Below are positions 1 through 64,000 of a DNA stretch of 64,000 nt, one piece after another (the first letter of the stretch is position 1; every line of letters begins with the position of its first letter). The position numbers and the translations under genes were made by a program. The stretch lies in assembly GCA_022508265.1 (NCBI GenBank), contig JAFLVP010000004.1, forward strand, positions 20,372 to 84,371, in the 5' to 3' direction. Origin of the DNA: Clostridiales bacterium. GTDB taxonomy: Bacteria > Bacillota > Clostridia > Christensenellales > Borkfalkiaceae. The notes under the pieces are model-generated. The model saw only the letters and a program-made list of their open reading frames with translations. It was not told where the DNA came from and searched no databases.

Positions 1-2330
1 CACGTCTTGGAAACGCCTTTAATTATTACCTCTTTTTTGTCTACGATAGCCTTTGCCTCTACGAGCCCCAAGCCCGTATACGCGCGGATAATTTTTATCG
101 TTTCTATTTTGTCGTTTCCCTCGCTCATCAGAATAACGCTGTACTCTCCTGCTCTTGCTGCGGGAATTTTATTAGTATCGGTATTTGTAGCCACCTCTGC
201 CAAGCTTGCGCCGTTTTTAAGATATCTTTCGTACACCTTAATTGTGTTTTGCGATTCGGTTACTCTTGCTTTTTGCGTATTAAACGCTTTCTCCTTATTT
301 CGTAAACGGTAATATTTTGCATTGTTTTTATTAACCGAGTTATTTATAGGCACCAGTAAAATTGCCGTCGGCAAAAGCGCCAACACGGCGCCGCCCACAC
401 CGGAAGCCACAGCAAATATTAGGAAGCTTCCCATATAAGTACCGACGTCGCTGTAATCCAATTCAAAAAACGAAATTCCCAGCATCGGCTCATTGTTGGA
501 ACACGCATAGCCGAAAATTCCGGTAAATGTGCCGAACAATAATACTATACATAAAATGACAAATATTCGGTACAGTCCACCGAATGAAACTTCTTCTCGT
601 TGTTTTATTTTGCCGTTTATTTTATATTCCTCTTGATATTCTTTCTCCTCTTGGGCGCATATCTCTTTTTTCTTTTCGAGATTTTTTAACTCCTCGGCTT
701 TGAGCTCCTCAACGCGGGCTCTTACACGCGCCATAAACTCGTCGTAGTGCGCCTTCTGCTTATCGTCGCCGTAAGAATAAGCCTGTTGCAGGTTTTTATT
801 TCCCATTATCGTTTTAACCTTGTTTGCGTTGAGGTTAAGTCTGTTTACCGTTTCGTCGCCCGTAAGAGAAACTTCCAATAAAAACTTTCTCCAAGCGTTA
901 TCGGACGTGTTGTACATATCCCTTATACGCTGCTCCTCCTCGGCTTTGAGGGCGTTTTTGTACTGCTCGTTGGCGTAATCTTCAAACTCCTTGACGAGTT
1001 TTACGGACCCGTCCTTCGAGTACTGCTTTGCGGTTTTGTAATGCTTGTCGTTTAAAGTCTCCTGAATTTGCCCCGAGCTCTTACCGTTTAAAAGGTCTTT
1101 ATAAGATTTGTTCCTGCTTGTCGAAAGCATAAGACCTATCCACGCCTCCGCGCTCTCGGGGTCGATATCCAGAACCTTGTTGAAGTAATCGGTTGCGCTG
1201 TCAAATTCGCCGCCCGTAAGGAACTGGTTGGCGCGCACTAAAAGCGAACGGGTGGTTGCCGAGGTCTTGGTTTCGACGTGAGCGGGAGCTTCTCTTATGT
1301 TTTTGAGCCTCTCCTCGAGCTCGCGCTGTGCCTCGCGCTGCTTTTCTATCTCCTTTAAGATTGCCGCCTCGCTCTCTTTTTTAGCCTGCTCCGCCTGCGC
1401 CCTCCTCGCCCGCGCCTCGGGGGTGTGGTCCTCTACGAATTTGGTTATCTTTTCACTCGCATTTAAGGAGTGCAAATCTATACCCTGTATCTTGCCGTTC
1501 TTGCCGGGAAGATATTCAACGGGTCTGCCGTAGAAGGCAATGGTTATGCTATCGCTCTCCTTCTGCTCATCGCCGACAAGACGCAAAAATCTCGTGTACT
1601 CGTTCTTGACCCACTTGGTATGCAGGTACTCTTCCTTTCCGCATACTACTATCATACATTCGCTGGTGTAGAGTGCATAGAGTATCCTCGCCTCATAGTC
1701 CGCACCCGTTACGTCTCCAAGCTCTCTCTCCGAAAAGAAAGGATTGTAGCCCTTCCCCTTTAAATCAAAGTATATATCGTCCGCGTGCTTGTAGTCCGCC
1801 GTCCTCTGCTTTGTTGCGTCGTCGGTTACCTTTACGCATATAAAACAGTCGTAGTCCTTGCCCGTCTGCTTTAATTTATAAAATTCTTCCCTTATGTAAT
1901 CTATCTCCGCGGCTTGTCTCTCGTATTCCTCTCTCTGCTCTGCGGTGGCAAGTCTTACGGCCTGCTTATAGTTTGAGTTTTCGCTTATCCTGTCCGTTGA
2001 GATATGGTGGCATATGGGCTGAAGCCTGTCGTTTACTTCGTCCTTTACGTACTGCACCTTGAATTGAGATATCGCCATGCCCCAATATGCCTCGGGCTCT
2101 TTGGGGGAGAGCTCCGCCGCCTTTTTATAGAAGGAATAGGCGTCGTCGAAACGGCAGATATACAAACTGCTTTCGCCGTCGTGCAAAAACTTGAGCGCGG
2201 CGGGCGTTATATCCTCCTTGGGAAGAGTGAACTTCGAACGGCAATATTCGCACTGTACTACGCCGTTTACGGCTGTCTCTATGTCAATCTCCGCACCGCA
2301 ATTTCTGCATTTTATATTTTCAAGTTGCAT
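1..2330 (-). CDS. TIR-domain protein, 3' end beyond window: N-terminal zinc ribbon, TPR-like region, TIR, second TPR-like/coiled region, TM segments, C-terminal ribosomal L7/L12-CTD-like domain
   Basis: Not in the ORF track because it runs off the left edge. Manual minus-strand translation from ATG 2330 (SD AGAGGAG upstream): MQLENIKCRNCGAEIDIETAVNGVVQCEYCRSKFTLP... YDCFICVKVTDD...DIYFDLKGKGYNPFFSERELGD...HTKWVKNEYTRFL (TIR-like)... C-terminal ..EYSVILMSEGNDKIETIKIIRAYTGLGLVEAKAIVDKKEVIIKGVSKT (L7/L12-like). Confidence 0.85.
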   Translation of the reverse strand, partial: MQLENIKCRNCGAEIDIETAVNGVVQCEYCRSKFTLPKEDITPAALKFLHDGESSLYICRFDDAYSFYKKAAELSPKEPEAYWGMAISQFKVQYVKDEVNDRLQPICHHISTDRISENSNYKQAVRLATAEQREEYERQAAEIDYIREEFYKLKQTGKDYDCFICVKVTDDATKQRTADYKHADDIYFDLKGKGYNPFFSERELGDVTGADYEARILYALYTSECMIVVCGKEEYLHTKWVKNEYTRFLRLVGDEQKESDSITIAFYGRPVEYLPGKNGKIQGIDLHSLNASEKITKFVEDHTPEARARRAQAEQAKKESEAAILKEIEKQREAQRELEERLKNIREAPAHVETKTSATTRSLLVRANQFLTGGEFDSATDYFNKVLDIDPESAEAWIGLMLSTSRNKSYKDLLNGKSSGQIQETLNDKHYKTAKQYSKDGSVKLVKEFEDYANEQYKNALKAEEEQRIRDMYNTSDNAWRKFLLEVSLTGDETVNRLNLNANKVKTIMGNKNLQQAYSYGDDKQKAHYDEFMARVRARVEELKAEELKNLEKKKEICAQEEKEYQEEYKINGKIKQREEVSFGGLYRIFVILCIVLLFGTFTGIFGYACSNNEPMLGISFFELDYSDVGTYMGSFLIFAVASGVGGAVLALLPTAILLVPINNSVNKNNAKYYRLRNKEKAFNTQKARVTESQNTIKVYERYLKNGASLAEVATNTDTNKIPAARAGEYSVILMSEGNDKIETIKIIRAYTGLGLVEAKAIVDKKEVIIKGVSKT

Positions 2331-2361
2331 ATGTCTAACTCCTCTTTTGTAATTATACGGT

Positions 2362-3237
2362 TTACTCTGTTGCTAAAGTGTCAAAGCAAATTTCTTTTCC
2401 GCCGTCTATTTTGTATATCTTTCCGCGTATTTCAAGCCAGACGGGGATAGCCGAAGGATTTTTAACCCTCTCGCCGTCAAGCGAGAATATAAGATTTTTA
2501 TACGCCGTGATATACTCGTAAATTTCCATATTGGTTGCAAACCAGATATCTTTATGTCCGCTTGCGCGCTTTGCAAAATTTTCTATAAGCTCCCAATTGT
2601 TGTCGTCGTCAAACTCGTAGGCGTGACCCCAAAGCCAGAACAGCCAACCCTCTCTGTGCTTGAACTCCTTTTCGGGAGACTCGTTAAAGAATTTCTCGGC
2701 AAGCTCTTTAAACCTTTCGTCGCGGTGGTGGCAGGTGGGCTTTAATCTAAGCCAATCGTTTTGAATTCGGAAGCTGTACGAGCTTTCCGTAGTGCGGGCG
2801 TAGACCACGCCGAGAGCTTTAAGCATTCCGACAATTTCATCGTTGTATGCGCCGTACGCGTACGCCATACCGCGCACCGTGCGGTTATACTTGGTTTCAA
2901 GATAACTGCGGTTTAAAAGCATTTCGCGCATAGCCTCCGAAAGAGGAACTTTATCAAGAAAGATGTGTCTGTCGCCGTGCAGGGCGATTTCCTGGCCGCA
3001 GTCCTTATATAATTTAAACGCGCTCTCCTCATCGAGACGGTTGTGATTGCCCTTATGTTCGAAAAGTCCGCTGTTTAAGTTGAAAGTACCCTTCAAGCCG
3101 TACTTGTTCATTATCTCCAAAAGGCGGATATCGGCTTGAACCCCGTCGTCGTAGCTCAAAGTCAAAGCTTTGCTTTTTCCGCCCGGGAAGCGTATATATT
3201 TTTCCTCATACATCTGTATGAACTTCTTCATTTTCAC
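2362..3237 (-). CDS. polysaccharide deacetylase family protein (NodB homology)
   Basis: KALTLSYDDGVQADIRLLEIMNKYGLKGTFNLNSG motif. Confidence 0.85.
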   Translation of the reverse strand: MKMKKFIQMYEEKYIRFPGGKSKALTLSYDDGVQADIRLLEIMNKYGLKGTFNLNSGLFEHKGNHNRLDEESAFKLYKDCGQEIALHGDRHIFLDKVPLSEAMREMLLNRSYLETKYNRTVRGMAYAYGAYNDEIVGMLKALGVVYARTTESSYSFRIQNDWLRLKPTCHHRDERFKELAEKFFNESPEKEFKHREGWLFWLWGHAYEFDDDNNWELIENFAKRASGHKDIWFATNMEIYEYITAYKNLIFSLDGERVKNPSAIPVWLEIRGKIYKIDGGKEICFDTLATE

Positions 3238-4690
3238 TTTCCTCGCTTATAATTTCCGCCGTGCCCTGCGCTGTGACTGCTACGGGGGTATCCAGCCTGC
3301 CCGAAGCCTTTTTCCACCTGCCCGAAAGCACCCTTCCGCCGAAAAGCATGGAGCGAACACCCCAGTCGGAGACCATACCTATCCAAAGTCCGAACGCGCC
3401 GAGCTTTGCGCCCACCCACCCGCAGGTCAGAATATAGCAAAGTCCAACACGCATTAAAATCATTGAAATTACCGCCGCAAACATTACGTATTTTACGTCC
3501 GAAGTCGCCTTTAAAACCGCGGGCAATCCGAACGAAAGCGGATAGGTTGCAAACTGTATTGAAAGACAGAGCGTAAAACATTTCCGCGCGATTGTGCGCG
3601 CCTCGGGCGAGATGTTGTAGAAGGACAGTAAGGGTTCGGATAAACCCCAAACGAGCCCCACGCACGCCGCGTTGCCTATGTAGTTTATAAGAAGCATTCT
3701 TTTTATGTAGTATTTGACTTGGTCGACCTCGCCCGTGCCGACAGCCTGACCTATTACCGTGAGCGTGGCTGTATTTATGCCGTTGCCCACGATAGAGGAC
3801 ATCGTGTTTATGTTGTACGCCGCAGAGTTTGCCGCGGTGTTGTAGTTGATGCCTGTTACGGGGTCGTTGTAAATGCCTATTGTAATAAAGGCAATGACGA
3901 GAATTTTGCCGAGCTGAAAGAGACTGCTCTCTATTCCACCGGGGACGCCGAGCTTTAAAATGCTCTTTAAGTAGCCGCCGTGAAAGCGGAATTTTTCAAA
4001 AATTTTGATGTGTACGATATTGCTCTTTCTCGTTACCAAAAAGAGAGTAAATAAGGCGGGGAATATTCGCGCCAATAGAGTGCCGAGCGCAACGCCCACC
4101 ACCTCGAGACGAGCGGCAAATAAAAATATGGCGTTAAAGCCTATATTCAAAAAGAAGGAAATTATGCCCGAGAGCATTGTGTTCATACTCTTTCGCTGTG
4201 CACGGAGCACTGCCGCACAGCAGTTGAATATGGCAAGGAAGGGATAGCTTGCCGCCATTATAAGAAAGTACTTGCAGGCGTAATCTTTGGTCTTTTCCGT
4301 AGCCTCGTTAAAGAGCAGTTCTATTATCTGACGGTTGAGCGCCATGCACAAACCCATAAGGACGAGCGAGGTCAAAAGCATTATTACGATAAGCTGTTTT
4401 GCAGACTTGTTCGCCTCTTCAACCTTGCCCGCGCCGAGAAGCTGTGCCGTTAAAATTGCACCGCCCGCACCGAACGCGACGAACAGCTGAATTAAGAGGC
4501 TTGAAACCTGATCGACAGCAGTTATCGCAGATAAAATAGAGTTGCCCTCGCCGCTGACGCCGTTGGAGGCCATGAGCCCGTCTATCATGCCAAGCGACAT
4601 TGACAGCGCAGATTCGATACATATGGGAATTATTAAATACGCAAGAGCTTTGCCCGTGAATAGCGTATATTTTTTCTTGACCTTTTCCAC
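3206..4690 (-). CDS. MATE family efflux transporter
   Basis: 494 aa, about 12 TM, MATE-like repeats (FVAFGAGGAILTAQLLGAGKVEEANK); overlaps next gene by 32 nt. Confidence 0.85.
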   Translation of the reverse strand: MEKVKKKYTLFTGKALAYLIIPICIESALSMSLGMIDGLMASNGVSGEGNSILSAITAVDQVSSLLIQLFVAFGAGGAILTAQLLGAGKVEEANKSAKQLIVIMLLTSLVLMGLCMALNRQIIELLFNEATEKTKDYACKYFLIMAASYPFLAIFNCCAAVLRAQRKSMNTMLSGIISFFLNIGFNAIFLFAARLEVVGVALGTLLARIFPALFTLFLVTRKSNIVHIKIFEKFRFHGGYLKSILKLGVPGGIESSLFQLGKILVIAFITIGIYNDPVTGINYNTAANSAAYNINTMSSIVGNGINTATLTVIGQAVGTGEVDQVKYYIKRMLLINYIGNAACVGLVWGLSEPLLSFYNISPEARTIARKCFTLCLSIQFATYPLSFGLPAVLKATSDVKYVMFAAVISMILMRVGLCYILTCGWVGAKLGAFGLWIGMVSDWGVRSMLFGGRVLSGRWKKASGRLDTPVAVTAQGTAEIISEESENEEVHTDV

Positions 4691-4728
4691 TTAATCTCCG
4701 AGGCGCAGGTTCTGTAAATTTCTGCGCT

Positions 4729-6228
4729 TTATCTGACCCTGTTGTCCGTGCAGGTCACGCGGTAGTATTTAAAGGTTGCGCACCCCTTACTCTTGGATTG
4801 AGCGCGGGCGTAAACTCCCGTCTTTGCACCCGTCCAAACTCCGGGGGAGGCGTAGAATTTGCGGGTGAACGCGCTTCCTCCGAATGTGAACTTGCAGGCG
4901 AGCATATCCTTTTCCTCATACTTTGCCGAGAGCTGGAAGGTTATATAATTTTCGTCGTAGGGCTGACTTAAGGCGAGAGCCTCGTCTTCCTCGCCTCCTA
5001 TTTCGCCCTTTCTAATCTCAATGTAATTTCTGCCCTCTCTTCTTACTACGCAGGCGTAGACGTATTCCTTTCCGAACACGACGAACCCCGCCTCGTCGCC
5101 GTCGTTTACAAGGTTTAGCTTGCACTTGGTCTTTATGGCAAAGTTTTTATGGCACACCTTCTGCATAAATAGCTGGGGGAGGTCGGAGAGCGCCTTTTTA
5201 TCGTATTCGACGCAGTTAAGTTTCAGTCCGCTTTTGAGCGTAAACCACCCCTCCTGCATATTTGCGGGGGTCTGCCATACGGGGGAGAGCTTGAAGGAGT
5301 CAAACTCGTCGGACGGGTCGATTTTGGCGCCCGTTGAAATGTCCACGGGGTATTCGCCCTCATCTGTCGGGGTTCCGGGCAGGTTTTCGTCCGTTACTTC
5401 TCCGCAAAGCGGCCAATCTCTATGCCATTCGACGGGTTGAAGATGCACCGCTCTGCCGTAGGGACCCTTGTCCTGAAAGTGCATAAACGCCCACTTTTCG
5501 CCATTATCGTCGAGGTCTATGAGCGCGCCCTGATGGGGGCCGTTTATAGGGCTGTCGCCCTGCGTTAAAATTATCTTGGTTTCGTAGGGGCCGTAAATTC
5601 TCTCCGAACGGAGCGCGACCTGCCAGCCCGTTTTAACCCCGCCTGCGGGCGCTAAAATATAGAAATATTTGCCCCTGCGGTAGAGCTTGGGTCCCTCTAT
5701 GTTGGGCGCGATGTCGTGTCCGTCGTAGATTACGGTATATTTCTTTGCGGGGGTCTTTAGTTCCTCGTCCGTTTCAAAGATTGCAAGCTGTGAATTTACG
5801 CCTATGCGGGATTTCACGAACGCAAATACGACGAAGCACTTTCCGTTTGCCCATATCGGGCAGGGGTCCTCGTAGCCCGCGCCCTCTACAAGGGGACGGA
5901 GAAGCGACCACTCGCCGTAGGGGTCGACCGCCTCCGAGACGAAGATACCCTCGTCGGGGAAGGGGATAAGGCAGTAAAATTTACCGCCGTGATATCTTAT
6001 TGAGGGCGCCCACGCTCCGCAGCCGTGTTTAACCTTGTCGTAGCCGAGAAATGGTATATCCTTTAAGACGTGGTTGATTATCTCCCACTCCACCAGGTTT
6101 TTGGAGTGAAGAACGGGCACGCCCGGCACGTGGTTGAAGCTTGACGCAACCATATAAAAGTCGTCGCCGACGCGGATTACGTCGGGGTCGGAATAGTCAG
6201 ATAACAGCACCGGATTTGTGTACTTCAT
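4729..6228 (-). CDS. glycoside hydrolase family 43 protein (beta-xylosidase-like)
   Basis: YTNPVLLSDYSDPDVIRVGDDFYMVASSFNHVPGVPVLHSKNLVEWEIINHVL, GH43 signature. Confidence 0.9.
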   Translation of the reverse strand: MKYTNPVLLSDYSDPDVIRVGDDFYMVASSFNHVPGVPVLHSKNLVEWEIINHVLKDIPFLGYDKVKHGCGAWAPSIRYHGGKFYCLIPFPDEGIFVSEAVDPYGEWSLLRPLVEGAGYEDPCPIWANGKCFVVFAFVKSRIGVNSQLAIFETDEELKTPAKKYTVIYDGHDIAPNIEGPKLYRRGKYFYILAPAGGVKTGWQVALRSERIYGPYETKIILTQGDSPINGPHQGALIDLDDNGEKWAFMHFQDKGPYGRAVHLQPVEWHRDWPLCGEVTDENLPGTPTDEGEYPVDISTGAKIDPSDEFDSFKLSPVWQTPANMQEGWFTLKSGLKLNCVEYDKKALSDLPQLFMQKVCHKNFAIKTKCKLNLVNDGDEAGFVVFGKEYVYACVVRREGRNYIEIRKGEIGGEEDEALALSQPYDENYITFQLSAKYEEKDMLACKFTFGGSAFTRKFYASPGVWTGAKTGVYARAQSKSKGCATFKYYRVTCTDNRVR

Positions 6229-6238
6229 AATTCATCCT

Positions 6239-8749
6239 CTATATTTTTCGACTTTCGTGACAGCAGAAATATATTATCTGCACACTACCTGTCAATTCTT
6301 TGACCGCCTTTGCGGTGTTTTGCATATTGTCCTTATCGAGGTTGATAAAGGGGTCGTCCATGATGACGAATGGCTTTTCGTCCTTGAAAATATTGTCGAG
6401 GAGGGCAAGCCTTAAGCACAGTCCGCAGACGGCGAGCTGACCCGCGCTTAAATGCTTACGGCTTTTAATCTCGCCCGAGAACTCGAAACTTACTTCGAAG
6501 TCGGCAGTCATTACAAGTTTTTCGCCGAGCGCCTTTAAAATTGCGTCCGAGTACTTTAAAAAGCTGTCCTTTACGGGCGCAATATACTTGTCGCAAAGCT
6601 TTTGGTGCGCCGAAGACAAGAGATCCTTTGCCGCCGAAAGAATTTTGACCGCGACTTCATCCTTTTTGATTTGCCCGTCAAGCTGCTCTTTTTTAACCCT
6701 CTTTTCGGGCAGACTCTCCAAAGCCGCCTCGTCGTCCGTAATCTGACTGTCCAAAAGCCCCAACGCCTTTCTCTTTTCGGCAAGCAGGGTGCGCACCTCG
6801 CTCAAATCCTCGGCGCTTTCAACCGCTCTTTCGAAAAGTCCGTTTTCCTCTTTGTAGCTTTGTGTCTTTTGCTCCTTTTCCCTGACTTCCCTTTCAAGCC
6901 GCCCGTAATTTTTTATATCGTCCGAAATTGCACGGAGCCCTTCCGCACCCGAAAATTCCAAGCCGTATCTGTTCAAAAGCTTTGTGATACTCTCTAAAAT
7001 TTCTTTGTTTTCAAGCTCGTATTTTTGCCTGTTTTCTTCAGTGCTTTCGCGCTGGGACAGGAGCAGTTTATACTCTGCGGTATCGTCCCTCATCTCGTTC
7101 AGGCTTGCGCGCGCGTTTTCGCCGAGGTATCCGTATTTTTCCAAGATAGCTAACGCCTCTTCCTCCTCGGTTTCGGCTTGTCTTGACTTGCTGTTTGCAA
7201 GCTCACTCTTCTCTTCGCGCTCCTTTAAAAGAGTTTTGTACTCCTCGAGGTCGGATAAAAACTGCGTGAACGAGGAGATGACGCTGTCCGAGTAGTAGCC
7301 GTAGGGCGCGAGATAGCCCCTTAAAAGCTGTTCGTCCGAGGAGAGCGCCTGCATTATATCCGTGTTTATCTGTACGGAGCTTACGCCGCTTTTGCGGAGC
7401 AGGAGCAAAACTCCCGAAAATACAAGCCCGAGCGCACCGAGAACGAGCGCAATTATTCCCGCAATCTGAACGAAGAATAAAAGCGCTATTCCCGCAATCA
7501 ATATAAGCGCCGAAACGCCCGACCCCACGATAAGGGGTGTAATATTCTTCTTGGGTGCGGTCGGGGCTACGGCGGAGGTTTTCAGTTTTTTATCGTTTTC
7601 GCCGTATCTTTCCGCAACCGCCTTTGCGTTTTCAAGTTCCTTTTCGTCCGGTAAGCCGTGTCTGAAAACATCGTCCAGATTTTTTGCTTTTGGGCTGTCC
7701 GCAGAACCTGAAATTTGCTCCGCCTCTGCCGAGAGCTTCGATACGCTGTCCAAAAGAGAGGTGCACTTTTCAAAGTCCGCCTCGTCGGGCATACCAAAAG
7801 AAAATTTTTCTTCAAGCTCTTTCAGCCTGTCGTCATTTAAAAACCGTACGTTTTCGAGCGCCCCGCTGTTTTTGCCGAATATTGCATACCTTTCTTCGGC
7901 AGTCTTTATCTCGTCGGCGGCAGGCAGTCCATTTTTATAGCGGGAAGTTATTTCTTCAAGCTCTTTCTTCTTTGAATTGAGCTCTGCAATACTTCCGTCA
8001 TAGGTGGCCCATTTTTGAGCGAGTATCTTGTCCTCGTTCAGCTTTTCAAGCCTCTTTTCAAGCTCCGCTATCTCGCCGGCGAGTTTTTTTCTGTCGTGAT
8101 ATTTTGCGGTCAGGGCGATGTCCGTATCTTCAAGCCCGGCAATCTCGTATAAAAGATTTCGCCTTTCCTCTTTCTTTCTGTCAATCTCGCCGCCGTTGCC
8201 GCGCGCCGCCTTTAATCTCTTGCGCTTTGCATCGAGTGCGTCGATTGCCTCTTTGAGCCCCGCGCCGTCGGCAGAGAACACCCTGCCCGTGATTTTTTCG
8301 CCTATGTCCGAGTTGGCGCCGCCGTCTATATCCGAGGCGGTTATAAACGCCGTGCGGGTAAAGGAGTCCTCGTCCAAGCCAAAGAGCTCCTCGCCGAAAT
8401 TTTGCGAACACTTCAGGGGCGCACTGTTTTTATAGACCGTAAACTCGTCCTTGGTGTCGCTCTTTTTATCGAAAAATCTTTCGATGCGGTAGGTATCTCC
8501 CCCCTTTTCAAAGGTGATATTACCGCCGAACTTTCCGCCCCCGAAGGGGTAATAGCGCTGTCTGTCGCTGAATTTTTTGGTTGCTGCGGTAAAGGAGGAA
8601 AGTCCGTAGAACATTGCCTTAATAAAAGCGGCAAGCGTGGTCTTGCCCGCGCCGTTTTCCTCCGCAAATACGGTAAGGTTTTTATCAAATGTATAGTCCC
8701 TGTTTGAAAGCTTTCCGAAATTTTCTATATGGCAGGATAAAAGCTTCAT
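6239..8749 (-). CDS. SbcC/YhaN-like AAA ATPase
   Basis: N-terminal ENGAGKTTLAAFIKAMFYG Walker A, long coiled coil, C-terminal LSAGQLAVCGLCLRLALLDNIF...FVIMDDPFINLD. Confidence 0.88.
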   Translation of the reverse strand: MKLLSCHIENFGKLSNRDYTFDKNLTVFAEENGAGKTTLAAFIKAMFYGLSSFTAATKKFSDRQRYYPFGGGKFGGNITFEKGGDTYRIERFFDKKSDTKDEFTVYKNSAPLKCSQNFGEELFGLDEDSFTRTAFITASDIDGGANSDIGEKITGRVFSADGAGLKEAIDALDAKRKRLKAARGNGGEIDRKKEERRNLLYEIAGLEDTDIALTAKYHDRKKLAGEIAELEKRLEKLNEDKILAQKWATYDGSIAELNSKKKELEEITSRYKNGLPAADEIKTAEERYAIFGKNSGALENVRFLNDDRLKELEEKFSFGMPDEADFEKCTSLLDSVSKLSAEAEQISGSADSPKAKNLDDVFRHGLPDEKELENAKAVAERYGENDKKLKTSAVAPTAPKKNITPLIVGSGVSALILIAGIALLFFVQIAGIIALVLGALGLVFSGVLLLLRKSGVSSVQINTDIMQALSSDEQLLRGYLAPYGYYSDSVISSFTQFLSDLEEYKTLLKEREEKSELANSKSRQAETEEEEALAILEKYGYLGENARASLNEMRDDTAEYKLLLSQRESTEENRQKYELENKEILESITKLLNRYGLEFSGAEGLRAISDDIKNYGRLEREVREKEQKTQSYKEENGLFERAVESAEDLSEVRTLLAEKRKALGLLDSQITDDEAALESLPEKRVKKEQLDGQIKKDEVAVKILSAAKDLLSSAHQKLCDKYIAPVKDSFLKYSDAILKALGEKLVMTADFEVSFEFSGEIKSRKHLSAGQLAVCGLCLRLALLDNIFKDEKPFVIMDDPFINLDKDNMQNTAKAVKELTGSVQIIYFCCHESRKI

Positions 8750-9807
8750 ATGTCAATCTCCCTCGAATCGAGGGCTTTGAGCCCTGCCGAAATTATGTCC
8801 TGTTTCTCGTCCTCGGAGTACGCCGAGGCAAGCACGGCGCGGATAAACTCGCCCCGAAGGGATATATCCCCCTGCAATGCCGAAATATCGAACTTTCTCT
8901 TGGTCTTGTCCTTAATATCGAAAACGTAGTAGTTTTCAGCCGACATTCTCTTTTGAATTTCCTCGGCAAGGTCTGCGTTGTCAAAGGAAATTTCGCCCGA
9001 AAGACAGACGCGGACCATATCGTTTTTACTGCAGGATACGGCGTCTTTTACTGTTCTGTACGCCGAATAGTCGTCCGTCGCACCGCTGATATCTACGTTG
9101 AAAATATGAATTTTTCTCTTGGCAAAGGGCACGAACTCAAAAGTTATTCTGTCCTCCGTATTCAAAAGAATAAAGCCCTTTTCTCCAGCCTCGTCGAAGC
9201 CTCTGCCCTCCAAACAGCCCGGATACGCCCATACGCCCCGCTCGTCTATCTTTCCGTCGTTATAGTAGTGAATATGCCCGAGGGCGAGGTAGTCTATATT
9301 TTTATTGCGAAGCTTATTGAGGTTTACCCTGTCCTTTCCGCTTGCGTCGCCGACGGCGCCGTGAAGCATTAAGATGTTTAATTTGTCCTTTTCAAGGTTT
9401 AACGAGGAATAGATTGAAGTGCAGTTATCCTGACCGAGCTCGACGCCGGAAATGTTGACTCCGTTAAATTCGTAGGTGGTAATGCCGCGCGAGAAAGTCT
9501 TTAAATTTTCAAGCTCCAGCGTAAAGGACTCCTCGCCGTCATGATTTCCGCGAAGATAAAAAAAGGTAATTTCGGGATTGTTTTTGATTGCGTTGTAGAA
9601 AAATTCCTTGTCCTTTTTGAAGGGGCGGTCGGAGTCGAAAATATCCCCGCAAAGTAGCACGCCCGAAACACCGTTGTTTTTGGCATAATCCAAAAGACCC
9701 GAAAAGCTTGCGCGAAGCTCCCCTCTGCGGTTCTTCGCCTCTTCGGCAGAAAGATTTACGTCCATTTTAGAGCCGAGATGCACGTCGGCACAGTGAATTA
9801 ACTTCAT
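8746..9807 (-). CDS. SbcD/YhaO-like metallophosphoesterase (DNA repair exonuclease)
   Basis: MKLIHCADVHLGS, GDIFD, RGNHD, LGHIH motifs; 4-nt overlap with the ATPase gene. Confidence 0.9.
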   Translation of the reverse strand: MKLIHCADVHLGSKMDVNLSAEEAKNRRGELRASFSGLLDYAKNNGVSGVLLCGDIFDSDRPFKKDKEFFYNAIKNNPEITFFYLRGNHDGEESFTLELENLKTFSRGITTYEFNGVNISGVELGQDNCTSIYSSLNLEKDKLNILMLHGAVGDASGKDRVNLNKLRNKNIDYLALGHIHYYNDGKIDERGVWAYPGCLEGRGFDEAGEKGFILLNTEDRITFEFVPFAKRKIHIFNVDISGATDDYSAYRTVKDAVSCSKNDMVRVCLSGEISFDNADLAEEIQKRMSAENYYVFDIKDKTKRKFDISALQGDISLRGEFIRAVLASAYSEDEKQDIISAGLKALDSREIDI

Positions 9808-9923
9808 ACGGAGCTATTTTATCATAATTTCACTAATTTTTCAAGTTTTAAAGTTGCAAATTATACCGATTATTTTGTATAATAACCTGGTAATTGATTT
9901 TAATAAAGTAAACGAGGCTGATT

Positions 9924-10730
9924 ATGAAAGAAAGAAGAATTTTAACTATGCAGGATTTGTCATGCGTGGGGCAGTGCTCTTTGACGGTGGCTCTGCCCAT
10001 ACTCTCGGCGTACGGCATTGAAACGAGTGTACTCCCCACCGCGGTACTCTCCAACCATACAATGTTCAAAAGCTGGAGCTATCTCGATTTGACGAACGAA
10101 ATTCCCAACATATTCAAACATTGGGAAAACAATAATTTAAAGTTTGACGCCTTCCTTTTGGGGTATCTCGGCAAAAAGGAGCTTATGGAAATTGCCAAGG
10201 AGTGCTTTAAAAGATTTTCCGCCGAGGGCGCTTTGGTTATCATAGACCCCGTTATGGGCGATAACGGCAAGCTCTACCCCGGCTTTGACGAAAACTACGC
10301 CGCCGAAATGGGCAAGCTGATTGCATACGCAGATATTATTCTGCCCAACGTTACCGAAGCGTGCTATCTTACGGGTACTCCGTACGAAGAAAATTACGAT
10401 TTGGCTTTCGTGGGAAAACTTGAAGAAAAGCTTGCAAAAATGACGAAGGCAAAGATAATTATTACCGGCTGCGAGCTGGGAAAGGATATAGGCGAAGTCA
10501 TCTACGGCAAAAAGCAAGGCGAGGTTTTATTGCACGAGTTCCTGCCTATGAAAATGCACGGCACGGGGGATATCTTCGCCTCGGTATTTACGGCTAACTA
10601 TCTCTCGGGCAAGGGTGCGCACAACTCCTGCAACGAGGCTGCTAAATTCGTTGCCGACTGCTTAAGAGCTACCCCCAAGGAGCATTTCTACGGAGTACTG
10701 TTTGAACAGGTGCTTAATTCACGCAAATAA
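9924..10730 (+). CDS. pyridoxamine/pyridoxal kinase family protein
   Basis: MQDLSCVGQCSLTVALPILSAYGIETSVLPTAVLSNHT; DPVMGDNGKLY; C-terminal MKMHGTGDIFASVF. Confidence 0.85.
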   Translation: MKERRILTMQDLSCVGQCSLTVALPILSAYGIETSVLPTAVLSNHTMFKSWSYLDLTNEIPNIFKHWENNNLKFDAFLLGYLGKKELMEIAKECFKRFSAEGALVIIDPVMGDNGKLYPGFDENYAAEMGKLIAYADIILPNVTEACYLTGTPYEENYDLAFVGKLEEKLAKMTKAKIIITGCELGKDIGEVIYGKKQGEVLLHEFLPMKMHGTGDIFASVFTANYLSGKGAHNSCNEAAKFVADCLRATPKEHFYGVLFEQVLNSRK

Positions 10731-10775
10731 CTTGCCGCTTTATCGGGCACTCCGCTATTCAAATCAATAACACAA

Positions 10776-10806
10776 CCCCCGCGCAGAATGGCGCGGGGAT
10801 ATTTTT
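10776..10806 (+). terminator. intrinsic terminator downstream of pyridoxamine kinase
   Basis: CCCCGCGCagaatGGCGCGGGG followed by ATATTTTTATTTT. Confidence 0.75.
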
Positions 10807-10819
10807 ATTTTGAAATTTG

Positions 10820-10848
10820 TTGACAAAGTAAATTTAATTAAATATAAT
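10820..10848 (+). promoter_or_regulatory. consensus sigma-A promoter of MarR/ADH/ALDH operon
   Basis: TTGACA - 17 nt - TATAAT upstream of the 10889 ATG. Confidence 0.85.
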
Positions 10849-10888
10849 TGAAGATGTTGACAAATCAACGAGAAAATCGGGAGTAATT

Positions 10889-11344
10889 ATGAAAAAGAGA
10901 TTTGAAAATTTTACTATTACCATATTGAAACTGAACAAACTGATACAAAAAATCAAGCTGTATGAAATGAGCGGATACAATCTTAAAGCTATACACGTTA
11001 TGTGTCTGCACTGTTTGAGCGAAAGCCCCTCGGGGCTTACCGCAAGCGAGCTTTGCAAGCTTACTTTGGAGGACAAGGCGGCAATTTCGCGCGCGCTCGA
11101 TTTGTTGCGTGAAAAGGGATACGTTGAATATACAACGGGCTATAACTCGGTTATACGACTTGCCGAAGAGGGTAAAAAAATTGCCGAATTTATTGCCGAA
11201 AAGGCCGCCGCCGCGGTTGCGGCAGGCGGAAAGGATTTGTCGGAGGACGAGCGCGAAGCGTTTTACAGGGCTCTGCATTCGATAGCCGGCAATCTTGAAA
11301 AATATTATGTAGATTTAAGTGAGAAAACAAATGGAAAAAGTTAA
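10889..11344 (+). CDS. MarR-family transcriptional regulator
   Basis: winged HTH: GLTASELCKLTLEDKAAISRALDLLREKGYVEY. Confidence 0.8.
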   Translation: MKKRFENFTITILKLNKLIQKIKLYEMSGYNLKAIHVMCLHCLSESPSGLTASELCKLTLEDKAAISRALDLLREKGYVEYTTGYNSVIRLAEEGKKIAEFIAEKAAAAVAAGGKDLSEDEREAFYRALHSIAGNLEKYYVDLSEKTNGKS

Positions 11345-12557
11345 AAAGTTGAACCCGTTTAAAAGATTATATTGCAGAATTTTTCAGGGCGTGTTTAAAA
11401 TTGCACTCCCCCTGCTCCCATACAAAGACCCGAAAATTATCAACAAAATAGTTGAAGTTCCCGCCGTGCTCAAACAAAACGGCAAAACTAAGCCCCTTAT
11501 CGTGACCGATAAGACGATCAGAAGTTTAGCTCTCACTCTTCCACTCGAAGAGAAGCTGATTGAAGAAAATATAAGTTATTCCGTCTTTGACGAGGTGGTT
11601 GCAAACCCCACCACGGACAACGTGGCTGACGCACTGAAGCTGTATAAAGACAGCGGCTGTGACTGCCTTATTGCGTTCGGCGGCGGCTCGCCCATGGACT
11701 GCGCGAAAGGGGTCGGCGCGCTCGTTGCAAAGCCCAAGAAAACGCTGAATAAGCTTAAAGGCATTTTAAAAGTCGGAAAGAAAATTCCCATGCTCGTTGC
11801 AATTCCCACTACCGCGGGAACGGGCAGTGAAACTACGCTTGCCGCAGTTATCGTGGACAGCCAAACCCGCCACAAGTATGCAATTAACGACTTCCCCCTT
11901 ATCCCTTCCTACGCCGTGCTCGACGAAGAGGTCACTATGACTCTTCCGAAGCCCGTCGTTGCCACTACGGGCATGGACGCTCTTACCCACGCGGTTGAGG
12001 CGTTTATAGGCAGAAGCGGAAACAAGGGCACGAGAGCAGACGCACTTGAAGCAATCAAACTCATATTTGAAAATCTCGAGATTTCATACTTTGAGGGCAC
12101 GCGCGAGGCGAGAAAGAATATGCTTGTTGCCTCTCACAAGGCGGGCAGAGCATTTTCCAAATCTTACGTGGGCTACGTTCATGCTCTTGCGCACGCGCTG
12201 GGCGGAAAATACAACACCCCGCACGGGCTTGCAAATGCCGTAATTCTCCCCATAGTTCTGGAGAGCTACGGAAAGTCAATTTATAAAAAACTGTGGAAAA
12301 TTGCAGTTTACTGCAACCTTGCGGATAAAAATACAGCATACTCGGACGGTGCAAAGATTATTTTAGATAAAATAAGGGAAATGAACGGAAAGTTTGATAT
12401 CCCCAAAACTCTGACAGTAAAAGAAGAGGATTTAGACGCGCTTTCGGGCTATGCCGAGAAGGAAGCCAACCCCCTCTATCCCGTTCCCGTACTTTACAGC
12501 CGCGCACAGCTTAAAGAACTATACAGAAAGGTAGGTAATTTAAATGGAACAGTCTGA
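11319..12557 (+). CDS. iron-containing alcohol dehydrogenase
   Basis: GGGSPMDCAKG, IPTTAGTGSE, TTGMDALTHAVEAF, VHALAHALGGKYNTPHGLANAV. Confidence 0.92.
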   Translation: MRKQMEKVKKLNPFKRLYCRIFQGVFKIALPLLPYKDPKIINKIVEVPAVLKQNGKTKPLIVTDKTIRSLALTLPLEEKLIEENISYSVFDEVVANPTTDNVADALKLYKDSGCDCLIAFGGGSPMDCAKGVGALVAKPKKTLNKLKGILKVGKKIPMLVAIPTTAGTGSETTLAAVIVDSQTRHKYAINDFPLIPSYAVLDEEVTMTLPKPVVATTGMDALTHAVEAFIGRSGNKGTRADALEAIKLIFENLEISYFEGTREARKNMLVASHKAGRAFSKSYVGYVHALAHALGGKYNTPHGLANAVILPIVLESYGKSIYKKLWKIAVYCNLADKNTAYSDGAKIILDKIREMNGKFDIPKTLTVKEEDLDALSGYAEKEANPLYPVPVLYSRAQLKELYRKVGNLNGTV

Positions 12558-13923
12558 AATAAATGCAATAGTTGAAAAACAACGCGGGTTTTTCAAAAGC
12601 GGAGCAACTCTGGATTTAAAATTCCGCCTGAAACACCTTAAAAAACTTTACGTTGCTATAAAGGAAAACCTCGGCACAATTCACGAGGGCTTGAAAAAGG
12701 ATTTGGGCAAGAGCGAAAGCGAGAGCTATATGTGCGAAACGGGCTTGGTTTTAAGCGAGCTTTCGCATATGATTAAGCATATAAAGAAATATTCCAAACC
12801 CAAGAGGGTCAAAACGCCCCTTGCGCAGTACTCATCCAAGAGCTACCGCCTGCCCTGCCCCTACGGTACGGTGCTTATAATGAACCCGTGGAACTACCCT
12901 TTCCTGCTCTCCATAGACCCTCTCTTGGAGGCGGTCGCGGCGGGCAACACCGTAGTTTTGAAATTGAGCGCATACTCCCCCAACACAAACGAGGCTATAA
13001 AAAAGGTTTTGGACGGCGTGTTCGCGCCCGAATACGTAAGCGTATTTTTCGGCGGAGCGCAGATTAACACCGCGCTTATGAATATTAAGTTCGACTATGT
13101 ATTCTTTACGGGAAGCAAGCGTGTGGGGCAGCTTGTATACGAGAGCGCCGCGAAAAACTTGACCTCCGTGACTTTGGAGCTGGGCGGCAAGAGCCCCTGC
13201 ATAGTTGACGAGACGGCTAATATTCCCCTCGCGGCAAAACGCATCGTATGGGGCAAGTTTTTGAACCTCGGTCAGACCTGCGTCGCGCCCGACTATATTC
13301 TGTGTTCGGAAAAAATACACGACAGGCTGCTTGCGGAAATTAAAAAACAGATTGTAAAGCAGTTCGGCGAAAATCCCTTGGAAAATGAAACATACGGCAA
13401 GATTATCAACCGAAAGCACTACGACAGACTTTTAAATCTTATCGACGAAAACAAGATTGTTCACGGTGGAAAGTGCAACGCCGAGGGGCTGAAAATAGAG
13501 CCGACCGTGCTCGATAACATAACTTATGCAGACGCGGTTATGCAGGAGGAAATTTTCGGACCCCTGCTCCCTGTTATGACATATAAAACCGAAAACGAGG
13601 TTTTAGAGCAGGTATCTTCGCACGATGCGCCCCTTGCACTTTACGTATTCTCTACGAACAAAAAGAGGATAAAACTGTTTACCAAAACTCTCGGCTTCGG
13701 CGGTGGGTGCGTGAACGATGTGGTTATTCATCTCGCCACTTCCGATATGCCGTTCGGCGGCTTTAAAGAGAGCGGTATTGGCGCCTACCACGGCAAGGCG
13801 GGATTTGATACCTTTTCCCACTACAAGAGTATAGTTGACAAAAAGAATTGGATAGATTTGCCCATGCGCTACCGGCCCTACAAAAAGTTCTATCAAAAAC
13901 TCGTAAAATTTTTCTTACACTGA
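12544..13923 (+). CDS. aldehyde dehydrogenase family protein
   Basis: MNPWNYPFLLSIDPLLEAVAAGNTVVLK, VTLELGGKSPCIV, NLGQTCVAPDY, EEIFGPLLPV. Confidence 0.92.
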   Translation: MEQSEINAIVEKQRGFFKSGATLDLKFRLKHLKKLYVAIKENLGTIHEGLKKDLGKSESESYMCETGLVLSELSHMIKHIKKYSKPKRVKTPLAQYSSKSYRLPCPYGTVLIMNPWNYPFLLSIDPLLEAVAAGNTVVLKLSAYSPNTNEAIKKVLDGVFAPEYVSVFFGGAQINTALMNIKFDYVFFTGSKRVGQLVYESAAKNLTSVTLELGGKSPCIVDETANIPLAAKRIVWGKFLNLGQTCVAPDYILCSEKIHDRLLAEIKKQIVKQFGENPLENETYGKIINRKHYDRLLNLIDENKIVHGGKCNAEGLKIEPTVLDNITYADAVMQEEIFGPLLPVMTYKTENEVLEQVSSHDAPLALYVFSTNKKRIKLFTKTLGFGGGCVNDVVIHLATSDMPFGGFKESGIGAYHGKAGFDTFSHYKSIVDKKNWIDLPMRYRPYKKFYQKLVKFFLH

Positions 13924-14148
13924 GTTCACAAAAATACTCATCTATTCTGCGATGTGTATTTTTCGTGAGTTTGAGAAACTAAGTTTCTCTGCCCGCAATC
14001 TTTAAGGGCAAACAATTACTTAATTGCGGACATTCACTTCCACTGAGGCGAAAGTATTCGCAAATTGGGTGCACCGGCGCAGAAGCGTGATTCTGCTTGT
14101 GCCGTTAATCATCTTAAACAGTTCACAAAAATACTCATCTATTCTGCG
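13923..14148. repeat. exact 29-bp direct repeat (13923-13951 and 14120-14148) bracketing a hairpin-rich intergenic segment
   Basis: agttcacaaaaatactcatctattctgcg occurs twice. Confidence 0.9.
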
Positions 14149-14153
14149 CAATT

Positions 14154-14189
14154 AAAAACGCCCCGAGCCGTACGGCTCGGGGCGTTTTA
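14154..14189. terminator. bidirectional intrinsic terminator
   Basis: AAAACGCCCCGAGCCG ta CGGCTCGGGGCGTTTT perfect stem between convergent genes. Confidence 0.92.
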
Positions 14190-14197
14190 ATATCGGT

Positions 14198-16492
14198 TTA
14201 GTTTGCTCTTGTCAAAACGTAGGTTATGGAGTATTTGTCTTCAAGCACAAGACGGTTTTGTTCGTCTATGCCGAGCGAAATACCGAGGTTGGTTCCCGAT
14301 ACCGAAGTGAGCACGATTGAAAGATCATCGAGGCTGATGCTGTACGTCAGGGTCTGCATCTGTGCCTGTTCTAAAATGGGCTCGCCGTCCTCCGTGGTGG
14401 GAGTTTGGGTTACGACCAGCGTTCCGTTTGCCGCCTCTCCCGTACCCGAGGGAGTAAACTCGAAGATGTAGATATTGCCGTCGTAGTCGGTAACCGTATA
14501 TTTTCCGCTTAAAATGCTGTCATAGTCGGGCATCTCGCTTACCGTAAAGGTAAAGGTGCATTTAACCGACGAATCCGCCGCGGACGTTACGGTAACGGTA
14601 TACGTTCCGCTCGTTGTTGCGCTGAACTTGAAGCACTTTAAGCCGTTTACGGTTGTTTCTTCTACGGTTGCATAATCGGAATTGCCCGAAGTTATTTGAG
14701 CGGTCTGCGCTTCGTTTGCGTATTGGTTTACAGCCCCTCTGAAGTAGACGCTTCCGCCTATTCCCGTCGCCTTTTGGTTGGCTTCGTAGAACCTGTTGGT
14801 CGTAGTATTATAGAGCTGTGCCGTCATTGACGTGGGCGCTATGCCCGTAACGTTGAATGTTACGGTCTTATAGGTATGCGAGGTTTTCAATATCAACGTC
14901 CATACGCCGCCGTTTAACAGCTGGACGACAATTAGTTTGCCTGTACGGAAAATAAAATAACCGTCCGTGTAGAGCATTGTACCGCTGTCCACATCCCCGC
15001 CGAAGTTGCCCGGATAATTGAAATACATAGGATCCTGTGTGAAGTTCGCCGTCTCAGGAAACATGTTGTCAATATGGATTGTCAACGTGTTATTGGGATT
15101 CTGACCCATAGTGTAATCGATAACGCCTTCGTCGCCGAGACTGCGTCCGTCGTGGGTCAAATCGTACGACTGTATTATAAACATATCACGCGTGTAGGGG
15201 TTTGTCTTTGTTCTTTCGCCAGACACCTGATCCACCGTCTCTCTGTCAAGTTCGTTATAGTTGCCTATGGGCGTGGTATAGCCGTTACTGTCCGTCGTAA
15301 ACGTGTGGGAATCGACAGTGCCTTCCCAATATTTCTGAACGTATTCGGCGTGCTTAATGCTGTAATCGTCGCCCAAGGTAAACGTTACTTGCGTTTCGTA
15401 ATAGTCGTTTGCATTGGAAGTAAACACAAGTCCCGAGAAAGAAAACGTATAAGTTTTGCTTGCCTCGTCTGCCGTCTCTTTAAGGTCCTTATTGGTGCAC
15501 TCCTTGGCTGCGGCGTAGAGGGTGTTAAGCACATTTTCCACGCCGTAAGGGCGCACTCTGTGATACCACAGATGATAGGGCGTACCGTTCATCATTTCCG
15601 CATTTACTTCGGGGTTCGGAACCATTTCTCCGTATGAGAACTGTACGCAGAACGTTCCCTTTTCGTCTATACTGAAGTGATATTCGTTTTGAGAATCTGC
15701 CGATTCCTTGATATAGGTATAGTTCACACCGAATTCATAAGTGTAGTCCAAAGAGACTTTCTCCGTCGGACTTGCCGCCGCCGGCTGTGCGTTTTTAATG
15801 ATATGTCTGCCGGATACGACGTTGCCGCTGAACGCCTTGCCTGCGGCAATCGCTCCCTGAACGGTGGAAATATTAACTCTCGTCGCACTGACTTTGAAGG
15901 AATCTTTTATGTTCCCTTGGGAAATCGTTACGGTAAAATTGCCGAGCTCGTCCAAAACGTCCGTCACGGCGGTGCCGCTGTCACTTACTATCGTAACGGT
16001 AAAGTTTTTAAGACTTGTGGTTTTGGAAACGACGGGGTTGCCCTGCGCGTTTTCGTAGGTACAGGTTATTTCCAGTCCCGTAAGGTCCAAACTGTCGCCC
16101 AAATCGTACTCTTTTTTGACGTTTTGGGTATTCAACTCTATCTTTTTGAGAACGTTATCGAAAGCGTTGACGTAGATTGTATATATCTCTCTCTTTCCGC
16201 CCCAGATTACCGTAATCTGATAGTCGCCGGCAACGTTCATATCGAAGCCCGCTTCATATCTGAACTCCACCTCTTGGGTGACGTCCTTTTCACTGCCGTC
16301 ACTGTACAGTGCGTACACGGTAAAGTCCTCGCCGACCTCGAACTCGTCGCCGACCTTAAATTCCGTTCTTTCGTTTTCTATTTTCAGTCCTTTGAGCTTG
16401 ACACTGTTGCAAGCGGCAATGCCGAGCGCCGTAAATACGACCGTTACAACCGCAAGCAGAACTATTAAGATACTACGAATTTTCTTGTTCAT
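14198..16492 (-). CDS. lipoprotein with bacterial Ig-like (Big_3-type) domains
   Basis: Track ORF begins 16555; likely start MNKKIRSILIV at 16492; lipobox LGIAAC; VKLKGLKIENERTEFKVGDEFEVGEDFTVYALYSDGSEKDVT. Confidence 0.8.
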   Translation of the reverse strand: MNKKIRSILIVLLAVVTVVFTALGIAACNSVKLKGLKIENERTEFKVGDEFEVGEDFTVYALYSDGSEKDVTQEVEFRYEAGFDMNVAGDYQITVIWGGKREIYTIYVNAFDNVLKKIELNTQNVKKEYDLGDSLDLTGLEITCTYENAQGNPVVSKTTSLKNFTVTIVSDSGTAVTDVLDELGNFTVTISQGNIKDSFKVSATRVNISTVQGAIAAGKAFSGNVVSGRHIIKNAQPAAASPTEKVSLDYTYEFGVNYTYIKESADSQNEYHFSIDEKGTFCVQFSYGEMVPNPEVNAEMMNGTPYHLWYHRVRPYGVENVLNTLYAAAKECTNKDLKETADEASKTYTFSFSGLVFTSNANDYYETQVTFTLGDDYSIKHAEYVQKYWEGTVDSHTFTTDSNGYTTPIGNYNELDRETVDQVSGERTKTNPYTRDMFIIQSYDLTHDGRSLGDEGVIDYTMGQNPNNTLTIHIDNMFPETANFTQDPMYFNYPGNFGGDVDSGTMLYTDGYFIFRTGKLIVVQLLNGGVWTLILKTSHTYKTVTFNVTGIAPTSMTAQLYNTTTNRFYEANQKATGIGGSVYFRGAVNQYANEAQTAQITSGNSDYATVEETTVNGLKCFKFSATTSGTYTVTVTSAADSSVKCTFTFTVSEMPDYDSILSGKYTVTDYDGNIYIFEFTPSGTGEAANGTLVVTQTPTTEDGEPILEQAQMQTLTYSISLDDLSIVLTSVSGTNLGISLGIDEQNRLVLEDKYSITYVLTRAN

Positions 16493-17987
16493 TTTTATCC
16501 TCGTTTTTCTTGTAAAATCCACAGGCAAACAGCCAGAGCGAATCCTGATTTGCATGATAGCCTTTCAATTCGGGAGTGGTGCTGTTTTCCGTATCCTCGT
16601 TTACACCGTCCGTCCACAGCCCGTTTTCCTCGGCAAACAGCTGCAGATAATCTCTAAGCTCGGGGGTTACGTAACAGTAACCTTCCGAATTGCACTTATT
16701 TCCGTAGTCCGTACGGATAAATTCCTGATAGTCGTGGGTTACGTACGCCTGCTCGGCTTCAAGCCAAACGTTGTATATCAAAAGATAATTGACCAAGCCG
16801 AAAGGTGTTGCAACGGCGTTCGCGTCATATAGCGTGGGAATTAACGAACAGGACTGTATGGGATTTTTAATCGAGCAGAGCAATATGGGGCCGTAGCCCT
16901 TGCCGTAGTCGTATGTGCCGTACTTTCCTTCACCGTATAATTCCATACTGTAATGATGGTAGAAGCCCGTTTCCTCGTTATATTTAAAATTGCTCGCGTC
17001 GAAGGTCCAAGTGTAGGCTTTATCAGGTTCCTTCGCAAAAGGGTCCCAATCCGCCCACACGAAGGTTTCGCCCTCCTGAGGCTCCAAGGCTTTTACCTTT
17101 GCCTCTTTTGCGCGGATAATTCTTACGTCCTCTTCACTGCTCTTATATTTGCCTATATAGCCTATGGCGAAATCCACGTACACGGGGTACTCGGAAAGTT
17201 TGCTTGTTGCAGATATTTTAAACGTAAATGCGTTGCCCACGTAAGTTTCGCCGACCTGAACGTCGTAACGGAAGTTCTTGGTGTAACCCCCGTCCAAGGC
17301 AAAACCGCCGTCTTCGTACAGTTCAGCGGGCCATTTGTTAGCGAATGTGCCGCCGTATCTCTGCAAAACGGGGTCTACGGTGTCCTCGAACACATTTACC
17401 CACGACTCGATTTTATACCAGCCAGACGAGGTTGGCGTATACTCGTAAAAAAGCTCCTGCCCCTCGTATTCAATTTCCGCACGGTAGGTTCCGTCGTCGT
17501 GAACAACGTAACAACCGGTGTCAACAAACATTCCCGAGCCGTCGCCGCTTTCGGGTTTCTTTATATCCGTAAGCAAAATAGTGACGTTGCGTTCGTCGTC
17601 CGTTGCCTTATACGCACCGGGGTTATAGGTATATGTCGAGGGCAGACCTTCGAGATATACGTTGTAATCGCCGTAAAGTACGCCTGCGTTGGCTTTTCCG
17701 TCTGTGCCGAGAGGAGCTCTTATTATACTTTCGGAATTGCGCCACACTGCCGTTATATCGTTGTTGCCCGGCTTGAACGGTAAATTGTTATAGTACACGG
17801 TTACCGTGTAGTCATAGCTCACGACGGGAGGAATATCGGGGTCGTCGGGGTCATTTGAATCGCCTGGAGTTACCGTGCTTCCGCCCTTGTCCTTGTTGTT
17901 TACAATATAACTGCCGAGATTGCAACCCGAAAGAACCGTAACAAAGCACAGGAAACAAATAAATAAAGTTATCAATTTCTTTTTCAT
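16473..17987 (-). CDS. putative lipoprotein
   Basis: MKKKLITLFICFLCFVTVLSGC signal peptide/lipobox. Confidence 0.75.
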   Translation of the reverse strand: MKKKLITLFICFLCFVTVLSGCNLGSYIVNNKDKGGSTVTPGDSNDPDDPDIPPVVSYDYTVTVYYNNLPFKPGNNDITAVWRNSESIIRAPLGTDGKANAGVLYGDYNVYLEGLPSTYTYNPGAYKATDDERNVTILLTDIKKPESGDGSGMFVDTGCYVVHDDGTYRAEIEYEGQELFYEYTPTSSGWYKIESWVNVFEDTVDPVLQRYGGTFANKWPAELYEDGGFALDGGYTKNFRYDVQVGETYVGNAFTFKISATSKLSEYPVYVDFAIGYIGKYKSSEEDVRIIRAKEAKVKALEPQEGETFVWADWDPFAKEPDKAYTWTFDASNFKYNEETGFYHHYSMELYGEGKYGTYDYGKGYGPILLCSIKNPIQSCSLIPTLYDANAVATPFGLVNYLLIYNVWLEAEQAYVTHDYQEFIRTDYGNKCNSEGYCYVTPELRDYLQLFAEENGLWTDGVNEDTENSTTPELKGYHANQDSLWLFACGFYKKNEDKNEQENS

Positions 17988-20686
17988 TTACTGCGCCTCC
18001 TGAAAATTCCCGAGAAGAATGACTTGACGTCCTGCCATCTCAACTGTCTTATTATTATATCTATGACGAGCAGCAAGGCTATAGCTATCATAAGCGGCAT
18101 CGTGAAGCTGAACGTATAAGAAGTATACTCGGAATCGCTGTTTTCAAGCGTCCTTATATTGTCGAGGTCGAGGATTTTGCCGTTTTCGCTCTTTAGCCTG
18201 TACAGATACGAACTTGTGTATGATGTAAAGCTGTCGTATTCTGCATAATAAGCAATCGCAAAGTCTGCATCCGTTTCGAATTTAATACCGTTCCTCTCAT
18301 AGGTAAGGTGCAGAGAATACGTACCGGGAGCGTCCGTCTGGAAGGTTACAAAATACAAGCCCGAAGCATAAGCGAGCGCTCTTTCCGTAATCAATCCGTC
18401 GGGGTCTGTCAACATTGCCGTAAAGGACGAACCGCCTATCATAGTATTCGGTACCTGCACGTTAAAGGTAGTAGCGCTGCCCGAGCCCTCCACTTCTATG
18501 AGGAAGGGGGTTGTTATACGCTCGTTCGGCAGGCTTGCGTCGGGTATATTGGAAAGGAATTGCCGTCCGTTTTCATCGTTAAACCAATCTTTCGCCCAAT
18601 CGGAGGCGATATCCGAGAGGAAAGAAACGACTTTGCCCTTTCCGCCTCCGCTCCAATACGCGTAAATCGGAATATCGAACGAAGTTACTTTGTCGCGCCA
18701 ATATTTTGCGGAGAGCACGGTAGTTGCCTGCGTCTTTGCCGCATTGTACCAGAAGCCGTCTATATAGCCCAAGTTGCCGACTCCCGCCGCAACCTCGTCG
18801 TCGGGACGGAGCAATGTTACGTCGTACACCACGCCCGTTTCGTCGATACGCACCTGTTGAGTCTGTTCGCTCAACTGTCTGAATATGACGTCAACCTGCT
18901 TCTCGTTCTCTATGGGTTTGTAGAACGCGTCTTCGCTCGTTGCGTTGTCTTCTATTATCTTTTTAATGTTTGCACTGTCTGACGCGGAGGGATAAATTCC
19001 GAGTGCGGAAACGACTATTCCCTCGTCTGTCATCGCCTTTATTTCGGCATTTGCCGCAGATAAATCGCTTGAACCTGTAAGCAGTCCGTCCGTTATAACT
19101 ATTACCTGCTTGTCGTGGAAACGCGTGGGCATCATCTCGTGAGTTGCTTTTAAGGCTCCGCTAAGGCTCGTGTGATTTTCCACTGTCTTTTCCTCAATTT
19201 TTTCGATAACGACTTTTCTTGCCGTCAGCTGAACCGCCGGCTGGAACTCCTCTATTACGCCCGAAAAGCCTATTACCATTACAGTATCTGTGTTGTTGAG
19301 AATATTTATAAGCTCTATTGCCGCTCTCTTTGCGACGGCTAATCTGTCGCTGAAATTCATACTTATCGAAACGTCGAGAACGATGGCAACGAGCCTCTTA
19401 TCCTGGTCGAAATTGCCAACGCGTACGGGAAGCAGCCCAGAGAGCCTCTTTAAAGGCGAATTGAGCTGTTCGGGGTCGTCCTCTTGAATATAAGTATTGC
19501 CGTACGTCGTAAGAGTTTTGCCGTAGTCGTTGACAAGACTTTCCAAGCTCGTCATAAACATATCGTTTGCGCGGATTGTACGCACGTCGAAATTACTTAA
19601 TACAATCTCGTCGTAACCGCACATATCTTCAACCGCGAGAGGAATTTTGGGCATTTCCGTGACGTAATCCACGTCGTCGTTGCCGTAAATTTTTCTGCCG
19701 GCTACAATATCGTCGTTTGAGCCGCCTATGAACAGCACCTTGCGCTCGTCGGCAATTTTCTGTGTAAAATAGCCCACGTTGTTGTAGGGTGAAGTATCGC
19801 CGTCGGCATGTTCCGTTTCAACGCGCACTTCGTAGTTGAAAGCGCCCGTTTTATCGGTAGGCAGGGGTATCGTCACGGCGTTGAGTCCGTTGTAGAACCT
19901 CTCCGCCTGCCTCTTTATGCGGTCGCCGTTCTGATACAGGCTGACGTAACCGTTTACGCTTTCAATCGCTCTGCCGCTGCTGTCCTTGCCGCAGTTTGCC
20001 CTTATAAGCACGTTCACGGCTTCGTCCCTGCCGAGATAGACGGATGACGTTGCCTCCACAGCGTCGAGCTGAACCTCCTTTACTTCGTCGGAGATGTTGT
20101 CGTCTATAAATACCGCGTCGATATAGACGCCGCTATCCTGCAATGCGCTTACGACCGTTACTATATTGTTGGAAGATACTGTTTCAACGCCGTCGGTTAT
20201 TACTATTATCCGCTTGATTACGCCGTCGTCGAAGAGATTGCCCGCATAGCGGAGAACCGCACCTATATCCGTTGCGCTCCTGTCAATCTTTTCCGCCGCG
20301 GAGCGTATATTGGGAACCTTTTCGCCCAAATCGGAGACGCGCAGATAATCTCTGCCGAAAACTATTACGCTCATCTTCGAGTTTCTCGGAAGCTTGCCCG
20401 CAACCTTTGCAACGTTTGACTGTACTTCGTCGATATTGTGGCTTGCCGAATAGGAAACGTCGGCAAGCACGTAGACCTGCGTGTCGGTTATTACGGCTTC
20501 GAAAGTCATACCGCTTACAGCAAGCGTAATGCACAGTGCAATTATCACGTGCAGACACACCGACGCAATGTTATGGGAATTGGCGTTGTCCTTTTTTACC
20601 GTGATAAAGAAAGGCACCAAAATAGCCGCCAAAATCGGAATTGCAATTAAAAGTAACCAAGGGTTATCGAAGCTGATGTTGCTCAT
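17984..20686 (-). CDS. membrane protein with two von Willebrand A domains
   Basis: two MIDAS-like DxSxS motifs: LADVSYSAS and VLDVSISMN; terminal TM helices. Confidence 0.85.
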   Translation of the reverse strand: MSNISFDNPWLLLIAIPILAAILVPFFITVKKDNANSHNIASVCLHVIIALCITLAVSGMTFEAVITDTQVYVLADVSYSASHNIDEVQSNVAKVAGKLPRNSKMSVIVFGRDYLRVSDLGEKVPNIRSAAEKIDRSATDIGAVLRYAGNLFDDGVIKRIIVITDGVETVSSNNIVTVVSALQDSGVYIDAVFIDDNISDEVKEVQLDAVEATSSVYLGRDEAVNVLIRANCGKDSSGRAIESVNGYVSLYQNGDRIKRQAERFYNGLNAVTIPLPTDKTGAFNYEVRVETEHADGDTSPYNNVGYFTQKIADERKVLFIGGSNDDIVAGRKIYGNDDVDYVTEMPKIPLAVEDMCGYDEIVLSNFDVRTIRANDMFMTSLESLVNDYGKTLTTYGNTYIQEDDPEQLNSPLKRLSGLLPVRVGNFDQDKRLVAIVLDVSISMNFSDRLAVAKRAAIELINILNNTDTVMVIGFSGVIEEFQPAVQLTARKVVIEKIEEKTVENHTSLSGALKATHEMMPTRFHDKQVIVITDGLLTGSSDLSAANAEIKAMTDEGIVVSALGIYPSASDSANIKKIIEDNATSEDAFYKPIENEKQVDVIFRQLSEQTQQVRIDETGVVYDVTLLRPDDEVAAGVGNLGYIDGFWYNAAKTQATTVLSAKYWRDKVTSFDIPIYAYWSGGGKGKVVSFLSDIASDWAKDWFNDENGRQFLSNIPDASLPNERITTPFLIEVEGSGSATTFNVQVPNTMIGGSSFTAMLTDPDGLITERALAYASGLYFVTFQTDAPGTYSLHLTYERNGIKFETDADFAIAYYAEYDSFTSYTSSYLYRLKSENGKILDLDNIRTLENSDSEYTSYTFSFTMPLMIAIALLLVIDIIIRQLRWQDVKSFFSGIFRRRSK

Positions 20687-22559
20687 AGCAGTATATCCCC
20701 CAGTCCGCCAGCAATAAAAGACCTATAAAGATGAAAAATGCCAGCAGGTCATCATAAAATCCGTCTGAATATTCGGATTTCAAATCCCCGACCAAAGAAA
20801 GCGCGCCGCCGCCTTCGGAGCCGCTCTCTGATTGAGGCACGCACGAAAACAGACTTAAAATTTCCTCTTCCTTGTCCGCGCGCTTTACTCTCAAAGTATA
20901 AGTTCCCGTTTCGGTCAATTTAACCTGACACGAATCGGCGCCGTAGGTGTCGAGGGTCGTGTCCGTCCCGGACGGAGAGGTTACGACTATGCTCTCACAG
21001 TTGGGAACTACGTTTACGTTCATAACGTCGCCGCACGTGTAGACTGTTTCGTCTATTACGGACGGCAACGAATAGTTCATAAGGTTTTTCGTAAGAATAA
21101 GGAAATCCTCCAACATACCGAAGTTGGAGTCGCCTATTTTAAAAGCAAACACTACCTGTCTGTCGTTGTTCTTGTTCAAACCTACCGTTATTAAAGGATT
21201 GTTACCCACCTTCAGAATGGTCGTGAAGCGGGGTGCGCTGTAAACGGCGTACTTGCGCACGGCAACCTCGCGCTGGATAACGTTTTCCATAAGCTTTTTA
21301 CCCTGATTGCTCGACGGAATTACATATTGAGGAACGTAGTAGCTGCCCGGTCCTTCCGTGTCGTTGGGCTCTTCGTAATCCTTAAACGTTACGCCCGTCT
21401 GCGTGTTCGTGCCGTCTATACCGTCAATGAGCCAGATAGCCGCGTTCGTGGGAAGGGTTGCGGGCGAATAGCCGTTGAATACGTACAGTTCGGCTCTGTC
21501 AAGATTGCCGTTTGCCTGTCTGTCGGCGTATTGCGTCGGCGAAATCAGGGTGACGTTCTCCCGAGCAACTCCGCCCGCGTCGATTATTGCGTTTCTAATG
21601 TACAGAGTGTCGTTTGATTCGCTGACTATGACGACGTTTCTCGACTGCGCGGCAGCCTGCTTATAGAGAATGACCGTGTTGTCTGCCGAAAGGGCGTCGC
21701 CGTTGGTTATGCGTACGCGCACACTGTAATAGGTCATTGCCGCCTCGAACTCAAATTCGGCAGCCTCTCCCTTTGTGACCTGTTTTTGAACTTCTTCAAC
21801 CTTTTCGTATTCGCTGTCGCGCGAATAGTTATACGAGAATTCTATATTCAAAGTAGCGTCCGACTTATACGAAACAACACTGCCCTTTACCGTCCCGCTA
21901 TTATCCAAGGGCTTGCAATTCAGCGCATAGTTACCCTCGTTTGCAGACACGTCTATAAGGGTCATATTTCTCACTTCGTAGAATTTGTCCGAAATAAGAT
22001 ATATAACCGCGGAGTCGTTTGCATCGAAATAATTCTGCGCAATATCCATAGCCAAAGTACATTCGCCGCTGCTCCAGCCTGCGATGAGGTTTTTGACGTT
22101 TGTTTTTGCCTGCTCTTTGTCCGTAATCCCCTCGAAAGTAACGTCCGCCGTATCGCGCACGAAAACGAGCGTGTACGAGCTTCCGCCGAGGGATTTGTCT
22201 ATAATCGAATTTATTTCGTCCTGCGCCCTTTTAAAGCGGGTAGAGCCGCCCTGCTGAATATTCATACTTGCCGAACCGTCGAGTATGAAATAGATGTCGT
22301 TTGCCGACTTGGGTACAATAAATACGGGGTGCGCAATGAGAAGCGACGACGCCGCCACAGCCAAAATCTGCAAAATGAGGGTTATTATACCCGTCAGCTT
22401 CGATATGGGCTTTCTCTTTTTAAGGAACTGTTCGCTAATCTCCCAAAGGTAGGTGGAACCTATGGTCTGTTCGGTGTATTTGGACTTTATTATATAAATT
22501 AAAATCAGAACAGGTATGCCGATAAGTCCGAGCAAGCCGAGAGGAAAATAAAAACTCAT
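20664..22559 (-). CDS. BatA-like VWA domain membrane protein
   Basis: N-terminal LGLLGLIGIPVLILIYIIKSK (BatA N-terminal-like), MIDAS FILDGSASMN, C-terminal TM. Confidence 0.85.
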   Translation of the reverse strand: MSFYFPLGLLGLIGIPVLILIYIIKSKYTEQTIGSTYLWEISEQFLKKRKPISKLTGIITLILQILAVAASSLLIAHPVFIVPKSANDIYFILDGSASMNIQQGGSTRFKRAQDEINSIIDKSLGGSSYTLVFVRDTADVTFEGITDKEQAKTNVKNLIAGWSSGECTLAMDIAQNYFDANDSAVIYLISDKFYEVRNMTLIDVSANEGNYALNCKPLDNSGTVKGSVVSYKSDATLNIEFSYNYSRDSEYEKVEEVQKQVTKGEAAEFEFEAAMTYYSVRVRITNGDALSADNTVILYKQAAAQSRNVVIVSESNDTLYIRNAIIDAGGVARENVTLISPTQYADRQANGNLDRAELYVFNGYSPATLPTNAAIWLIDGIDGTNTQTGVTFKDYEEPNDTEGPGSYYVPQYVIPSSNQGKKLMENVIQREVAVRKYAVYSAPRFTTILKVGNNPLITVGLNKNNDRQVVFAFKIGDSNFGMLEDFLILTKNLMNYSLPSVIDETVYTCGDVMNVNVVPNCESIVVTSPSGTDTTLDTYGADSCQVKLTETGTYTLRVKRADKEEEILSLFSCVPQSESGSEGGGALSLVGDLKSEYSDGFYDDLLAFFIFIGLLLLADWGIYCYEQHQLR

Positions 22560-23440
22560 TTAAGCACCCCCAGCTGTGTAAGCTGTTCAAAAAATACCTC
22601 GTTTAAGGGCTTGTCGTCCTGAACGAGCATATATTCCGCATCGCGCGCGTTGCAATAGCTGCGCAGCCTGTTCTGCACGAACTGCACCGCTTCGCGGTAC
22701 GCTTTGATGATATCTCTGTTGATGTTTTTGCGATAGCTTCTGTTAGGATTTTCGCTATCGTAGAATATGTTCTTGCCGCGCACCTTGGGATTTATCTCTT
22801 CGGAGGTCAACACCTGCACGCAGAGAAGGTCGCGCTTTTTGTCCGCAAGGTAGTCTATGGCGCTTTCGTAGTCGCTGTGCGTCAAAAAGTCGGAAATAAT
22901 TACCGAAAGTCCGTCGCCGTAGCCTACCTTCGAGGGAAGTATTCCCTCGGTTATGAAACACTCGCCGTCGAACTCTATATCGTTTAACTTCATTATCTCG
23001 GCAAAGTATCTCTCCCTGCCCGAAATGGCGGAAATTACCTCCGTTACCTCGCTTCCGCGGATTGTGAAAATCGAAACCCTGTCAAGCTCGCATATCGAAA
23101 GATAGGCAAGCGTTGCCGCCATCTGTAAAGCCATCTCCGCCTTTTTGCCGTCGCCGTATGCCATAGACTGACTTACGTCTATATAAATTCTTGTGTGAAG
23201 CTGTCTTTCGTCGAGGTAAAGCTTTAAATACAAATTCTCCGAACGGGCGTAGGCGTTCCAGTCAATCTTGGTAATGTCGTCGCCGGCCATATAATTTCTG
23301 TAATCGACAAATTCGCACGACGAACCGTACGTCTTGCTCTTATGATTACCTCCGAATAGACCGGCTATATTTTTTTTGAGAATCGTCTGCAACGTTTCCA
23401 CGCGCTGCAAAAACGCTTCGTTGATTGCGAGATTGCCCAT
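22556..23440 (-). CDS. DUF58 domain-containing protein
   Basis: GNHKSKTYGSSCEFVDYRNYMAGDDITKIDWNAYARSENLYLKLYLDERQ. Confidence 0.92.
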   Translation of the reverse strand: MGNLAINEAFLQRVETLQTILKKNIAGLFGGNHKSKTYGSSCEFVDYRNYMAGDDITKIDWNAYARSENLYLKLYLDERQLHTRIYIDVSQSMAYGDGKKAEMALQMAATLAYLSICELDRVSIFTIRGSEVTEVISAISGRERYFAEIMKLNDIEFDGECFITEGILPSKVGYGDGLSVIISDFLTHSDYESAIDYLADKKRDLLCVQVLTSEEINPKVRGKNIFYDSENPNRSYRKNINRDIIKAYREAVQFVQNRLRSYCNARDAEYMLVQDDKPLNEVFFEQLTQLGVLK

Positions 23441-23471
23441 TTGCTGCCTTTTTGTGTTTTAAATTTATAAA

Positions 23472-24695
23472 CTATTTTTTGCCGAAAAGCTTTTTCTTTT
23501 CCTTTTTGCCTTCCTTTTCGTCGTCCGCCGAGGGCGCCTCTTCAGCAGGTTTATCCTCCGCTGGTGCAGCGGATTTATGAAGTTCGCCCGACTTTATTCC
23601 GCCTGCCTCTTCCGCCTTTTGCTTTTTCCAATCCTCGACGGTAAAGGCTGTGTCCGTGCCTGCGGGCTCCGCCGTCTTGGGTGCGGGTTTTTTGTCGAGC
23701 TTGCCCGAACCCTTTTCCTTTGCGTTTTCCGCAATGAGCTTTGTTATTATGTCGTCAACCGTAAGTCTTTCGTTGATTGCCGTATAGTTTACCTTCATTC
23801 TGTGGCGCAGAACGGGGTATGCGAGTGCGTCGATATCCTCGTAGGATACGTTAAATCTGCCGTCGATGAGCGCGCGGACTTTAGCCGCCGTAATGAGCGC
23901 CTGACCCGCACGGGGCGAACAGCCGTATTTTACGTACTTTTTAGCCGTTTCGCCGCTATCGGGGAGCTCGGGATGGGTGCGCGTGACGAGGCGCATTGCG
24001 TAGTATAAAACGTCGGGAACGACGGGAACGTTCTTTGCCAGCTCGCGCATGGCAAGAATAGCAGGTCCGTCAACGACTGCGTTTGCCGTTTCGTCCATGG
24101 TTATCTGCGTCATATTTACTATGTCGGCAAGCTCTTCGACGGTGGGAAAGCCGACAAGCAGTTTGAACATAAAGCGGTCCATCTGCGCTTCGGGCAGAGG
24201 GTAGGTACCGTCCTGCTCTATGGGGTTCTGCGTAGCGAGTACGAAGAAGGGTTCGGAGAGCTTGTAAGTCTCCTTACCTACCGTAACCTTGTGCTCTTGC
24301 ATAACCTCAAGCATCGAGGACTGCGTTTTGGGAGTTGCACGGTTGATTTCGTCCGCCAAAACGAGATTTGCAAATATGGGTCCGCGCTGGAAGACGGTAT
24401 TCATCTTGCCCGAGGCGTCCTTTTCGATAACGTTCGTGCCCGTGACGTCCGAGGGCATCAAGTCGGGCGTAAACTGAATACGCGAGAAAGGAAGCTTGAG
24501 CGCCTTGCCGAGCGTACGCACGAGTCTGGTCTTGCCGACGCCGGGAACACCCTCCAAAAGCACGTTGCCGCCCGCTATAATTGCAATTATAACGTTGTTG
24601 ACAATATCTTCCTGTCCGACAAGGTCTTTTTTGATTTCTTCTTTGATTTTTGCAACCGAACGGCTGAAATTTTCAACCTGTGCCTTATTGTCCAT
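23472..24695 (-). CDS. MoxR-family AAA ATPase
   Basis: GGNVLLEGVPGVGKTRLVRTLGKAL, FVLATQNPIEQDGTYPLPEAQMDRFMFKL. Confidence 0.95.
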   Translation of the reverse strand: MDNKAQVENFSRSVAKIKEEIKKDLVGQEDIVNNVIIAIIAGGNVLLEGVPGVGKTRLVRTLGKALKLPFSRIQFTPDLMPSDVTGTNVIEKDASGKMNTVFQRGPIFANLVLADEINRATPKTQSSMLEVMQEHKVTVGKETYKLSEPFFVLATQNPIEQDGTYPLPEAQMDRFMFKLLVGFPTVEELADIVNMTQITMDETANAVVDGPAILAMRELAKNVPVVPDVLYYAMRLVTRTHPELPDSGETAKKYVKYGCSPRAGQALITAAKVRALIDGRFNVSYEDIDALAYPVLRHRMKVNYTAINERLTVDDIITKLIAENAKEKGSGKLDKKPAPKTAEPAGTDTAFTVEDWKKQKAEEAGGIKSGELHKSAAPAEDKPAEEAPSADDEKEGKKEKKKLFGKK

Positions 24696-24715
24696 TATTT
24701 TAACCTCTTAATTTT

Positions 24716-25816
24716 CTACTGATTTTCTTCATTTTTATTTAAATCCGCGAAGTAGGTAGCCATTATATACTCCCACTCTTCCCGAGATATCGTGCCTTCT
24801 TCGAACGCTCTTTCGACTATCTCGTAGTACTTGTCGCGTACGGCGCTGTTACTTGCCGTAGTGTATCCCGTTTCGGGGTCGAAGAACGGAACGTTGTTTC
24901 CGACAATCTCTCCGCCGGGGTTATCATCGGGATTTTTACCGGGGTCGTCTTGAGGGGGCTTATTTTCGCTGCCAGGGGTGTCGTCCCCGTCGTTGTCCCC
25001 GACAGGTCTTATATTGAATATCTCGTAGAGCTTGTTAATTACGTAAGTCTCGTCCTCGGTATTCAAACCCTTCTGTTCCTCTGAAATTCCTCTGTCGTTT
25101 GCGTCTTTGACGACGTTGTGAATATTTGCCACGGTGTTTTCGACAAATGCCGAAAGACTGCTGTTTGAAACGCCGTTTAAAAGAGCGCCCTTTAAACTTT
25201 CAAGCTGTAAGAGCATACCCGTCTTGACCACCGCGTCCGCCTTTTTTGTGGTGCGCACGTACTCGATGAGGTCGTCCAGCGCCGCCCACTCCCACTCGGT
25301 TACGTCGCGCGGAGGCTCTTCGGGGGGCTCATCGCTCTTGGGAACGAATATCGCGGGCAGGACACTTGCCGTCACTGGCAAAGCCGCAATTCCCACTGCC
25401 GCTATTACACCGCTTAAAATAAGCGCCGCTATATTGGCAAACCGCAGCGATTTCACGGAAATACCGCCGAGCGCGGCGGACGCGTCCGCTCGCTGTAAAT
25501 CGAGTATGTCGCTATCCTGTCCGCCGTATTCGTAAGCCGTTTGCACCCTTGCGTATAACCCAAGCTCTCTGTCCAACCGCATTGCGATTTTTTTGTCGTT
25601 GGTTCGGAATATGAGAAAGGCTACCAAAGCGCCGAGAATAAACCCGCCCAGACCTATTAAAATGTAATATAGTAAAAGAAGGTCTATTCGGAAAAGTCTG
25701 CAGGGCACAAATACTGCGTCGACCGCCAAAAATGCCGCCGCAAGTCCGAAGCTTATACACTTTATAAGTATTTCAAGCCATACTTTTTTCTTGAATTTTT
25801 TAAAATTCGCGTCCAT
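24716..25816 (-). CDS. membrane protein, first gene of the MoxR/VWA operon
   Basis: Track ORF begins 25843; SD-supported start MDANFKKFKKK at 25816; 2-3 TM segments. Confidence 0.7.
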   Translation of the reverse strand: MDANFKKFKKKVWLEILIKCISFGLAAAFLAVDAVFVPCRLFRIDLLLLYYILIGLGGFILGALVAFLIFRTNDKKIAMRLDRELGLYARVQTAYEYGGQDSDILDLQRADASAALGGISVKSLRFANIAALILSGVIAAVGIAALPVTASVLPAIFVPKSDEPPEEPPRDVTEWEWAALDDLIEYVRTTKKADAVVKTGMLLQLESLKGALLNGVSNSSLSAFVENTVANIHNVVKDANDRGISEEQKGLNTEDETYVINKLYEIFNIRPVGDNDGDDTPGSENKPPQDDPGKNPDDNPGGEIVGNNVPFFDPETGYTTASNSAVRDKYYEIVERAFEEGTISREEWEYIMATYFADLNKNEENQ

Positions 25817-25845
25817 TTTTACTTCTCTTTTAAAAGTGCACACGG

Positions 25846-25878
25846 CTATTCCGCAATTTTTGCGGAATAGCCAGCACT
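25846..25878 (-). terminator. terminator-like hairpin downstream of the InlB-repeat gene
   Basis: GGCTATTCCGCAA ttt TTGCGGAATAGCC. Confidence 0.7.
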
Positions 25879-25903
25879 TTTGTTATATTGTTCGGTTTAT
25901 GCC

Positions 25904-28900
25904 TTATTTAAATACTTCGAATGTGAAATCCGCGTCATATGCCCATCCGCCGGTGAGGAGTTCTATTATAATAGTTTCTCCTGCCTCCAACTCAACCACG
26001 GCTGCGTGTTCTTCACCATCCCTTATTACAGAAATTTCGCCATACTCGGGCTCGCCTGCATAATACCAGGTCCACTCATCGGGATGATAGCCGTATATCA
26101 AGCCTTTGATTATCATTGCGTTTGTGTAGACCGTATCACCGTACATATCATTGCTGAATCTGAATTTGTAGGTTCCTGCTTCGGTAGCGGTAAACTTTGC
26201 GTAGTAAGTTTCGCCGGAGCTTGCAACGAACGTTTTGCTGCCGCCTTCTGCGTTCATATCAAAAGCGGTTTCTTCCGTCTCGCCGGGTTTGGATTGTTGT
26301 TTCTCGAACTTTATCTTAATAGTTGCGGGAACTTTGGTTATTCTGTTTCCTATATGCAGAATAACTATATCGTTCGTCTTGACCTTGAATTGGTCTCCGT
26401 CCGAAAGACTGCCCCACGCGCAGTAATCGAAGCTCGCTATAGTGCCGGGGTCAACATCGGAGGCGTGAATATGAATAGACTTATTATATTCATCATTATC
26501 ATCGGGACCGAAATAGAAATCGCCGTCATTGTAGCTTTCGTCGGTACTTAAGCTAATCGAATAAGTCCCGCCTGCGGCTGCTTTGAAATAGTAGTATTGG
26601 CCAAAGACAAACATTGAAGTCTGCAACGTAAATTCTTGAGTTTCGGTGGGCAAATTGACGAATACCAAGGGATTAAGCGTATCGTAAAGTGTATTGTCCT
26701 TATATATTACTATCGTGTAGTTGCCTTCCGAACCCGACACACCGACTTCCAAATTTAACGTTACTTGGTCATAGTTTTCGTTATAATAAGAAGCAGTAGC
26801 GATGTATCTGTCCGTTTCCGAGTTGTATCCCGTTAAGCTGAGGTTTACATAACCGCCCTCAAGACTTACGTCATGATAATTAACGTTAGAATAATAGTAC
26901 ATAAAGTGATTGCCTACGTAGTGTACGCCCATGTCTACGGGAAGCACCTTGGGTATTTCTTTGGGTGCGTCGCCCGATCTCGTGTAGACGTATACACCCG
27001 TACCGTCGCTTAACTGTACGTTGACGCTGACTACTTTGCCGCCCGAGAGGTTGGCGGTTAAAATAATATTGTTTAATTTGAGTACGTTATAGCCGCTACC
27101 GTCGCTCTTTTCATATAACGTGCCGCCTTGTTCGCCGTACATGAATTCCATCTTGTCGGGGTTCTTGATTGAACCGTATTTCACATAGCTGTTGCCGCTT
27201 GCGTGCACTACTATTTCAAATATCGTGCCGGAACCGAAGTAGTTTACTCCGTCGCCTGCGCGAGTGTAAGTGCCTGCAAATGCGGATATATCGAGAGCCG
27301 CCTGAGGCGCTACGTAATGCAACGTATCGGTGTCCGTACCGCCGCCTGATTTTTTAACTTTCAACACGAGCGTACCGGGCTCGATTTCTGTCAAAGTATA
27401 GTCATCTGTCCGGGTTGCCGTTTCGGTTTGTTCTGTGATTACAGAGAAATAAGCAGTATTAAACGAACCGCCAAGGTATGAGCTGATGCCGAATGAACCG
27501 AGGTCTGAATAATTTACGGTTACCTGTTTTGCGGTTTTGTTAAAATCAACCGTATATTTGCTACCTACGTACTTTCCGCTCGTCCAGCCTTCCTCAGGGA
27601 ATTCTTCGTTGTTAATCTCACTGACTAAAAGCGATACTCTTGTGTCGTCTTCTATACCGTCTGCGGGACGGTAAAGAGTTATTATTACGGTTTTATTTGC
27701 ATATAAATCAAGCTCTTTCACATCTTTGGCATAGCCTGCGCCGTAGAATACGCCTTCGTCCTCGGCGAGGTCGGTTGTGAAATAGCATTTCTGTGCCGCG
27801 GGATTGTAAAGAGATAATTCATATCTGCCCATTTCCTCTGCGGTAAAGCTGAACTTCAATACGGTCTTTTCTTCGAACGTAGTCTGATAAGGCGTAGAAA
27901 GTTCAAGCTCGGGATAGATTGCCTTCCACTTTGCATATATAGTGATTGCCGATTCAATCGTTTGAGTATTAAAGTTGAATGTCTGCGTGCAGTCTTCGTC
28001 CCTGTACCAGCCGACGAATACGAAATCCGGGTCTTCGGATACGGGGTCTTCGGGCTTGGTTACAAGTCCGCCGACCTTGACGTTCTGCACTTCGGGTGCC
28101 GTGCCGTGGCCCTGCATATTGAAAGTAACTGTAACAGTCCATTTAGCGTATAAAGTAGTGTTTTCGCTTACTTCGGAACTGAAGTCGTACTCGTCGCCGT
28201 CGCACTCGGGGTTAGTATACCAGCCCGCGAAAGTGTAGCCCGTAGCCGAAGGATCTGCGGGTTTTGTAGGCTTTTGACCCTCTTCAAGCTTTTGAGTGGG
28301 AATCTGTTCGCCGTGGCCCTGCATATCGAACTTGAACATAATTCTTTCGTCAACCGTCCAGTGAGCCACGATTTTCGTATCGGCGTTGATTGCCGTATTT
28401 TCGAAATCGAACTCCGCACTGCCGTCCTCTGTATACCAGCCTGCAAAGAGGTAACCGTCGATGTCGGGGTCGGTTTCGGGTTTGGTCGCGTGACCGCCCT
28501 CTTCTACTCTTTGAAGTGCGTAGGTTTTATTTCTGCCCTCTGTACCCAAATTAAAGGTTACGAGGGGTCTTGTATCGACTTTCCAACAAGCGTGGAGAGT
28601 TAATTCCGCCGTTACGGGAGTGCTGAAATCATAAGGAGTTTCCTCGTCATCGGCATACCAATAGTCAAAGACGTAGCCGTCTGCGCCGTAGTCGGGTTCA
28701 GCAGGTTCTACTGCCGTTTCGCCCAATTTTACGGTCTGCGCCTCGGGCGCCGTGCCGTGACCGCCCACGTCAAAGGTTACGGTAGCCGACCACTTTGCAT
28801 ATACGGTCGTGGGTGCGGTTATCGCTGTGCCGTTGAAGTCGAATTCCGTGGTGCAAGCCGCGTCGGCATACCAGCCGCCAAAGACAAGTCCCGCCTCGGC

Positions 28901-29242
28901 AATAAGACCGGGGTTGGTAACCTTTCCGTCTTTGTAAACAATCTGCGCTTCGGGCGCCGTGCCGTGACCCTGCACGTCAAATGTTACAGTATAGTTTTCA
29001 CGACCGCAAACGTCGCATTTTCCGTCTGCGCCGTCCGCGTCCGTTTCGTTGTTGACCTCGTCAATGTGAGCCTCTTTAGTCTTTGCGTCGTCTCCGTCAA
29101 CACATTCTTCCCAATGGCCCTCCGCATCCGAGCGCCAATTATAGGAGTGCGTATGACCTCCTGTAGGAGTACAGCCGAACGCGGCAAGCGATGCCGTTGA
29201 CGCGGCTGCAAGCAGGAAAGCCAGTAGTGTTTTCTTTTTCAT
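25904..29242 (-). CDS. InlB B-repeat (Listeria-Bacteroides repeat) surface lipoprotein
   Basis: lipobox LAAFGC; five copies of VTFDVQGHGTAPEAQ...GWYxD..FDF....TVYAKW. Confidence 0.88.
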   Translation of the reverse strand: MKKKTLLAFLLAAASTASLAAFGCTPTGGHTHSYNWRSDAEGHWEECVDGDDAKTKEAHIDEVNNETDADGADGKCDVCGRENYTVTFDVQGHGTAPEAQIVYKDGKVTNPGLIAEAGLVFGGWYADAACTTEFDFNGTAITAPTTVYAKWSATVTFDVGGHGTAPEAQTVKLGETAVEPAEPDYGADGYVFDYWYADDEETPYDFSTPVTAELTLHACWKVDTRPLVTFNLGTEGRNKTYALQRVEEGGHATKPETDPDIDGYLFAGWYTEDGSAEFDFENTAINADTKIVAHWTVDERIMFKFDMQGHGEQIPTQKLEEGQKPTKPADPSATGYTFAGWYTNPECDGDEYDFSSEVSENTTLYAKWTVTVTFNMQGHGTAPEVQNVKVGGLVTKPEDPVSEDPDFVFVGWYRDEDCTQTFNFNTQTIESAITIYAKWKAIYPELELSTPYQTTFEEKTVLKFSFTAEEMGRYELSLYNPAAQKCYFTTDLAEDEGVFYGAGYAKDVKELDLYANKTVIITLYRPADGIEDDTRVSLLVSEINNEEFPEEGWTSGKYVGSKYTVDFNKTAKQVTVNYSDLGSFGISSYLGGSFNTAYFSVITEQTETATRTDDYTLTEIEPGTLVLKVKKSGGGTDTDTLHYVAPQAALDISAFAGTYTRAGDGVNYFGSGTIFEIVVHASGNSYVKYGSIKNPDKMEFMYGEQGGTLYEKSDGSGYNVLKLNNIILTANLSGGKVVSVNVQLSDGTGVYVYTRSGDAPKEIPKVLPVDMGVHYVGNHFMYYYSNVNYHDVSLEGGYVNLSLTGYNSETDRYIATASYYNENYDQVTLNLEVGVSGSEGNYTIVIYKDNTLYDTLNPLVFVNLPTETQEFTLQTSMFVFGQYYYFKAAAGGTYSISLSTDESYNDGDFYFGPDDNDEYNKSIHIHASDVDPGTIASFDYCAWGSLSDGDQFKVKTNDIVILHIGNRITKVPATIKIKFEKQQSKPGETEETAFDMNAEGGSKTFVASSGETYYAKFTATEAGTYKFRFSNDMYGDTVYTNAMIIKGLIYGYHPDEWTWYYAGEPEYGEISVIRDGEEHAAVVELEAGETIIIELLTGGWAYDADFTFEVFK

Positions 29243-29396
29243 GACTATCTCCTTGAAACTTTTATTGTGTAAAGCGGGTGTTTCATTTCCGCATAAATTT
29301 CTTAATTATAAAAAAAGGTGACGCTTTATTTTATTTTTATGCATTTATGCACAAATTTTGGCGTCACTATGCTGTCTGTATATTATTGGTTTGTTT

Positions 29397-29425
29397 ATTT
29401 TATCACAAAAAATGTATATTGTCAA
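29397..29425 (-). promoter_or_regulatory. sigma-A promoter for InlB-repeat gene
   Basis: minus strand TTGACA - 17 nt - TAAAAT. Confidence 0.75.
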
Positions 29426-29549
29426 TAGGTTTACGAATAAAAATTAAGCCAAAACTGTATAATTTTTCTTATTTTTTAATAATTTTTTTTCTGTATAATT
29501 ATAAATTTTAACTAAAAATGAAATTTTTTACATTTATGCAAAATTCAAA

Positions 29550-29584
29550 AATAAGCAAAAGCGGCCGCTATGGTGCGACCGCTT
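29550..29584 (-). terminator. intrinsic terminator of aldo/keto reductase gene
   Basis: AAGCGGCCGCTATGGTGCGACCGCTT stem-loop flanked by A/T runs. Confidence 0.6.
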
Positions 29585-29615
29585 AAAGCTGTAAATTGTA
29601 TATATAATTTAATTT

Positions 29616-30749
29616 TTACCGCAGTCTTTTTGAGAAGTCCTTCATCATATCGGAAATTTTTATGTTCTGCGGGCAGACCTTTTCACAGCTTTTACAGCCT
29701 ATGCAGGCGGAAGGAAGCTTTTCCTTTGTATAGGTGTCGAACACCATCGGCGCAATAAATCCGTCGCGCGAGGAGCAGTGCTCGTTGTACAGCCTGATAA
29801 TTTCCGGAATTTCAAGCTCTTTGGGGCAGTGCGTAGTGCAGTAGCGGCAAGCCGTGCAGGGAAGAGAGTTACTTCTAATTATACTGTCGGCAATTCCCAA
29901 AAGAGCAGTCATTTCCTCTCTATTTAATGGCTTGTCATATTTGAAGGTGTTTAAGTTGTCCTCCACCTGCGCCATATCGCTCATGCCCGATAAAATTACG
30001 GTGACTTCGGGCAGGCTCTGCAAAAAGCGGAACGCCCACGCAGGTATCCCCTCGTCGGGACGGAGTTTTTTCAAGGTATCTTCGTACTCCTTTGCAAGGG
30101 TGGCAAGCTTGCCGCCGCGCAGGGGCTCCATTACCCACACGGGGATGTTGTAGCTTTTGAAAAGCTCCATCTTTTCCTTCGCGCCTTGGAAAGTCCAGTC
30201 GAGGTAGTTAATCTGCAACTGACCGAATTCCATATACTTGCCGTATTTTTCGAGGAAGCGCTTTAAAACGCCGTACTCGCCGTGACCCGAAAAGCCGAGG
30301 TGCTTTATTCTGCCGTTTTGCTTCTGTTTTAAAAGATAGCTGACCGTGCCGTACTTTTCGTCGTCGAGGTAGGCGTCTATATTCTTTTCGCAGACGTTGT
30401 GAACAAGATAAAAGTCGAAATACTCCACCCTGCATTTTTTAAGCTGTTTTTCGAATATTTCTTCCGTCTTGCCCATGTTGTTTAAATCGTAGCCGGGGAA
30501 CTTGCTTGCAAGATAAAAGCTCTCGCGCGGATACTTTTCAAGAATTTTCCCGACAACAAGCTCAGACTGTCCGTCGTGATAGCCCCACGCCGTGTCGTAA
30601 TAATTTACGCCGTTTTTATAAGCGGTATCAATCATTTTTGCCGCAAACTCCTCGTCTATGTCGGCATACACTCCGTTTTTTGTGGGCAGGCGCATACAGC
30701 CGAAACCGAGCGCGGAGAGTTTTTTATCTTGAAACTGTCTGTAAATCAT
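29616..30749 (-). CDS. aldo/keto reductase with C-terminal 4Fe-4S ferredoxin domain
   Basis: YRQFQDKKLSALGFGCMRLP; CTACRYCTTHCPKELEIPEI and CIGCKSCEKVCPQNIKI. Confidence 0.93.
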   Translation of the reverse strand: MIYRQFQDKKLSALGFGCMRLPTKNGVYADIDEEFAAKMIDTAYKNGVNYYDTAWGYHDGQSELVVGKILEKYPRESFYLASKFPGYDLNNMGKTEEIFEKQLKKCRVEYFDFYLVHNVCEKNIDAYLDDEKYGTVSYLLKQKQNGRIKHLGFSGHGEYGVLKRFLEKYGKYMEFGQLQINYLDWTFQGAKEKMELFKSYNIPVWVMEPLRGGKLATLAKEYEDTLKKLRPDEGIPAWAFRFLQSLPEVTVILSGMSDMAQVEDNLNTFKYDKPLNREEMTALLGIADSIIRSNSLPCTACRYCTTHCPKELEIPEIIRLYNEHCSSRDGFIAPMVFDTYTKEKLPSACIGCKSCEKVCPQNIKISDMMKDFSKRLR

Positions 30750-30775
30750 AATAATCTCCTTATCAATATTCTAAA

Positions 30776-33700
30776 TTAAGAAAAAGTAACTACCGATTCA
30801 ATCGTTGCCTCGCCGATACATATAAATTCCACCGTGTGCGTTCCCGAATTCAATGCGTCGCAGAGGTACGTCAAAAGATATTGTCCGTCGTCCGCTTTCA
30901 ATTCTATGGAAGAAACTTCTTTTCCGTCTATTTTTACCTTGAAGTTCTTGCCGTACTCCGCCGAGGATATAAAGCCCACTCTCGTTCCATCGAAGGTGAA
31001 GGTCATAGTAGCGCCTGCACTGCCCTTGTAGATATGACCGAAGCTCGACATTGTCTGTACGCCCTGCCAATTTCCGCTGTAGCTGAAAATTTCTTCGTCG
31101 GGTGCAAGCTTGTTGCCGCCGTTTACTTCGAACACTCTCCACATTTCAAGTTCGCGAATGATAAGGTAATTACCCATCGATTCGGTAATTTCTATTTTAT
31201 AATAGCGCATTAGCGTATCGTCGAAGTCGAGCGTCTGCTGAATTCCCGAACGTGTTAAATCGGTATAGCTTTTAACGAGTTCGTAATTTTCTCCGTCAAG
31301 ACTTTTATACAGTTTCAATGCCTTGGGGAATTGAAGGTCGCTTCTGTTCTGACTGTAAATGACCAGACGGTTAGCCGCATACTCTTTGCCGAGGTCTATC
31401 ACGAGTGTAAAGGGATTTTCCTCGCTGGGAGCTCTGTTCATATGAAGCTGTTTCTTGTCGCCCATATCCTTAATGCCGTCTACTACGACCGACAAATCGT
31501 TGCCGCCCCAACCGTTGTGAAGATAGAGATTTGCGCACTGCTCTTCTACTACTCTCTGTTCGCCGACGCCGAGCTGATAGTTGTTCGTATAGTCGTAGTT
31601 GTAAGTGCGCCTGTAGAAATAGTCCGTTTCGAAATCGGAGTTCTCGGGGAATTCGTAGTCGCTCCTGTATCCGTTTGCGTAGGGTTGCTGGTTGTTGGTT
31701 ATTACGGGCGTTTCTACGAACACTTTGAATTCCGCCTCGGTGACGTATTCAAGTCCGTTGCCTTTGTTTATCTGATATTTATTGAGCTCCCCGTTTAAAT
31801 GCACCTCTTCAATGGCATAAGTGGTGCCCGAGAATTTGTAGGTCGATACGGTGTACTCGTAGCCGTTTGCTTCTTCGCCGGTAACCGCTTGCCCGTTTGC
31901 GTTGAAATATTCGTTGGTTATGTTGTATTGGAACTTATCCCACTTCTTCATACCGAGGCGGGCAAATGAGCCTCTGTTGTTATCCCAAATGGCGACAATA
32001 AGCACCTCTTTGAAGTATAACCAGCCGCCCGCTTCAAGCTCCACGTCGAAATAACTGTTGGGGTCGTTGGGGCGGAAATAATCGCTTGGACCGCGCTGTT
32101 CGGTGACGTCCTTGATAGTCGCGCCTAACTGATAATTAACGCCGTCCAGCGAGTAATAGACCGCACAATTCAATCTGCCTGCCAAATATGTTCTGTACTT
32201 GCCCTCTTCCGCCGCGTAAAGCTTTCCTTCCAAAACGTCTATCGTGTTTTCGTGGATGAAATGCTCTTCGGGTGCGTTGGGATATTTTTCTCTGTTCGCT
32301 TCATTGTCGAGATAGAACCAAATTTCGGTGTTGCACTTCTCCATGGGGTGGTTTCTTTTGTCGTATTTCGCAGGCTCGTTCGAATAACCCGCAAAGTTGC
32401 TTTCATACGCCGTCTGCGCGTCTTTATACATATTGGCGGGCTCATAAACATACGTCGTTCTTTGAAGGGTCATTTTATTGAGCTCGCTTGACATTTCGAA
32501 TTCGAGTATCAAATCCACGTCGGCAACTTTAAACGCTTTGTCCGTTTTAGTGATTTCCAAAGTTACGACTATCTGCCCCGAGCGCGAGCCCGAAGAGCTG
32601 TCGGCAGGTCTGTAAGTAAGATGCCTGTCGTCTACCTTTGTGACCGTACCGTTTGAGGGATTTGTAAAGCTCTTGATTCTGTAAGTGAAACCGTCGGGAA
32701 TAACCACACTGCCGCTTGCATACGAACCTTCCACTACGGTATAGGGCGAAAGGTCGATATCAAAGGACTCCGAAACGGGAATTAAGTAGGGCTGCATTGT
32801 GGTAAAGCTCTTCTTCTCGCCGTTGTACATATAGCTTCTGCCCGTCTGATAGACAGAAGATACGGGAACGAACATAGGATAATCGGAGTTGCCGTATTGC
32901 GCTGCTTCTTCCTCGGTTACGCCTTGAAGTATATTCTGGAAATAGTAGGACATATCGTTGTGCGTAACGTCCTGCCATGCACGCATATAGCCGAGGTAGT
33001 TTTCTTTATAATCTCCCGTTGTCTGCTGTTTTACCTTTGCCTGAATGTAGTTATCGGGACCGAAATTGTGCAAAAGGGTTGCATACAGCGCAAGTCCCTG
33101 TTTTCCGTTGCCGGGGTTTTCGCCGCGCGAAATTTTGAGTGTGTCGTTCAAAGCCCACGTTGCGCTCGTATAAGTGTTCCAACCGCTCATTCCCTGCGCA
33201 CCGTAGTTGGTAATTCCTCTGTTTGCGGAAATTTTGGTAAACAGAGCATATGAAACGAGAGTCATACCGTTGTTGGTAACTTCGCCGCCTCCGCCTACGC
33301 CGTAGCCTTGGAAATTGTGATGATATTCGTGGAAATTACCCCACGCGCCCGAGGTTACAATACCGTTGTAGTTGAGTGAATTTGCCATCCAGCCCTCGGG
33401 GCAGTTTACGGATTGCTGTCCGGGGAATGCAACCGCCGCGCCCGCCGCAACGAAGGGGTCGTACAAAAATACTATGCCCTGCTTGGAGTTGGTCGTGGTA
33501 ACGGACGCAACCTTATCCCAAAGCACCGCCGCTTTGTAAATTGCATCGTAGTCATAGTTTGCCGCCTGACGCTTGGGGCCCGAGTGAAGCACGCCGTAGT
33601 TCCAAACTTCCAAATCGAAATAGGGTGCCGAGGACAATTTGTTCTCGTTGAACTCTTCTTCGGTGGTATAACCGAGGATAAAGTGCGAATACGCAACTCC

Positions 33701-35113
33701 TCCCGAAATGGTTGCGGTAAACGTTGCTCCTACGTTTCTTATGTATAAAGGTCCGCCTATGAACGAGCCCACGTACGCGGTATAAGTATCCGTTTCTTCG
33801 TCGTAGATTGAGGTATTCTTGTTGACGTTCATCGTGTTGAGCAGTATCGGGAAACGCTGCATCTGGTTTTTAGCCGTCCAGATGTTGTTCGCCTTGCCGT
33901 TGTAAAGCGCCTGACCGATATGTACGGAAAGTCCGCCCGTCGCTTCCATATCCTTTGCGCTTATGGTTATTTTGATAACTTCGCCCGCGGGTGCGTAAAC
34001 GCCCGTGACGCTGTAACTGTTGTAGCCTCTCGGTCTTAATGTTACTCTCTTTATTATTGCCTTTTCGTCGTTCGATACGTCACCGCCGTATAATCCTACG
34101 GATGCGGTGTGCTTGTAGAGGCGTCTGTGATGACCGCTCTTATCCAATACGGGCTCGGGTTCGGCTGTAGAACCTTTATATAAAAATCCGTTCGCGTCCA
34201 TCCAGGTATAACCGCCCGCACCGCCGTTCCAGGTATTTGCCGCAGAGAGATAGCTTGACTCGTATATGAGCGCGTCTCTTGCCGCAACCTGCTCTTCGCC
34301 GCCGCCGATTACGGTATTGAGCGCAGAGCCGTACTTGGGATAGACCGAAAGCCCTTCGTCGCGCGTTTTGGAGGGGATATTTCTCTCCACCTCGCCGATT
34401 ACCTCGCTGTAATAGCCGACTTCGGTTATAGATTTAAAGTCCGTGTCGTATTCTTTTGCGGAGGGCAAATCGTCGAAATAATGCTCTTTGCCTGCGGCAA
34501 CAAATGCGTATTTACTGTTGGGTTTTACTCCGCTTCCCAAAAGGTAATCGCCGCTTGTGGGAATTTGTATTTTGACGTCGCTGAGGCTACCGTCATTACC
34601 TTTGACGGAGTTGCACGAGCTTGTTCCCAAGCCAATGCTTAAAATTATTGCAAAAATTAAAATGAAGGAGAGCGCGGCAATAGCAATATAGTGCACCTGC
34701 TTGTTTTTGATAAACGCCACAGCCTTGGAAACGAACGAGTCCGAACCGCCCGATTGGGTATTTGACTGCTTTTCTTCCTTTGCGGGAACAGTGTTTGTCT
34801 TTTGAGGCTCGGCAGCAGCTGTTGTCTTTTTGGCCGTCGTCGCGGATTTGCTTGCCGTTGTTACATTCTTTGCCTCGGCAGTTTTCGTCGCGGGCTTCTC
34901 GCTTGCCGCTGTTGCAGAGGGTTTTGCCGCCGCCTTAGGTGTTGTGGTTGTTGCAGGTTTTGCCGCCTTGGGCGTTGCTTTAACAACCGTCGTTGACTTT
35001 GCCGCGGGTTTCTCGCTCTCTGCGGGTTTTACGGTCGCCTTTGTTGTTGTCTTGACAACCACCTTGGCTTTAGGCGTCTCGGTTGCCTTTGTATCCGTTT
35101 TCTTCTCAGCCAT
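30776..35113 (-). CDS. M60-like (enhancin/mucinase-type) metallopeptidase with Lys/Ala/Thr-rich N-terminal tail, TM anchor and F5/8C-like domain
   Basis: HEYHHNFQGYGVGGGGE (HEXXH-x11-E); KTTTKATVKPAESEKPAAK.. tail before a single TM; LVIDLGKEYAANRLVIYSQNRSDLQFPKALKLYKSLDGENYELVKSYTDL. Confidence 0.85.
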   Translation of the reverse strand: MAEKKTDTKATETPKAKVVVKTTTKATVKPAESEKPAAKSTTVVKATPKAAKPATTTTPKAAAKPSATAASEKPATKTAEAKNVTTASKSATTAKKTTAAAEPQKTNTVPAKEEKQSNTQSGGSDSFVSKAVAFIKNKQVHYIAIAALSFILIFAIILSIGLGTSSCNSVKGNDGSLSDVKIQIPTSGDYLLGSGVKPNSKYAFVAAGKEHYFDDLPSAKEYDTDFKSITEVGYYSEVIGEVERNIPSKTRDEGLSVYPKYGSALNTVIGGGEEQVAARDALIYESSYLSAANTWNGGAGGYTWMDANGFLYKGSTAEPEPVLDKSGHHRRLYKHTASVGLYGGDVSNDEKAIIKRVTLRPRGYNSYSVTGVYAPAGEVIKITISAKDMEATGGLSVHIGQALYNGKANNIWTAKNQMQRFPILLNTMNVNKNTSIYDEETDTYTAYVGSFIGGPLYIRNVGATFTATISGGVAYSHFILGYTTEEEFNENKLSSAPYFDLEVWNYGVLHSGPKRQAANYDYDAIYKAAVLWDKVASVTTTNSKQGIVFLYDPFVAAGAAVAFPGQQSVNCPEGWMANSLNYNGIVTSGAWGNFHEYHHNFQGYGVGGGGEVTNNGMTLVSYALFTKISANRGITNYGAQGMSGWNTYTSATWALNDTLKISRGENPGNGKQGLALYATLLHNFGPDNYIQAKVKQQTTGDYKENYLGYMRAWQDVTHNDMSYYFQNILQGVTEEEAAQYGNSDYPMFVPVSSVYQTGRSYMYNGEKKSFTTMQPYLIPVSESFDIDLSPYTVVEGSYASGSVVIPDGFTYRIKSFTNPSNGTVTKVDDRHLTYRPADSSSGSRSGQIVVTLEITKTDKAFKVADVDLILEFEMSSELNKMTLQRTTYVYEPANMYKDAQTAYESNFAGYSNEPAKYDKRNHPMEKCNTEIWFYLDNEANREKYPNAPEEHFIHENTIDVLEGKLYAAEEGKYRTYLAGRLNCAVYYSLDGVNYQLGATIKDVTEQRGPSDYFRPNDPNSYFDVELEAGGWLYFKEVLIVAIWDNNRGSFARLGMKKWDKFQYNITNEYFNANGQAVTGEEANGYEYTVSTYKFSGTTYAIEEVHLNGELNKYQINKGNGLEYVTEAEFKVFVETPVITNNQQPYANGYRSDYEFPENSDFETDYFYRRTYNYDYTNNYQLGVGEQRVVEEQCANLYLHNGWGGNDLSVVVDGIKDMGDKKQLHMNRAPSEENPFTLVIDLGKEYAANRLVIYSQNRSDLQFPKALKLYKSLDGENYELVKSYTDLTRSGIQQTLDFDDTLMRYYKIEITESMGNYLIIRELEMWRVFEVNGGNKLAPDEEIFSYSGNWQGVQTMSSFGHIYKGSAGATMTFTFDGTRVGFISSAEYGKNFKVKIDGKEVSSIELKADDGQYLLTYLCDALNSGTHTVEFICIGEATIESVVTFS

Positions 35114-35126
35114 AAATTCTCCTTAA

Positions 35127-36320
35127 TTAAACTCTATGCCTGTCTATATATTCTTTTACGCCTTTTACAAACCTTTCGAGTCCGTCCCGAAGGCGCTCGC
35201 GGTTGCAGGCGGTGTTCATGCGCACGAAGGTTGCGCCGTTCCCCCTATACTGCTTGCCGGAGGACAATATAAGCCCCGTTTTTGCTCTTAAAAACTCGCA
35301 CAGTCCGTCTGAATCGCCTGTTACCGAACTGCAATCTATCCACACAACATAAGTTGCGTTGGCTTGTATAGCTTTAACCTCCGGCAGGTGCTTTTCAAGA
35401 TATTCGTTGACGTATTTGCGGTTTTGAGCGAGATATTTTTTAAGCTCTTCGAGCCACTCCTCTCCCTCGTTGAACGCGGCGACCGTGCCCTCGACCGCAA
35501 AGCAGTTGGGTTCGGCGACCTCGTCGCTGTTGAGCCCGCGCACGATTTTTTCGCGCAGGTGCACGTTTGGCACGACGACTGCCGCCGACTGCAAGCCCGC
35601 AAAATTGAAGGCTTTGCTCGCCGAAATGCAGGTTATGCTGTTTTGTGCGCAGTCCTCGCTGACGGAGGCAAAGGGGATATACTTAAATCCGGGGGCGGTC
35701 AAGTCGCAGTGAATTTCGTCCGAAAGCACGGTGACGCCGTGTTTTTTGCAGAGTGCGCCGACTTTTGCGATTTCTTCCCTGCTCCATATATTACCCGTAG
35801 GGTTGTGCGGGTTGCAGAATATGAGCATTGTCGTCAACGGGTGGGAAAGCACTTCTTCCAAATTTCCGAAATCAATGCCGTACTTGCCGTCGGAATAGGC
35901 AAGCTTGCACTCCTTAACCGTCCTGCCCGCATTCTCTATTGAGTGATAGAAAATATCGAACGCGGGAGTTAAAACCGCGACCCTGTCGCCGAGGTTGGTT
36001 ATCCTTTTTACTATGCAGGAAATTGCGGGAACTATGCCCGTGCAGAACTGCAGCCACGACTTATCTATCGTAAAATTATGACGACGGTTCCACCAGGAGA
36101 TTATGGCCTCGTACCACTTGTCGGGAACGATAGCGTAGCCGAAAACGCCGTGCTTTGCGCGGTTTACAAGCGCCTCCGTTACGCACGGTGCGGTTGTAAA
36201 GTCCATATCCGCAACCCACATAGGCAGCTCGTTTTCGGCAATATCCCATTTCATTGAGCTCGTTCCCCGCCTTTCGGGATTGAAATCGAAATCAAACATA
36301 TTTATTTGCCCTTTCTGCAA
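35127..36320 (-). CDS. MalY/PatB-type PLP-dependent aminotransferase (cystathionine beta-lyase-like)
   Basis: SMKWDIAENELPMWVADMDFTTAP; CNPHNPTGNIWSREEI; SASKAFNFAGLQ. Confidence 0.93.
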   Translation of the reverse strand: MQKGQINMFDFDFNPERRGTSSMKWDIAENELPMWVADMDFTTAPCVTEALVNRAKHGVFGYAIVPDKWYEAIISWWNRRHNFTIDKSWLQFCTGIVPAISCIVKRITNLGDRVAVLTPAFDIFYHSIENAGRTVKECKLAYSDGKYGIDFGNLEEVLSHPLTTMLIFCNPHNPTGNIWSREEIAKVGALCKKHGVTVLSDEIHCDLTAPGFKYIPFASVSEDCAQNSITCISASKAFNFAGLQSAAVVVPNVHLREKIVRGLNSDEVAEPNCFAVEGTVAAFNEGEEWLEELKKYLAQNRKYVNEYLEKHLPEVKAIQANATYVVWIDCSSVTGDSDGLCEFLRAKTGLILSSGKQYRGNGATFVRMNTACNRERLRDGLERFVKGVKEYIDRHRV

Positions 36321-37147
36321 ATTATGCGCGTTTTCTCGGGGTCGACCTTGTCCTTTTCGATAATGAGCTCGCCGATAAAGTCGGCGGTTATCGTGCCGCC
36401 CGAGGGGTTCAGAACGCTGTCCACCCCGCCGATAATTTCCGCATCAACCGTGGAATACTCGAACGCAAGCGTGGTGTTTATGAGCTTGCAGTTCTTCAAA
36501 ACGAGGTTTTCTATGTAGCAAAGTCCCTGCAAGCTCTCCAAAGTGCAGTCTATAAAGGTGAGGTTTTTGGAATTCCAGCCCATATATTCGCCCGTAATGT
36601 GCGAATTGTAAACTGTAATATTTTCTGCGTTCCAGAACGCGTCCTTTGTCATCAGCTTTGAGTTGCGGATTTCTATATTCTTTGCACCGTCGAAAGCGTA
36701 GTTACCCAAAAGCTCGAGATTGTCTATCTGCATATTTTCGCAGTTCATTGCAAGGTAGTCGCCCTTGGCGGTAACGTTTTTTATAGTAACGTCTTTGCAA
36801 TTCCAAAGCGTTTCAGAGGCATTGGGCATAGTGATGTTTTCAAGCGCTATCCCCGACGAACGGCGGAAGGTCTTGGGCGCCTCGATGTTGCAGTTTTTCA
36901 TAGATATGTTGTGCGTATACCAAATTCCCGCACGCCCCGTTTCGGTGAGCTTGCAGTTTTCTACTTTTATGTTCCTGCAATACCAAAGAGGATACTTCCA
37001 ATTGAAAGTGCTTTTATTAAGCTCTATGTCACTGCTCTCTTTTAAGGGGGATTCGCCGTCTATAAATAAGCAGTCCTCAATATAGAGCTCCTTTGACGCG
37101 AATAAGCTCCTCTCGCCCGAAAGTTGTTGTCCTTTTATCTTTTCCAT
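36302..37147 (-). CDS. DUF3737 family (right-handed beta-helix) protein
   Basis: KGQQLSGERSLFASKELYIEDCLFIDGESPLKESSDIELNKSTFNWKYPLWYCRNIKVENC repeats. Confidence 0.85.
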   Translation of the reverse strand: MEKIKGQQLSGERSLFASKELYIEDCLFIDGESPLKESSDIELNKSTFNWKYPLWYCRNIKVENCKLTETGRAGIWYTHNISMKNCNIEAPKTFRRSSGIALENITMPNASETLWNCKDVTIKNVTAKGDYLAMNCENMQIDNLELLGNYAFDGAKNIEIRNSKLMTKDAFWNAENITVYNSHITGEYMGWNSKNLTFIDCTLESLQGLCYIENLVLKNCKLINTTLAFEYSTVDAEIIGGVDSVLNPSGGTITADFIGELIIEKDKVDPEKTRIICRKGK

Positions 37148-37283
37148 AAATTACCTCCGTAAAATTTCGTTCTTTTTATACGGTTTTTTTGTTTAAGACA
37201 ATTATATTACCAAAAACCCCTCTTTGCAATCTTTTTTAGGTTTAAACTGTCCGCTTTGAAAATTTCACAAAAAGCTCATATAA

Positions 37284-37313
37284 AAATCAAAGCCGACGGG
37301 TCCGTCGGCTTTA
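37284..37313 (-). terminator. intrinsic terminator of NUDIX gene
   Basis: AAAGCCGAC gggtcc GTCGGCTTT. Confidence 0.75.
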
Positions 37314-37317
37314 CAGG

Positions 37318-37698
37318 TTAAAGTTTCATAATTAAGTCGAGTATTACCTCGTCTGCGGGGCAGAATGTGTATTGGGGAATTTCGTCGGGTGTTATCCATT
37401 TTATTGCGTTATGTTCGATAAGCTGCGGCTTTCCGTGTTCTATCGACGAGTTGTAAAGGGTAAGATGAACGGTAATATCGGGGTATTTATGGGTAACTTC
37501 GGCAAACTGTTCCCCTACGGCAATTTGTATATTCAGCTCCTCTTTGCACTCTCTTATGAGGGCGTCTTTTTTGCTCTCCCCCTTTTCAACCTTGCCGCCG
37601 ACGAACTCCCACATAAGCCCCCGCGCCTTGTTTGCGGGGCGCTGACATATTAAAAATTTACCCTCTTCCCAAATTAACGCCGCTACTACTTCTATCAT
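37318..37698 (-). CDS. NUDIX hydrolase, MutT-like
   Basis: GGKVEKGESKKDALIRECKEELNI NUDIX box. Confidence 0.92.
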   Translation of the reverse strand: MIEVVAALIWEEGKFLICQRPANKARGLMWEFVGGKVEKGESKKDALIRECKEELNIQIAVGEQFAEVTHKYPDITVHLTLYNSSIEHGKPQLIEHNAIKWITPDEIPQYTFCPADEVILDLIMKL

Positions 37699-37745
37699 AA
37701 TTTTCCTTCTTTTCTCGGTATATGACTATTATAGCGCAATTTATC

Positions 37746-38477
37746 TCAATTTTCAATTATAACTTTGACTTTGCAGTAATATTGGTAGGCTGTTACGTAA
37801 ATTTCCGTTTCGGCGGGAGCATATACGCAGGTAAACAAGAAGGGGAATTCATCGCTGTATGTGTATTCGGGTACTTCCCCGTTGTAATCCCCCTCGTCGA
37901 AAGTCAGCAAATAACTGTCGTAGAATACATTAAATGCCGATTTGGGAAATGCCACCGTCTCGCTTCCCAACCAGGTGGGCTTTGTGTAAAATTTGTAGGT
38001 TTCGCCGACTTTGAGATGATATACCTTTATTTCGTTCTTCCCTTCTTGCACATAGTTGTAGTCTGACACTTCTTCATATTCGTCGGAATTGACGGCGAAA
38101 TCCGCGGTTATGCCCGTAATTATTCTGTTGTATCCGGCCTCATGATGTTTCCAATTGAGGACTACTCCCAAAAAGACAGCGGTTTCAATAAGCAGCGCGC
38201 CGGCGAGCGCGATTAAGGTTATCAGCCACTTTTTCTGGCGGGAAAGCATGCTGTTCTTCTCAACTATAATCGTCTGCGTTTCGCGGTCTGCAAGCATATC
38301 TTCGCGCGCAACGCCGAAGTACTCGGATATGTCGCGGATGGAGTCGTCGCTCGGAAGTCCCAAACCGTTCTCCCATTTGGCAACCGCGCTTCGGCTTACG
38401 TGAAGCTTTTCGGCAAGCTCCTCCTGCGTAAAGCCCCTGTCTTTTCGAAGCTCTTTTAATTTTTCGTGAAATTGCAT
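37746..38477 (-). CDS. XRE-family regulator with C-terminal TM/extracytoplasmic domain
   Basis: LKELRKDRGFTQEELAEKLHVSRSAVAKWENGLGLPSDDS + WLITLIALAGALLIETAVFLGVV. Confidence 0.88.
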   Translation of the reverse strand: MQFHEKLKELRKDRGFTQEELAEKLHVSRSAVAKWENGLGLPSDDSIRDISEYFGVAREDMLADRETQTIIVEKNSMLSRQKKWLITLIALAGALLIETAVFLGVVLNWKHHEAGYNRIITGITADFAVNSDEYEEVSDYNYVQEGKNEIKVYHLKVGETYKFYTKPTWLGSETVAFPKSAFNVFYDSYLLTFDEGDYNGEVPEYTYSDEFPFLFTCVYAPAETEIYVTAYQYYCKVKVIIEN

Positions 38478-38629
38478 ACGGCCCCCCTTAATTGGTCTTA
38501 AATAAATTATATCAAAACCGCTGTTATTTGCAAGAGTAAATTACGTTACTTACCCGTTACCCTCCGTTACTTTATAAAAATAATCACTCGGCAAACGTTA
38601 AGTCATTAAAATGCTTATTTATATTTGAC

Positions 38630-38662
38630 GCCCTGCGCCGTCTTGCGCAGGGCGGTTTAATA
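38630..38662. terminator. intrinsic terminator
   Basis: CGCCCTGCGC cgtctt GCGCAGGGCG, T-rich flank. Confidence 0.7.
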
Positions 38663-38721
38663 TTTATTTTGTGTACTTTTCTCCGTATTTTTTAATACAC
38701 TTGTCTACAATCTCTACACGA

Positions 38722-38750
38722 AAAACAGCGGGGCGCCCCGCTGTTTTATA
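38722..38750 (-). terminator. intrinsic terminator of SDR gene
   Basis: AAAACAGCGGGGC GCCCCGCTGTTTT. Confidence 0.85.
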
Positions 38751-38752
38751 TG

Positions 38753-39559
38753 TTACGGTCTTTGTCCCAAACCGCCCTCTAAAGTGAGGGTTTCGCCCGT
38801 CATATACTTGAAGTCGGGAGAGGCGAGTTGAACGCATACCCGACCGATTTCTTTCTCTGCGTCGCCGAAGTGACCTGCGGGCGGTGTTTGGACGTTGGTT
38901 TTGTACGCTTCGGGATACGCATTTTGGAACTGTTCAAGCTGTGCCGTCCAAGCGAGGGGACAGATAACGTTGACGTTTATTCCGTCGGGAGCCCACTCTG
39001 TTGCGGCTACGCGGGTAAGTCCGCGGATACCTTCCTTGGCGGCGGCGTATGCGCACTGCCCGAAGTTTCCGAAAAGCCCCGCGCCCGAGGCAAAATTTAT
39101 AACAGAGCCCTTGGTCTCTTTAAGATAGGGGTAGCACGCTTTCATATAATAGAAAGTTGCGTACAGCCCCGAGTAGAGCGCAAGATTGAACTGCTCGGTG
39201 GTGTGGTCTTTTAAGGCAACACCCGAGGCGGACGCCTGCGCGTTGTTTATGAGCACGTCTATTCTGCCGAAGGTTTCCATAGTCTTTTCAACGACGGTTT
39301 TTACCACCTTTTCGTTGTCCGCGCCCGAATTTACGTCTGCTTGAAGAATTAAAACTTTTATGCCGTAGAGCCGCTCGAGCTCCTCCTTTGCGTCTTCGAG
39401 TTTTTTGAGGTTTCTGCCCGTGATAACGAGGTTTGCGCCCTCTTTTGCATATGCGGTGGCGATACCGTAGCCGATTGAACCGCACCGACCGTCGCCGAGC
39501 ACGGCTCGACCCGCGCCCGTAATAATTGCAGTTTTACCCGTTAAAAATCCCATAATCAT
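38753..39559 (-). CDS. SDR-family NAD(P)-dependent oxidoreductase
   Basis: GKTAIITGAGRAVLGDGRCGSIGYGIA; YAAAKEGIRGLTR. Confidence 0.92.
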   Translation of the reverse strand: MIMGFLTGKTAIITGAGRAVLGDGRCGSIGYGIATAYAKEGANLVITGRNLKKLEDAKEELERLYGIKVLILQADVNSGADNEKVVKTVVEKTMETFGRIDVLINNAQASASGVALKDHTTEQFNLALYSGLYATFYYMKACYPYLKETKGSVINFASGAGLFGNFGQCAYAAAKEGIRGLTRVAATEWAPDGINVNVICPLAWTAQLEQFQNAYPEAYKTNVQTPPAGHFGDAEKEIGRVCVQLASPDFKYMTGETLTLEGGLGQRP

Positions 39560-39568
39560 TTCCTCTTT

Positions 39569-40762
39569 TTATTTATATAACTTCGACACGCCCGTTTTAA
39601 CAGCCGCCTCCGCAACCGCCTTTGCAACGGCTTCATGCGCACGCTTATCCCATGCCTTAGGAAGTATGTACTCGAGGGAGAGCTCCTCGTCCGATACACA
39701 GTTTGCAATTCCGCGCGCCGCCGCTATCATCATCTCTTTGTTTACGGTGTTTGCTCTTACGTCCAGCGCACCGCGGAAGAGTCCGGGGAATACCAAAACG
39801 TTGTTTATTTGGTTGGCGTACTCGGACGAGCCCGTGCCCACAATAAATGCTCCCGCCTCCTTTGCGTCGTTGGGATTAATTTCGGGAACGGGGTTGGCGC
39901 AGGTAAACAATATACATTTATCCGCCATTGACGCTACCATTTCTTTGGTTATGCAGTTGGGACCCGAAACGCCTATAAGCACGTCCGCCCCTTTCATTGC
40001 ATCGGCAAGCAAGCCCTGCTTGTGTGATTTGTTGGTAACTTTTGCAATCTCTTTCTGTGCGGGGTTGAGCCAGTCGTTACCTTCGCAGATAATGCCCTTT
40101 CTGTCGCACATGGTTACGTCTTTCACACCGAAAGATATTAAAAATTTGGCAATTGCAATTCCCGCCGCGCCCGCGCCGTTTATAACGAGCTTTATCTCTT
40201 CTATTTTCTTTCCCGCAAGCTTTAAAGCGTTTAAAAGCGCCGCCGCCGAGACGATTGCCGTGCCGTGCTGGTCGTCGTGGAATACGGGAATGTCCAGCTC
40301 CTCCTTTAGCCTCGTCTCTATTTCGAAACAACGGGGCGCGGAGATGTCCTCAAGGTTAATGCCGCCGAAAGAGCCGGAGATTAACTTTATGGTCTTTATG
40401 ATGTCTTCGGTGTCCTTTGAGCCTATGCAGATGGGGAAGGCGTCCACGTCGCCGAACGCCTTAAAGAGAGCGCACTTACCTTCCATTACGGGCATGCCCG
40501 CCTCGGGCCCTATATCGCCAAGCCCCAAAACCGCCGTGCCGTCCGTGATTACGGGTACGGTGTTCCAACGGCGGGTGAGCTCGAAGCTCTTTTCTTTGTC
40601 CGCGTTGATTGCCATGCAAGGCTCGGCAACGCCGGGGGTGTACGCAAGTGACAATTCCTCTCTGTTCCCTACGGGAACGCGGACCTTTGTCTCTATCTTA
40701 CCCTTCCACTCGCCGTGTCTTTTAAGTGATTCCTTTCTGTAATCCATATTTCTTACTTCCAC
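39569..40762 (-). CDS. NAD(P)-dependent malic enzyme
   Basis: LSLAYTPGVAEPCMAI, FHDDQHGTAIVSAAALLNAL, VINGAGAAGIAIAKFL. Confidence 0.95.
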   Translation of the reverse strand: MEVRNMDYRKESLKRHGEWKGKIETKVRVPVGNREELSLAYTPGVAEPCMAINADKEKSFELTRRWNTVPVITDGTAVLGLGDIGPEAGMPVMEGKCALFKAFGDVDAFPICIGSKDTEDIIKTIKLISGSFGGINLEDISAPRCFEIETRLKEELDIPVFHDDQHGTAIVSAAALLNALKLAGKKIEEIKLVINGAGAAGIAIAKFLISFGVKDVTMCDRKGIICEGNDWLNPAQKEIAKVTNKSHKQGLLADAMKGADVLIGVSGPNCITKEMVASMADKCILFTCANPVPEINPNDAKEAGAFIVGTGSSEYANQINNVLVFPGLFRGALDVRANTVNKEMMIAAARGIANCVSDEELSLEYILPKAWDKRAHEAVAKAVAEAAVKTGVSKLYK

Positions 40763-40907
40763 CGTTTGCTTTTCTTATATTTATATTATACACGACGAAA
40801 ACCGCAAAGTAAAATCTTTAATATAAATTTGTGTGAAAGGTTGCTACCTTCCGCGTTTCCGTTTATGTCAAGTATAGCTAATTTTATGCATTTGATATTT
40901 ATAACAA

Positions 40908-40945
40908 AAGGTCTGGCGTTAGTAACGCCAGACCTAAAAAAGTTT
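40908..40945. terminator. intrinsic terminator
   Basis: AGGTCTGGCGTTAGTAACGCCAGACCT followed by A/T runs. Confidence 0.8.
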
Positions 40946-41027
40946 TATCGTATAAAACCCTGTGGGTTTATTTAACTTTTTTATCTTTAAGTGTCGCACT
41001 TAATTTGATAATTGATTTAAATGCTAT

Positions 41028-41435
41028 TTAATACAATATATTTGCGACAATAAAGCTTACAATAAAAATCGAATAACCTAATACAACCCAAAATCTCAGT
41101 TCTTTTTTTAGAGAAAGTAATTGTCGGTCTCCGTTTATATGATCGGTGTTGCAATATCCTAGAAACAAAAAACCAATATTCGAGCACGTGCAAGATATAT
41201 AGTATGCACCCCGAAAAAAATAGTTCGCTTTTTCTACCCAGATTAACGCAAACACATTCCATTTAAACTGCCAAGCTTCTAAATAGACAAGACCGATAGG
41301 TATTACAATGGCCAAAAGGCTTCCGATTACCCAGTATATTATCCACTTGGCGCTCGGTTTTTTTGCTTCTTGGCAATAAACCCCGATATCATCTTTGAAG
41401 ATTTCTTTAAAAAAACAAATCAATCTTTTTAACAT
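41028..41435 (-). CDS. small membrane protein, candidate immunity protein for orphan Rhs tip
   Basis: 135 aa, about 3-4 TM segments; starts 5 nt after the orphan Rhs tip ORF. Confidence 0.5.
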   Translation of the reverse strand: MLKRLICFFKEIFKDDIGVYCQEAKKPSAKWIIYWVIGSLLAIVIPIGLVYLEAWQFKWNVFALIWVEKANYFFRGAYYISCTCSNIGFLFLGYCNTDHINGDRQLLSLKKELRFWVVLGYSIFIVSFIVANILY

Positions 41436-41440
41436 TATCT

Positions 41441-42262
41441 CTAACCCAATAAGATATTTTTAGTCTTTAACCAGAAATAACTTAAAATAGAATCTACACC
41501 CTCAATAAAACTTTCAGACATAATCTCTTTTAAAAATACGCTCATAGTTGTCTTGCGGGTTTCTTTAAATATTGGTTTCAATAATTGGGGACCTACTTTA
41601 CTTGACCCTTTACTTATAAGCTCTCCACCATAAGCAAAGATTGCAGATAAAGCTACATTTTCAACAGTCTCCCATAAAAACTCTTGAGAGGTTCGCGTTT
41701 CTTGTCCAGTAAGTAAGTTTAGCCCATATGTTGTTAAATCTGCAACTAAAGATCCAACAACCGACGACGCAACGGGCCCGCCTATCGTAGCCAAAGCGCC
41801 AGCAACTGCACCACCGACACCAGCTCCGACATAAGTTTGCCACGATGAAAATTTTCCACCATTTAATACGTCGCTGACTAGTTGTCCAAAAAGCCCAGCA
41901 AATAACCCAATAGCAGCTCCCAATAATACCTGAGGAAAATGCCCGTCCGAGTCCGTATTCATTACGGGATTGTTGCCGCAATATGCATATAAGTTAAGTC
42001 CGTTTATTGTTTCGGGGTCGACATATTCAATAGAGTCTATATTTATAAATCTGCCAACTTCGGGGTCATAGTAACGGGTTTTCAGATAGTAGAAGCTCGT
42101 TTCGGTATCGTAGTAGTAGCTTCTGTAACGGAAAGGGTTGGCATTTGGAAGAGGTAAATGATCCGCTCCCGCGGTTATTGTATGGTTGCCCCATGCATTA
42201 TACGAATATTTTACTACAACCTTACCTGCGTTGTCAAGAATGGCTATTACATTGCCCTGCAT
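41441..42262 (-). CDS. orphan Rhs core/toxin-tip fragment
   Basis: FRYRSYYYDTETSFYYLKTRYYDPEVGRFINIDSIEYVDPETINGLNLYAYCGNNPVMNTDSDG followed by a divergent Gly-rich hydrophobic C-terminus; lacks upstream Rhs repeats. Confidence 0.85.
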   Translation of the reverse strand: MQGNVIAILDNAGKVVVKYSYNAWGNHTITAGADHLPLPNANPFRYRSYYYDTETSFYYLKTRYYDPEVGRFINIDSIEYVDPETINGLNLYAYCGNNPVMNTDSDGHFPQVLLGAAIGLFAGLFGQLVSDVLNGGKFSSWQTYVGAGVGGAVAGALATIGGPVASSVVGSLVADLTTYGLNLLTGQETRTSQEFLWETVENVALSAIFAYGGELISKGSSKVGPQLLKPIFKETRKTTMSVFLKEIMSESFIEGVDSILSYFWLKTKNILLG

Positions 42263-42411
42263 GTCATTGCGGGCGTAATACCTTTGTACTGTAAGTAACT
42301 CTCTATTTTATTTAGTAAAAAAAATGGGTTTGAAGAAATACAAACCCATTCATTATACTTGAGAAATTATTGTTGTTTGTAAGTTTTAATGATTTTATAA
42401 GTACCGATAGA

Positions 42412-42765
42412 TTAAAATTTAATATCTTTTAAAAGCGCTTTTTCTATACTTAAAAAAGTATAAGCCATACATATTGGAGTGATAAATGCTAAAATCAAAC
42501 TTAATACTAACATCAAATCAGCTTTGAGCGGTAATATAACATACATATAAATTAAAAGTCCTGCAACACAAATAACGGTAATCGGAACGACCAAACTAAA
42601 GCAGTAGACATAAAATTTAAAACTACCTTTGGCTTTTGAAATATTGTACATACTCGTACCCAATGCTATTGCCCACCCTATTAAAGGAATTAAAGCTAAT
42701 AAAAGCTGCGTTTTAAACTTTATTAATTTTTTCTGCGGCTTAACATCATTTAAATCATTAAACAT
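42412..42765 (-). CDS. small membrane protein, candidate immunity protein for the full-length Rhs
   Basis: 117 aa, about 3 TM; 13 nt downstream of the Rhs stop. Confidence 0.5.
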   Translation of the reverse strand: MFNDLNDVKPQKKLIKFKTQLLLALIPLIGWAIALGTSMYNISKAKGSFKFYVYCFSLVVPITVICVAGLLIYMYVILPLKADLMLVLSLILAFITPICMAYTFLSIEKALLKDIKF

Positions 42766-42778
42766 TTTTAAAACTTCC

Positions 42779-45700
42779 TTACCATAATTTTAGTGTAAAC
42801 ATCAAGCCTATGCCTTTTGCTGCTCCGACTTTTATTTGTCCGTTTTGAATTTTGAACACAAAACCCTCCGAACCCACTAATACTTCCGCATCAAAGTGTT
42901 CTGTATATGCACCAATTGTAAGCACCGTAGTCATAAATTCTACACCTATTCCGTCTGCTATATCGATACCACATGACGCTGATAAAGTTCCCACTTTCAG
43001 TCCCAAATAACCATTATCATCAACATTGTATCTTCCCTCAAATAAACTAAGATTGGCATCAATAAATGTAACACCCGTTGTTTTTACTGTAAGGACTTGC
43101 ATCGAGCCACTAATTGCTCTTGCTTCAAAATGCGATAAGAAGCGTTCGCCTAAATAAGCAAGATCGTTGCCTAAGTTGTTGAAACCGCTTAAATATCGCC
43201 TTTTAGGTGTATATCTTCCGCTATATAATAGTGCCCATTCAAATGAAAATAATGAAAAAATGTTTACATCGAAACTACTTTTGGGAGCAGTACCATTTTC
43301 ATCTTTATAAATTATAGGATTATTGCCACAATATGCATATAAGTTAAGTCCGTTTATAATTTCAGGATCGGCATATTGAATTGAGTCTATATTTATAAAT
43401 CTGCCTACTTCGGGGTCGTAATATCTTGTCTTTAAGTAATATAATCCCGTTTCAGTATCGTAGTAGTAGCTTCTGTAACGGAACGGGTTGGCATTTGCAA
43501 GAGGTAAGTACTTATCTTCTGCGATTATACTATGATTGCCCCAGGCATCGTAGCGATATTCTACCACCATATTGTCATTTGTGTCAAGTATAGCTACAAT
43601 ATTGCCCTGTATATCTTTACAGTAAGTATAATATTCGCCGAGATAGTTTATCCCAACTAAACCATAATGGTCATAGAAAAATTCTAAGCCGTTGCTCTGC
43701 TTTTTGAGTCTGCCCGCACTGTCGTAAGTAAACTTTATATCGTTTTTCTTTGTTCTCAATCCAAACGCGTCATACTCAAACGTAGTTCCGTTGTAACTTG
43801 CAAGCAGTCTGCCACGCGTCCACTCTGCGGGATTTCCACGGTAAATTACAGGATTTCCTACTTTATCATATTCGCACTCCTCGTTATTATACGATATCAG
43901 TCTGCCATTGTCATATTCTAATATTTTTTTGCTTTTTATTATGGGTGACCCGTTAAAAGTATATATAGATTCTTCTTTTAAAGTGATATTTCCGTTATTG
44001 TCATATGTGAAGAAATAACTCTTATCAAAATCTTTATTATCCTCCCTTACAAGTCGGTCTAACGCATCATAGGTATATTTTGCAACGAGTTCTCCGTTTC
44101 TCTCTATCGTGCTTATATTGCCGTGAGCATCGTAAGTATAATATAACGTCCTGCTGGTAGAGTTATAGCTTCTGTAGTTAAAACGGCCGGGTAAATTTGT
44201 AGCGTTATCCCCGAACTTTAAATAAGTTACGCGTTCTTCCGGATTATCCATGTTTGCGCAATACACGGTTCTGCCCAAGTATCTTCCGTTTGCATCCGTT
44301 TTATACTTTATTTTGAAAGGACCCGTTATTGCTGTCGTTATGTTTTCATTAAATTCGTCATGCTCATAAATGCAACCGTTGTCATAACTCAAAAGCCCTG
44401 CAATATCGTAACAATAGCTTTCTGCGTCCTGCCATTCTCCGTTTATAAATGTGTGTACAGAAAGCAGATTTCCGTACGAATCGTACTTAAGCTGTTTTTC
44501 CGCGCCCGTTAAATAATCTTTTTCGGTTTCCGTGCAAGTATCGAAATCGTAATGGCTTTCATAAATAAGCTCGCCGTTATAATATATCTTTTTAAAGCTC
44601 TGCGCCTTATCGGCCACCGCCTTAAACTTTTCGCCGTTTGCGTTGATGCGCGTTATTTTGTCCACCTTTATATCGTCTTCAATAACGTTATCCTCATACA
44701 GATAACTTTCGTATAGCTCATTATTCAAATATATTTTGCTTATCCGACGCTTTTTGTCATACTCATACGTTATGGGGATATTTCCGCTGTGATTAAATTC
44801 CGAAATCTCGTCTATGCTATATTCGGTTGAATTAGCGTTTTCCACACTGCCAATTGCTGCCGACATTTTAGTTACCCGATCACGATTATCGTATGTATAA
44901 AAATACTTACCGCCCTTGGGCATTGTGATTTTGTTAATCAACTCCGTATCGCCCGAGTATGCGTATTCTACGGAATTTAAACCGGTTTCGTCCTTTACTC
45001 CTATAATACGGTGCAAGCTGTCATACGATGTTTCGGAAATAAATGTTTCGTTGTCCTCCGAGCCGTTCACAGAGCCCGTCACAGATTTCTTTATCAAATC
45101 ACCACTTTCGCTATAAGTGTAAGTTTCCGTTTTTGTTTTGGAACTTTTTCCATTAAATTTTCTGGTTTGGACTTCCGCTACGGAACTTGAATTGCCTACA
45201 TATTTATATCTGGTTTCGCAGATTAATACCGCGTTATCGTAATTTTCCTTTTCGTCGATGCGTGCAACGCGGTGTTCGTCGTCATAGGTATACGTTTGTT
45301 CTATATTCTTTGTTCTCCCTCCTGCAAGTCTGATATTCTGTGTCTTAGAAGAGGAAACCGCATTATAGTTATCGAGCTTTATGGTGTTAATTTCATCTTC
45401 TATAAATTCGAACTCATCCAGCGGCTTTTTGTTTAAAGTATTTACATGGGATTTGTATGTTGTGTAGCCTTCATACGCAATGTACTCGTACTTTTCCGCC
45501 GCCACAACTCTATTTGCCGATACTGCAAAATATTCGCACTTTTCGCCTTTGTCGTTAAATACATATATCGATTTATTCTCGTCGGAATCGGTAATAATCG
45601 TGCGGCTTTCGGAGTAATCAAAATCCAGCTTTGAAAGTTCGGTTTTTAAGCTTGTCCCTTCGGGCACTTTGCTTAACATAGAATATTCCGTGATTGTTTT

Positions 45701-47989
45701 TACTCCACCGTAATTGGGCGACATATCATTATACACAATTTCGCTTTTATATCCGTCGGAGTCTATTACAGCCGATACTCTTTTGCTAAGAATGTTGTCA
45801 TAATCTAAATTTACCGTCTTGCCGTTGAAAGAAATACTGCCAAGCTGGCGCGGGTAGCCGGTCAGATAGTTAAATTTAATTACTCGGCCGCGCTGGTCCG
45901 TGATTGACGTTAAAAATATATTGTCGTAATCGAATATTATTTCTTTACCGTTGCAATCGGTTATCTTTGAAATGCTACCGTAAGTATCATATGAAATGGT
46001 AAAATAATTACCGAATTCGTCGTTGACCATTACCATTTCGCCGTATTTATTAAATCCTTTTGTCAAACCGTTACCTTTAAGCCATAAAACGGGCTTGGAT
46101 GTTGCATTTTTGTAATATTCACTGTTGGAAACAACTTCGGTAGGATTTGAAAGCAAAAACTGATTTCCTGCAGCCTGGTATTCGATAGTGACGGGATTCT
46201 TGTTAAATAAAAGAGTATTTGTTTTTGAGTCAAAAACAAATTTATTTTCATCATTAACATCGTCTTCATTTAAATAGTACTTCTTACCGTCGGTTATGCA
46301 ATAAAGTACCATATTCAACTCGTGTGCATTGCCCGCGGCGTCAGTATAGGCATACTTTTTTATGTGTTCGTTTGTATCATCGGCGCAAACGAGTTTTTCG
46401 TGCAAATTTATTCTGAAATTGTTTCCGTAAGAGTTATATACCGAATTGTCGTCGTATATATGGGAAATTCCATAGCCGAGAAGCGCCTTATCGGAAGGTA
46501 TATCGTTTATTATAAAAGTTGCTTTTCCGTCGTATAAGTCAACACTGAGTTGCGTATTACCGACAAGGGGGAATTCTTTTACTGTTTTTTGCGCTCCCGA
46601 GGGAACTGCACGTGATAAAAATATTATAGGCGCCAAAGTCCCGTTAACACAGAATTCGTACGAATTGTCGCAGTAGGTAAAAATCAATTCAATATCTTTA
46701 TCGTCCAAAGCGTCTACAACTCCGATATCCACATACACGGTGTTTAACTTTTCTGGCTTGCGGTAACGCTTGCCGTTTACACAAAATTCTGTAGGTTGCG
46801 CCATTTTTGTATCCGTAAACAACTGCATTTTTAGATTTACAGACTCAAAATTACCAAAGTCTATATCTTTTTTACGAATTTTTACTACCGTTCGCGTTTG
46901 TTTACCACCCGACATATTGAAGTAAATTCTTCCATAGCCAATTGTTTTCCAGTTAAGTCCGTTTGTGCTTTCCTGTATTTCCGCCGAAGGCGCTATACGC
47001 TGACCGTAAATATTTACTATTACCTGCGTAGATAAGTGCTTATACGTTATTGTAACTGTCTTATTGGTTACAGTCATATCGCTGTTTGCCAGTGTATAGT
47101 CCGTTAAAATCTTTTCCTCGCCGTCGTAGTAAACCTTTTTTACCACCATTCCCGTCGGGTTAAAGGTGTCCCCGCTCAAATAGCTCATTTTAGTCGGCAT
47201 AGTTTCAACGTAAATATATTTCGGACCAACAGTAATAGGCAAGTCATATGAAACACCTTGATAAGTTATGGTAATAAATTTATCTTCTATCTCCAGTCCG
47301 CGTTTAGGATAAAAATCGTATTCTAATATTTCGTTAACTAGGCCGTCTTCAGAACATACCAAAACCGTCATCCCCGTACTGTCAAATATTTCCCCTTCTT
47401 TATAGAACATCTTGTCGGGATTGTTTGCAATTTTTAAGCTGCTTATTTGAAAAATATTCGAACAAGTGCCGCTATAAATAGCGCATTTCTGCAAATCAAG
47501 TGCTTCTATTCCATCCCACTTTGCTTTAAATATAAAATCGGCGCTTCCGGTCTGTGCAAATATTTCGTCCAACTGTACTTCATAATGCTTGTTGTCCGGA
47601 TAAGAGTAGTGATAATTTCCTATAAACACTTCATCTGTTGCAGAATAAATTGAAAAAAGTGTATGAAACATTCTGGAAGTGCCATAAAAGCTCAAAACGG
47701 CGTTCTGCCCAAAATCGGCTACAACTTTATCGTAATTGACTTTTACCTTGAACCAGTCATTATATTCTAACCCGATTCCGTCACCGCTATAGGGTTGTCC
47801 GTTGAATTCTACAATCTCAAAGTATTCGTTTGGATACCCGTCTGCACTCTCTCCGCTGCTGACCCGCACGGCCGCGACTTCTTCCGTAATAGTATTTTTG
47901 TCCTCTTGCTCCGCCGACTTTTCCGTCAACGGTTCACTGTTTTCAGCCTGCAATTTTGCAACAAGTTCTTGAATTTTTTTGTTTTTCAT
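42779..47989 (-). CDS. RHS/YD-repeat polymorphic toxin-like protein with Ig-like N-terminal region and variable C-terminal tip
   Basis: Track ORF starts 48106; SD-supported ATG (AAGGAGAAAAAATG) at 47989, MKNKKIQELVAKLQ; many YDxxGN/YD repeats; core RYRSYYYDTETGLYYLKTRYYDPEVGRFINIDSIQYADPEIINGLNLYAYCGNNP. Confidence 0.92.
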   Translation of the reverse strand: MKNKKIQELVAKLQAENSEPLTEKSAEQEDKNTITEEVAAVRVSSGESADGYPNEYFEIVEFNGQPYSGDGIGLEYNDWFKVKVNYDKVVADFGQNAVLSFYGTSRMFHTLFSIYSATDEVFIGNYHYSYPDNKHYEVQLDEIFAQTGSADFIFKAKWDGIEALDLQKCAIYSGTCSNIFQISSLKIANNPDKMFYKEGEIFDSTGMTVLVCSEDGLVNEILEYDFYPKRGLEIEDKFITITYQGVSYDLPITVGPKYIYVETMPTKMSYLSGDTFNPTGMVVKKVYYDGEEKILTDYTLANSDMTVTNKTVTITYKHLSTQVIVNIYGQRIAPSAEIQESTNGLNWKTIGYGRIYFNMSGGKQTRTVVKIRKKDIDFGNFESVNLKMQLFTDTKMAQPTEFCVNGKRYRKPEKLNTVYVDIGVVDALDDKDIELIFTYCDNSYEFCVNGTLAPIIFLSRAVPSGAQKTVKEFPLVGNTQLSVDLYDGKATFIINDIPSDKALLGYGISHIYDDNSVYNSYGNNFRINLHEKLVCADDTNEHIKKYAYTDAAGNAHELNMVLYCITDGKKYYLNEDDVNDENKFVFDSKTNTLLFNKNPVTIEYQAAGNQFLLSNPTEVVSNSEYYKNATSKPVLWLKGNGLTKGFNKYGEMVMVNDEFGNYFTISYDTYGSISKITDCNGKEIIFDYDNIFLTSITDQRGRVIKFNYLTGYPRQLGSISFNGKTVNLDYDNILSKRVSAVIDSDGYKSEIVYNDMSPNYGGVKTITEYSMLSKVPEGTSLKTELSKLDFDYSESRTIITDSDENKSIYVFNDKGEKCEYFAVSANRVVAAEKYEYIAYEGYTTYKSHVNTLNKKPLDEFEFIEDEINTIKLDNYNAVSSSKTQNIRLAGGRTKNIEQTYTYDDEHRVARIDEKENYDNAVLICETRYKYVGNSSSVAEVQTRKFNGKSSKTKTETYTYSESGDLIKKSVTGSVNGSEDNETFISETSYDSLHRIIGVKDETGLNSVEYAYSGDTELINKITMPKGGKYFYTYDNRDRVTKMSAAIGSVENANSTEYSIDEISEFNHSGNIPITYEYDKKRRISKIYLNNELYESYLYEDNVIEDDIKVDKITRINANGEKFKAVADKAQSFKKIYYNGELIYESHYDFDTCTETEKDYLTGAEKQLKYDSYGNLLSVHTFINGEWQDAESYCYDIAGLLSYDNGCIYEHDEFNENITTAITGPFKIKYKTDANGRYLGRTVYCANMDNPEERVTYLKFGDNATNLPGRFNYRSYNSTSRTLYYTYDAHGNISTIERNGELVAKYTYDALDRLVREDNKDFDKSYFFTYDNNGNITLKEESIYTFNGSPIIKSKKILEYDNGRLISYNNEECEYDKVGNPVIYRGNPAEWTRGRLLASYNGTTFEYDAFGLRTKKNDIKFTYDSAGRLKKQSNGLEFFYDHYGLVGINYLGEYYTYCKDIQGNIVAILDTNDNMVVEYRYDAWGNHSIIAEDKYLPLANANPFRYRSYYYDTETGLYYLKTRYYDPEVGRFINIDSIQYADPEIINGLNLYAYCGNNPIIYKDENGTAPKSSFDVNIFSLFSFEWALLYSGRYTPKRRYLSGFNNLGNDLAYLGERFLSHFEARAISGSMQVLTVKTTGVTFIDANLSLFEGRYNVDDNGYLGLKVGTLSASCGIDIADGIGVEFMTTVLTIGAYTEHFDAEVLVGSEGFVFKIQNGQIKVGAAKGIGLMFTLKLW

Positions 47990-48176
47990 TTTTTCTCCTT
48001 TTGTCTGCCGTCTTAAAATCCCTGCTTGCGCGCCATCCGCCCCCGCCACACGAACTTTGCGCTGCGCAAAAATTTTTACGCAAACATATGTTTTTTGTGG
48101 CCGCATTATATATTACGTTTTCGGCAAAGTCAATACTTTAATCACATATATTTTTTAATTTTTTACAAACAAAAAA

Positions 48177-48206
48177 ACGAGTTCGGTACAATACGAACTC
48201 GTTCAC
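48177..48206. terminator. intrinsic terminator-like hairpin
   Basis: AACGAGTTCG gtacaata CGAACTCGTT. Confidence 0.65.
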
Positions 48207-48501
48207 AAAAGCAAGAAGTTTGCGGCACAAATACCGTTTGACAACTCGCGCTTTAAGTAATATTATTTTCAAATTTAAAGGACGGGTGCTTGCTCTTCTT
48301 TAAATTCGGCAAGCCGGGCGATAACTTCTGGCACAATATCACTTACAACAGAGCATAGCAAAACATTGCGGTTTTTCGGTGCCCGAGGCAAGACTTGTAA
48401 GGATATGAGCGAAGCGAACGACAGAATAGCGTATTGCTACTTTTGTTTTGCAAAAGACAAGCGTGTTACTGTGCACGGCGAGCGGGTGAATGCCGACCGA
48501 G

Positions 48502-48531
48502 AAAAAAACGACAACACTTGCATGTTGTCGT
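48502..48531 (-). terminator. terminator immediately downstream of the tRNA-Leu 3' fragment
   Basis: minus strand ACGACAACA tgcaag TGTTGTCGT TTTTTT, adjacent to the CCA end. Confidence 0.85.
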
Positions 48532-48587
48532 TGGTGCCGCTGGCCGGACTTGAACCGGCACGGAGTCTCCTCCGAGGGATTTTAAGG
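48532..48587 (-). tRNA. truncated tRNA-Leu(UAA) 3' fragment, probable attachment (att) site scar
   Basis: minus strand CCTTAAAATCCCTCGGAGGAGACTCCGTGCCGGTTCAAGTCCGGCCAGCGGCACCA: anticodon loop, variable arm, T arm, acceptor 3' strand and CCA present; D arm and 5' acceptor absent upstream. Confidence 0.85.
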
Positions 48588-48976
48588 CGTATTGCTAAAA
48601 TTTTAAGAAGAAAAAACCCCGATTTTGAGGCGTTTTTGGGCTAAAAACCCCTCAAAATAACCAATTACCCAATGGTTCACGTGTTCTTGATTTTTTGATT
48701 CCCATTTTTTCCCAAGACTTAACATTGAAGAAATCGACCAATAGGACGATTTTTCTCCGTAAAGTACTGGTTTTAGTCCGTATTTTGCATATAAATCAAC
48801 TAAAAATATGCAACTGACAGCTTAATTCCAAACCAAAAAATGTAACAAATTCGCACCCTTGTTAAAAGTTTTCATTCTATCGGCAAAAAAATGAAAGCAT
48901 TATTATTCGAATACTAATATTTTCGCCTTTAACGGAAGACATTTAACATAATTTTGAACCACTATACTCCAAAACA

Positions 48977-49015
48977 AATAATCCCCGGCGGCGTTTACCG
49001 TCGGGGATTATTGAA
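48977..49015 (-). terminator. intrinsic terminator of CoiA-like gene
   Basis: AATAATCCCCGgcGGcgtttaCCGTCGGGGATTATT. Confidence 0.8.
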
Positions 49016-49042
49016 TTCGAACGCACTAAAATTACTGTTCCT

Positions 49043-49735
49043 CTAATCGTAATCCTTTATATTCAAATTCGCAAAAACAGTATTTATGTCTACAGCATTA
49101 TCAGAATATGCCTTTAAATATTTGTTGTAAAATGTTTGCTTGTTCTTCCAACTACAGAATAACTTCCCTTCGTGTAGCCAAATTCGTAACATTGTATTTT
49201 TGTTGGGTGAAATATCTAAATACACTTTGGTATTATTTTTCCTAAGTATATCAATTGCCCATTTTTTAGGATATTTCCAATACAATTCCCACTGATTTTT
49301 ATCTTTTTTAGTTCCTATTTCTAAATGTTTTTTTCTACTAGCACCATAACAATTTACAATCCAGATAACCCTGGTTCCTGTTAATGCATTATAAAATTCA
49401 GTCCTCTCTATCGCATCTGTTAAAGAAATCGAACTATATTGTAACTCAATAACATATTCTGGCGTTTTAATATCTGCTCTATGCTCATTGTTGAATCCAC
49501 TAATTACTTCACAATATTCGTCTTTGACCAGTGACTTCCATACTATATGCCACTCCGTCTCATTTTCATACCCCTTTGGTAAAACCGGACAATCGTCAAC
49601 ATACCTCCAATATTGTAAGTAATCACCTTTGCATGCTTTTAATGTATAATTTTTGAACCAACAATCTTGCCCCAAAGAACCTTTTACCGCATCCTTAATA
49701 TGTACTTTTTTACCGTTCTGTAAAGCAAATCTCAT
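49043..49735 (-). CDS. competence CoiA-like nuclease family protein
   Basis: TEWHIVWKSLVKD...NNEHRADIKTPEYVIELQYSSISLTDAIERTEFYNAL, the CoiA-type HRAD..IExQ core. Confidence 0.75.
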   Translation of the reverse strand: MRFALQNGKKVHIKDAVKGSLGQDCWFKNYTLKACKGDYLQYWRYVDDCPVLPKGYENETEWHIVWKSLVKDEYCEVISGFNNEHRADIKTPEYVIELQYSSISLTDAIERTEFYNALTGTRVIWIVNCYGASRKKHLEIGTKKDKNQWELYWKYPKKWAIDILRKNNTKVYLDISPNKNTMLRIWLHEGKLFCSWKNKQTFYNKYLKAYSDNAVDINTVFANLNIKDYD

Positions 49736-49907
49736 ATATAAAAACCTTTATTCTACAGAATAGCTCCTCCCTGATTTCAAAATATACCATTTAACAAAAT
49801 TCTTTCTCGCGCTCAAAAAGATAATCGCGCATATAAATTTGAAGATCACTAGTTTTTTACAATCCAAAACCGCATAACTTGAATTAACAAAGTACTTTGA
49901 TTATTTG

Positions 49908-50585
49908 TTATATTAATGCAGAAACATCCTTCTTGTTTTTATGAAAATTATTCAAATTTAATAAGATAATTATTACTTTTGTTAAGTCATATTCCATTTG
50001 GACTATATTTAAATTTTTAACTTCATAATCAATAGAATCATTATTATTTTTTAAAACATATGTTCCTTCTTTTAATGTTTCAAGTGGGTGTTTTTCATTA
50101 ATTTTTATTAAATAGTTTCTTTTATTCTTCTTAATTTTACCCTTATTATTTATAAAAGGATATCTAAAATAAGTGGCACCCACATCAATTTTATCCAATT
50201 TTTTAATTGTCGATTTAAGTTTTTTTATTTCTTTCTTATTGTAATCTGTAAGTAATTTACAGCTTTCTAAATAAATATAAAAATTTATTAAGCTTAAAAG
50301 TGAATGGGTATTAATTAACTTTCTACTCAGAGAAATTCCGTTTTCATTTAAAACCTCTATATCTTTAATATTTTTATAATTCAAATAAGGGTTTCCACTT
50401 ACATCGTAAAGTATTAGAGATTTTAGAAGTAACTCAACCGTATGCCTCTCAATAAATATTAACGGGGATATTAAAAATTGATCATCCTCATATCTAATAC
50501 TTGAGAATCTAATATCGTCTCCACATAGGGCAAATCTTACCGCTTCTTGATAAAATAATTTACTTGTTTTTAAAATTTCATCCAT
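49908..50585 (-). CDS. hypothetical helical protein, weakly HEPN-like
   Basis: RHTVELLLKSLILYDV...INTHSLLSLINFYIYL pattern; 63 nt downstream of the receiver gene in the same orientation. Confidence 0.55.
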   Translation of the reverse strand: MDEILKTSKLFYQEAVRFALCGDDIRFSSIRYEDDQFLISPLIFIERHTVELLLKSLILYDVSGNPYLNYKNIKDIEVLNENGISLSRKLINTHSLLSLINFYIYLESCKLLTDYNKKEIKKLKSTIKKLDKIDVGATYFRYPFINNKGKIKKNKRNYLIKINEKHPLETLKEGTYVLKNNNDSIDYEVKNLNIVQMEYDLTKVIIILLNLNNFHKNKKDVSALI

Positions 50586-50648
50586 ACTAATTATTAATTT
50601 GAAAAATTTTTAATTAAATGAAAATTCACGATGTGCAAACTAAGTACA

Positions 50649-51638
50649 TTATTTAAGTGTTTTATAGATTTCATCTAAGTAATTATAAGTTTCGTAAATA
50701 TTCTTTCTTATATCATCACATTCTTCTTTTGTGTATTTTTCTCTACAGTTGTCACAGTTACAATTTAAATCTGCTATGGTTTTAGATATTTTTATGTGAT
50801 TCTTATACCTTTGGCCATATAAAAGTTTTGCATGTGCTAATTTGTTTCTGGGTTTTATTATATTTTTGTCATAATTGTTCGTGGATTCTTCAACAAATTT
50901 AAGCTCTTTTTTATTAATTAATGAATAAATCAAACTAAAGATATAAAACTTATTACGAACAGACATAACATATTCTTGAGAGTCCATTGCCGCTTTGATT
51001 AAGTTTATTCCTGTTTTTTTGTTAACATCCTTAAATTTTGATTGCTCATTTTCATTTTGTTCTCCAATGAAATTTTTAATTTGATATATAACTTTTTTTT
51101 GATCTACCTCGTCCAAGTTTTCAAAAAAAGAAATAGTATAATTTTTAATTATAAAATCAAAATCAGAAGTACTATCCATCAGATAGCCACGAATACTAGA
51201 TATTCTCATTTTTAGATTAATTTGTTTTTCAATTATATAAGTAAATTTACGAATAAATTCTTCACGAGAATTATCGGAGAAAACTACCCCATCAAGCTCT
51301 GCTGGCATTAATGATTTTTTTAACTCCTCTATGTTCCCAGAATAAAATAAAATATCTGTAAATATCCCTTTCTCGCGAATTATTTTAATTAAATCTTTAC
51401 CGTTTAATTTAGAATGTGACAAATTAAAATCCACTAAAATTAAATCAAAATCAGAAAAATCTTCTGCACTATATTTTTCAAGAATTTCTTTTTCAAAACT
51501 CTTGATACTAGTATATATCTTATCTGCTCCTACTAACTTTAAGCAACGGCTTGTAACAACATCCTCTACCAATTTTATGTGAACATCAATCTCATCAGGT
51601 TCATCTTCTATCCAAATTATTTTATATTCTTGTCTCAT
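50649..51638 (-). CDS. atypical response-regulator receiver fused to a C-terminal HEPN-like domain
   Basis: YKIIWIEDEPDEIDV, DFDLILVDFNLS, DILFYSGN receiver motifs; C-terminal IIKPRNKLAHAKL (R-x4-H) between helices. Confidence 0.75.
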   Translation of the reverse strand: MRQEYKIIWIEDEPDEIDVHIKLVEDVVTSRCLKLVGADKIYTSIKSFEKEILEKYSAEDFSDFDLILVDFNLSHSKLNGKDLIKIIREKGIFTDILFYSGNIEELKKSLMPAELDGVVFSDNSREEFIRKFTYIIEKQINLKMRISSIRGYLMDSTSDFDFIIKNYTISFFENLDEVDQKKVIYQIKNFIGEQNENEQSKFKDVNKKTGINLIKAAMDSQEYVMSVRNKFYIFSLIYSLINKKELKFVEESTNNYDKNIIKPRNKLAHAKLLYGQRYKNHIKISKTIADLNCNCDNCREKYTKEECDDIRKNIYETYNYLDEIYKTLK

Positions 51639-53802
51639 GAATTTTTACCTCGAGCGTTATTCCGCTTTCTTCGTTATCGTATATGTCGACTTCTCCATTC
51701 ATCTTGCGGCAGATTAAATCTTGGATTTGGTATAGGCCCACTCCAGTGCCTGCCGCAGAAAAATTTGGATTGTCTTTGTTTGAATACCCAAATTCAAATA
51801 GCTGATCTTTATCAACGGCTTTAGGCAGATTTTCTCCGTCGTTTATAAATTTAATTATTAATAGCCCATCACAATTATTAAAAGTGACATGTAATGACTT
51901 TGATTGAGCTTTTTGTGCGTTAGAAAAAATATTTTCAATCATGACCGTTAGGTCTTGAGGGGGAAATGATATGGAACAAGCTATTGGGTCATCAACGACG
52001 CAGATAATCGGTGAATACGAATCCGCAACAACACTTTCTATATATTCTTTTATAAATTCGGTAATGTTACCTTCTAAACGCTTATTCTCTAGTTCGTATG
52101 CTGCCCTATTATAATATTTAACTGCGGTCAAAATTTTATTGCTTGCTAATGTTATGTTTTTAACTTCCTTGTACTCTTTACATTCTTCATGATTTCTTAA
52201 AAGCAACAATACATTATTACTAATTCTGCCTGCATTATTTTTTATTACATGAGTATTATAAGCACGTGTTATAGAATCCTCAGATAATTGCTCTTGTAAA
52301 AAATAATTTTGTTTGCGAGTGGCTTGGGCATTTCTTTCGGCCGCAAGTCTTGCCAATCGCTCTGCTTCCGCACGTTTTTCTGCCGCTTTCCTTAATTCTT
52401 CTTCTCTTCTCCTTTTTTCTTCTTCTTGCTCCTTAAGAAAATTGGTGTAATCCGTGGTTGCTTTCCTAATTTTTTGACCGATTTCATTCCTCTTTTTAAA
52501 AAGCGAATTAATTATTGGATCAACTAAAGAAATAAGTAGCTCAACTCTTTCATCTTCTAAAAAGTCCTGTCGGCTTGATGTCGCAATATCAGGCAAATCA
52601 TCATCATCTAATATATCAAAACTTATTTCCCCTTCAATATAGTCAGCCATAGTTTGAGTACTGCGACGCATATCAAAATAGTTTGATACTGCTAGTTTTT
52701 TTCTTACATATAAACGTAGTCTGTTGGGTTGATAAATATTATTTCTTAAAAAATTCTTATCTAATGCATTTTTTTGTTCAATAGTACTGTGTATTCCTAT
52801 CCAGCCCACTAAGCTGTATTTTTTCTTTACTAATTCCCCGTTTTCATCATGAAAATAATCTTCGCCACTTGTAATAAAGTTATCCTTATTTAAGCATATG
52901 GTAGGGTGCATTTCATTAGCTATATGAGGAAAAGTTGATAGCCATTTAAAAGCTATCTCTTCCGACAATAATGATTCTATATTCTTTTCGCTATTATTAA
53001 AAATTGAATAGAAATTTTTAAATGCAATATTTTTGGTGACTTTTTCAAAAGTGACTGATTGGTTTCCTTGTGTTTTTACAGCCACCCAGATATTTGAATT
53101 TAACGCATCCAACAAATAGTAGTCTGAAAAAGTTCTCTTTAAACCTTCTATGCGTTGTGTTCCTGTTCTTCGCAAATCAACATTTTCAAGCTTAATCGCT
53201 GTTCCATGTTCAAATTGCTGCCATATCACATCGTTAATTAATTGTTTGTCGTATTTTAAGCGATCTAATTTAGGAAAATCAGAATTTCTGTATGCAGCAA
53301 CATTAAGCATCCATCTATTTTCATTTTGCTCATTATATTTACGTGAAAAGATATAGTATTTATCAGTTAAAAATAGTGCTGCAAGCTTACCAATTCCTTT
53401 TCTTCCCATTACGCTTTCTTTACTTTCTGCAGTTAATAACTCGTCACTTCTTTTATTTCTGCCGATCCATACATATTTTTCTGCTAGATCGTCATAACTC
53501 ATTCCTGACCCATTATCAATTATTTCGATATTTGCATGCTCTTTATCTGTTAAATCTATATAGACATATATTTCGGTTGCTTTAGCATCTATTCCATTTG
53601 CAACAAGTTCTGAAATCGCCATTAATGGATTATTATAAAGATTCTTTCCCAAAAGCTTTAAAGCAGTATAAGAAAAATTAAAATAAATAGCATCCTGTGT
53701 GTTTCTCGATGTAGCTAGTTTCTTTTCTGCTTCAAGTGTTTCTCTATTTGCTGCATCTCTTTGCTCTGATAGAGCTTTTAAAATATCCGTATTATTGCTC
53801 AT
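51622..53802 (-). CDS. double GHKL ATPase: MORC/Hsp90-like N-terminal HATPase, Lys/Arg/Glu-rich coiled coil, histidine-kinase-like C-terminal HATPase
   Basis: N-term NPLMAISELVANGIDAKATEIYVYI, IIDNGSGM, GRKGIGKLA; C-term MIENIFSNAQKAQSKSL, FINDGENLP, GTGVGLYQIQDLI. Confidence 0.85.
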   Translation of the reverse strand: MSNNTDILKALSEQRDAANRETLEAEKKLATSRNTQDAIYFNFSYTALKLLGKNLYNNPLMAISELVANGIDAKATEIYVYIDLTDKEHANIEIIDNGSGMSYDDLAEKYVWIGRNKRSDELLTAESKESVMGRKGIGKLAALFLTDKYYIFSRKYNEQNENRWMLNVAAYRNSDFPKLDRLKYDKQLINDVIWQQFEHGTAIKLENVDLRRTGTQRIEGLKRTFSDYYLLDALNSNIWVAVKTQGNQSVTFEKVTKNIAFKNFYSIFNNSEKNIESLLSEEIAFKWLSTFPHIANEMHPTICLNKDNFITSGEDYFHDENGELVKKKYSLVGWIGIHSTIEQKNALDKNFLRNNIYQPNRLRLYVRKKLAVSNYFDMRRSTQTMADYIEGEISFDILDDDDLPDIATSSRQDFLEDERVELLISLVDPIINSLFKKRNEIGQKIRKATTDYTNFLKEQEEEKRRREEELRKAAEKRAEAERLARLAAERNAQATRKQNYFLQEQLSEDSITRAYNTHVIKNNAGRISNNVLLLLRNHEECKEYKEVKNITLASNKILTAVKYYNRAAYELENKRLEGNITEFIKEYIESVVADSYSPIICVVDDPIACSISFPPQDLTVMIENIFSNAQKAQSKSLHVTFNNCDGLLIIKFINDGENLPKAVDKDQLFEFGYSNKDNPNFSAAGTGVGLYQIQDLICRKMNGEVDIYDNEESGITLEVKIHETRI

Positions 53803-55023
53803 TTAATGGCCCTCCAATATTCTACTTAAATTTTCTGCAATAGCTAATGCCAAAAGAGGTGGCACAGCGTTTCCAATTTGCCTGTTGACTTCTGTTCTGT
53901 TGCCTTCAAATTTAAACCAATCTGGGAATGATTGAATTCTTGCTCCCTCTCTCGATGTAAGGGCTCTATTTTGTGAATAATGAATGCACCTTAAACTTGA
54001 AGGTGTTGATAAATTATTCGTTATAGTAGTTGAGGGTTCATTTTCGACTAATCTCCCATAGGTATTAGCATATCCCGATGTCAATCTATACTTTTCATCA
54101 ACAATACCTTCATCAACTAAAGCATTAAAATCATTTTTTCCCTGCCCTTGTTTAACATTTTTAATTACTGTTCGTATTTTATCCCCATATTTCCCACAGC
54201 TATGTAGGGTCAGGGTATCACATCCACCTCTCATAAGCTGCTGATATTTATTTTGACAAGGAATATTGTATTTTTTTATTTGCTTTCCTTCTCTGACTAA
54301 AGGTAGATCACCTATAGCATCTTTTATCGTTAAGTGGTACCCTAATATTGGTTGTGGGAATTGCCAAACAATATTTAAATCTTTTCTTATGCCGATAATA
54401 AACACTCTTTCTCGACTTTGCGGAACACCAAAATCACCAGCGTTTAATACTTTATGTTCTATCCTGTAACCAATCTCATCAAACTGTTTTTTTAATTTAT
54501 CCATTATAAAATCACCATACCCTATAATTTTGGGTACTTTTTTTGTAATGGTTTTACCGTTTCTTTTGGCCTCTTTTTCGTAGTATTTTATTTTACCGTG
54601 TTCATCTAATTCATAAAAGATTTCTTTCATTGAAAGAATTCCTTTAACATTCTCAAACAAAAACATTTGAGGTTTTATAATATTTAAAACACGGAGGTAT
54701 TCTTGATATAATTTAGCTTTATCATCATACCTCCTCTTCCCAACCGTACTAAACGATTGGCAGGGCGGTCCACCTATAATTAGATCAACTTTTTGCCCAT
54801 TTAACGACCTGCGAATTTTATTTCTATTTAATTTTTTAATATCGATGGCTTGCATATCTATATCATTAAAATTCGCACGGAATGCTTCTGCCGCAAAATC
54901 ATCAAACTCATTAGCAAACAAAATTTGATTATTTAAATTTTTTACAAAGGCACCGTTAACTAATTTATAATAAAAACCAAATGTTAACCCACCGGCACCA
55001 GAAAACAAATCTACAATTCTCAT
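53803..55023 (-). CDS. dcm: DNA (cytosine-5-)-methyltransferase
   Basis: DLFSGAGGLTFGF, GGPPCQSFSTVGKRR, LFENVKG, PQSRERVFIIG, REGARIQSFPDWF, RQIGNAVPP. Confidence 0.96.
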   Translation of the reverse strand: MRIVDLFSGAGGLTFGFYYKLVNGAFVKNLNNQILFANEFDDFAAEAFRANFNDIDMQAIDIKKLNRNKIRRSLNGQKVDLIIGGPPCQSFSTVGKRRYDDKAKLYQEYLRVLNIIKPQMFLFENVKGILSMKEIFYELDEHGKIKYYEKEAKRNGKTITKKVPKIIGYGDFIMDKLKKQFDEIGYRIEHKVLNAGDFGVPQSRERVFIIGIRKDLNIVWQFPQPILGYHLTIKDAIGDLPLVREGKQIKKYNIPCQNKYQQLMRGGCDTLTLHSCGKYGDKIRTVIKNVKQGQGKNDFNALVDEGIVDEKYRLTSGYANTYGRLVENEPSTTITNNLSTPSSLRCIHYSQNRALTSREGARIQSFPDWFKFEGNRTEVNRQIGNAVPPLLALAIAENLSRILEGH

Positions 55024-55027
55024 TTGA

Positions 55028-58000
55028 TTACCCTAATAATTTATTTGTTTTAGATAAAAATTTGGCCGGTATTTTATTCTCTAATTTCCACAGCACATTC
55101 ATAGGTTTACTGCCTTCATGCCCTACATAATGTGCTTTACCTAGAAATATAAATGCTTGCGCCCCATACTGATCTGATTTCACCTCTCTTACAAAAAGCA
55201 AAATCGTATTACTCATCGAATCGTGGTTAATATATCTATGTCCGGTAGGTGATATATCTGATGTGGTGCTCTGACTTTGCCAATGGAAGATAGTTTCATT
55301 TATTGAATAATCATTGTATGCTGTTGTGGGAGAATAGAAGTTGTCTGATTTATTTAATGTAATAAAAAACAAATCAGTGTTCTTTTCTTTTAGATATTTA
55401 ACTCCTTCAGAAACTGAGTAATCTTCTTGAAAACCTAACGCAGCAAGAGCCTGTGAACGTGTATATGTACAGTAAACTTCTAGAGGGCAAATGTAATCCA
55501 AATTAGATTTTTGCCCAACAATATCTATATTTTCTTTGCATAAACTCATTATATCTTTGACTTCATCAATAAAATACTCATCTTCAAACAAAGTGTTTAA
55601 TGCTTCAACTTCATCATTAAAACCTTCTGTTATAGGTGTTTTATTCCAAATCGATGAGTAAAGCATCTTAATCATTAGCTTATCTTCGTCGTTATAATCA
55701 CTAAGTACTTTAAATTTTTTCCGAGACAATTCCGATAAAATGAAGTCGATCCATTTTTTAGAATCAACATAACAAAAGTGAAATAATATTCTTGCAGGAT
55801 CCGCAAAGATATGCTTTTTAGCTGGCCATAATCCTGCTTGTTCACACATCGAGTAGAAAGCCCATTTCTTGCTATAAATTAACTTTGCATCCACATGATA
55901 AAACCGGGCAAAATTTATTAATGAAAGATTTAAACCGCTATCTTCAACAAATGTTTTAATTTTAACTAATAACCAGTTTTTTGAATTTAACGATGCACGA
56001 ATGTTTTCTAAAATATACTCTTTTGATTTCTTTTCAAGTTGAATATAGCATCCCTTGGGCGCAGATACAAAGCCATTTTTAATTTCACTCAAAACACTGC
56101 CATTAAAGTGCGAGAGAAGTGCCTCGAACTTGCTCTCAAAATTGTAATTTTTGTTTGCTTGTCCTATAAAGTCCAGAACAGTTAAACATTCTTTACCTTC
56201 ACATAAACGCAAACCGCGTCCGAGCTGCTGCAAAAAGATTGTCAGTGATTCTGTAGGTCTTAGGAACAAAACAGTATTTATCTCAGGAATATCCACACCC
56301 TCGTTGTAGATGTCAACAACAAAAATAAATCTAATATCCCCATTTATAAGTCTTTGCTTAGCCGCTCTACGCTCCTCATCTGATGTCTCGCTAACTAAGA
56401 ACATTGAAGGTATATTGTGTTCGTTGAAATAGTCTGACATATATTTTGCGTGCTCTTTTGAAACACAGAACCCTAAACCCTTCACAGCATCTAAATCTGT
56501 CACATATTTCAAAAGTGACTGAATGATTAAATTGGCACGTCTATTAGACACCGCCTCACTAAAAGCATAAACATTAGTTAATTCAGACTTGCTGTATCCT
56601 CCTCTTTCCCATTTAAGAGAATCGAGATCCACCGTATCGGTTACTCCAAAATATTGGAAGGGACACAGTAGTTTTCTATCTATCGCCTCTGGTAGCCGTA
56701 TTTCAGCTGAGATACGGTTATTAAAATATTCAAGTATGCTTTTTCCATCCATTCGTTCAGGCGTTGCGGTCAACCCAAGTAATATCTTAGGCTTATAATA
56801 TGTAAGAAGTTTTTGATATGTCAGTGCCGCCGCATGATGGAATTCATCAACGATAATATAGTCGTAATAGCCGGGGGAAGTAATTTTAGTTAAATCCTGT
56901 GAATTGAAAGTCTGCACAGAAACAAACAGGTTTTCAAGACTGTCAGTTTTATAGGAACCAACAAACAAATTACCAAAATTGGCATCCTTAAGTACTCCCC
57001 TAAAACAAGCTATACTCTGCTTTAAAATTTCTTCTCTATGAGCCACGAAAAGAAGTTTTGCTTGCCTGTTCTTCTTTATAAAATCTTTAAAATCAAGCGC
57101 AGATATAACCGTCTTACCAGTACCTGTAGCTGCGACAACAAGATTTTTATAATTCCCTCTGACCTCTCTTTCGGCTCTCAGTTTATCAAGAATTTCTTGC
57201 TGATAAGGATATGGTGTAATATCAAATGTATAGGTATTTTCGCTATTGCCGTCAAAGTACTTTTCTGCTTTTAATGCACGCTCTAACCTTTGCTTGTCCA
57301 CATAAGAATAAATCTCAAAATCATCTGAGTTCCAATAACTATCAAAGGTTGCAGAAATCTTTTTAATTGTATCGGGCAAGTCCTGTTTTGTTACTTTTAC
57401 ATTCCATTCGAGCCCACTTGAAATTGCCGCATTAGACAGATTAGACGAACCAACATATGCCGTAGTGAAGTCTGTATCTCTGTAAAATACATAAGTCTTG
57501 GCATGAAGTCGAGTGCGTTTCGTATCATAAGATACCTTTACTTCCGTATTGGGTAGCTTGCTGAGTTCGTCAACAGCTTTTATATCTGTTGCACCCATAT
57601 AAGATGTCGTAATTATTCTAAGTTTGCCGCCTTTACTTGTAAAGGCTTTGAGCTCATCTATGATTAGTCTAAGTCCGCTCCACTTGATAAACGAAACAAG
57701 CATATCAATACGGTTACACGAAATTATTTCCTTCTTGAGCTCTGTATACATTTGCGGTTCGTGAATTGCGCCTGTAAACAATGAGCTTTGAGAAAGTGAT
57801 GTTACGGGCCGCACAATCTCAGCCTTCTCATTTAAACCATAAATGGTATTAGTTTTATCAAGCAAAGCAAGTAGCTGTTCCGCTCTTTTGTCCACTTCCA
57901 TTCCTATAAAGTCCGAATCGGAAGTTTCAACTTTTACTGTGCTTACCAACTTGTTGACAAGTGAAATTTGCGACTCAATACCGCCACCGTTGTCAATCAG

Positions 58001-58183
58001 ATTGTCAAGCCCTTTCTCAATGACTTGTGCAACATACTTAGAAAGAATTTTTGCCGACTCTGCTTCATCAAGGGGCGTTGTTTTTGACAGCTTGTCCTTC
58101 TGCGATTCAAGCTGCTCTCCTAATTCTTTATTAATAACTTTTTCGTATAAGCCTGATTTTAGCATTTTAATTCTCTCCTTCAA
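55028..58183 (-). CDS. PLD-like nuclease + SF2 DEAD/DEAH helicase + DUF3427-like C-terminal domain
   Basis: RLHAKTYVFYRDTDFTTAYVGSSNLSNAAI (PLD HxK..GSSN), VVAATGTGKTVISA, IIVDEFHHAA, LGLTATPERMDG, QLGRGLRL; C-term GSKPMNVLWKLENKIPAKF. Confidence 0.9.
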   Translation of the reverse strand: MKERIKMLKSGLYEKVINKELGEQLESQKDKLSKTTPLDEAESAKILSKYVAQVIEKGLDNLIDNGGGIESQISLVNKLVSTVKVETSDSDFIGMEVDKRAEQLLALLDKTNTIYGLNEKAEIVRPVTSLSQSSLFTGAIHEPQMYTELKKEIISCNRIDMLVSFIKWSGLRLIIDELKAFTSKGGKLRIITTSYMGATDIKAVDELSKLPNTEVKVSYDTKRTRLHAKTYVFYRDTDFTTAYVGSSNLSNAAISSGLEWNVKVTKQDLPDTIKKISATFDSYWNSDDFEIYSYVDKQRLERALKAEKYFDGNSENTYTFDITPYPYQQEILDKLRAEREVRGNYKNLVVAATGTGKTVISALDFKDFIKKNRQAKLLFVAHREEILKQSIACFRGVLKDANFGNLFVGSYKTDSLENLFVSVQTFNSQDLTKITSPGYYDYIIVDEFHHAAALTYQKLLTYYKPKILLGLTATPERMDGKSILEYFNNRISAEIRLPEAIDRKLLCPFQYFGVTDTVDLDSLKWERGGYSKSELTNVYAFSEAVSNRRANLIIQSLLKYVTDLDAVKGLGFCVSKEHAKYMSDYFNEHNIPSMFLVSETSDEERRAAKQRLINGDIRFIFVVDIYNEGVDIPEINTVLFLRPTESLTIFLQQLGRGLRLCEGKECLTVLDFIGQANKNYNFESKFEALLSHFNGSVLSEIKNGFVSAPKGCYIQLEKKSKEYILENIRASLNSKNWLLVKIKTFVEDSGLNLSLINFARFYHVDAKLIYSKKWAFYSMCEQAGLWPAKKHIFADPARILFHFCYVDSKKWIDFILSELSRKKFKVLSDYNDEDKLMIKMLYSSIWNKTPITEGFNDEVEALNTLFEDEYFIDEVKDIMSLCKENIDIVGQKSNLDYICPLEVYCTYTRSQALAALGFQEDYSVSEGVKYLKEKNTDLFFITLNKSDNFYSPTTAYNDYSINETIFHWQSQSTTSDISPTGHRYINHDSMSNTILLFVREVKSDQYGAQAFIFLGKAHYVGHEGSKPMNVLWKLENKIPAKFLSKTNKLLG

Positions 58184-58364
58184 GGCTTATACCGTTTTCT
58201 TTGCACAGCTGTTCAAACCTATGCTTTACAAGGTTTTGAGGTTTACTTTTTCCGTTCTCCCAGCGGTTGACCGTTGCGAAAGATACATCAAGTTTCCTCG
58301 CTAGCATCTCTTGACTGAGGTTTAATTTCATTCTAACTTCAAGGCAGCATTTTGAAAAATCCAT
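58167..58364 (-). CDS. XRE-family controller-like regulator
   Basis: LNLSQEMLARKLDVSFATVNRWENGKSKPQNLVKHRFEQL; likely ATG at 58364 (track ORF start 58376 is TTG). Confidence 0.85.
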   Translation of the reverse strand: MDFSKCCLEVRMKLNLSQEMLARKLDVSFATVNRWENGKSKPQNLVKHRFEQLCKENGISLEGEN

Positions 58365-58384
58365 AAATATCACCAAATAATTTT

Positions 58385-58424
58385 GTTATAACAAATTATA
58401 ACATACCAATTTGGTAAATGTCAA
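58385..58424 (-). promoter_or_regulatory. promoter with two palindromes upstream of the defence operon
   Basis: minus TTGACA - 18 nt - TATAAT; spacer palindrome TACCAA-N-TTGGTA (58404-58416); GTTATAA-CAAA-TTATAAC (58385-58402). Confidence 0.8.
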
Positions 58425-58613
58425 TATTTGATGAGTAATAAAACTGCTACTTGGACGGATTTTCCGCTTTCTTCTGTATATGTAAAAATGGTCGAAAATA
58501 CAACAGTCATACCTTTAAAAATTAAGACGATTTTCTAAAAGGCATTGTTACAAAATTCGACAAATTTTTTGCTTTGAATTTTTGTCTCCCTACTCCTCAT
58601 TGATAAATAGCAT

Positions 58614-58646
58614 AAGCGGCGCAACCATTATCGCTGCGCCGCTTCA
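58614..58646 (-). terminator. intrinsic terminator
   Basis: AAGCGGCGCaaccattatcGCTGCGCCGCTT. Confidence 0.75.
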
Positions 58647-59393
58647 TCATTGATTTGTTCTCTTCCATTTTTGAGCTTTAAGTTCGAAGAGTTTTGTATG
58701 TTCCCAATTCATGAAATGTATTGCTGAAAGTATCGCAAGTTTATAATCTAAACTATCCATATCGCTATTTGCCAGCAAGTAGCGATTTTTTTCCACTCTT
58801 AAAAGCCTTTGTACAAAGTAAGGTATGTGGGGCAAATCTTTAACGTATCTGTCTACTCATCCACCTTGACGTAAACCTCTTGCCTTGATTGCAATCAGGA
58901 ACTTTGAAATTCTGTCATAGCAAGCGGATTCGTCTTTTCTATCCTTGAATACAAGTGCAAGGTCTAACGAGTCAACCTCCACCTCCGTTTTTATGATTTG
59001 TTTAAAGAGCGGATACAAACTCATAATAAATTTACTTAATCCAAAATCATCCTTGCCGAAAGCAATACTGCACTTCGGATAAGCCATAAATACGTTTTGG
59101 ATATGAAATAGATAGCACTCCATTATAAAATCTTCTTCGCACTTTTTTGCTACCCTTCCATCCCTTGTGATATAGTTTCCCTCTATCATATCCCTGCACG
59201 AATTAGGTTTGAACTTTTGTAAACCCAACTCTTCAACGAACCTACCAAACGGTATTTCGTCATCGGGTTTTAGCTTTCCGAATACCACTTGTTCAAGAGT
59301 ATAATTATTCATCAGCACATTCACTACCATAGCGTTCATAATATCCGTGCCTTCTAATTTTTCAAACTCTTCTACTACCTTTCGTATATCCAT
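58647..59393 (-). pseudogene. hypothetical gene split by one in-frame TGA (58857-58859)
   Basis: ..IAIKARGLRQGG*VDRYVKDLPHIPYFVQRLLRVEKNRYLLANSD..; both track ORFs (58857-59456, 58647-58835) share one frame; SD-supported start MDIRKVVEEF at 59393. Confidence 0.6.
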
Positions 59394-59448
59394 AATATCA
59401 CTCCTGCAACATAAGTAGTTTATCATTGACAAAACAAATTGGTCAAGC

Positions 59449-59518
59449 GTTCTCAATAGAGAACCGACAAATTTTTATGAAATCGTATAATCTATTTATG
59501 CGGTTCTTGATTGAGAAC
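59449..59518. promoter_or_regulatory. paired operators in a divergent promoter region
   Basis: GTTCTC-AATA-GAGAAC (59449-59464) and GTTCT-TGATTG-AGAAC (59503-59518). Confidence 0.75.
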
Positions 59519-59531
59519 AGGAGGATAGATT

Positions 59532-59765
59532 ATGACTTTGGCCGAAGCGATTAAAAAGCGTATCTGGGCTTTAATGAAAGAGAAGAATTTTTCACAATAT
59601 GACTTTTACACAAAAGGCGGAATTGCAAAATCAACGGCTTCACAAGTTCTTAACGGAACACGAGAGCGGATAGCAATTAAAACCGTTTATGAAATGATTA
59701 GTACAATGGGCGTGTCTTTGAAAGAATTTTTTGACGACCCGATATTCGACAAAGTAAGCGATTAG
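59532..59765 (+). CDS. XRE-family HTH regulator
   Basis: KRIWALMKEKNFSQYDFYTKGGIAKSTASQVLNGTRERIAIKTVYEMISTMGVSLKEFF; SD AGGAGG. Confidence 0.85.
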   Translation: MTLAEAIKKRIWALMKEKNFSQYDFYTKGGIAKSTASQVLNGTRERIAIKTVYEMISTMGVSLKEFFDDPIFDKVSD

Positions 59766-59837
59766 AATTGAACAATTAAGAAATGAGTCAGGCACCATTT
59801 TGCCTGACTTTTTTACTGTGTTTAAACCATGCTATTC

Positions 59838-60443
59838 TTAACCACCCAAAGTAACATCTTGGCGGCGATACCATTTAAGCGCCCTTTCAAACTGACTGTC
59901 TTCATAATCGGGCCACAAGTCGTCTAAAACGCAGATATCCGAATACACTGTCTGAATTGGCAGAAAGCCGGACAATCGGCTCATCCCACCCCAACGTATT
60001 ACCAAATCAATGCGAGGAATATTGCGGGACGGAAACCCGTTTTTCATATCCCATTCCCAACCGTAATTGACAAGAAGATTGACTCGCATTTTCTCTTCAT
60101 CGCAAGCTTTTACTTCCGTATACGGCAATAATTCAGGCGGGAAACAATTCGACTTATTATTTCCGATAATGTTTAATAAAACGCCTTCCGACAAAATCAT
60201 TTCCGCAGCTTTCACGCAGGCTGACGAAAATGCCTCAACCTGCTCCTTGGGGCGTTTACAGTTATCTACCGTAAATCCGAAATACGTCAGCTCATGAATC
60301 CCACGCCGCTTTGCTTCCCGTAATAAGTTCAAACCTGCGATCAACCCGTAAGTATATCCTTCCTCTTTTTTAAGTCCTCTCCTATTTGCCCATCTTCTGT
60401 TTCCATCGGGAATAACCCCGATATGATTTGGTAATCTTGTCAT
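59838..60443 (-). CDS. cis-prenyltransferase (undecaprenyl diphosphate synthase family)
   Basis: NHIGVIPDGNRRWANRRGLKKEEGYTYGLIAGLNLLREAKRRGIHELTYFGFTVDNCKRPKEQV; likely start MTRLPNHIG at 60443 (track ORF starts 60656). Confidence 0.8.
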   Translation of the reverse strand: MTRLPNHIGVIPDGNRRWANRRGLKKEEGYTYGLIAGLNLLREAKRRGIHELTYFGFTVDNCKRPKEQVEAFSSACVKAAEMILSEGVLLNIIGNNKSNCFPPELLPYTEVKACDEEKMRVNLLVNYGWEWDMKNGFPSRNIPRIDLVIRWGGMSRLSGFLPIQTVYSDICVLDDLWPDYEDSQFERALKWYRRQDVTLGG

Positions 60444-60739
60444 AACTTTATTATCGGCAATTGAGAATAAAAATTTCAATTGTTCTAAAATCGGACGGAG
60501 ACCCACCCAGTTATTTTTGTGTGAACAACTACCCCCCACCAATGCGGGTTTCCCGCTTTCTTCCGTACAAGCGGAAGTGGTCGAAAGCGAGTTTAAAGAG
60601 CTTTCCTTAACCTGCTTAGGCATTAGAAAAAATGCCCATTTTGTGGCACTCAGCAAGTAAGAATTTCGGCGTTAAATTTGTCCGAAAAATTTTTTAATAT
60701 ATGCCGATTTCTGTCAGGCTTATATGTTATAATAGGCCT

Positions 60740-61762
60740 ATGGATAAGTTAGCGTATCATCTAAATAAAAAGAAAAAGCCTGCAAAGACAGCAGGCAAAT
60801 TCCTCTATTACTATCCCTGCTCTGAGGAGGATAATCCTAATGTGTGGTATGGTCCAAAGTCGTTTATTGTCATTGAAGTAAGCGAAACCGAATGGGAGGC
60901 TCTGTTCGAGCTGGATAGGCTTGAATATAACGATACCCACAAGTACCAACGCCATACATACCGCTTTCCCGATAAGGACGAAGAAGAACTTACACCTAAA
61001 CAGCAAGAGCGCCGTATTGACAAATCCATTCCATTTAATGTTCTTGTGGATGAACAAATTGACTTTGAAATTCTCTTAAAAAACTTACCGCAACAGAGTA
61101 GAAAAATTCTGCAAGCTATGGCAGGCGGCAATACCCAGATGGATGCTGCCGAGATGCTTGACGTTACTCAAAGCTATATCTCTTCCGCAATCAAAAAGGC
61201 AAACCGCCAGACGGACGATTATATATTCAGAACAGGAACAAGAGACGAAATTGTGTGGCACTGTTGGAACAGGTTTGTGGATAACGGCGAGATGCCGTAT
61301 TTCATTGACGTTGAATTGGAATATGTGCTTCACAAACTCTTTAAAGATTTATTGCCGTTCACTCATTGGTTCTACAGTATAGGCGAGCTATTCCGTTATA
61401 TCCTTACCTTCTACTTGTTCGATAACGATAAAATGGACGACGAGATTGCCGAGTATTTGAAAACCGCAAGTGCAGAAGATAAAACGCACTACGAAGATTA
61501 TTACGGCGATCAGCCTCCCATTGTCGGAGCTGTCTATCTCCGTCTTTGCAAAGAAATGAACCGCAGACAGGAAAGCGGGATGCTCGATTCGAACAAGCTA
61601 TATAACAATATTTTTGAAGCAGTCGAAAAGATTGCAAAGCGACTTAAAGTAAGCGTCGAAGATTTCCTTATAAAGAGGTTTTACCCGTTCATAGCAAAAT
61701 GGCGCAATAGACGAGCAAGACAGTTCTATAGAGCATATACAGGAAAAAATTTACCAAAATAA
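60740..61762 (+). CDS. sigma-70 region-4-like HTH protein of mobile-element type
   Basis: FEILLKNLPQQSRKILQAMAGGNTQMDAAEMLDVTQSYISSAIKKANRQ; start MDKLAYHL at 60740 rather than 60701. Confidence 0.65.
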   Translation: MDKLAYHLNKKKKPAKTAGKFLYYYPCSEEDNPNVWYGPKSFIVIEVSETEWEALFELDRLEYNDTHKYQRHTYRFPDKDEEELTPKQQERRIDKSIPFNVLVDEQIDFEILLKNLPQQSRKILQAMAGGNTQMDAAEMLDVTQSYISSAIKKANRQTDDYIFRTGTRDEIVWHCWNRFVDNGEMPYFIDVELEYVLHKLFKDLLPFTHWFYSIGELFRYILTFYLFDNDKMDDEIAEYLKTASAEDKTHYEDYYGDQPPIVGAVYLRLCKEMNRRQESGMLDSNKLYNNIFEAVEKIAKRLKVSVEDFLIKRFYPFIAKWRNRRARQFYRAYTGKNLPK

Positions 61763-61769
61763 AGACACA

Positions 61770-61805
61770 GTAAAAGTTGCCGACAAGATTCTGTCGGCAA
61801 CTTTT
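61770..61805. terminator. bidirectional intrinsic terminator
   Basis: AAAAGTTGCCGACA agattc TGTCGGCAACTTTT between convergent genes. Confidence 0.9.
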
Positions 61806-62876
61806 CTATATCCAAGGAGGCAATCCCAACGGATTATATCTTTCTTCTCTTATGTCATGTATTATGCCCTGCACGATGCGTTCGAAATATTGCTCATGGT
61901 TCCGCTGTGCTTCATCTTCGTCCTCGTCCCAAATCACACTGCAATATTCAATAAAAAACTCTCTGCAACCATTAAACACTTTTTCTATAAGATTCTCTTT
62001 ACTGAATTTTATAAAAATATACGCCAAATCGCCGCCTTCAAATTCGTCACTCAACAAAACCTCGGGAAACTTTTCCTTTAATTTCTGATATGTAGAAACG
62101 CTATTGTGTTTTAAAAAATTCCACACACAATAACCAAGATCCCAATATTTATAATGCTCTAACTTTTCAATATCAACTTTTTTTGCTGCTCCTACACTTT
62201 TTAAAACATCCCTGTTAAAATGCTTAACATTTACATTGTTTTTCCTAAACACCTCTATCTGTACGGTTTCTATTTTTGACATCATTTGATGAAAAAATTG
62301 AGCGTACAAGCTGTTTATTAATCGAGCGCATTTTTCCATATAAGAATAGTGATTAATCTGGTTTTGCATTCTCACACTCATTTCAGCTTCTTCATAATCA
62401 ATTATTCCACATTGGAAATTAAAATCATCACCTACAGTGTGTACAGGGGGCTTTTTTATTCCCTCGACAGCTTGTACAATAAAACCACGGTATCCGCTTT
62501 TACCGGATTCTATGTCGGAAACTGCCTTGTTCAACTCTTCTGCATTTAAATGATCGGACACATTCCCTCTCAGTGTTTTAGTGGACTCACCCAGCCAATC
62601 CTCTTCAATTTCATCCATCGCACGATTAAAAATATTACAATTATAATCCCAATGAGATTTTTTCTTGGGATAGAAATAATGTGATTTACGGTTTTTTATT
62701 ATTCGCAGTTGCTTTTCGCTCAATGCGGTTTTAGTCGTTTTCAAAAAACGCTTGATGTCAATTCTTGGTTGTTTATCTTTGCCACAATAAAATAGTCCCC
62801 AATAACGAGTATCCTCTTCATCGAGTTCCTCATATAGCTTAATATTTGTATTTCTGCAGTTTCTTTCTCTTTTCAT
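61806..62876 (-). CDS. hypothetical protein, 356 aa
   Basis: long ORF in the element, terminator at 3' end; no family recognised. Confidence 0.6.
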   Translation of the reverse strand: MKRERNCRNTNIKLYEELDEEDTRYWGLFYCGKDKQPRIDIKRFLKTTKTALSEKQLRIIKNRKSHYFYPKKKSHWDYNCNIFNRAMDEIEEDWLGESTKTLRGNVSDHLNAEELNKAVSDIESGKSGYRGFIVQAVEGIKKPPVHTVGDDFNFQCGIIDYEEAEMSVRMQNQINHYSYMEKCARLINSLYAQFFHQMMSKIETVQIEVFRKNNVNVKHFNRDVLKSVGAAKKVDIEKLEHYKYWDLGYCVWNFLKHNSVSTYQKLKEKFPEVLLSDEFEGGDLAYIFIKFSKENLIEKVFNGCREFFIEYCSVIWDEDEDEAQRNHEQYFERIVQGIIHDIREERYNPLGLPPWI

Positions 62877-63139
62877 AAATACCTCAAAAAAAAGACACTT
62901 TCGTTAGAAAGTGTCCCGCTTGATTGATTACCAAGCTGATTACATAAGACCATACCACTCTAACTTCTGTCTGTCTAAAACACACTAGTTTTTAGGCACA
63001 TATTCGGCAAAAACCAAATTCCGAACAATTTCTTATGCGCCTATATTTTAGCACACAAGCACTCTTATGTCAATATAATATCATTTGTTTCTTAAAAGCA
63101 CAATGAACTGTCTGTTCAAAAGAAAAAACATCCTATATT

Positions 63140-63290
63140 GCAAGGATGTCTTCTACTTGGACGTTAAAAAGCTTCGCAAGATTAAACAGATTTTCTGTAC
63201 TTGGTAACTTGTTACCGCTCGTCCAATCATAAATAACTCTTGGCGAATTCAGTTCAAGAAATTTTGTTCTACCTCCATAAAATGAAAATC
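63140..63290 (-). pseudogene. XRE HTH C-terminal remnant
   Basis: manual translation FLELNSPRVIYDWTSGNKLPSTENLFNLAKLFNVQVEDILAI*; no in-frame start with a complete HTH found upstream. Confidence 0.45.
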
Positions 63291-63591
63291 TCCACCTATG
63301 GCAAATGAATTACGATATTTAATATATCACAAGACACTGCTCATTGCAAGCATCTGCGCTATTTCTTATCGATTTCAAAGTTTTTTGGTTTGAAATAGTA
63401 AGAAAACCAAATTAAAATAAAATTTTTTTAAAAATTTTCCAAAAATGGTAATATTTTCGGCGTTCTCGTGGCTTATAAGTAGAAGGATCTTTTTCTGAAC
63501 AAGAAATATTAGCGTCGGCTTTCGAACAGAGAGCCGACTTTTCCTTACTATTTGGGAATCCGAACCCGTAAACGGAAATAAAATCAAGGAG

Positions 63592-64000
63592 GTGAAAAAT
63601 ATATCAGTAAAATCATTTTGGTGTAAAAAGGCTTACGGATTAAGTCCGGGCGATATAGCACCGTGGAAGCTACCACGGGATAAGCACGCAACCATTTCAG
63701 TTATCAAGCATAAACGAAACGACTTTGCCGCAGTAGACGAATACCTTTTCGATTGCGAACAGCAATTCAATGTAGATTACATAAAACGGTTAAACGGCTC
63801 AACCGAACAGGCTTGGGCGGACACTATGAAAAGCATGAATGTGCAATTTAATAAGCGTGGACGGAACGTCGTTTTAGAATGTCTGCAATTCGGCGGCAAC
63901 AAAGAGTTTTGGGATACCTTCCCCGACGAGGAAGAAATCAATATCTATTTTCGCAAGTGCTATTTTTATGCCGTAGACAAAATAGGTTTTCTCCACACGC
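63592..64000 (+). CDS. partial hypothetical element protein, 3' end beyond window
   Basis: open frame to the window end: KNISVKSFWCKKAYGLSPGDIAPWKLPRDKHATISVIKHKRNDFAAVDEYLFDCEQQFNVDYIKRLNGSTEQAWADTMKS...; strong SD AAGGAGGTG at 63586-63594; start codon uncertain. Confidence 0.55.
   Translation, partial: MKNISVKSFWCKKAYGLSPGDIAPWKLPRDKHATISVIKHKRNDFAAVDEYLFDCEQQFNVDYIKRLNGSTEQAWADTMKSMNVQFNKRGRNVVLECLQFGGNKEFWDTFPDEEEINIYFRKCYFYAVDKIGFLHT

Follow-up and report, generated by a model that had tools for sequence, protein, structure and literature searches.

A clostridial membrane-anchored TIR protein with a ribosomal L7/L12 C-terminal domain and relatives with exchangeable tails

Introduction

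Is a TIR domain really joined to the C-terminal domain (CTD) of the ribosomal stalk protein L7/L12 in one membrane protein, and what could such a tail do? This question is raised by the left end of a 64,000-nucleotide stretch of a Clostridiales genome (G000:C34:20372-84371, hereafter the window), where an initial annotation, made from the letters alone, had described an N-terminal ribbon, TPR-like repeats, a TIR-like block, transmembrane (TM) segments and a stalk-like C-terminus, with roles in immunity or translation sensing offered as inference. Here, we show that the TIR-L12 fusion is real, and we weigh what its tail may be for.

Results

Architecture of P0002

The minus-strand frame is open from the ATG at 2330 to the left edge of the window, as had been claimed, and covers 776 residues. 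Its reported absence from the ORF track would be explained by the default of the ORF listing, which passes over frames that reach an end of the sequence. The contig extends further left, and following it to the C-terminus gave a full gene of 801 amino acids (P0002), whose final 25 residues and stop codon fall outside the window; the gene ends at C34:20296, 76 bases beyond the left window edge. The earlier placement in 1-2330 holds for residues 1-776, but the C-terminus lies partly outside the window. As listed in Table 1, the proposed architecture was borne out throughout, with the ribbon, the TPR regions, a TIR fold with its glutamate, the TM anchor and a true L7/L12 CTD.

Table 1. Features of P0002, its upstream neighbour and the cassette of the same genome (window coordinates unless a locus is given)
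Feature	Position	Strand	Basis or remark
P0002, 801-aa ZnR-TPR-TIR-TPR-coil-TM-L12CTD protein	1..2330	(-)	residues 1-776 in window
Zinc ribbon C8 C11 C27 C30, residues 1-40	2211..2330	(-)	16-row core alignment
First TPR-like helical region, residues 43-107	2010..2204	(-)	profile match and AF2
TIR domain, residues 157-304	1419..1862	(-)	Pfam TIR_2 and structure match
E244 of W240-V-K-N-E244 (WxxxE), candidate catalytic glutamate	1599..1601	(-)	alignments A1, A9
Second TPR-like repeat region, residues 360-437	1020..1253	(-)	profile match and AF2
Long coiled helices, residues 444-572	615..1001	(-)	AF2; fast-evolving between sister species
TM segment 1, residues 589-607	510..566	(-)	hydropathy 2.57
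TM segment 2, residues 635-666	333..428	(-)	hydropathy 2.23 and 1.81
L7/L12 CTD, residues 729-795	1..146	(-)	729-776 in window, rest to about -54
Polysaccharide-deacetylase-like gene	2362..3237	(-)	directly upstream of P0002; syntenic marker, outside system; named by reading
G000:C13 cassette	L279:5412-10996		Band7/SPFH - 140 aa - 199 aa - 188 aa ESCRT-III-like - double AAA - zinc-ribbon trypsin-like protease

The four cysteines of the C-x2-C...C-x2-C ribbon (C8, C11, C27 and C30) are invariant in an alignment of 16 proteins that match over ribbon, TPR and TIR, and the region gave weak matches to Zn-ribbon and RNAP subunit P profiles. Pfam TPR matches were found in the full protein near residues 67-91 and 363-400. 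The AlphaFold model of P0002, built from a 32-row alignment (A6) from which bL12 rows were left out as they were misaligned in the full-length alignment, has a mean pLDDT of 82, with low confidence in the middle parts at 602-650 and 714-727. Both TM stretches named earlier were found, but the second reads ...GGAVLALLPTAILL and not ...AVLAVLP..., one residue having been misread. Four lysines or arginines precede the first stretch, none lies between the two and six follow the second; this charge bias puts both ends of the predicted TM hairpin in the cytosol, such that the TIR and stalk domains would share one side of the membrane.

The TIR domain was found by Pfam TIR_2 (PF13676) at residues 178-289 (E 5e-10, 40.3 bits, cut-off 28) and was modelled as an alpha/beta TIR fold at residues 162-301. 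Residues 157-312 superpose on the SPARTA TIR-APAZ protein (VIA Z 15.7 over 140 residues), followed by SARM1 (Z about 14), AbTir (12.5) and RUN1 (about 12), and Foldseek agrees with the TIR and L12 structure matches of the model. The candidate glutamate is E244 of a WxxxE motif: W240 and E244 are invariant in the 16-row alignment, E244 is invariant in alignments A1 and A9, and it aligns with the glutamate of WCLDE in RUN1, of which an E100A entry bound to NAD is among the structure matches. A regular expression for WxxxE missed 21 of 198 core proteins, many of them fragments or near variants (WMKNE, WLKNE) and some truly lacking the motif. Since 124 of the 152 bacterial TIRs tested showed no NADase activity in lysates, according to PMC9092222, the glutamate by itself is no proof of NADase activity. 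From its sequence and model, the P0002 TIR is a probable NAD-cutting effector. None of the PADLOC models, including Thoeris ThsB, matched P0002 at E 0.01.

An L7/L12 CTD with a conserved factor-facing stretch

The claim that the C-terminus follows the ribosomal L7/L12 CTD held in both profile and structure searches. In the full protein, Pfam Ribosomal_L12 (PF00542) matched residues 731-792 (E 7.2e-14, 52.3 bits, cut-off 25.9), and the model of residues 729-795 fits that domain of E. coli L7/L12 (1ctf) with an rmsd of 1.1 A over 67 residues and 43% identity. The model shows the complete b-a-a-b-a-b domain at residues 730-796 with pLDDT mostly 84-93. The full-length bL12 profile TIGR00855 was not reached by the 776-aa P0002 (40.2 bits, cut-off 84.4). 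The sole other L12 match in the genome is its own 125-aa ribosomal bL12. Compared with this bL12, the helix 4 - loop - helix 5 stretch of P0002 is identical at 15 of 20 positions and the remainder of the CTD at 16 of 46 (Fisher p 0.003). For bL12s of other genera against the same protein, the fractions are 0.75-0.95 in helix 4-5 and 0.51-0.68 in the remainder, such that the remainder of the P0002 CTD falls below every bL12 row. In P0002, conservation of the factor-facing stretch thus matches that of ribosomal proteins, and the rest of the domain has relaxed; among bL12s themselves, too, this short stretch is the best conserved part. At the putative GTPase contacts in helices 4 and 5 of L12 (K65, I69, K70, R73 and K84 in E. 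coli numbering), P0002 has K, I, K, R and K by alignment reading. Translational GTPases bind the CTD of bL12, as stated in PMC10931766.

Conservation of the locus in a sister species

The gene block is conserved in the sister genome G064, with flanking proteins 89-99% identical and the polysaccharide-deacetylase-like neighbour syntenic at 90% identity. The G064 orthologue of P0002 lies beside the same KDPG-aldolase-like neighbour, shares 84% identity with P0002 up to residue 706 and ends right before the start of the L12 CTD. A second, tandem TIR gene in G064 (L068) does carry an L12 CTD. Between P0002 and its orthologue, dN/dS is low in residues 1-80 (0.016), in the TIR domain (0.037) and in the second TPR region (0.08), in contrast to 0.29 for residues 466-595 and 0.28 for residues 596-706; flanking genes of the same species pair range from 0.03 to 0.16. 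This contrast, together with the orthologue that lacks the CTD, indicates that the effector core is under strong purifying selection, while the tail region changes by drift and by gain or loss.

A chance origin of the fusion is ruled out by the Pfam E-values, by L068 and a protein from another genome (L152) as two further independent TIR-L12 proteins, making three, and by the match to the sister-species gene as far as residue 706. An assembly artefact, in which a chimeric contig or a frameshift had fused a TIR gene with a fragment of rplL, can be practically dismissed. The assembly is of the MAG type with 43 contigs and the sister orthologue has no CTD, which would fit an artefact, but the frame of P0002 is single and uninterrupted, its CTD differs from the rplL product of the genome in 30 of the 46 positions outside helix 4-5, and the L12 CTDs of L068 and L152 are found on other contigs of other genomes.

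Two further ideas on the locus were rejected. The L12 tail of P0002 does not come from the tandem paralogue, as the CTDs of L068 and P0002 are not close in the alignment. P0002 also does not lie in a defence island of the window: by reading, the genes around it are of sugar-catabolism and uronate/pectin type, polysaccharide-deacetylase-like, MATE-like and GH43-like.

A patchy family with a constant core and exchangeable tails

A scan of genome contigs gave at least 575 relatives, mostly from MAGs of gut Clostridia; the cultured Pumilibacter muris and Pseudoflavonifractor capillosus are among the best 80 of these. A family member, L084, is found in P. muris CLA-AA-M08. The ZnR-TPR-TIR core was found in 76 of 398 genomes of the taxonomic family, in 13 of its 18 genera, and in 22 of 391 genomes of the class. 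The family is patchy and multi-copy, with up to five matches per genome. In G000 itself, a second member (L281:706-3093, G000:C1) combines ZnR-TPR-TIR with RCC1-like repeats and lies between cysteinyl- and alanyl-tRNA-synthetase-like genes by reading. A search of plasmids gave only rplL-type matches, in two records, a search of phages gave no matches, and a search of viral contigs gave two distant relatives.

The core is followed by tails of many types, including BspA-LRR, RCC1, DUF6273, TM coils, GroEL-like segments, EF-Tu domain 2 and L12. Of 103 unique tails, 84 were put in set A2, and these match 56 Pfam families (LRR_5 25, RCC1_2 14, TPR_2 13, DUF6273 7 and L12 3). A third set (A3) has 39 rows, most from the 84 tails, with L077 and L126 added, and a fourth (A4) holds 62 new tails after LRR- and RCC1-type tails were left out by regular expression; no additional host-machine module was found among these 62. 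An L12 CTD occurs on only 3 of 198 unique, 3'-complete core proteins (P0002, L068 and L152), and no TIR-L12 fusion was described in the literature searched, which lay largely apart from subscription papers. The joining of the two domains was rightly called unusual, and as far as our literature searches show it is undescribed.

Other tails also resemble host machinery. L152 ends in EF-Tu domain 2, half an L12 CTD and a CFI-box C-terminus. In L145 (6004-8499), the TIR core is followed by two GroEL-like segments (Pfam Cpn60 1.8e-11; duplication by reading), and serine-recombinase-like genes adjoin it by reading. L167 belongs to another TIR clade, and its L12-like stretch is degenerate and lacks the basic residues; a local profile scored it at E 0.0013, and Pfam did not list it at 0.001.

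L12 domains outside the ribosome and outside TIR proteins

Counting G000, 25 of 391 genomes of the class sample have more than one L12 match at 1e-4, and the extra places were read for part of 24 genomes (L309-L321). No TIR core was found in the 12 class-sample ORFs with an L12 match. Three non-TIR, non-ribosomal proteins (L311, L312 and L313) combine EF-Tu domain 2 with an L12 CTD; the N-terminus is of lipoprotein type in two of them and of TM type in the third. Further non-TIR proteins with an L12 CTD include one with DUF6709 (L309), one with MORN/LRR (L314), a TM coil protein (L316) and several small membrane proteins, and in L315 an L12-like stretch lies beside a DUF6273-like stretch by reading. 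In the family sample, 5 of 201 genomes have a second L12 match: P0002, L068, the weak TIR match L167, a weak ribbon-TM match (L166) and a likely chance match (L168). In a genus relative (G213), a protein of 348 amino acids (L079:5921-6967) lacks the TIR core and has two L12 CTDs.

Because non-ribosomal L12 CTDs sit in such diverse non-TIR proteins, these sequences indicate that L12 serves these Clostridial bacteria as an accessory module that moves between proteins, and a link to translation is not required. It is quite possible, if slightly doubtful, that the CTD of P0002 is a generic interaction or oligomerisation module without a translation link, one of a pool (L12, LRR_5, DUF6273, EF-Tu domain 2, zinc ribbons) whose members are added to many membrane and surface proteins in gut Clostridia. 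The L12 domains of unrelated Clostridial proteins, some of them lipoprotein-like, argue for this, as do the neighbouring DUF6273-like stretch in L315 and the L12-like stretch of L167 that lacks the basic residues. However, the tail of P0002 is predicted to be cytosolic, and its helix 4-5 stays at ribosomal bL12 level while the remainder drifts.

The host-like tails also bear on an integrated decoy, in which the tail would mimic a host component (the stalk, EF-Tu domain 2 or the apical part of GroEL) bound by phages or toxins, and binding would trigger the TIR domain, in the manner of plant NLRs that have integrated domains. The three L12 tails among 198 proteins, EF-Tu domain 2 in L152 and the duplicated GroEL-like tail of L145, next to its recombinase-like genes, are consistent with such baits, and the CDI toxin CdiA-CT NC101 binds EF-Tu domain 2, as given in PMC9086364. 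Host-machine tails are rare, however, most tails being LRR, RCC1, TPR, DUF6273 or coils, and the pair of EF-Tu domain 2 and L12 also occurs without TIR, in proteins with lipoprotein-type N-termini, which weakens the decoy further. We consider it improbable.

A Band7/SPFH cassette around relatives

In the neighbourhood of P0002 relatives, we repeatedly found a cassette that encodes a Band7/SPFH protein bearing zinc ribbons, a pair of small helical proteins, an ESCRT-III-like protein of 187 amino acids, a double-AAA ATPase, the TIR protein and a trypsin-like protease that has a zinc ribbon; by Pfam, its members include Band_7_1, AAA and Trypsin_2. An SPFH gene lies within 3.5 kb of the TIR gene in 50 of 159 non-redundant loci. 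Many of these loci are short; among the 83 that exceed 9 kb, 37 have such a gene. Within the same distance in the 159 loci, AAA was found in 15, the ESCRT-like protein in 9 and the protease in 7. TIR relatives in G249, G025 and G252 are in or beside the cassette, and L152 has a Band7 gene directly upstream. In G000, the cassette is on C13 without a TIR gene, and P0002 is outside it on C34. A small membrane protein of about 235 amino acids and unknown family (L146, L134 and others) lies near TIR genes in 36 of the 159 loci.

The 187-aa protein matched the Snf7 profile weakly (E 1.1-8.5), and the top ten Foldseek rows for its model (pLDDT 67.8) are all ESCRT-III, at E 0.02-0.4; the ESCRT-III label is thus no more than suggestive. 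No match came from searching PDB profiles with the alignment of ESCRT-like proteins. Since a Pfam scan of the N-terminus of the cassette AAA protein found no MIT domain, we do not use the terms MIT or Vps4-like. According to PMC10936438, systems of ESCRT-III plus Vps4 occur in archaea and eukaryotes only.

Operon partners of membrane-remodelling type raise the alternative of a Band7/SPFH-ESCRT-like system for membrane stress or repair in which the TIR domain would be a scaffold without catalytic activity, and the many bacterial TIRs that show no NADase activity in lysates (PMC9092222) fit this as well. The invariant W-x-x-x-E in the 16-row core alignment and the low dN/dS of the TIR region (0.037) speak against it, yet a few relatives did lose the motif. 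On balance, a scaffold of this kind is unlikely.

Discussion

The reading that we favour, although the chances for and against it are about even, is that P0002 is a dispersed, membrane-anchored TIR effector of a shuffled ZnR-TPR-TIR family with an interchangeable adaptor or sensor tail. The tail (L12 CTD here; LRR, RCC1, DUF6273, GroEL-like segments or EF-Tu domain 2 elsewhere) would bind a partner that reports damage or attack. The TPR and coil-TM parts would hold a P0002 oligomer at the membrane, presumably acting in trans with the cassette. On triggering, the TIR domains would pack and cleave NAD+ or make a signal, and growth would stop. A translational GTPase (EF-Tu, EF-G, IF2 or RF3) would be the most natural candidate to bind the P0002 tail, given its conserved helix 4 - loop - helix 5. 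P0002 may thus be a sensor that couples translation or membrane attack to cell shutdown.

Of the two roles suggested earlier, translation sensing fits the conservation of helix 4-5 at ribosomal level, and the sensing of translation factors by the tail would be possible on sequence grounds; however, unrelated proteins of Clostridia have L12 CTDs as well, some of them with lipoprotein-type N-termini. An immune role is plausible on this analysis because the family is patchy and multi-copy, its tails are shuffled and its nearest folds are SPARTA, SARM1 and plant TIRs; however, P0002 matched no PADLOC model and, by reading, has no defence genes among its neighbours in the window.

A bolder extension is that gut Clostridia hold a receptor-like repertoire, in which a constant TIR effector coupled to the ESCRT-III/Band7/AAA cassette carries swapped host-machine baits, copies of the ribosome stalk, EF-Tu domain 2 and the GroEL apical domain, that would catch phage proteins or toxins exploiting these machines; we regard this as a long shot. 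In this family, the effector core stays nearly unchanged while tails are traded, among them parts of the translation apparatus and of chaperones, and gene order ties it to a bacterial cassette of membrane-remodelling type. If the tails are sensors, then cultured and uncultured gut bacteria would use an NLR-like logic without the NLR switch, and the family would offer a direct test of fragments of host machines as bacterial baits. The extraribosomal proteins with L12 and EF-Tu domains are a neglected group.

P0002 shares with ribosomal bL12 the CTD fold and the factor-facing stretch; unlike bL12, it is an 801-aa membrane protein. Plant NLRs with integrated domains combine a constant TIR effector with swapped host-like modules, as the P0002 family does. 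In contrast to these NLRs, P0002 has no NB-ARC or STAND switch in a Pfam scan, and a decoy role of its tail is putative. With SPARTA TIR-APAZ, SARM1 and plant RUN1/RPV1, P0002 has the TIR fold and the WxxxE glutamate in common; in place of their APAZ, Ago, ARM/SAM or NB-ARC parts, none of which was seen in P0002, it has a zinc ribbon, TPR, a TM hairpin and an L12 CTD. The gut bacterial TIR NADases of Weagley 2022 (PMC9092222), some of them proven NADases, are similar in having TIR_2-type domains in gut bacteria; the main text of that paper makes no mention of zinc ribbon, TPR or leucine-rich tails, and we identified no P0002-type protein in it. As in the cassette, the PSP/ESCRT operons described in PMC11237479 and PMC10936438 bring together a zinc-ribbon Band-7 protein, a helical ESCRT-III/PspA-like protein and an AAA ATPase, whereas the cassette adds to these the ZnR-TPR-TIR protein and the zinc-ribbon trypsin-like protease.

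Follow-up and report, generated by a model that had tools for sequence, protein, structure and literature searches.

Our analysis of a 64,000-nucleotide stretch of DNA from a Clostridiales bacterium (hereafter the window) makes it highly probable that half of a tRNA-Leu(UAA) gene at 48532-48586 on the minus strand is attR, the right-hand junction of an integrated element of about 18 kb that is not phage-like, that splits tRNA-Leu(UAA) and that brings a whole spare copy with it. The window belongs to contig C34 of a MAG of 1.55 Mb (94% complete, 43 contigs), and its right end is the end of that contig. Below we describe the half gene and its uninterrupted counterpart in a sister species, the genes carried by the element, and the complete elements in related genomes from which we derive a mechanism of integration.

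A tRNA-Leu(UAA) gene broken in the anticodon loop

Read on the minus strand from 48586 to 48532, the dead 3' half has the sequence CTTAAAA-TCCCT-CGGAGGAGACTCCG-T-GCCGG-TTCAAGT-CCGGC-CAGCGGC-A-CCA, which takes in the loop (positions 32-38) and the 3' strand of the anticodon stem, then a long variable arm and the T arm, and finally the 3' strand of the acceptor stem with CCA. The assignment rests on alignment and stem pairing: the variable and T stems pair perfectly (z -3.35), and the best match to an intact tRNA-Leu gene of the same genus has an E-value of 1.9e-14, which excludes a chance resemblance to tRNA-Leu. When 16 intact tRNA-Leu genes from relatives are aligned with the fragment, identity sets in exactly at C32, the relatives having AAGGGA-CTTAAAA-TCCCT and the window AATACGC-CTTAAAA-TCCCT. 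A first, sequence-only reading of this DNA had described a piece that runs from the anticodon loop to CCA and is broken within that loop, which holds, but had given its length as 56 nt; the half gene comprises 55 nt, and position 48587 already belongs to the arm of the element. As that reading also stated, the 5' partner of the anticodon stem and the D arm are missing, and no 5' half of tRNA-Leu was found in the window or elsewhere in the MAG.

Directly after CCA lies an intrinsic terminator with an 11-bp stem and a T run (48507-48532, minus strand; hairpin detection), and the 85-nt unit made up of the tRNA 3' half and this terminator occurs once in the genome. ARAGORN detected no complete tRNA in the window, and no other tRNA-Leu(UAA) was found in the 94%-complete assembly. 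The 7-nt loop CTTAAAA (48580-48586, minus strand) is the presumed recombination core common to both ends of such elements: identity with the intact genes begins here, and the dead 5' halves of relatives end in the same 7 nt. On the element side it is adjoined by the attachment-site arm TAGCAATACGC (48587-48597, minus strand), of the class '..GC|CTTAAAA' that is also present in 10 other genomes. The 11-mer GCGTATTGCTA of this arm (48587, plus strand) recurs at 48429, 158 bp away on the chromosomal side, and this second copy is possibly an integrase-binding site or due to chance.

A group I intron in tRNA-Leu(UAA) was considered as the cause of the interruption and rejected. Group I introns are expected to end in a terminal G before the 3' exon; here the 3' exon lacks a preceding terminal G, and neither a group I intron nor any other Rfam family matched at the fragment. 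A stray copy of part of the tRNA gene, or an assembly misjoin at a short repeat, would mark no element boundary at all and has to be weighed in a MAG of 43 contigs from which the integrase end is missing. However, the same '..GC|CTTAAAATCCC' junction is found in 11 genomes including that of the window, four of the others having nearly identical foreign DNA next to it, and the locus is uninterrupted in a sister species, which leaves very little room for such an origin.

The locus is uninterrupted in a sister species

In related genomes the tRNA genes stand in the order Val, Gly, Cys, Leu(UAA), and contig C9 of our MAG begins inside tRNA-Cys, with tRNA-Gly and tRNA-Val behind it. In the sister species G074, the left flank of the window and C9 are neighbours, and the 1.35 kb between them contain one intact tRNA-Leu(UAA). 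Window positions 38751-40887 are 92% identical to G074 at the nucleotide level, and many further genes match at about 50-99% amino acid identity back to base 1, so that 1-40887 represents a collinear chromosomal flank (malic enzyme, SDR, NUDIX and further genes); from its first base, C9 matches at 90% over 4.1 kb and at 85% over 4.6 kb. Since the two flanks are joined through one intact tRNA in G074, the DNA from 48588 to at least 64000 was inserted at that tRNA. The empty site that the sequence-only reading had proposed to look for in sister genomes is thus present in G074, and its view of the fragment as an attachment-site scar at the boundary of an integrated element is borne out, as is its placement of that element to the right, where the DNA is foreign.

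The same reading had let the AT content rise from 48.59 kb. The shift is real (GC 0.479 for 1-40887, 0.377 for 40888-48501 and 0.324 for 48588-58400), but AT-rich DNA begins earlier, at 40.9 kb, where homology to G074 ends. Between the malic enzyme gene and the fragment lies a 7.6-kb, AT-rich block (40888-48501; PF05593) that is absent from G074 and encodes an RHS/YD-repeat protein of 1775 aa alongside small ORFs; in its place G074 has 1.1 kb with an HTH gene. Being AT-rich and missing from the sister genome, this block could itself be taken for the insertion, with the tRNA fragment as its edge. We consider this highly improbable: the tRNA lacks its 5' half, which makes the break face right, it is the right side that holds the backbone genes of tRNA-Leu elements, and the search for an older attachment scar near 40.9 kb yielded no second tRNA fragment. 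The RHS block is possibly an older, separate insertion.

The hairpin and U-run after CCA had been read as the native chromosomal flank. Stem and T run are present as described, but their nativeness is uncertain, as the terminator of G074 is unrelated, its 3' half is 85% identical and the segment 40.9-48.5 kb is absent there. With a 3' flank unlike that of G074, the half gene at 48532-48586 may have been displaced from the tRNA of an earlier element and not from the original host gene. The genes trmN6 and rsmI, adopted from genome G001 as conserved downstream neighbours, proved misleading, trmN6 being far from tRNA-Leu in the other genomes checked.

The element carries restriction-type cargo and a shared backbone

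The distal part of the element (48588-64000), absent from G074 and cut off by the contig end, is foreign and AT-rich (GC 0.32-0.38) and measures no less than 15.4 kb. Defence genes had been noted here in the sequence-only reading, and restriction-like genes are indeed present. The cargo nearest to the junction lies on the minus strand and encodes a CoiA-like nuclease-domain protein (49043-49735; PF06054, E = 4.3e-6), a 225-aa protein with no match in Pfam, PADLOC or PHROGs (49908-50585), a response-regulator-like protein (50649-51638; PF00072, E = 7e-4, below the cut-off), a GHKL/HATPase protein with two ATPase domains (51622-53802; PF13589 and PF02518; PADLOC REase_II, E = 3e-23), a C5-cytosine DNA methyltransferase (53803-55023; PF00145, E = 2e-68; PADLOC MTase_II) and a restriction-type protein that combines PLD nuclease, helicase and DUF3427 (55028-58183; PF04851, PF13091 and PF11907; PADLOC type IV restriction model mREase_IV, E = 5e-223). 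Within 49043-58183, the methyltransferase, double-ATPase GHKL, response-regulator-like and PLD/helicase/DUF3427 genes form an operon-like restriction-type module, for which no complete PADLOC system was matched by name.

Further to the right are two small HTH regulators (58167-58376, minus strand, PF01381, E = 7e-12; 59532-59765, plus strand, PF01381, E = 3e-7), an undecaprenyl-diphosphate-synthase-like (UppS-like) gene that sits inside the mobile element (59838-60656, minus strand; PF01255, E = 4e-38), a gene for a Sigma70 region-4-like protein (60701-61762, plus strand; PF04545), a gene for a 356-aa protein without profile match (61806-62876, minus strand) and the start of a gene cut by the contig end (63592-64000, plus strand). 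The Sigma70 region-4-like gene and the truncated gene are backbone genes. Homologues of the former occupy the corresponding position in the elements that G104 and G111 have at tRNA-Leu (71-73% amino acid and 73-74% nucleotide identity), and the latter, at about 68% amino acid identity, has a homologue in G111 just inside a TnpV-like gene and the integrase. These last two genes of the window keep the order and orientation that they have in the G104 and G111 elements (69-74% nucleotide identity), and those elements, too, are bounded by a tRNA-Leu 3' half of this kind.

Among the visible cargo of the element, which is incomplete here, searches with Pfam, PADLOC and PHROGs recognised no phage structural genes, and no relaxase was seen either in this part or among the profiled genes of the G111 element, whose ORFs were profiled in part. 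Only two PF00589 integrases were found in the MAG, both on other contigs (C21 and C31), and neither matches the integrase family found beside tRNA-Leu in relatives.

Complete elements in relatives split the host gene and carry a whole tRNA

The sequence-only reading had placed an intact tRNA-Leu and the integrase beyond 64 kb. Neither is in the window, whose right end is the contig end, and it is the relatives that suggest such a location. What did not survive is the model implied there, in which an intact tRNA shares this 3' sequence and the host gene is restored, for relatives with the same backbone keep a split host gene and a whole, different tRNA-Leu. At attL of G111, the dead host 5' half (GCTTGTG...AAGGGA-CTTAAAA) is followed after about 60 nt by an uninterrupted tRNA-Leu(UAA) gene, behind which come a terminator and the gene of a tyrosine integrase; attR, about 20 kb away on the same contig, holds the 3' half, whose acceptor strand CACAAGC is complementary. 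In G104 a single contig spans an element of the same layout, 19.5 kb in length and complete, with the same dead halves GCTTGTG and CACAAGC, and in both genomes the spare tRNA-Leu(UAA) differs from the host gene (GCCCGAG.../...CTCGGGC). In G080 the dead halves have GCCGCTG and CAGCGGC and the intact gene has GCTTCCG/CGGAAGC. In all three genomes, the dead 5' and 3' halves complement each other and not the intact gene; covariation of the acceptor stem by mutation after integration was dropped as an explanation when the spare tRNAs turned out to be whole genes. Identity between element and target is confined to the 7-nt loop CTTAAAA, which relatives have at both ends, and the tyrosine integrase (PF14659 and PF00589) is encoded adjacent to the attachment site. 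Four species (G103, G104, G105 and G111) have element parts beside the fragment that are mostly 93-99% identical in amino acid sequence, and the chromosomal side differs; such near-identical ends are as expected of recently moving DNA.

Under the usual rule for tRNA-targeting elements (PMC8371274), the element would carry a tRNA 3' half, the host gene would be rebuilt at the other end, and 48532-48586 would be the displaced 3' half. G069, in which 2.3 kb separate an intact gene from a 3' half nearly identical to it and no clean dead 5' half is present, speaks for this arrangement, and G069, G032 and G103, which have an intact gene and a fragment with the same acceptor strand but no clear dead 5' half, fit it as well as they fit a spare tRNA. 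Yet the elements that share the window's backbone, those of G104 and G111, come with a whole tRNA and with a dead host 5' half, and in them, as in G080, the dead halves pair with each other and not with the intact gene. We therefore regard a rebuilt host gene as unlikely in the window and favour the delivery of a whole spare tRNA.

A second class of tRNA-Leu 3' fragments retains AAGGGA before the loop and lacks the D arm (G028, G015, a second copy in G104, and G081; L175:2986, L070, L163 and L158). This class may reflect another integrase subfamily with a different arm sequence.

Proposed mechanism of integration

We propose that a tyrosine integrase recombines the anticodon loop of the host, AGGGA-CTTAAAA-TCCCT, with a site on the element that has no more than CTTAAAA in common with it and lies between element arms. 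The predicted attB is thus AGGGA-CTTAAAA-TCCCT and the predicted attP ..GCAATACGC-CTTAAAA-.., and the integrase putatively carries out recombination at CTTAAAA. The arms at the left end of G450 (GCATATGCGTC) and at the right end of G099 (GACGCATATGC) are reverse complements of each other; as they come from different genera, this is no more than a hint at an attP core that forms an inverted repeat around CTTAAAA. Integration would cut the host tRNA-Leu(UAA) into two dead halves, with the 3' half at 48532-48586 and the 5' half expected after the tRNA-Cys of C9. The cell would survive thanks to a complete tRNA-Leu(UAA) that the element brings along; placed some 60 nt in from the left end, this gene could be transcribed from the host tRNA promoter. 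A promoter scan found no sigma-70-like promoter in the leader region of G111, and for this reason the spare tRNA is probably expressed from the host promoter; it is putatively charged and required for the survival of the integrant. The integrase gene would lie next to the spare tRNA in convergent orientation, and the spare tRNA, with the same anticodon loop, would offer a target to the next element and so give rise to nested insertions.

The junction in the window shares with those of relatives its arm class, the geometry of the 3' half and the backbone genes, and by analogy its own left end should have the same layout. Because the homologue of the window's last gene in G104 lies 2.7 kb from the left end, the integrase, the spare tRNA-Leu, the leader and a dead 5' half GCCGCTG... 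are expected about 2.7 kb past the contig end. This 5' half would read GCCGCTG..AGGGACTTAAAA and stand beside the tRNA-Cys of C9.

Frequency, nesting and isoacceptor agreement

The junction of a dead 5' half, about 60 nt and tRNA-Leu(UAA) occurs in 21 of the 94 genomes of the genus, with a reversed-pattern control giving 0. A search across the order for the exact UAA junction gave 3 positive genomes out of 396, including one from another genus of the same family, so that the junction looks clade-restricted at the strictness of this pattern. Intact tRNA-Leu genes lie within about 320 bp at 20 of 33 loci of the integrase family, 14 of these 20 also having a dead 5' half; the 33 loci come from named GTDB genomes, nearly all of which are titled as MAGs, most being labelled as uncultured Clostridia and several coming from rabbit gut by isolate name.

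In G030, G111 and G031, two dead 5' halves stand in series before the intact gene, and these represent insertions into the spare tRNA of a previous element. Integrase C-terminal remnants of 55 codons, 89-91% identical, lie 3' of tRNA-Leu fragments at L125:17242-17406 (G030:C4) and L127:11783-11947 (G028:C25) and appear to be fossils of overwritten elements. Two tRNA-Leu(UAA)-like genes are arranged in tandem near an integrase at L243:5309-5395, and at L207:298-384 (G075:C57) there is a tRNA-Leu with a GCCGCTG acceptor strand and its own sigma70-like promoter, which is perhaps the ancestral gene.

A corresponding UAG version, in which tRNA-Leu(UAG) is the target, the core is CTTAGAA and the spare tRNA is Leu(UAG), was found in five genomes. 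Wherever the second tRNA was read, the spare is of the same isoacceptor type as the broken one, be it UAA or UAG. This agreement, which was not imposed by the search pattern, is in our view the best functional argument for the putative replacement by a spare tRNA. Elements of the UAG type, with core and spare tRNA as above, are seen at L231 (1235-1800) and L254-L259; at L231 the adjoining integrase is of the same family (70% identical), and a sigma70-like promoter was read by eye upstream of the dead host half.

Relation to known integrative elements

As a general rule, integration re-creates an intact tRNA gene at one of the junctions (PMC8371274; PMC4383910). Classical islands (Islander, PMC4383910; Williams 2002, cited via PMC8371274) resemble the elements studied here in their tyrosine integrase, tRNA target, crossover in the anticodon loop and displaced 3' fragment that marks the far end, the last of which is seen at 48532-48586. 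According to the same sources, however, their intact gene consists of the host 5' half and the element 3' half, whereas here the whole gene comes from the element: in G104 and G111 there is no such hybrid, the host 5' half being a separate dead piece, and in relatives a complete tRNA of the same isotype is present on the element (UAA in 21 genomes, UAG in 5).

The closest precedent is the tRNA-dependent lysogeny of the actinobacteriophages Fionnbharth, LeBron and Gaia, in which the host tRNA is not rebuilt and a cognate tRNA is carried (Guerrero-Bustamante & Hatfull, 2024, PMC10865867); a tyrosine integrase and an unrestored host tRNA are common to both systems, and Gaia uses tRNA-Leu. The Lactobacillus johnsonii prophage Lj965, mentioned in that article as a likely case, is similar in that the tRNA is not rebuilt and a cognate tRNA is on the prophage, but it is a prophage and a single case, with no nesting described in the lines that the article devotes to it. 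In contrast to these lysogens, the carriers studied here look like mobilizable or defence islands in which no phage structural genes were seen, and their hosts are uncultured gut Clostridia. Moreover, the spare tRNA lies about 60 nt inside attL, where it would make use of the host tRNA promoter, and it would be re-used as the next target, which leads to nested arrays.

In G001 and G030, an integrase and a MobL relaxase (PF18555) stand beside tRNA-Leu, as in integrative mobilizable elements with MobL relaxases, whereas the backbone in the window resembles the G104/G111 type with its TnpV-like and Sigma70 region-4-like genes. No earlier report of the nested form was found in the literature searched, which lay mostly outside subscription journals. 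The mechanism itself has been known from phages since 2024; new here would be tRNA-dependent integration by elements that are not phages, that carry defence genes and that provide, in their spare tRNA, the target of the next insertion.

Implications for the turnover of an essential tRNA

Elements that target tRNA genes are normally described as repairing the gene that they enter, and the gut-bacterial family described here appears instead to break an essential tRNA and to replace it whole. We lean, with somewhat better than even confidence, towards the view that in this clade the essential tRNA-Leu(UAA) has passed from the chromosome to mobile elements, each of which kills the resident copy and installs its own as the next landing site, so that the working tRNA, with changing acceptor stem and variable arm, turns over with the elements. 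The spare-tRNA mechanism would explain stacks of half tRNA genes, and the variety of acceptor stems seen for a single tRNA within the genus may be a record of mobile-DNA turnover. Because only 7 nt are shared between element and target, tools that seek long attachment repeats would miss such elements. If this view is true, a cell whose dead host halves have decayed would die on losing the element, which would amount to an addiction of the cell by means of a tRNA.
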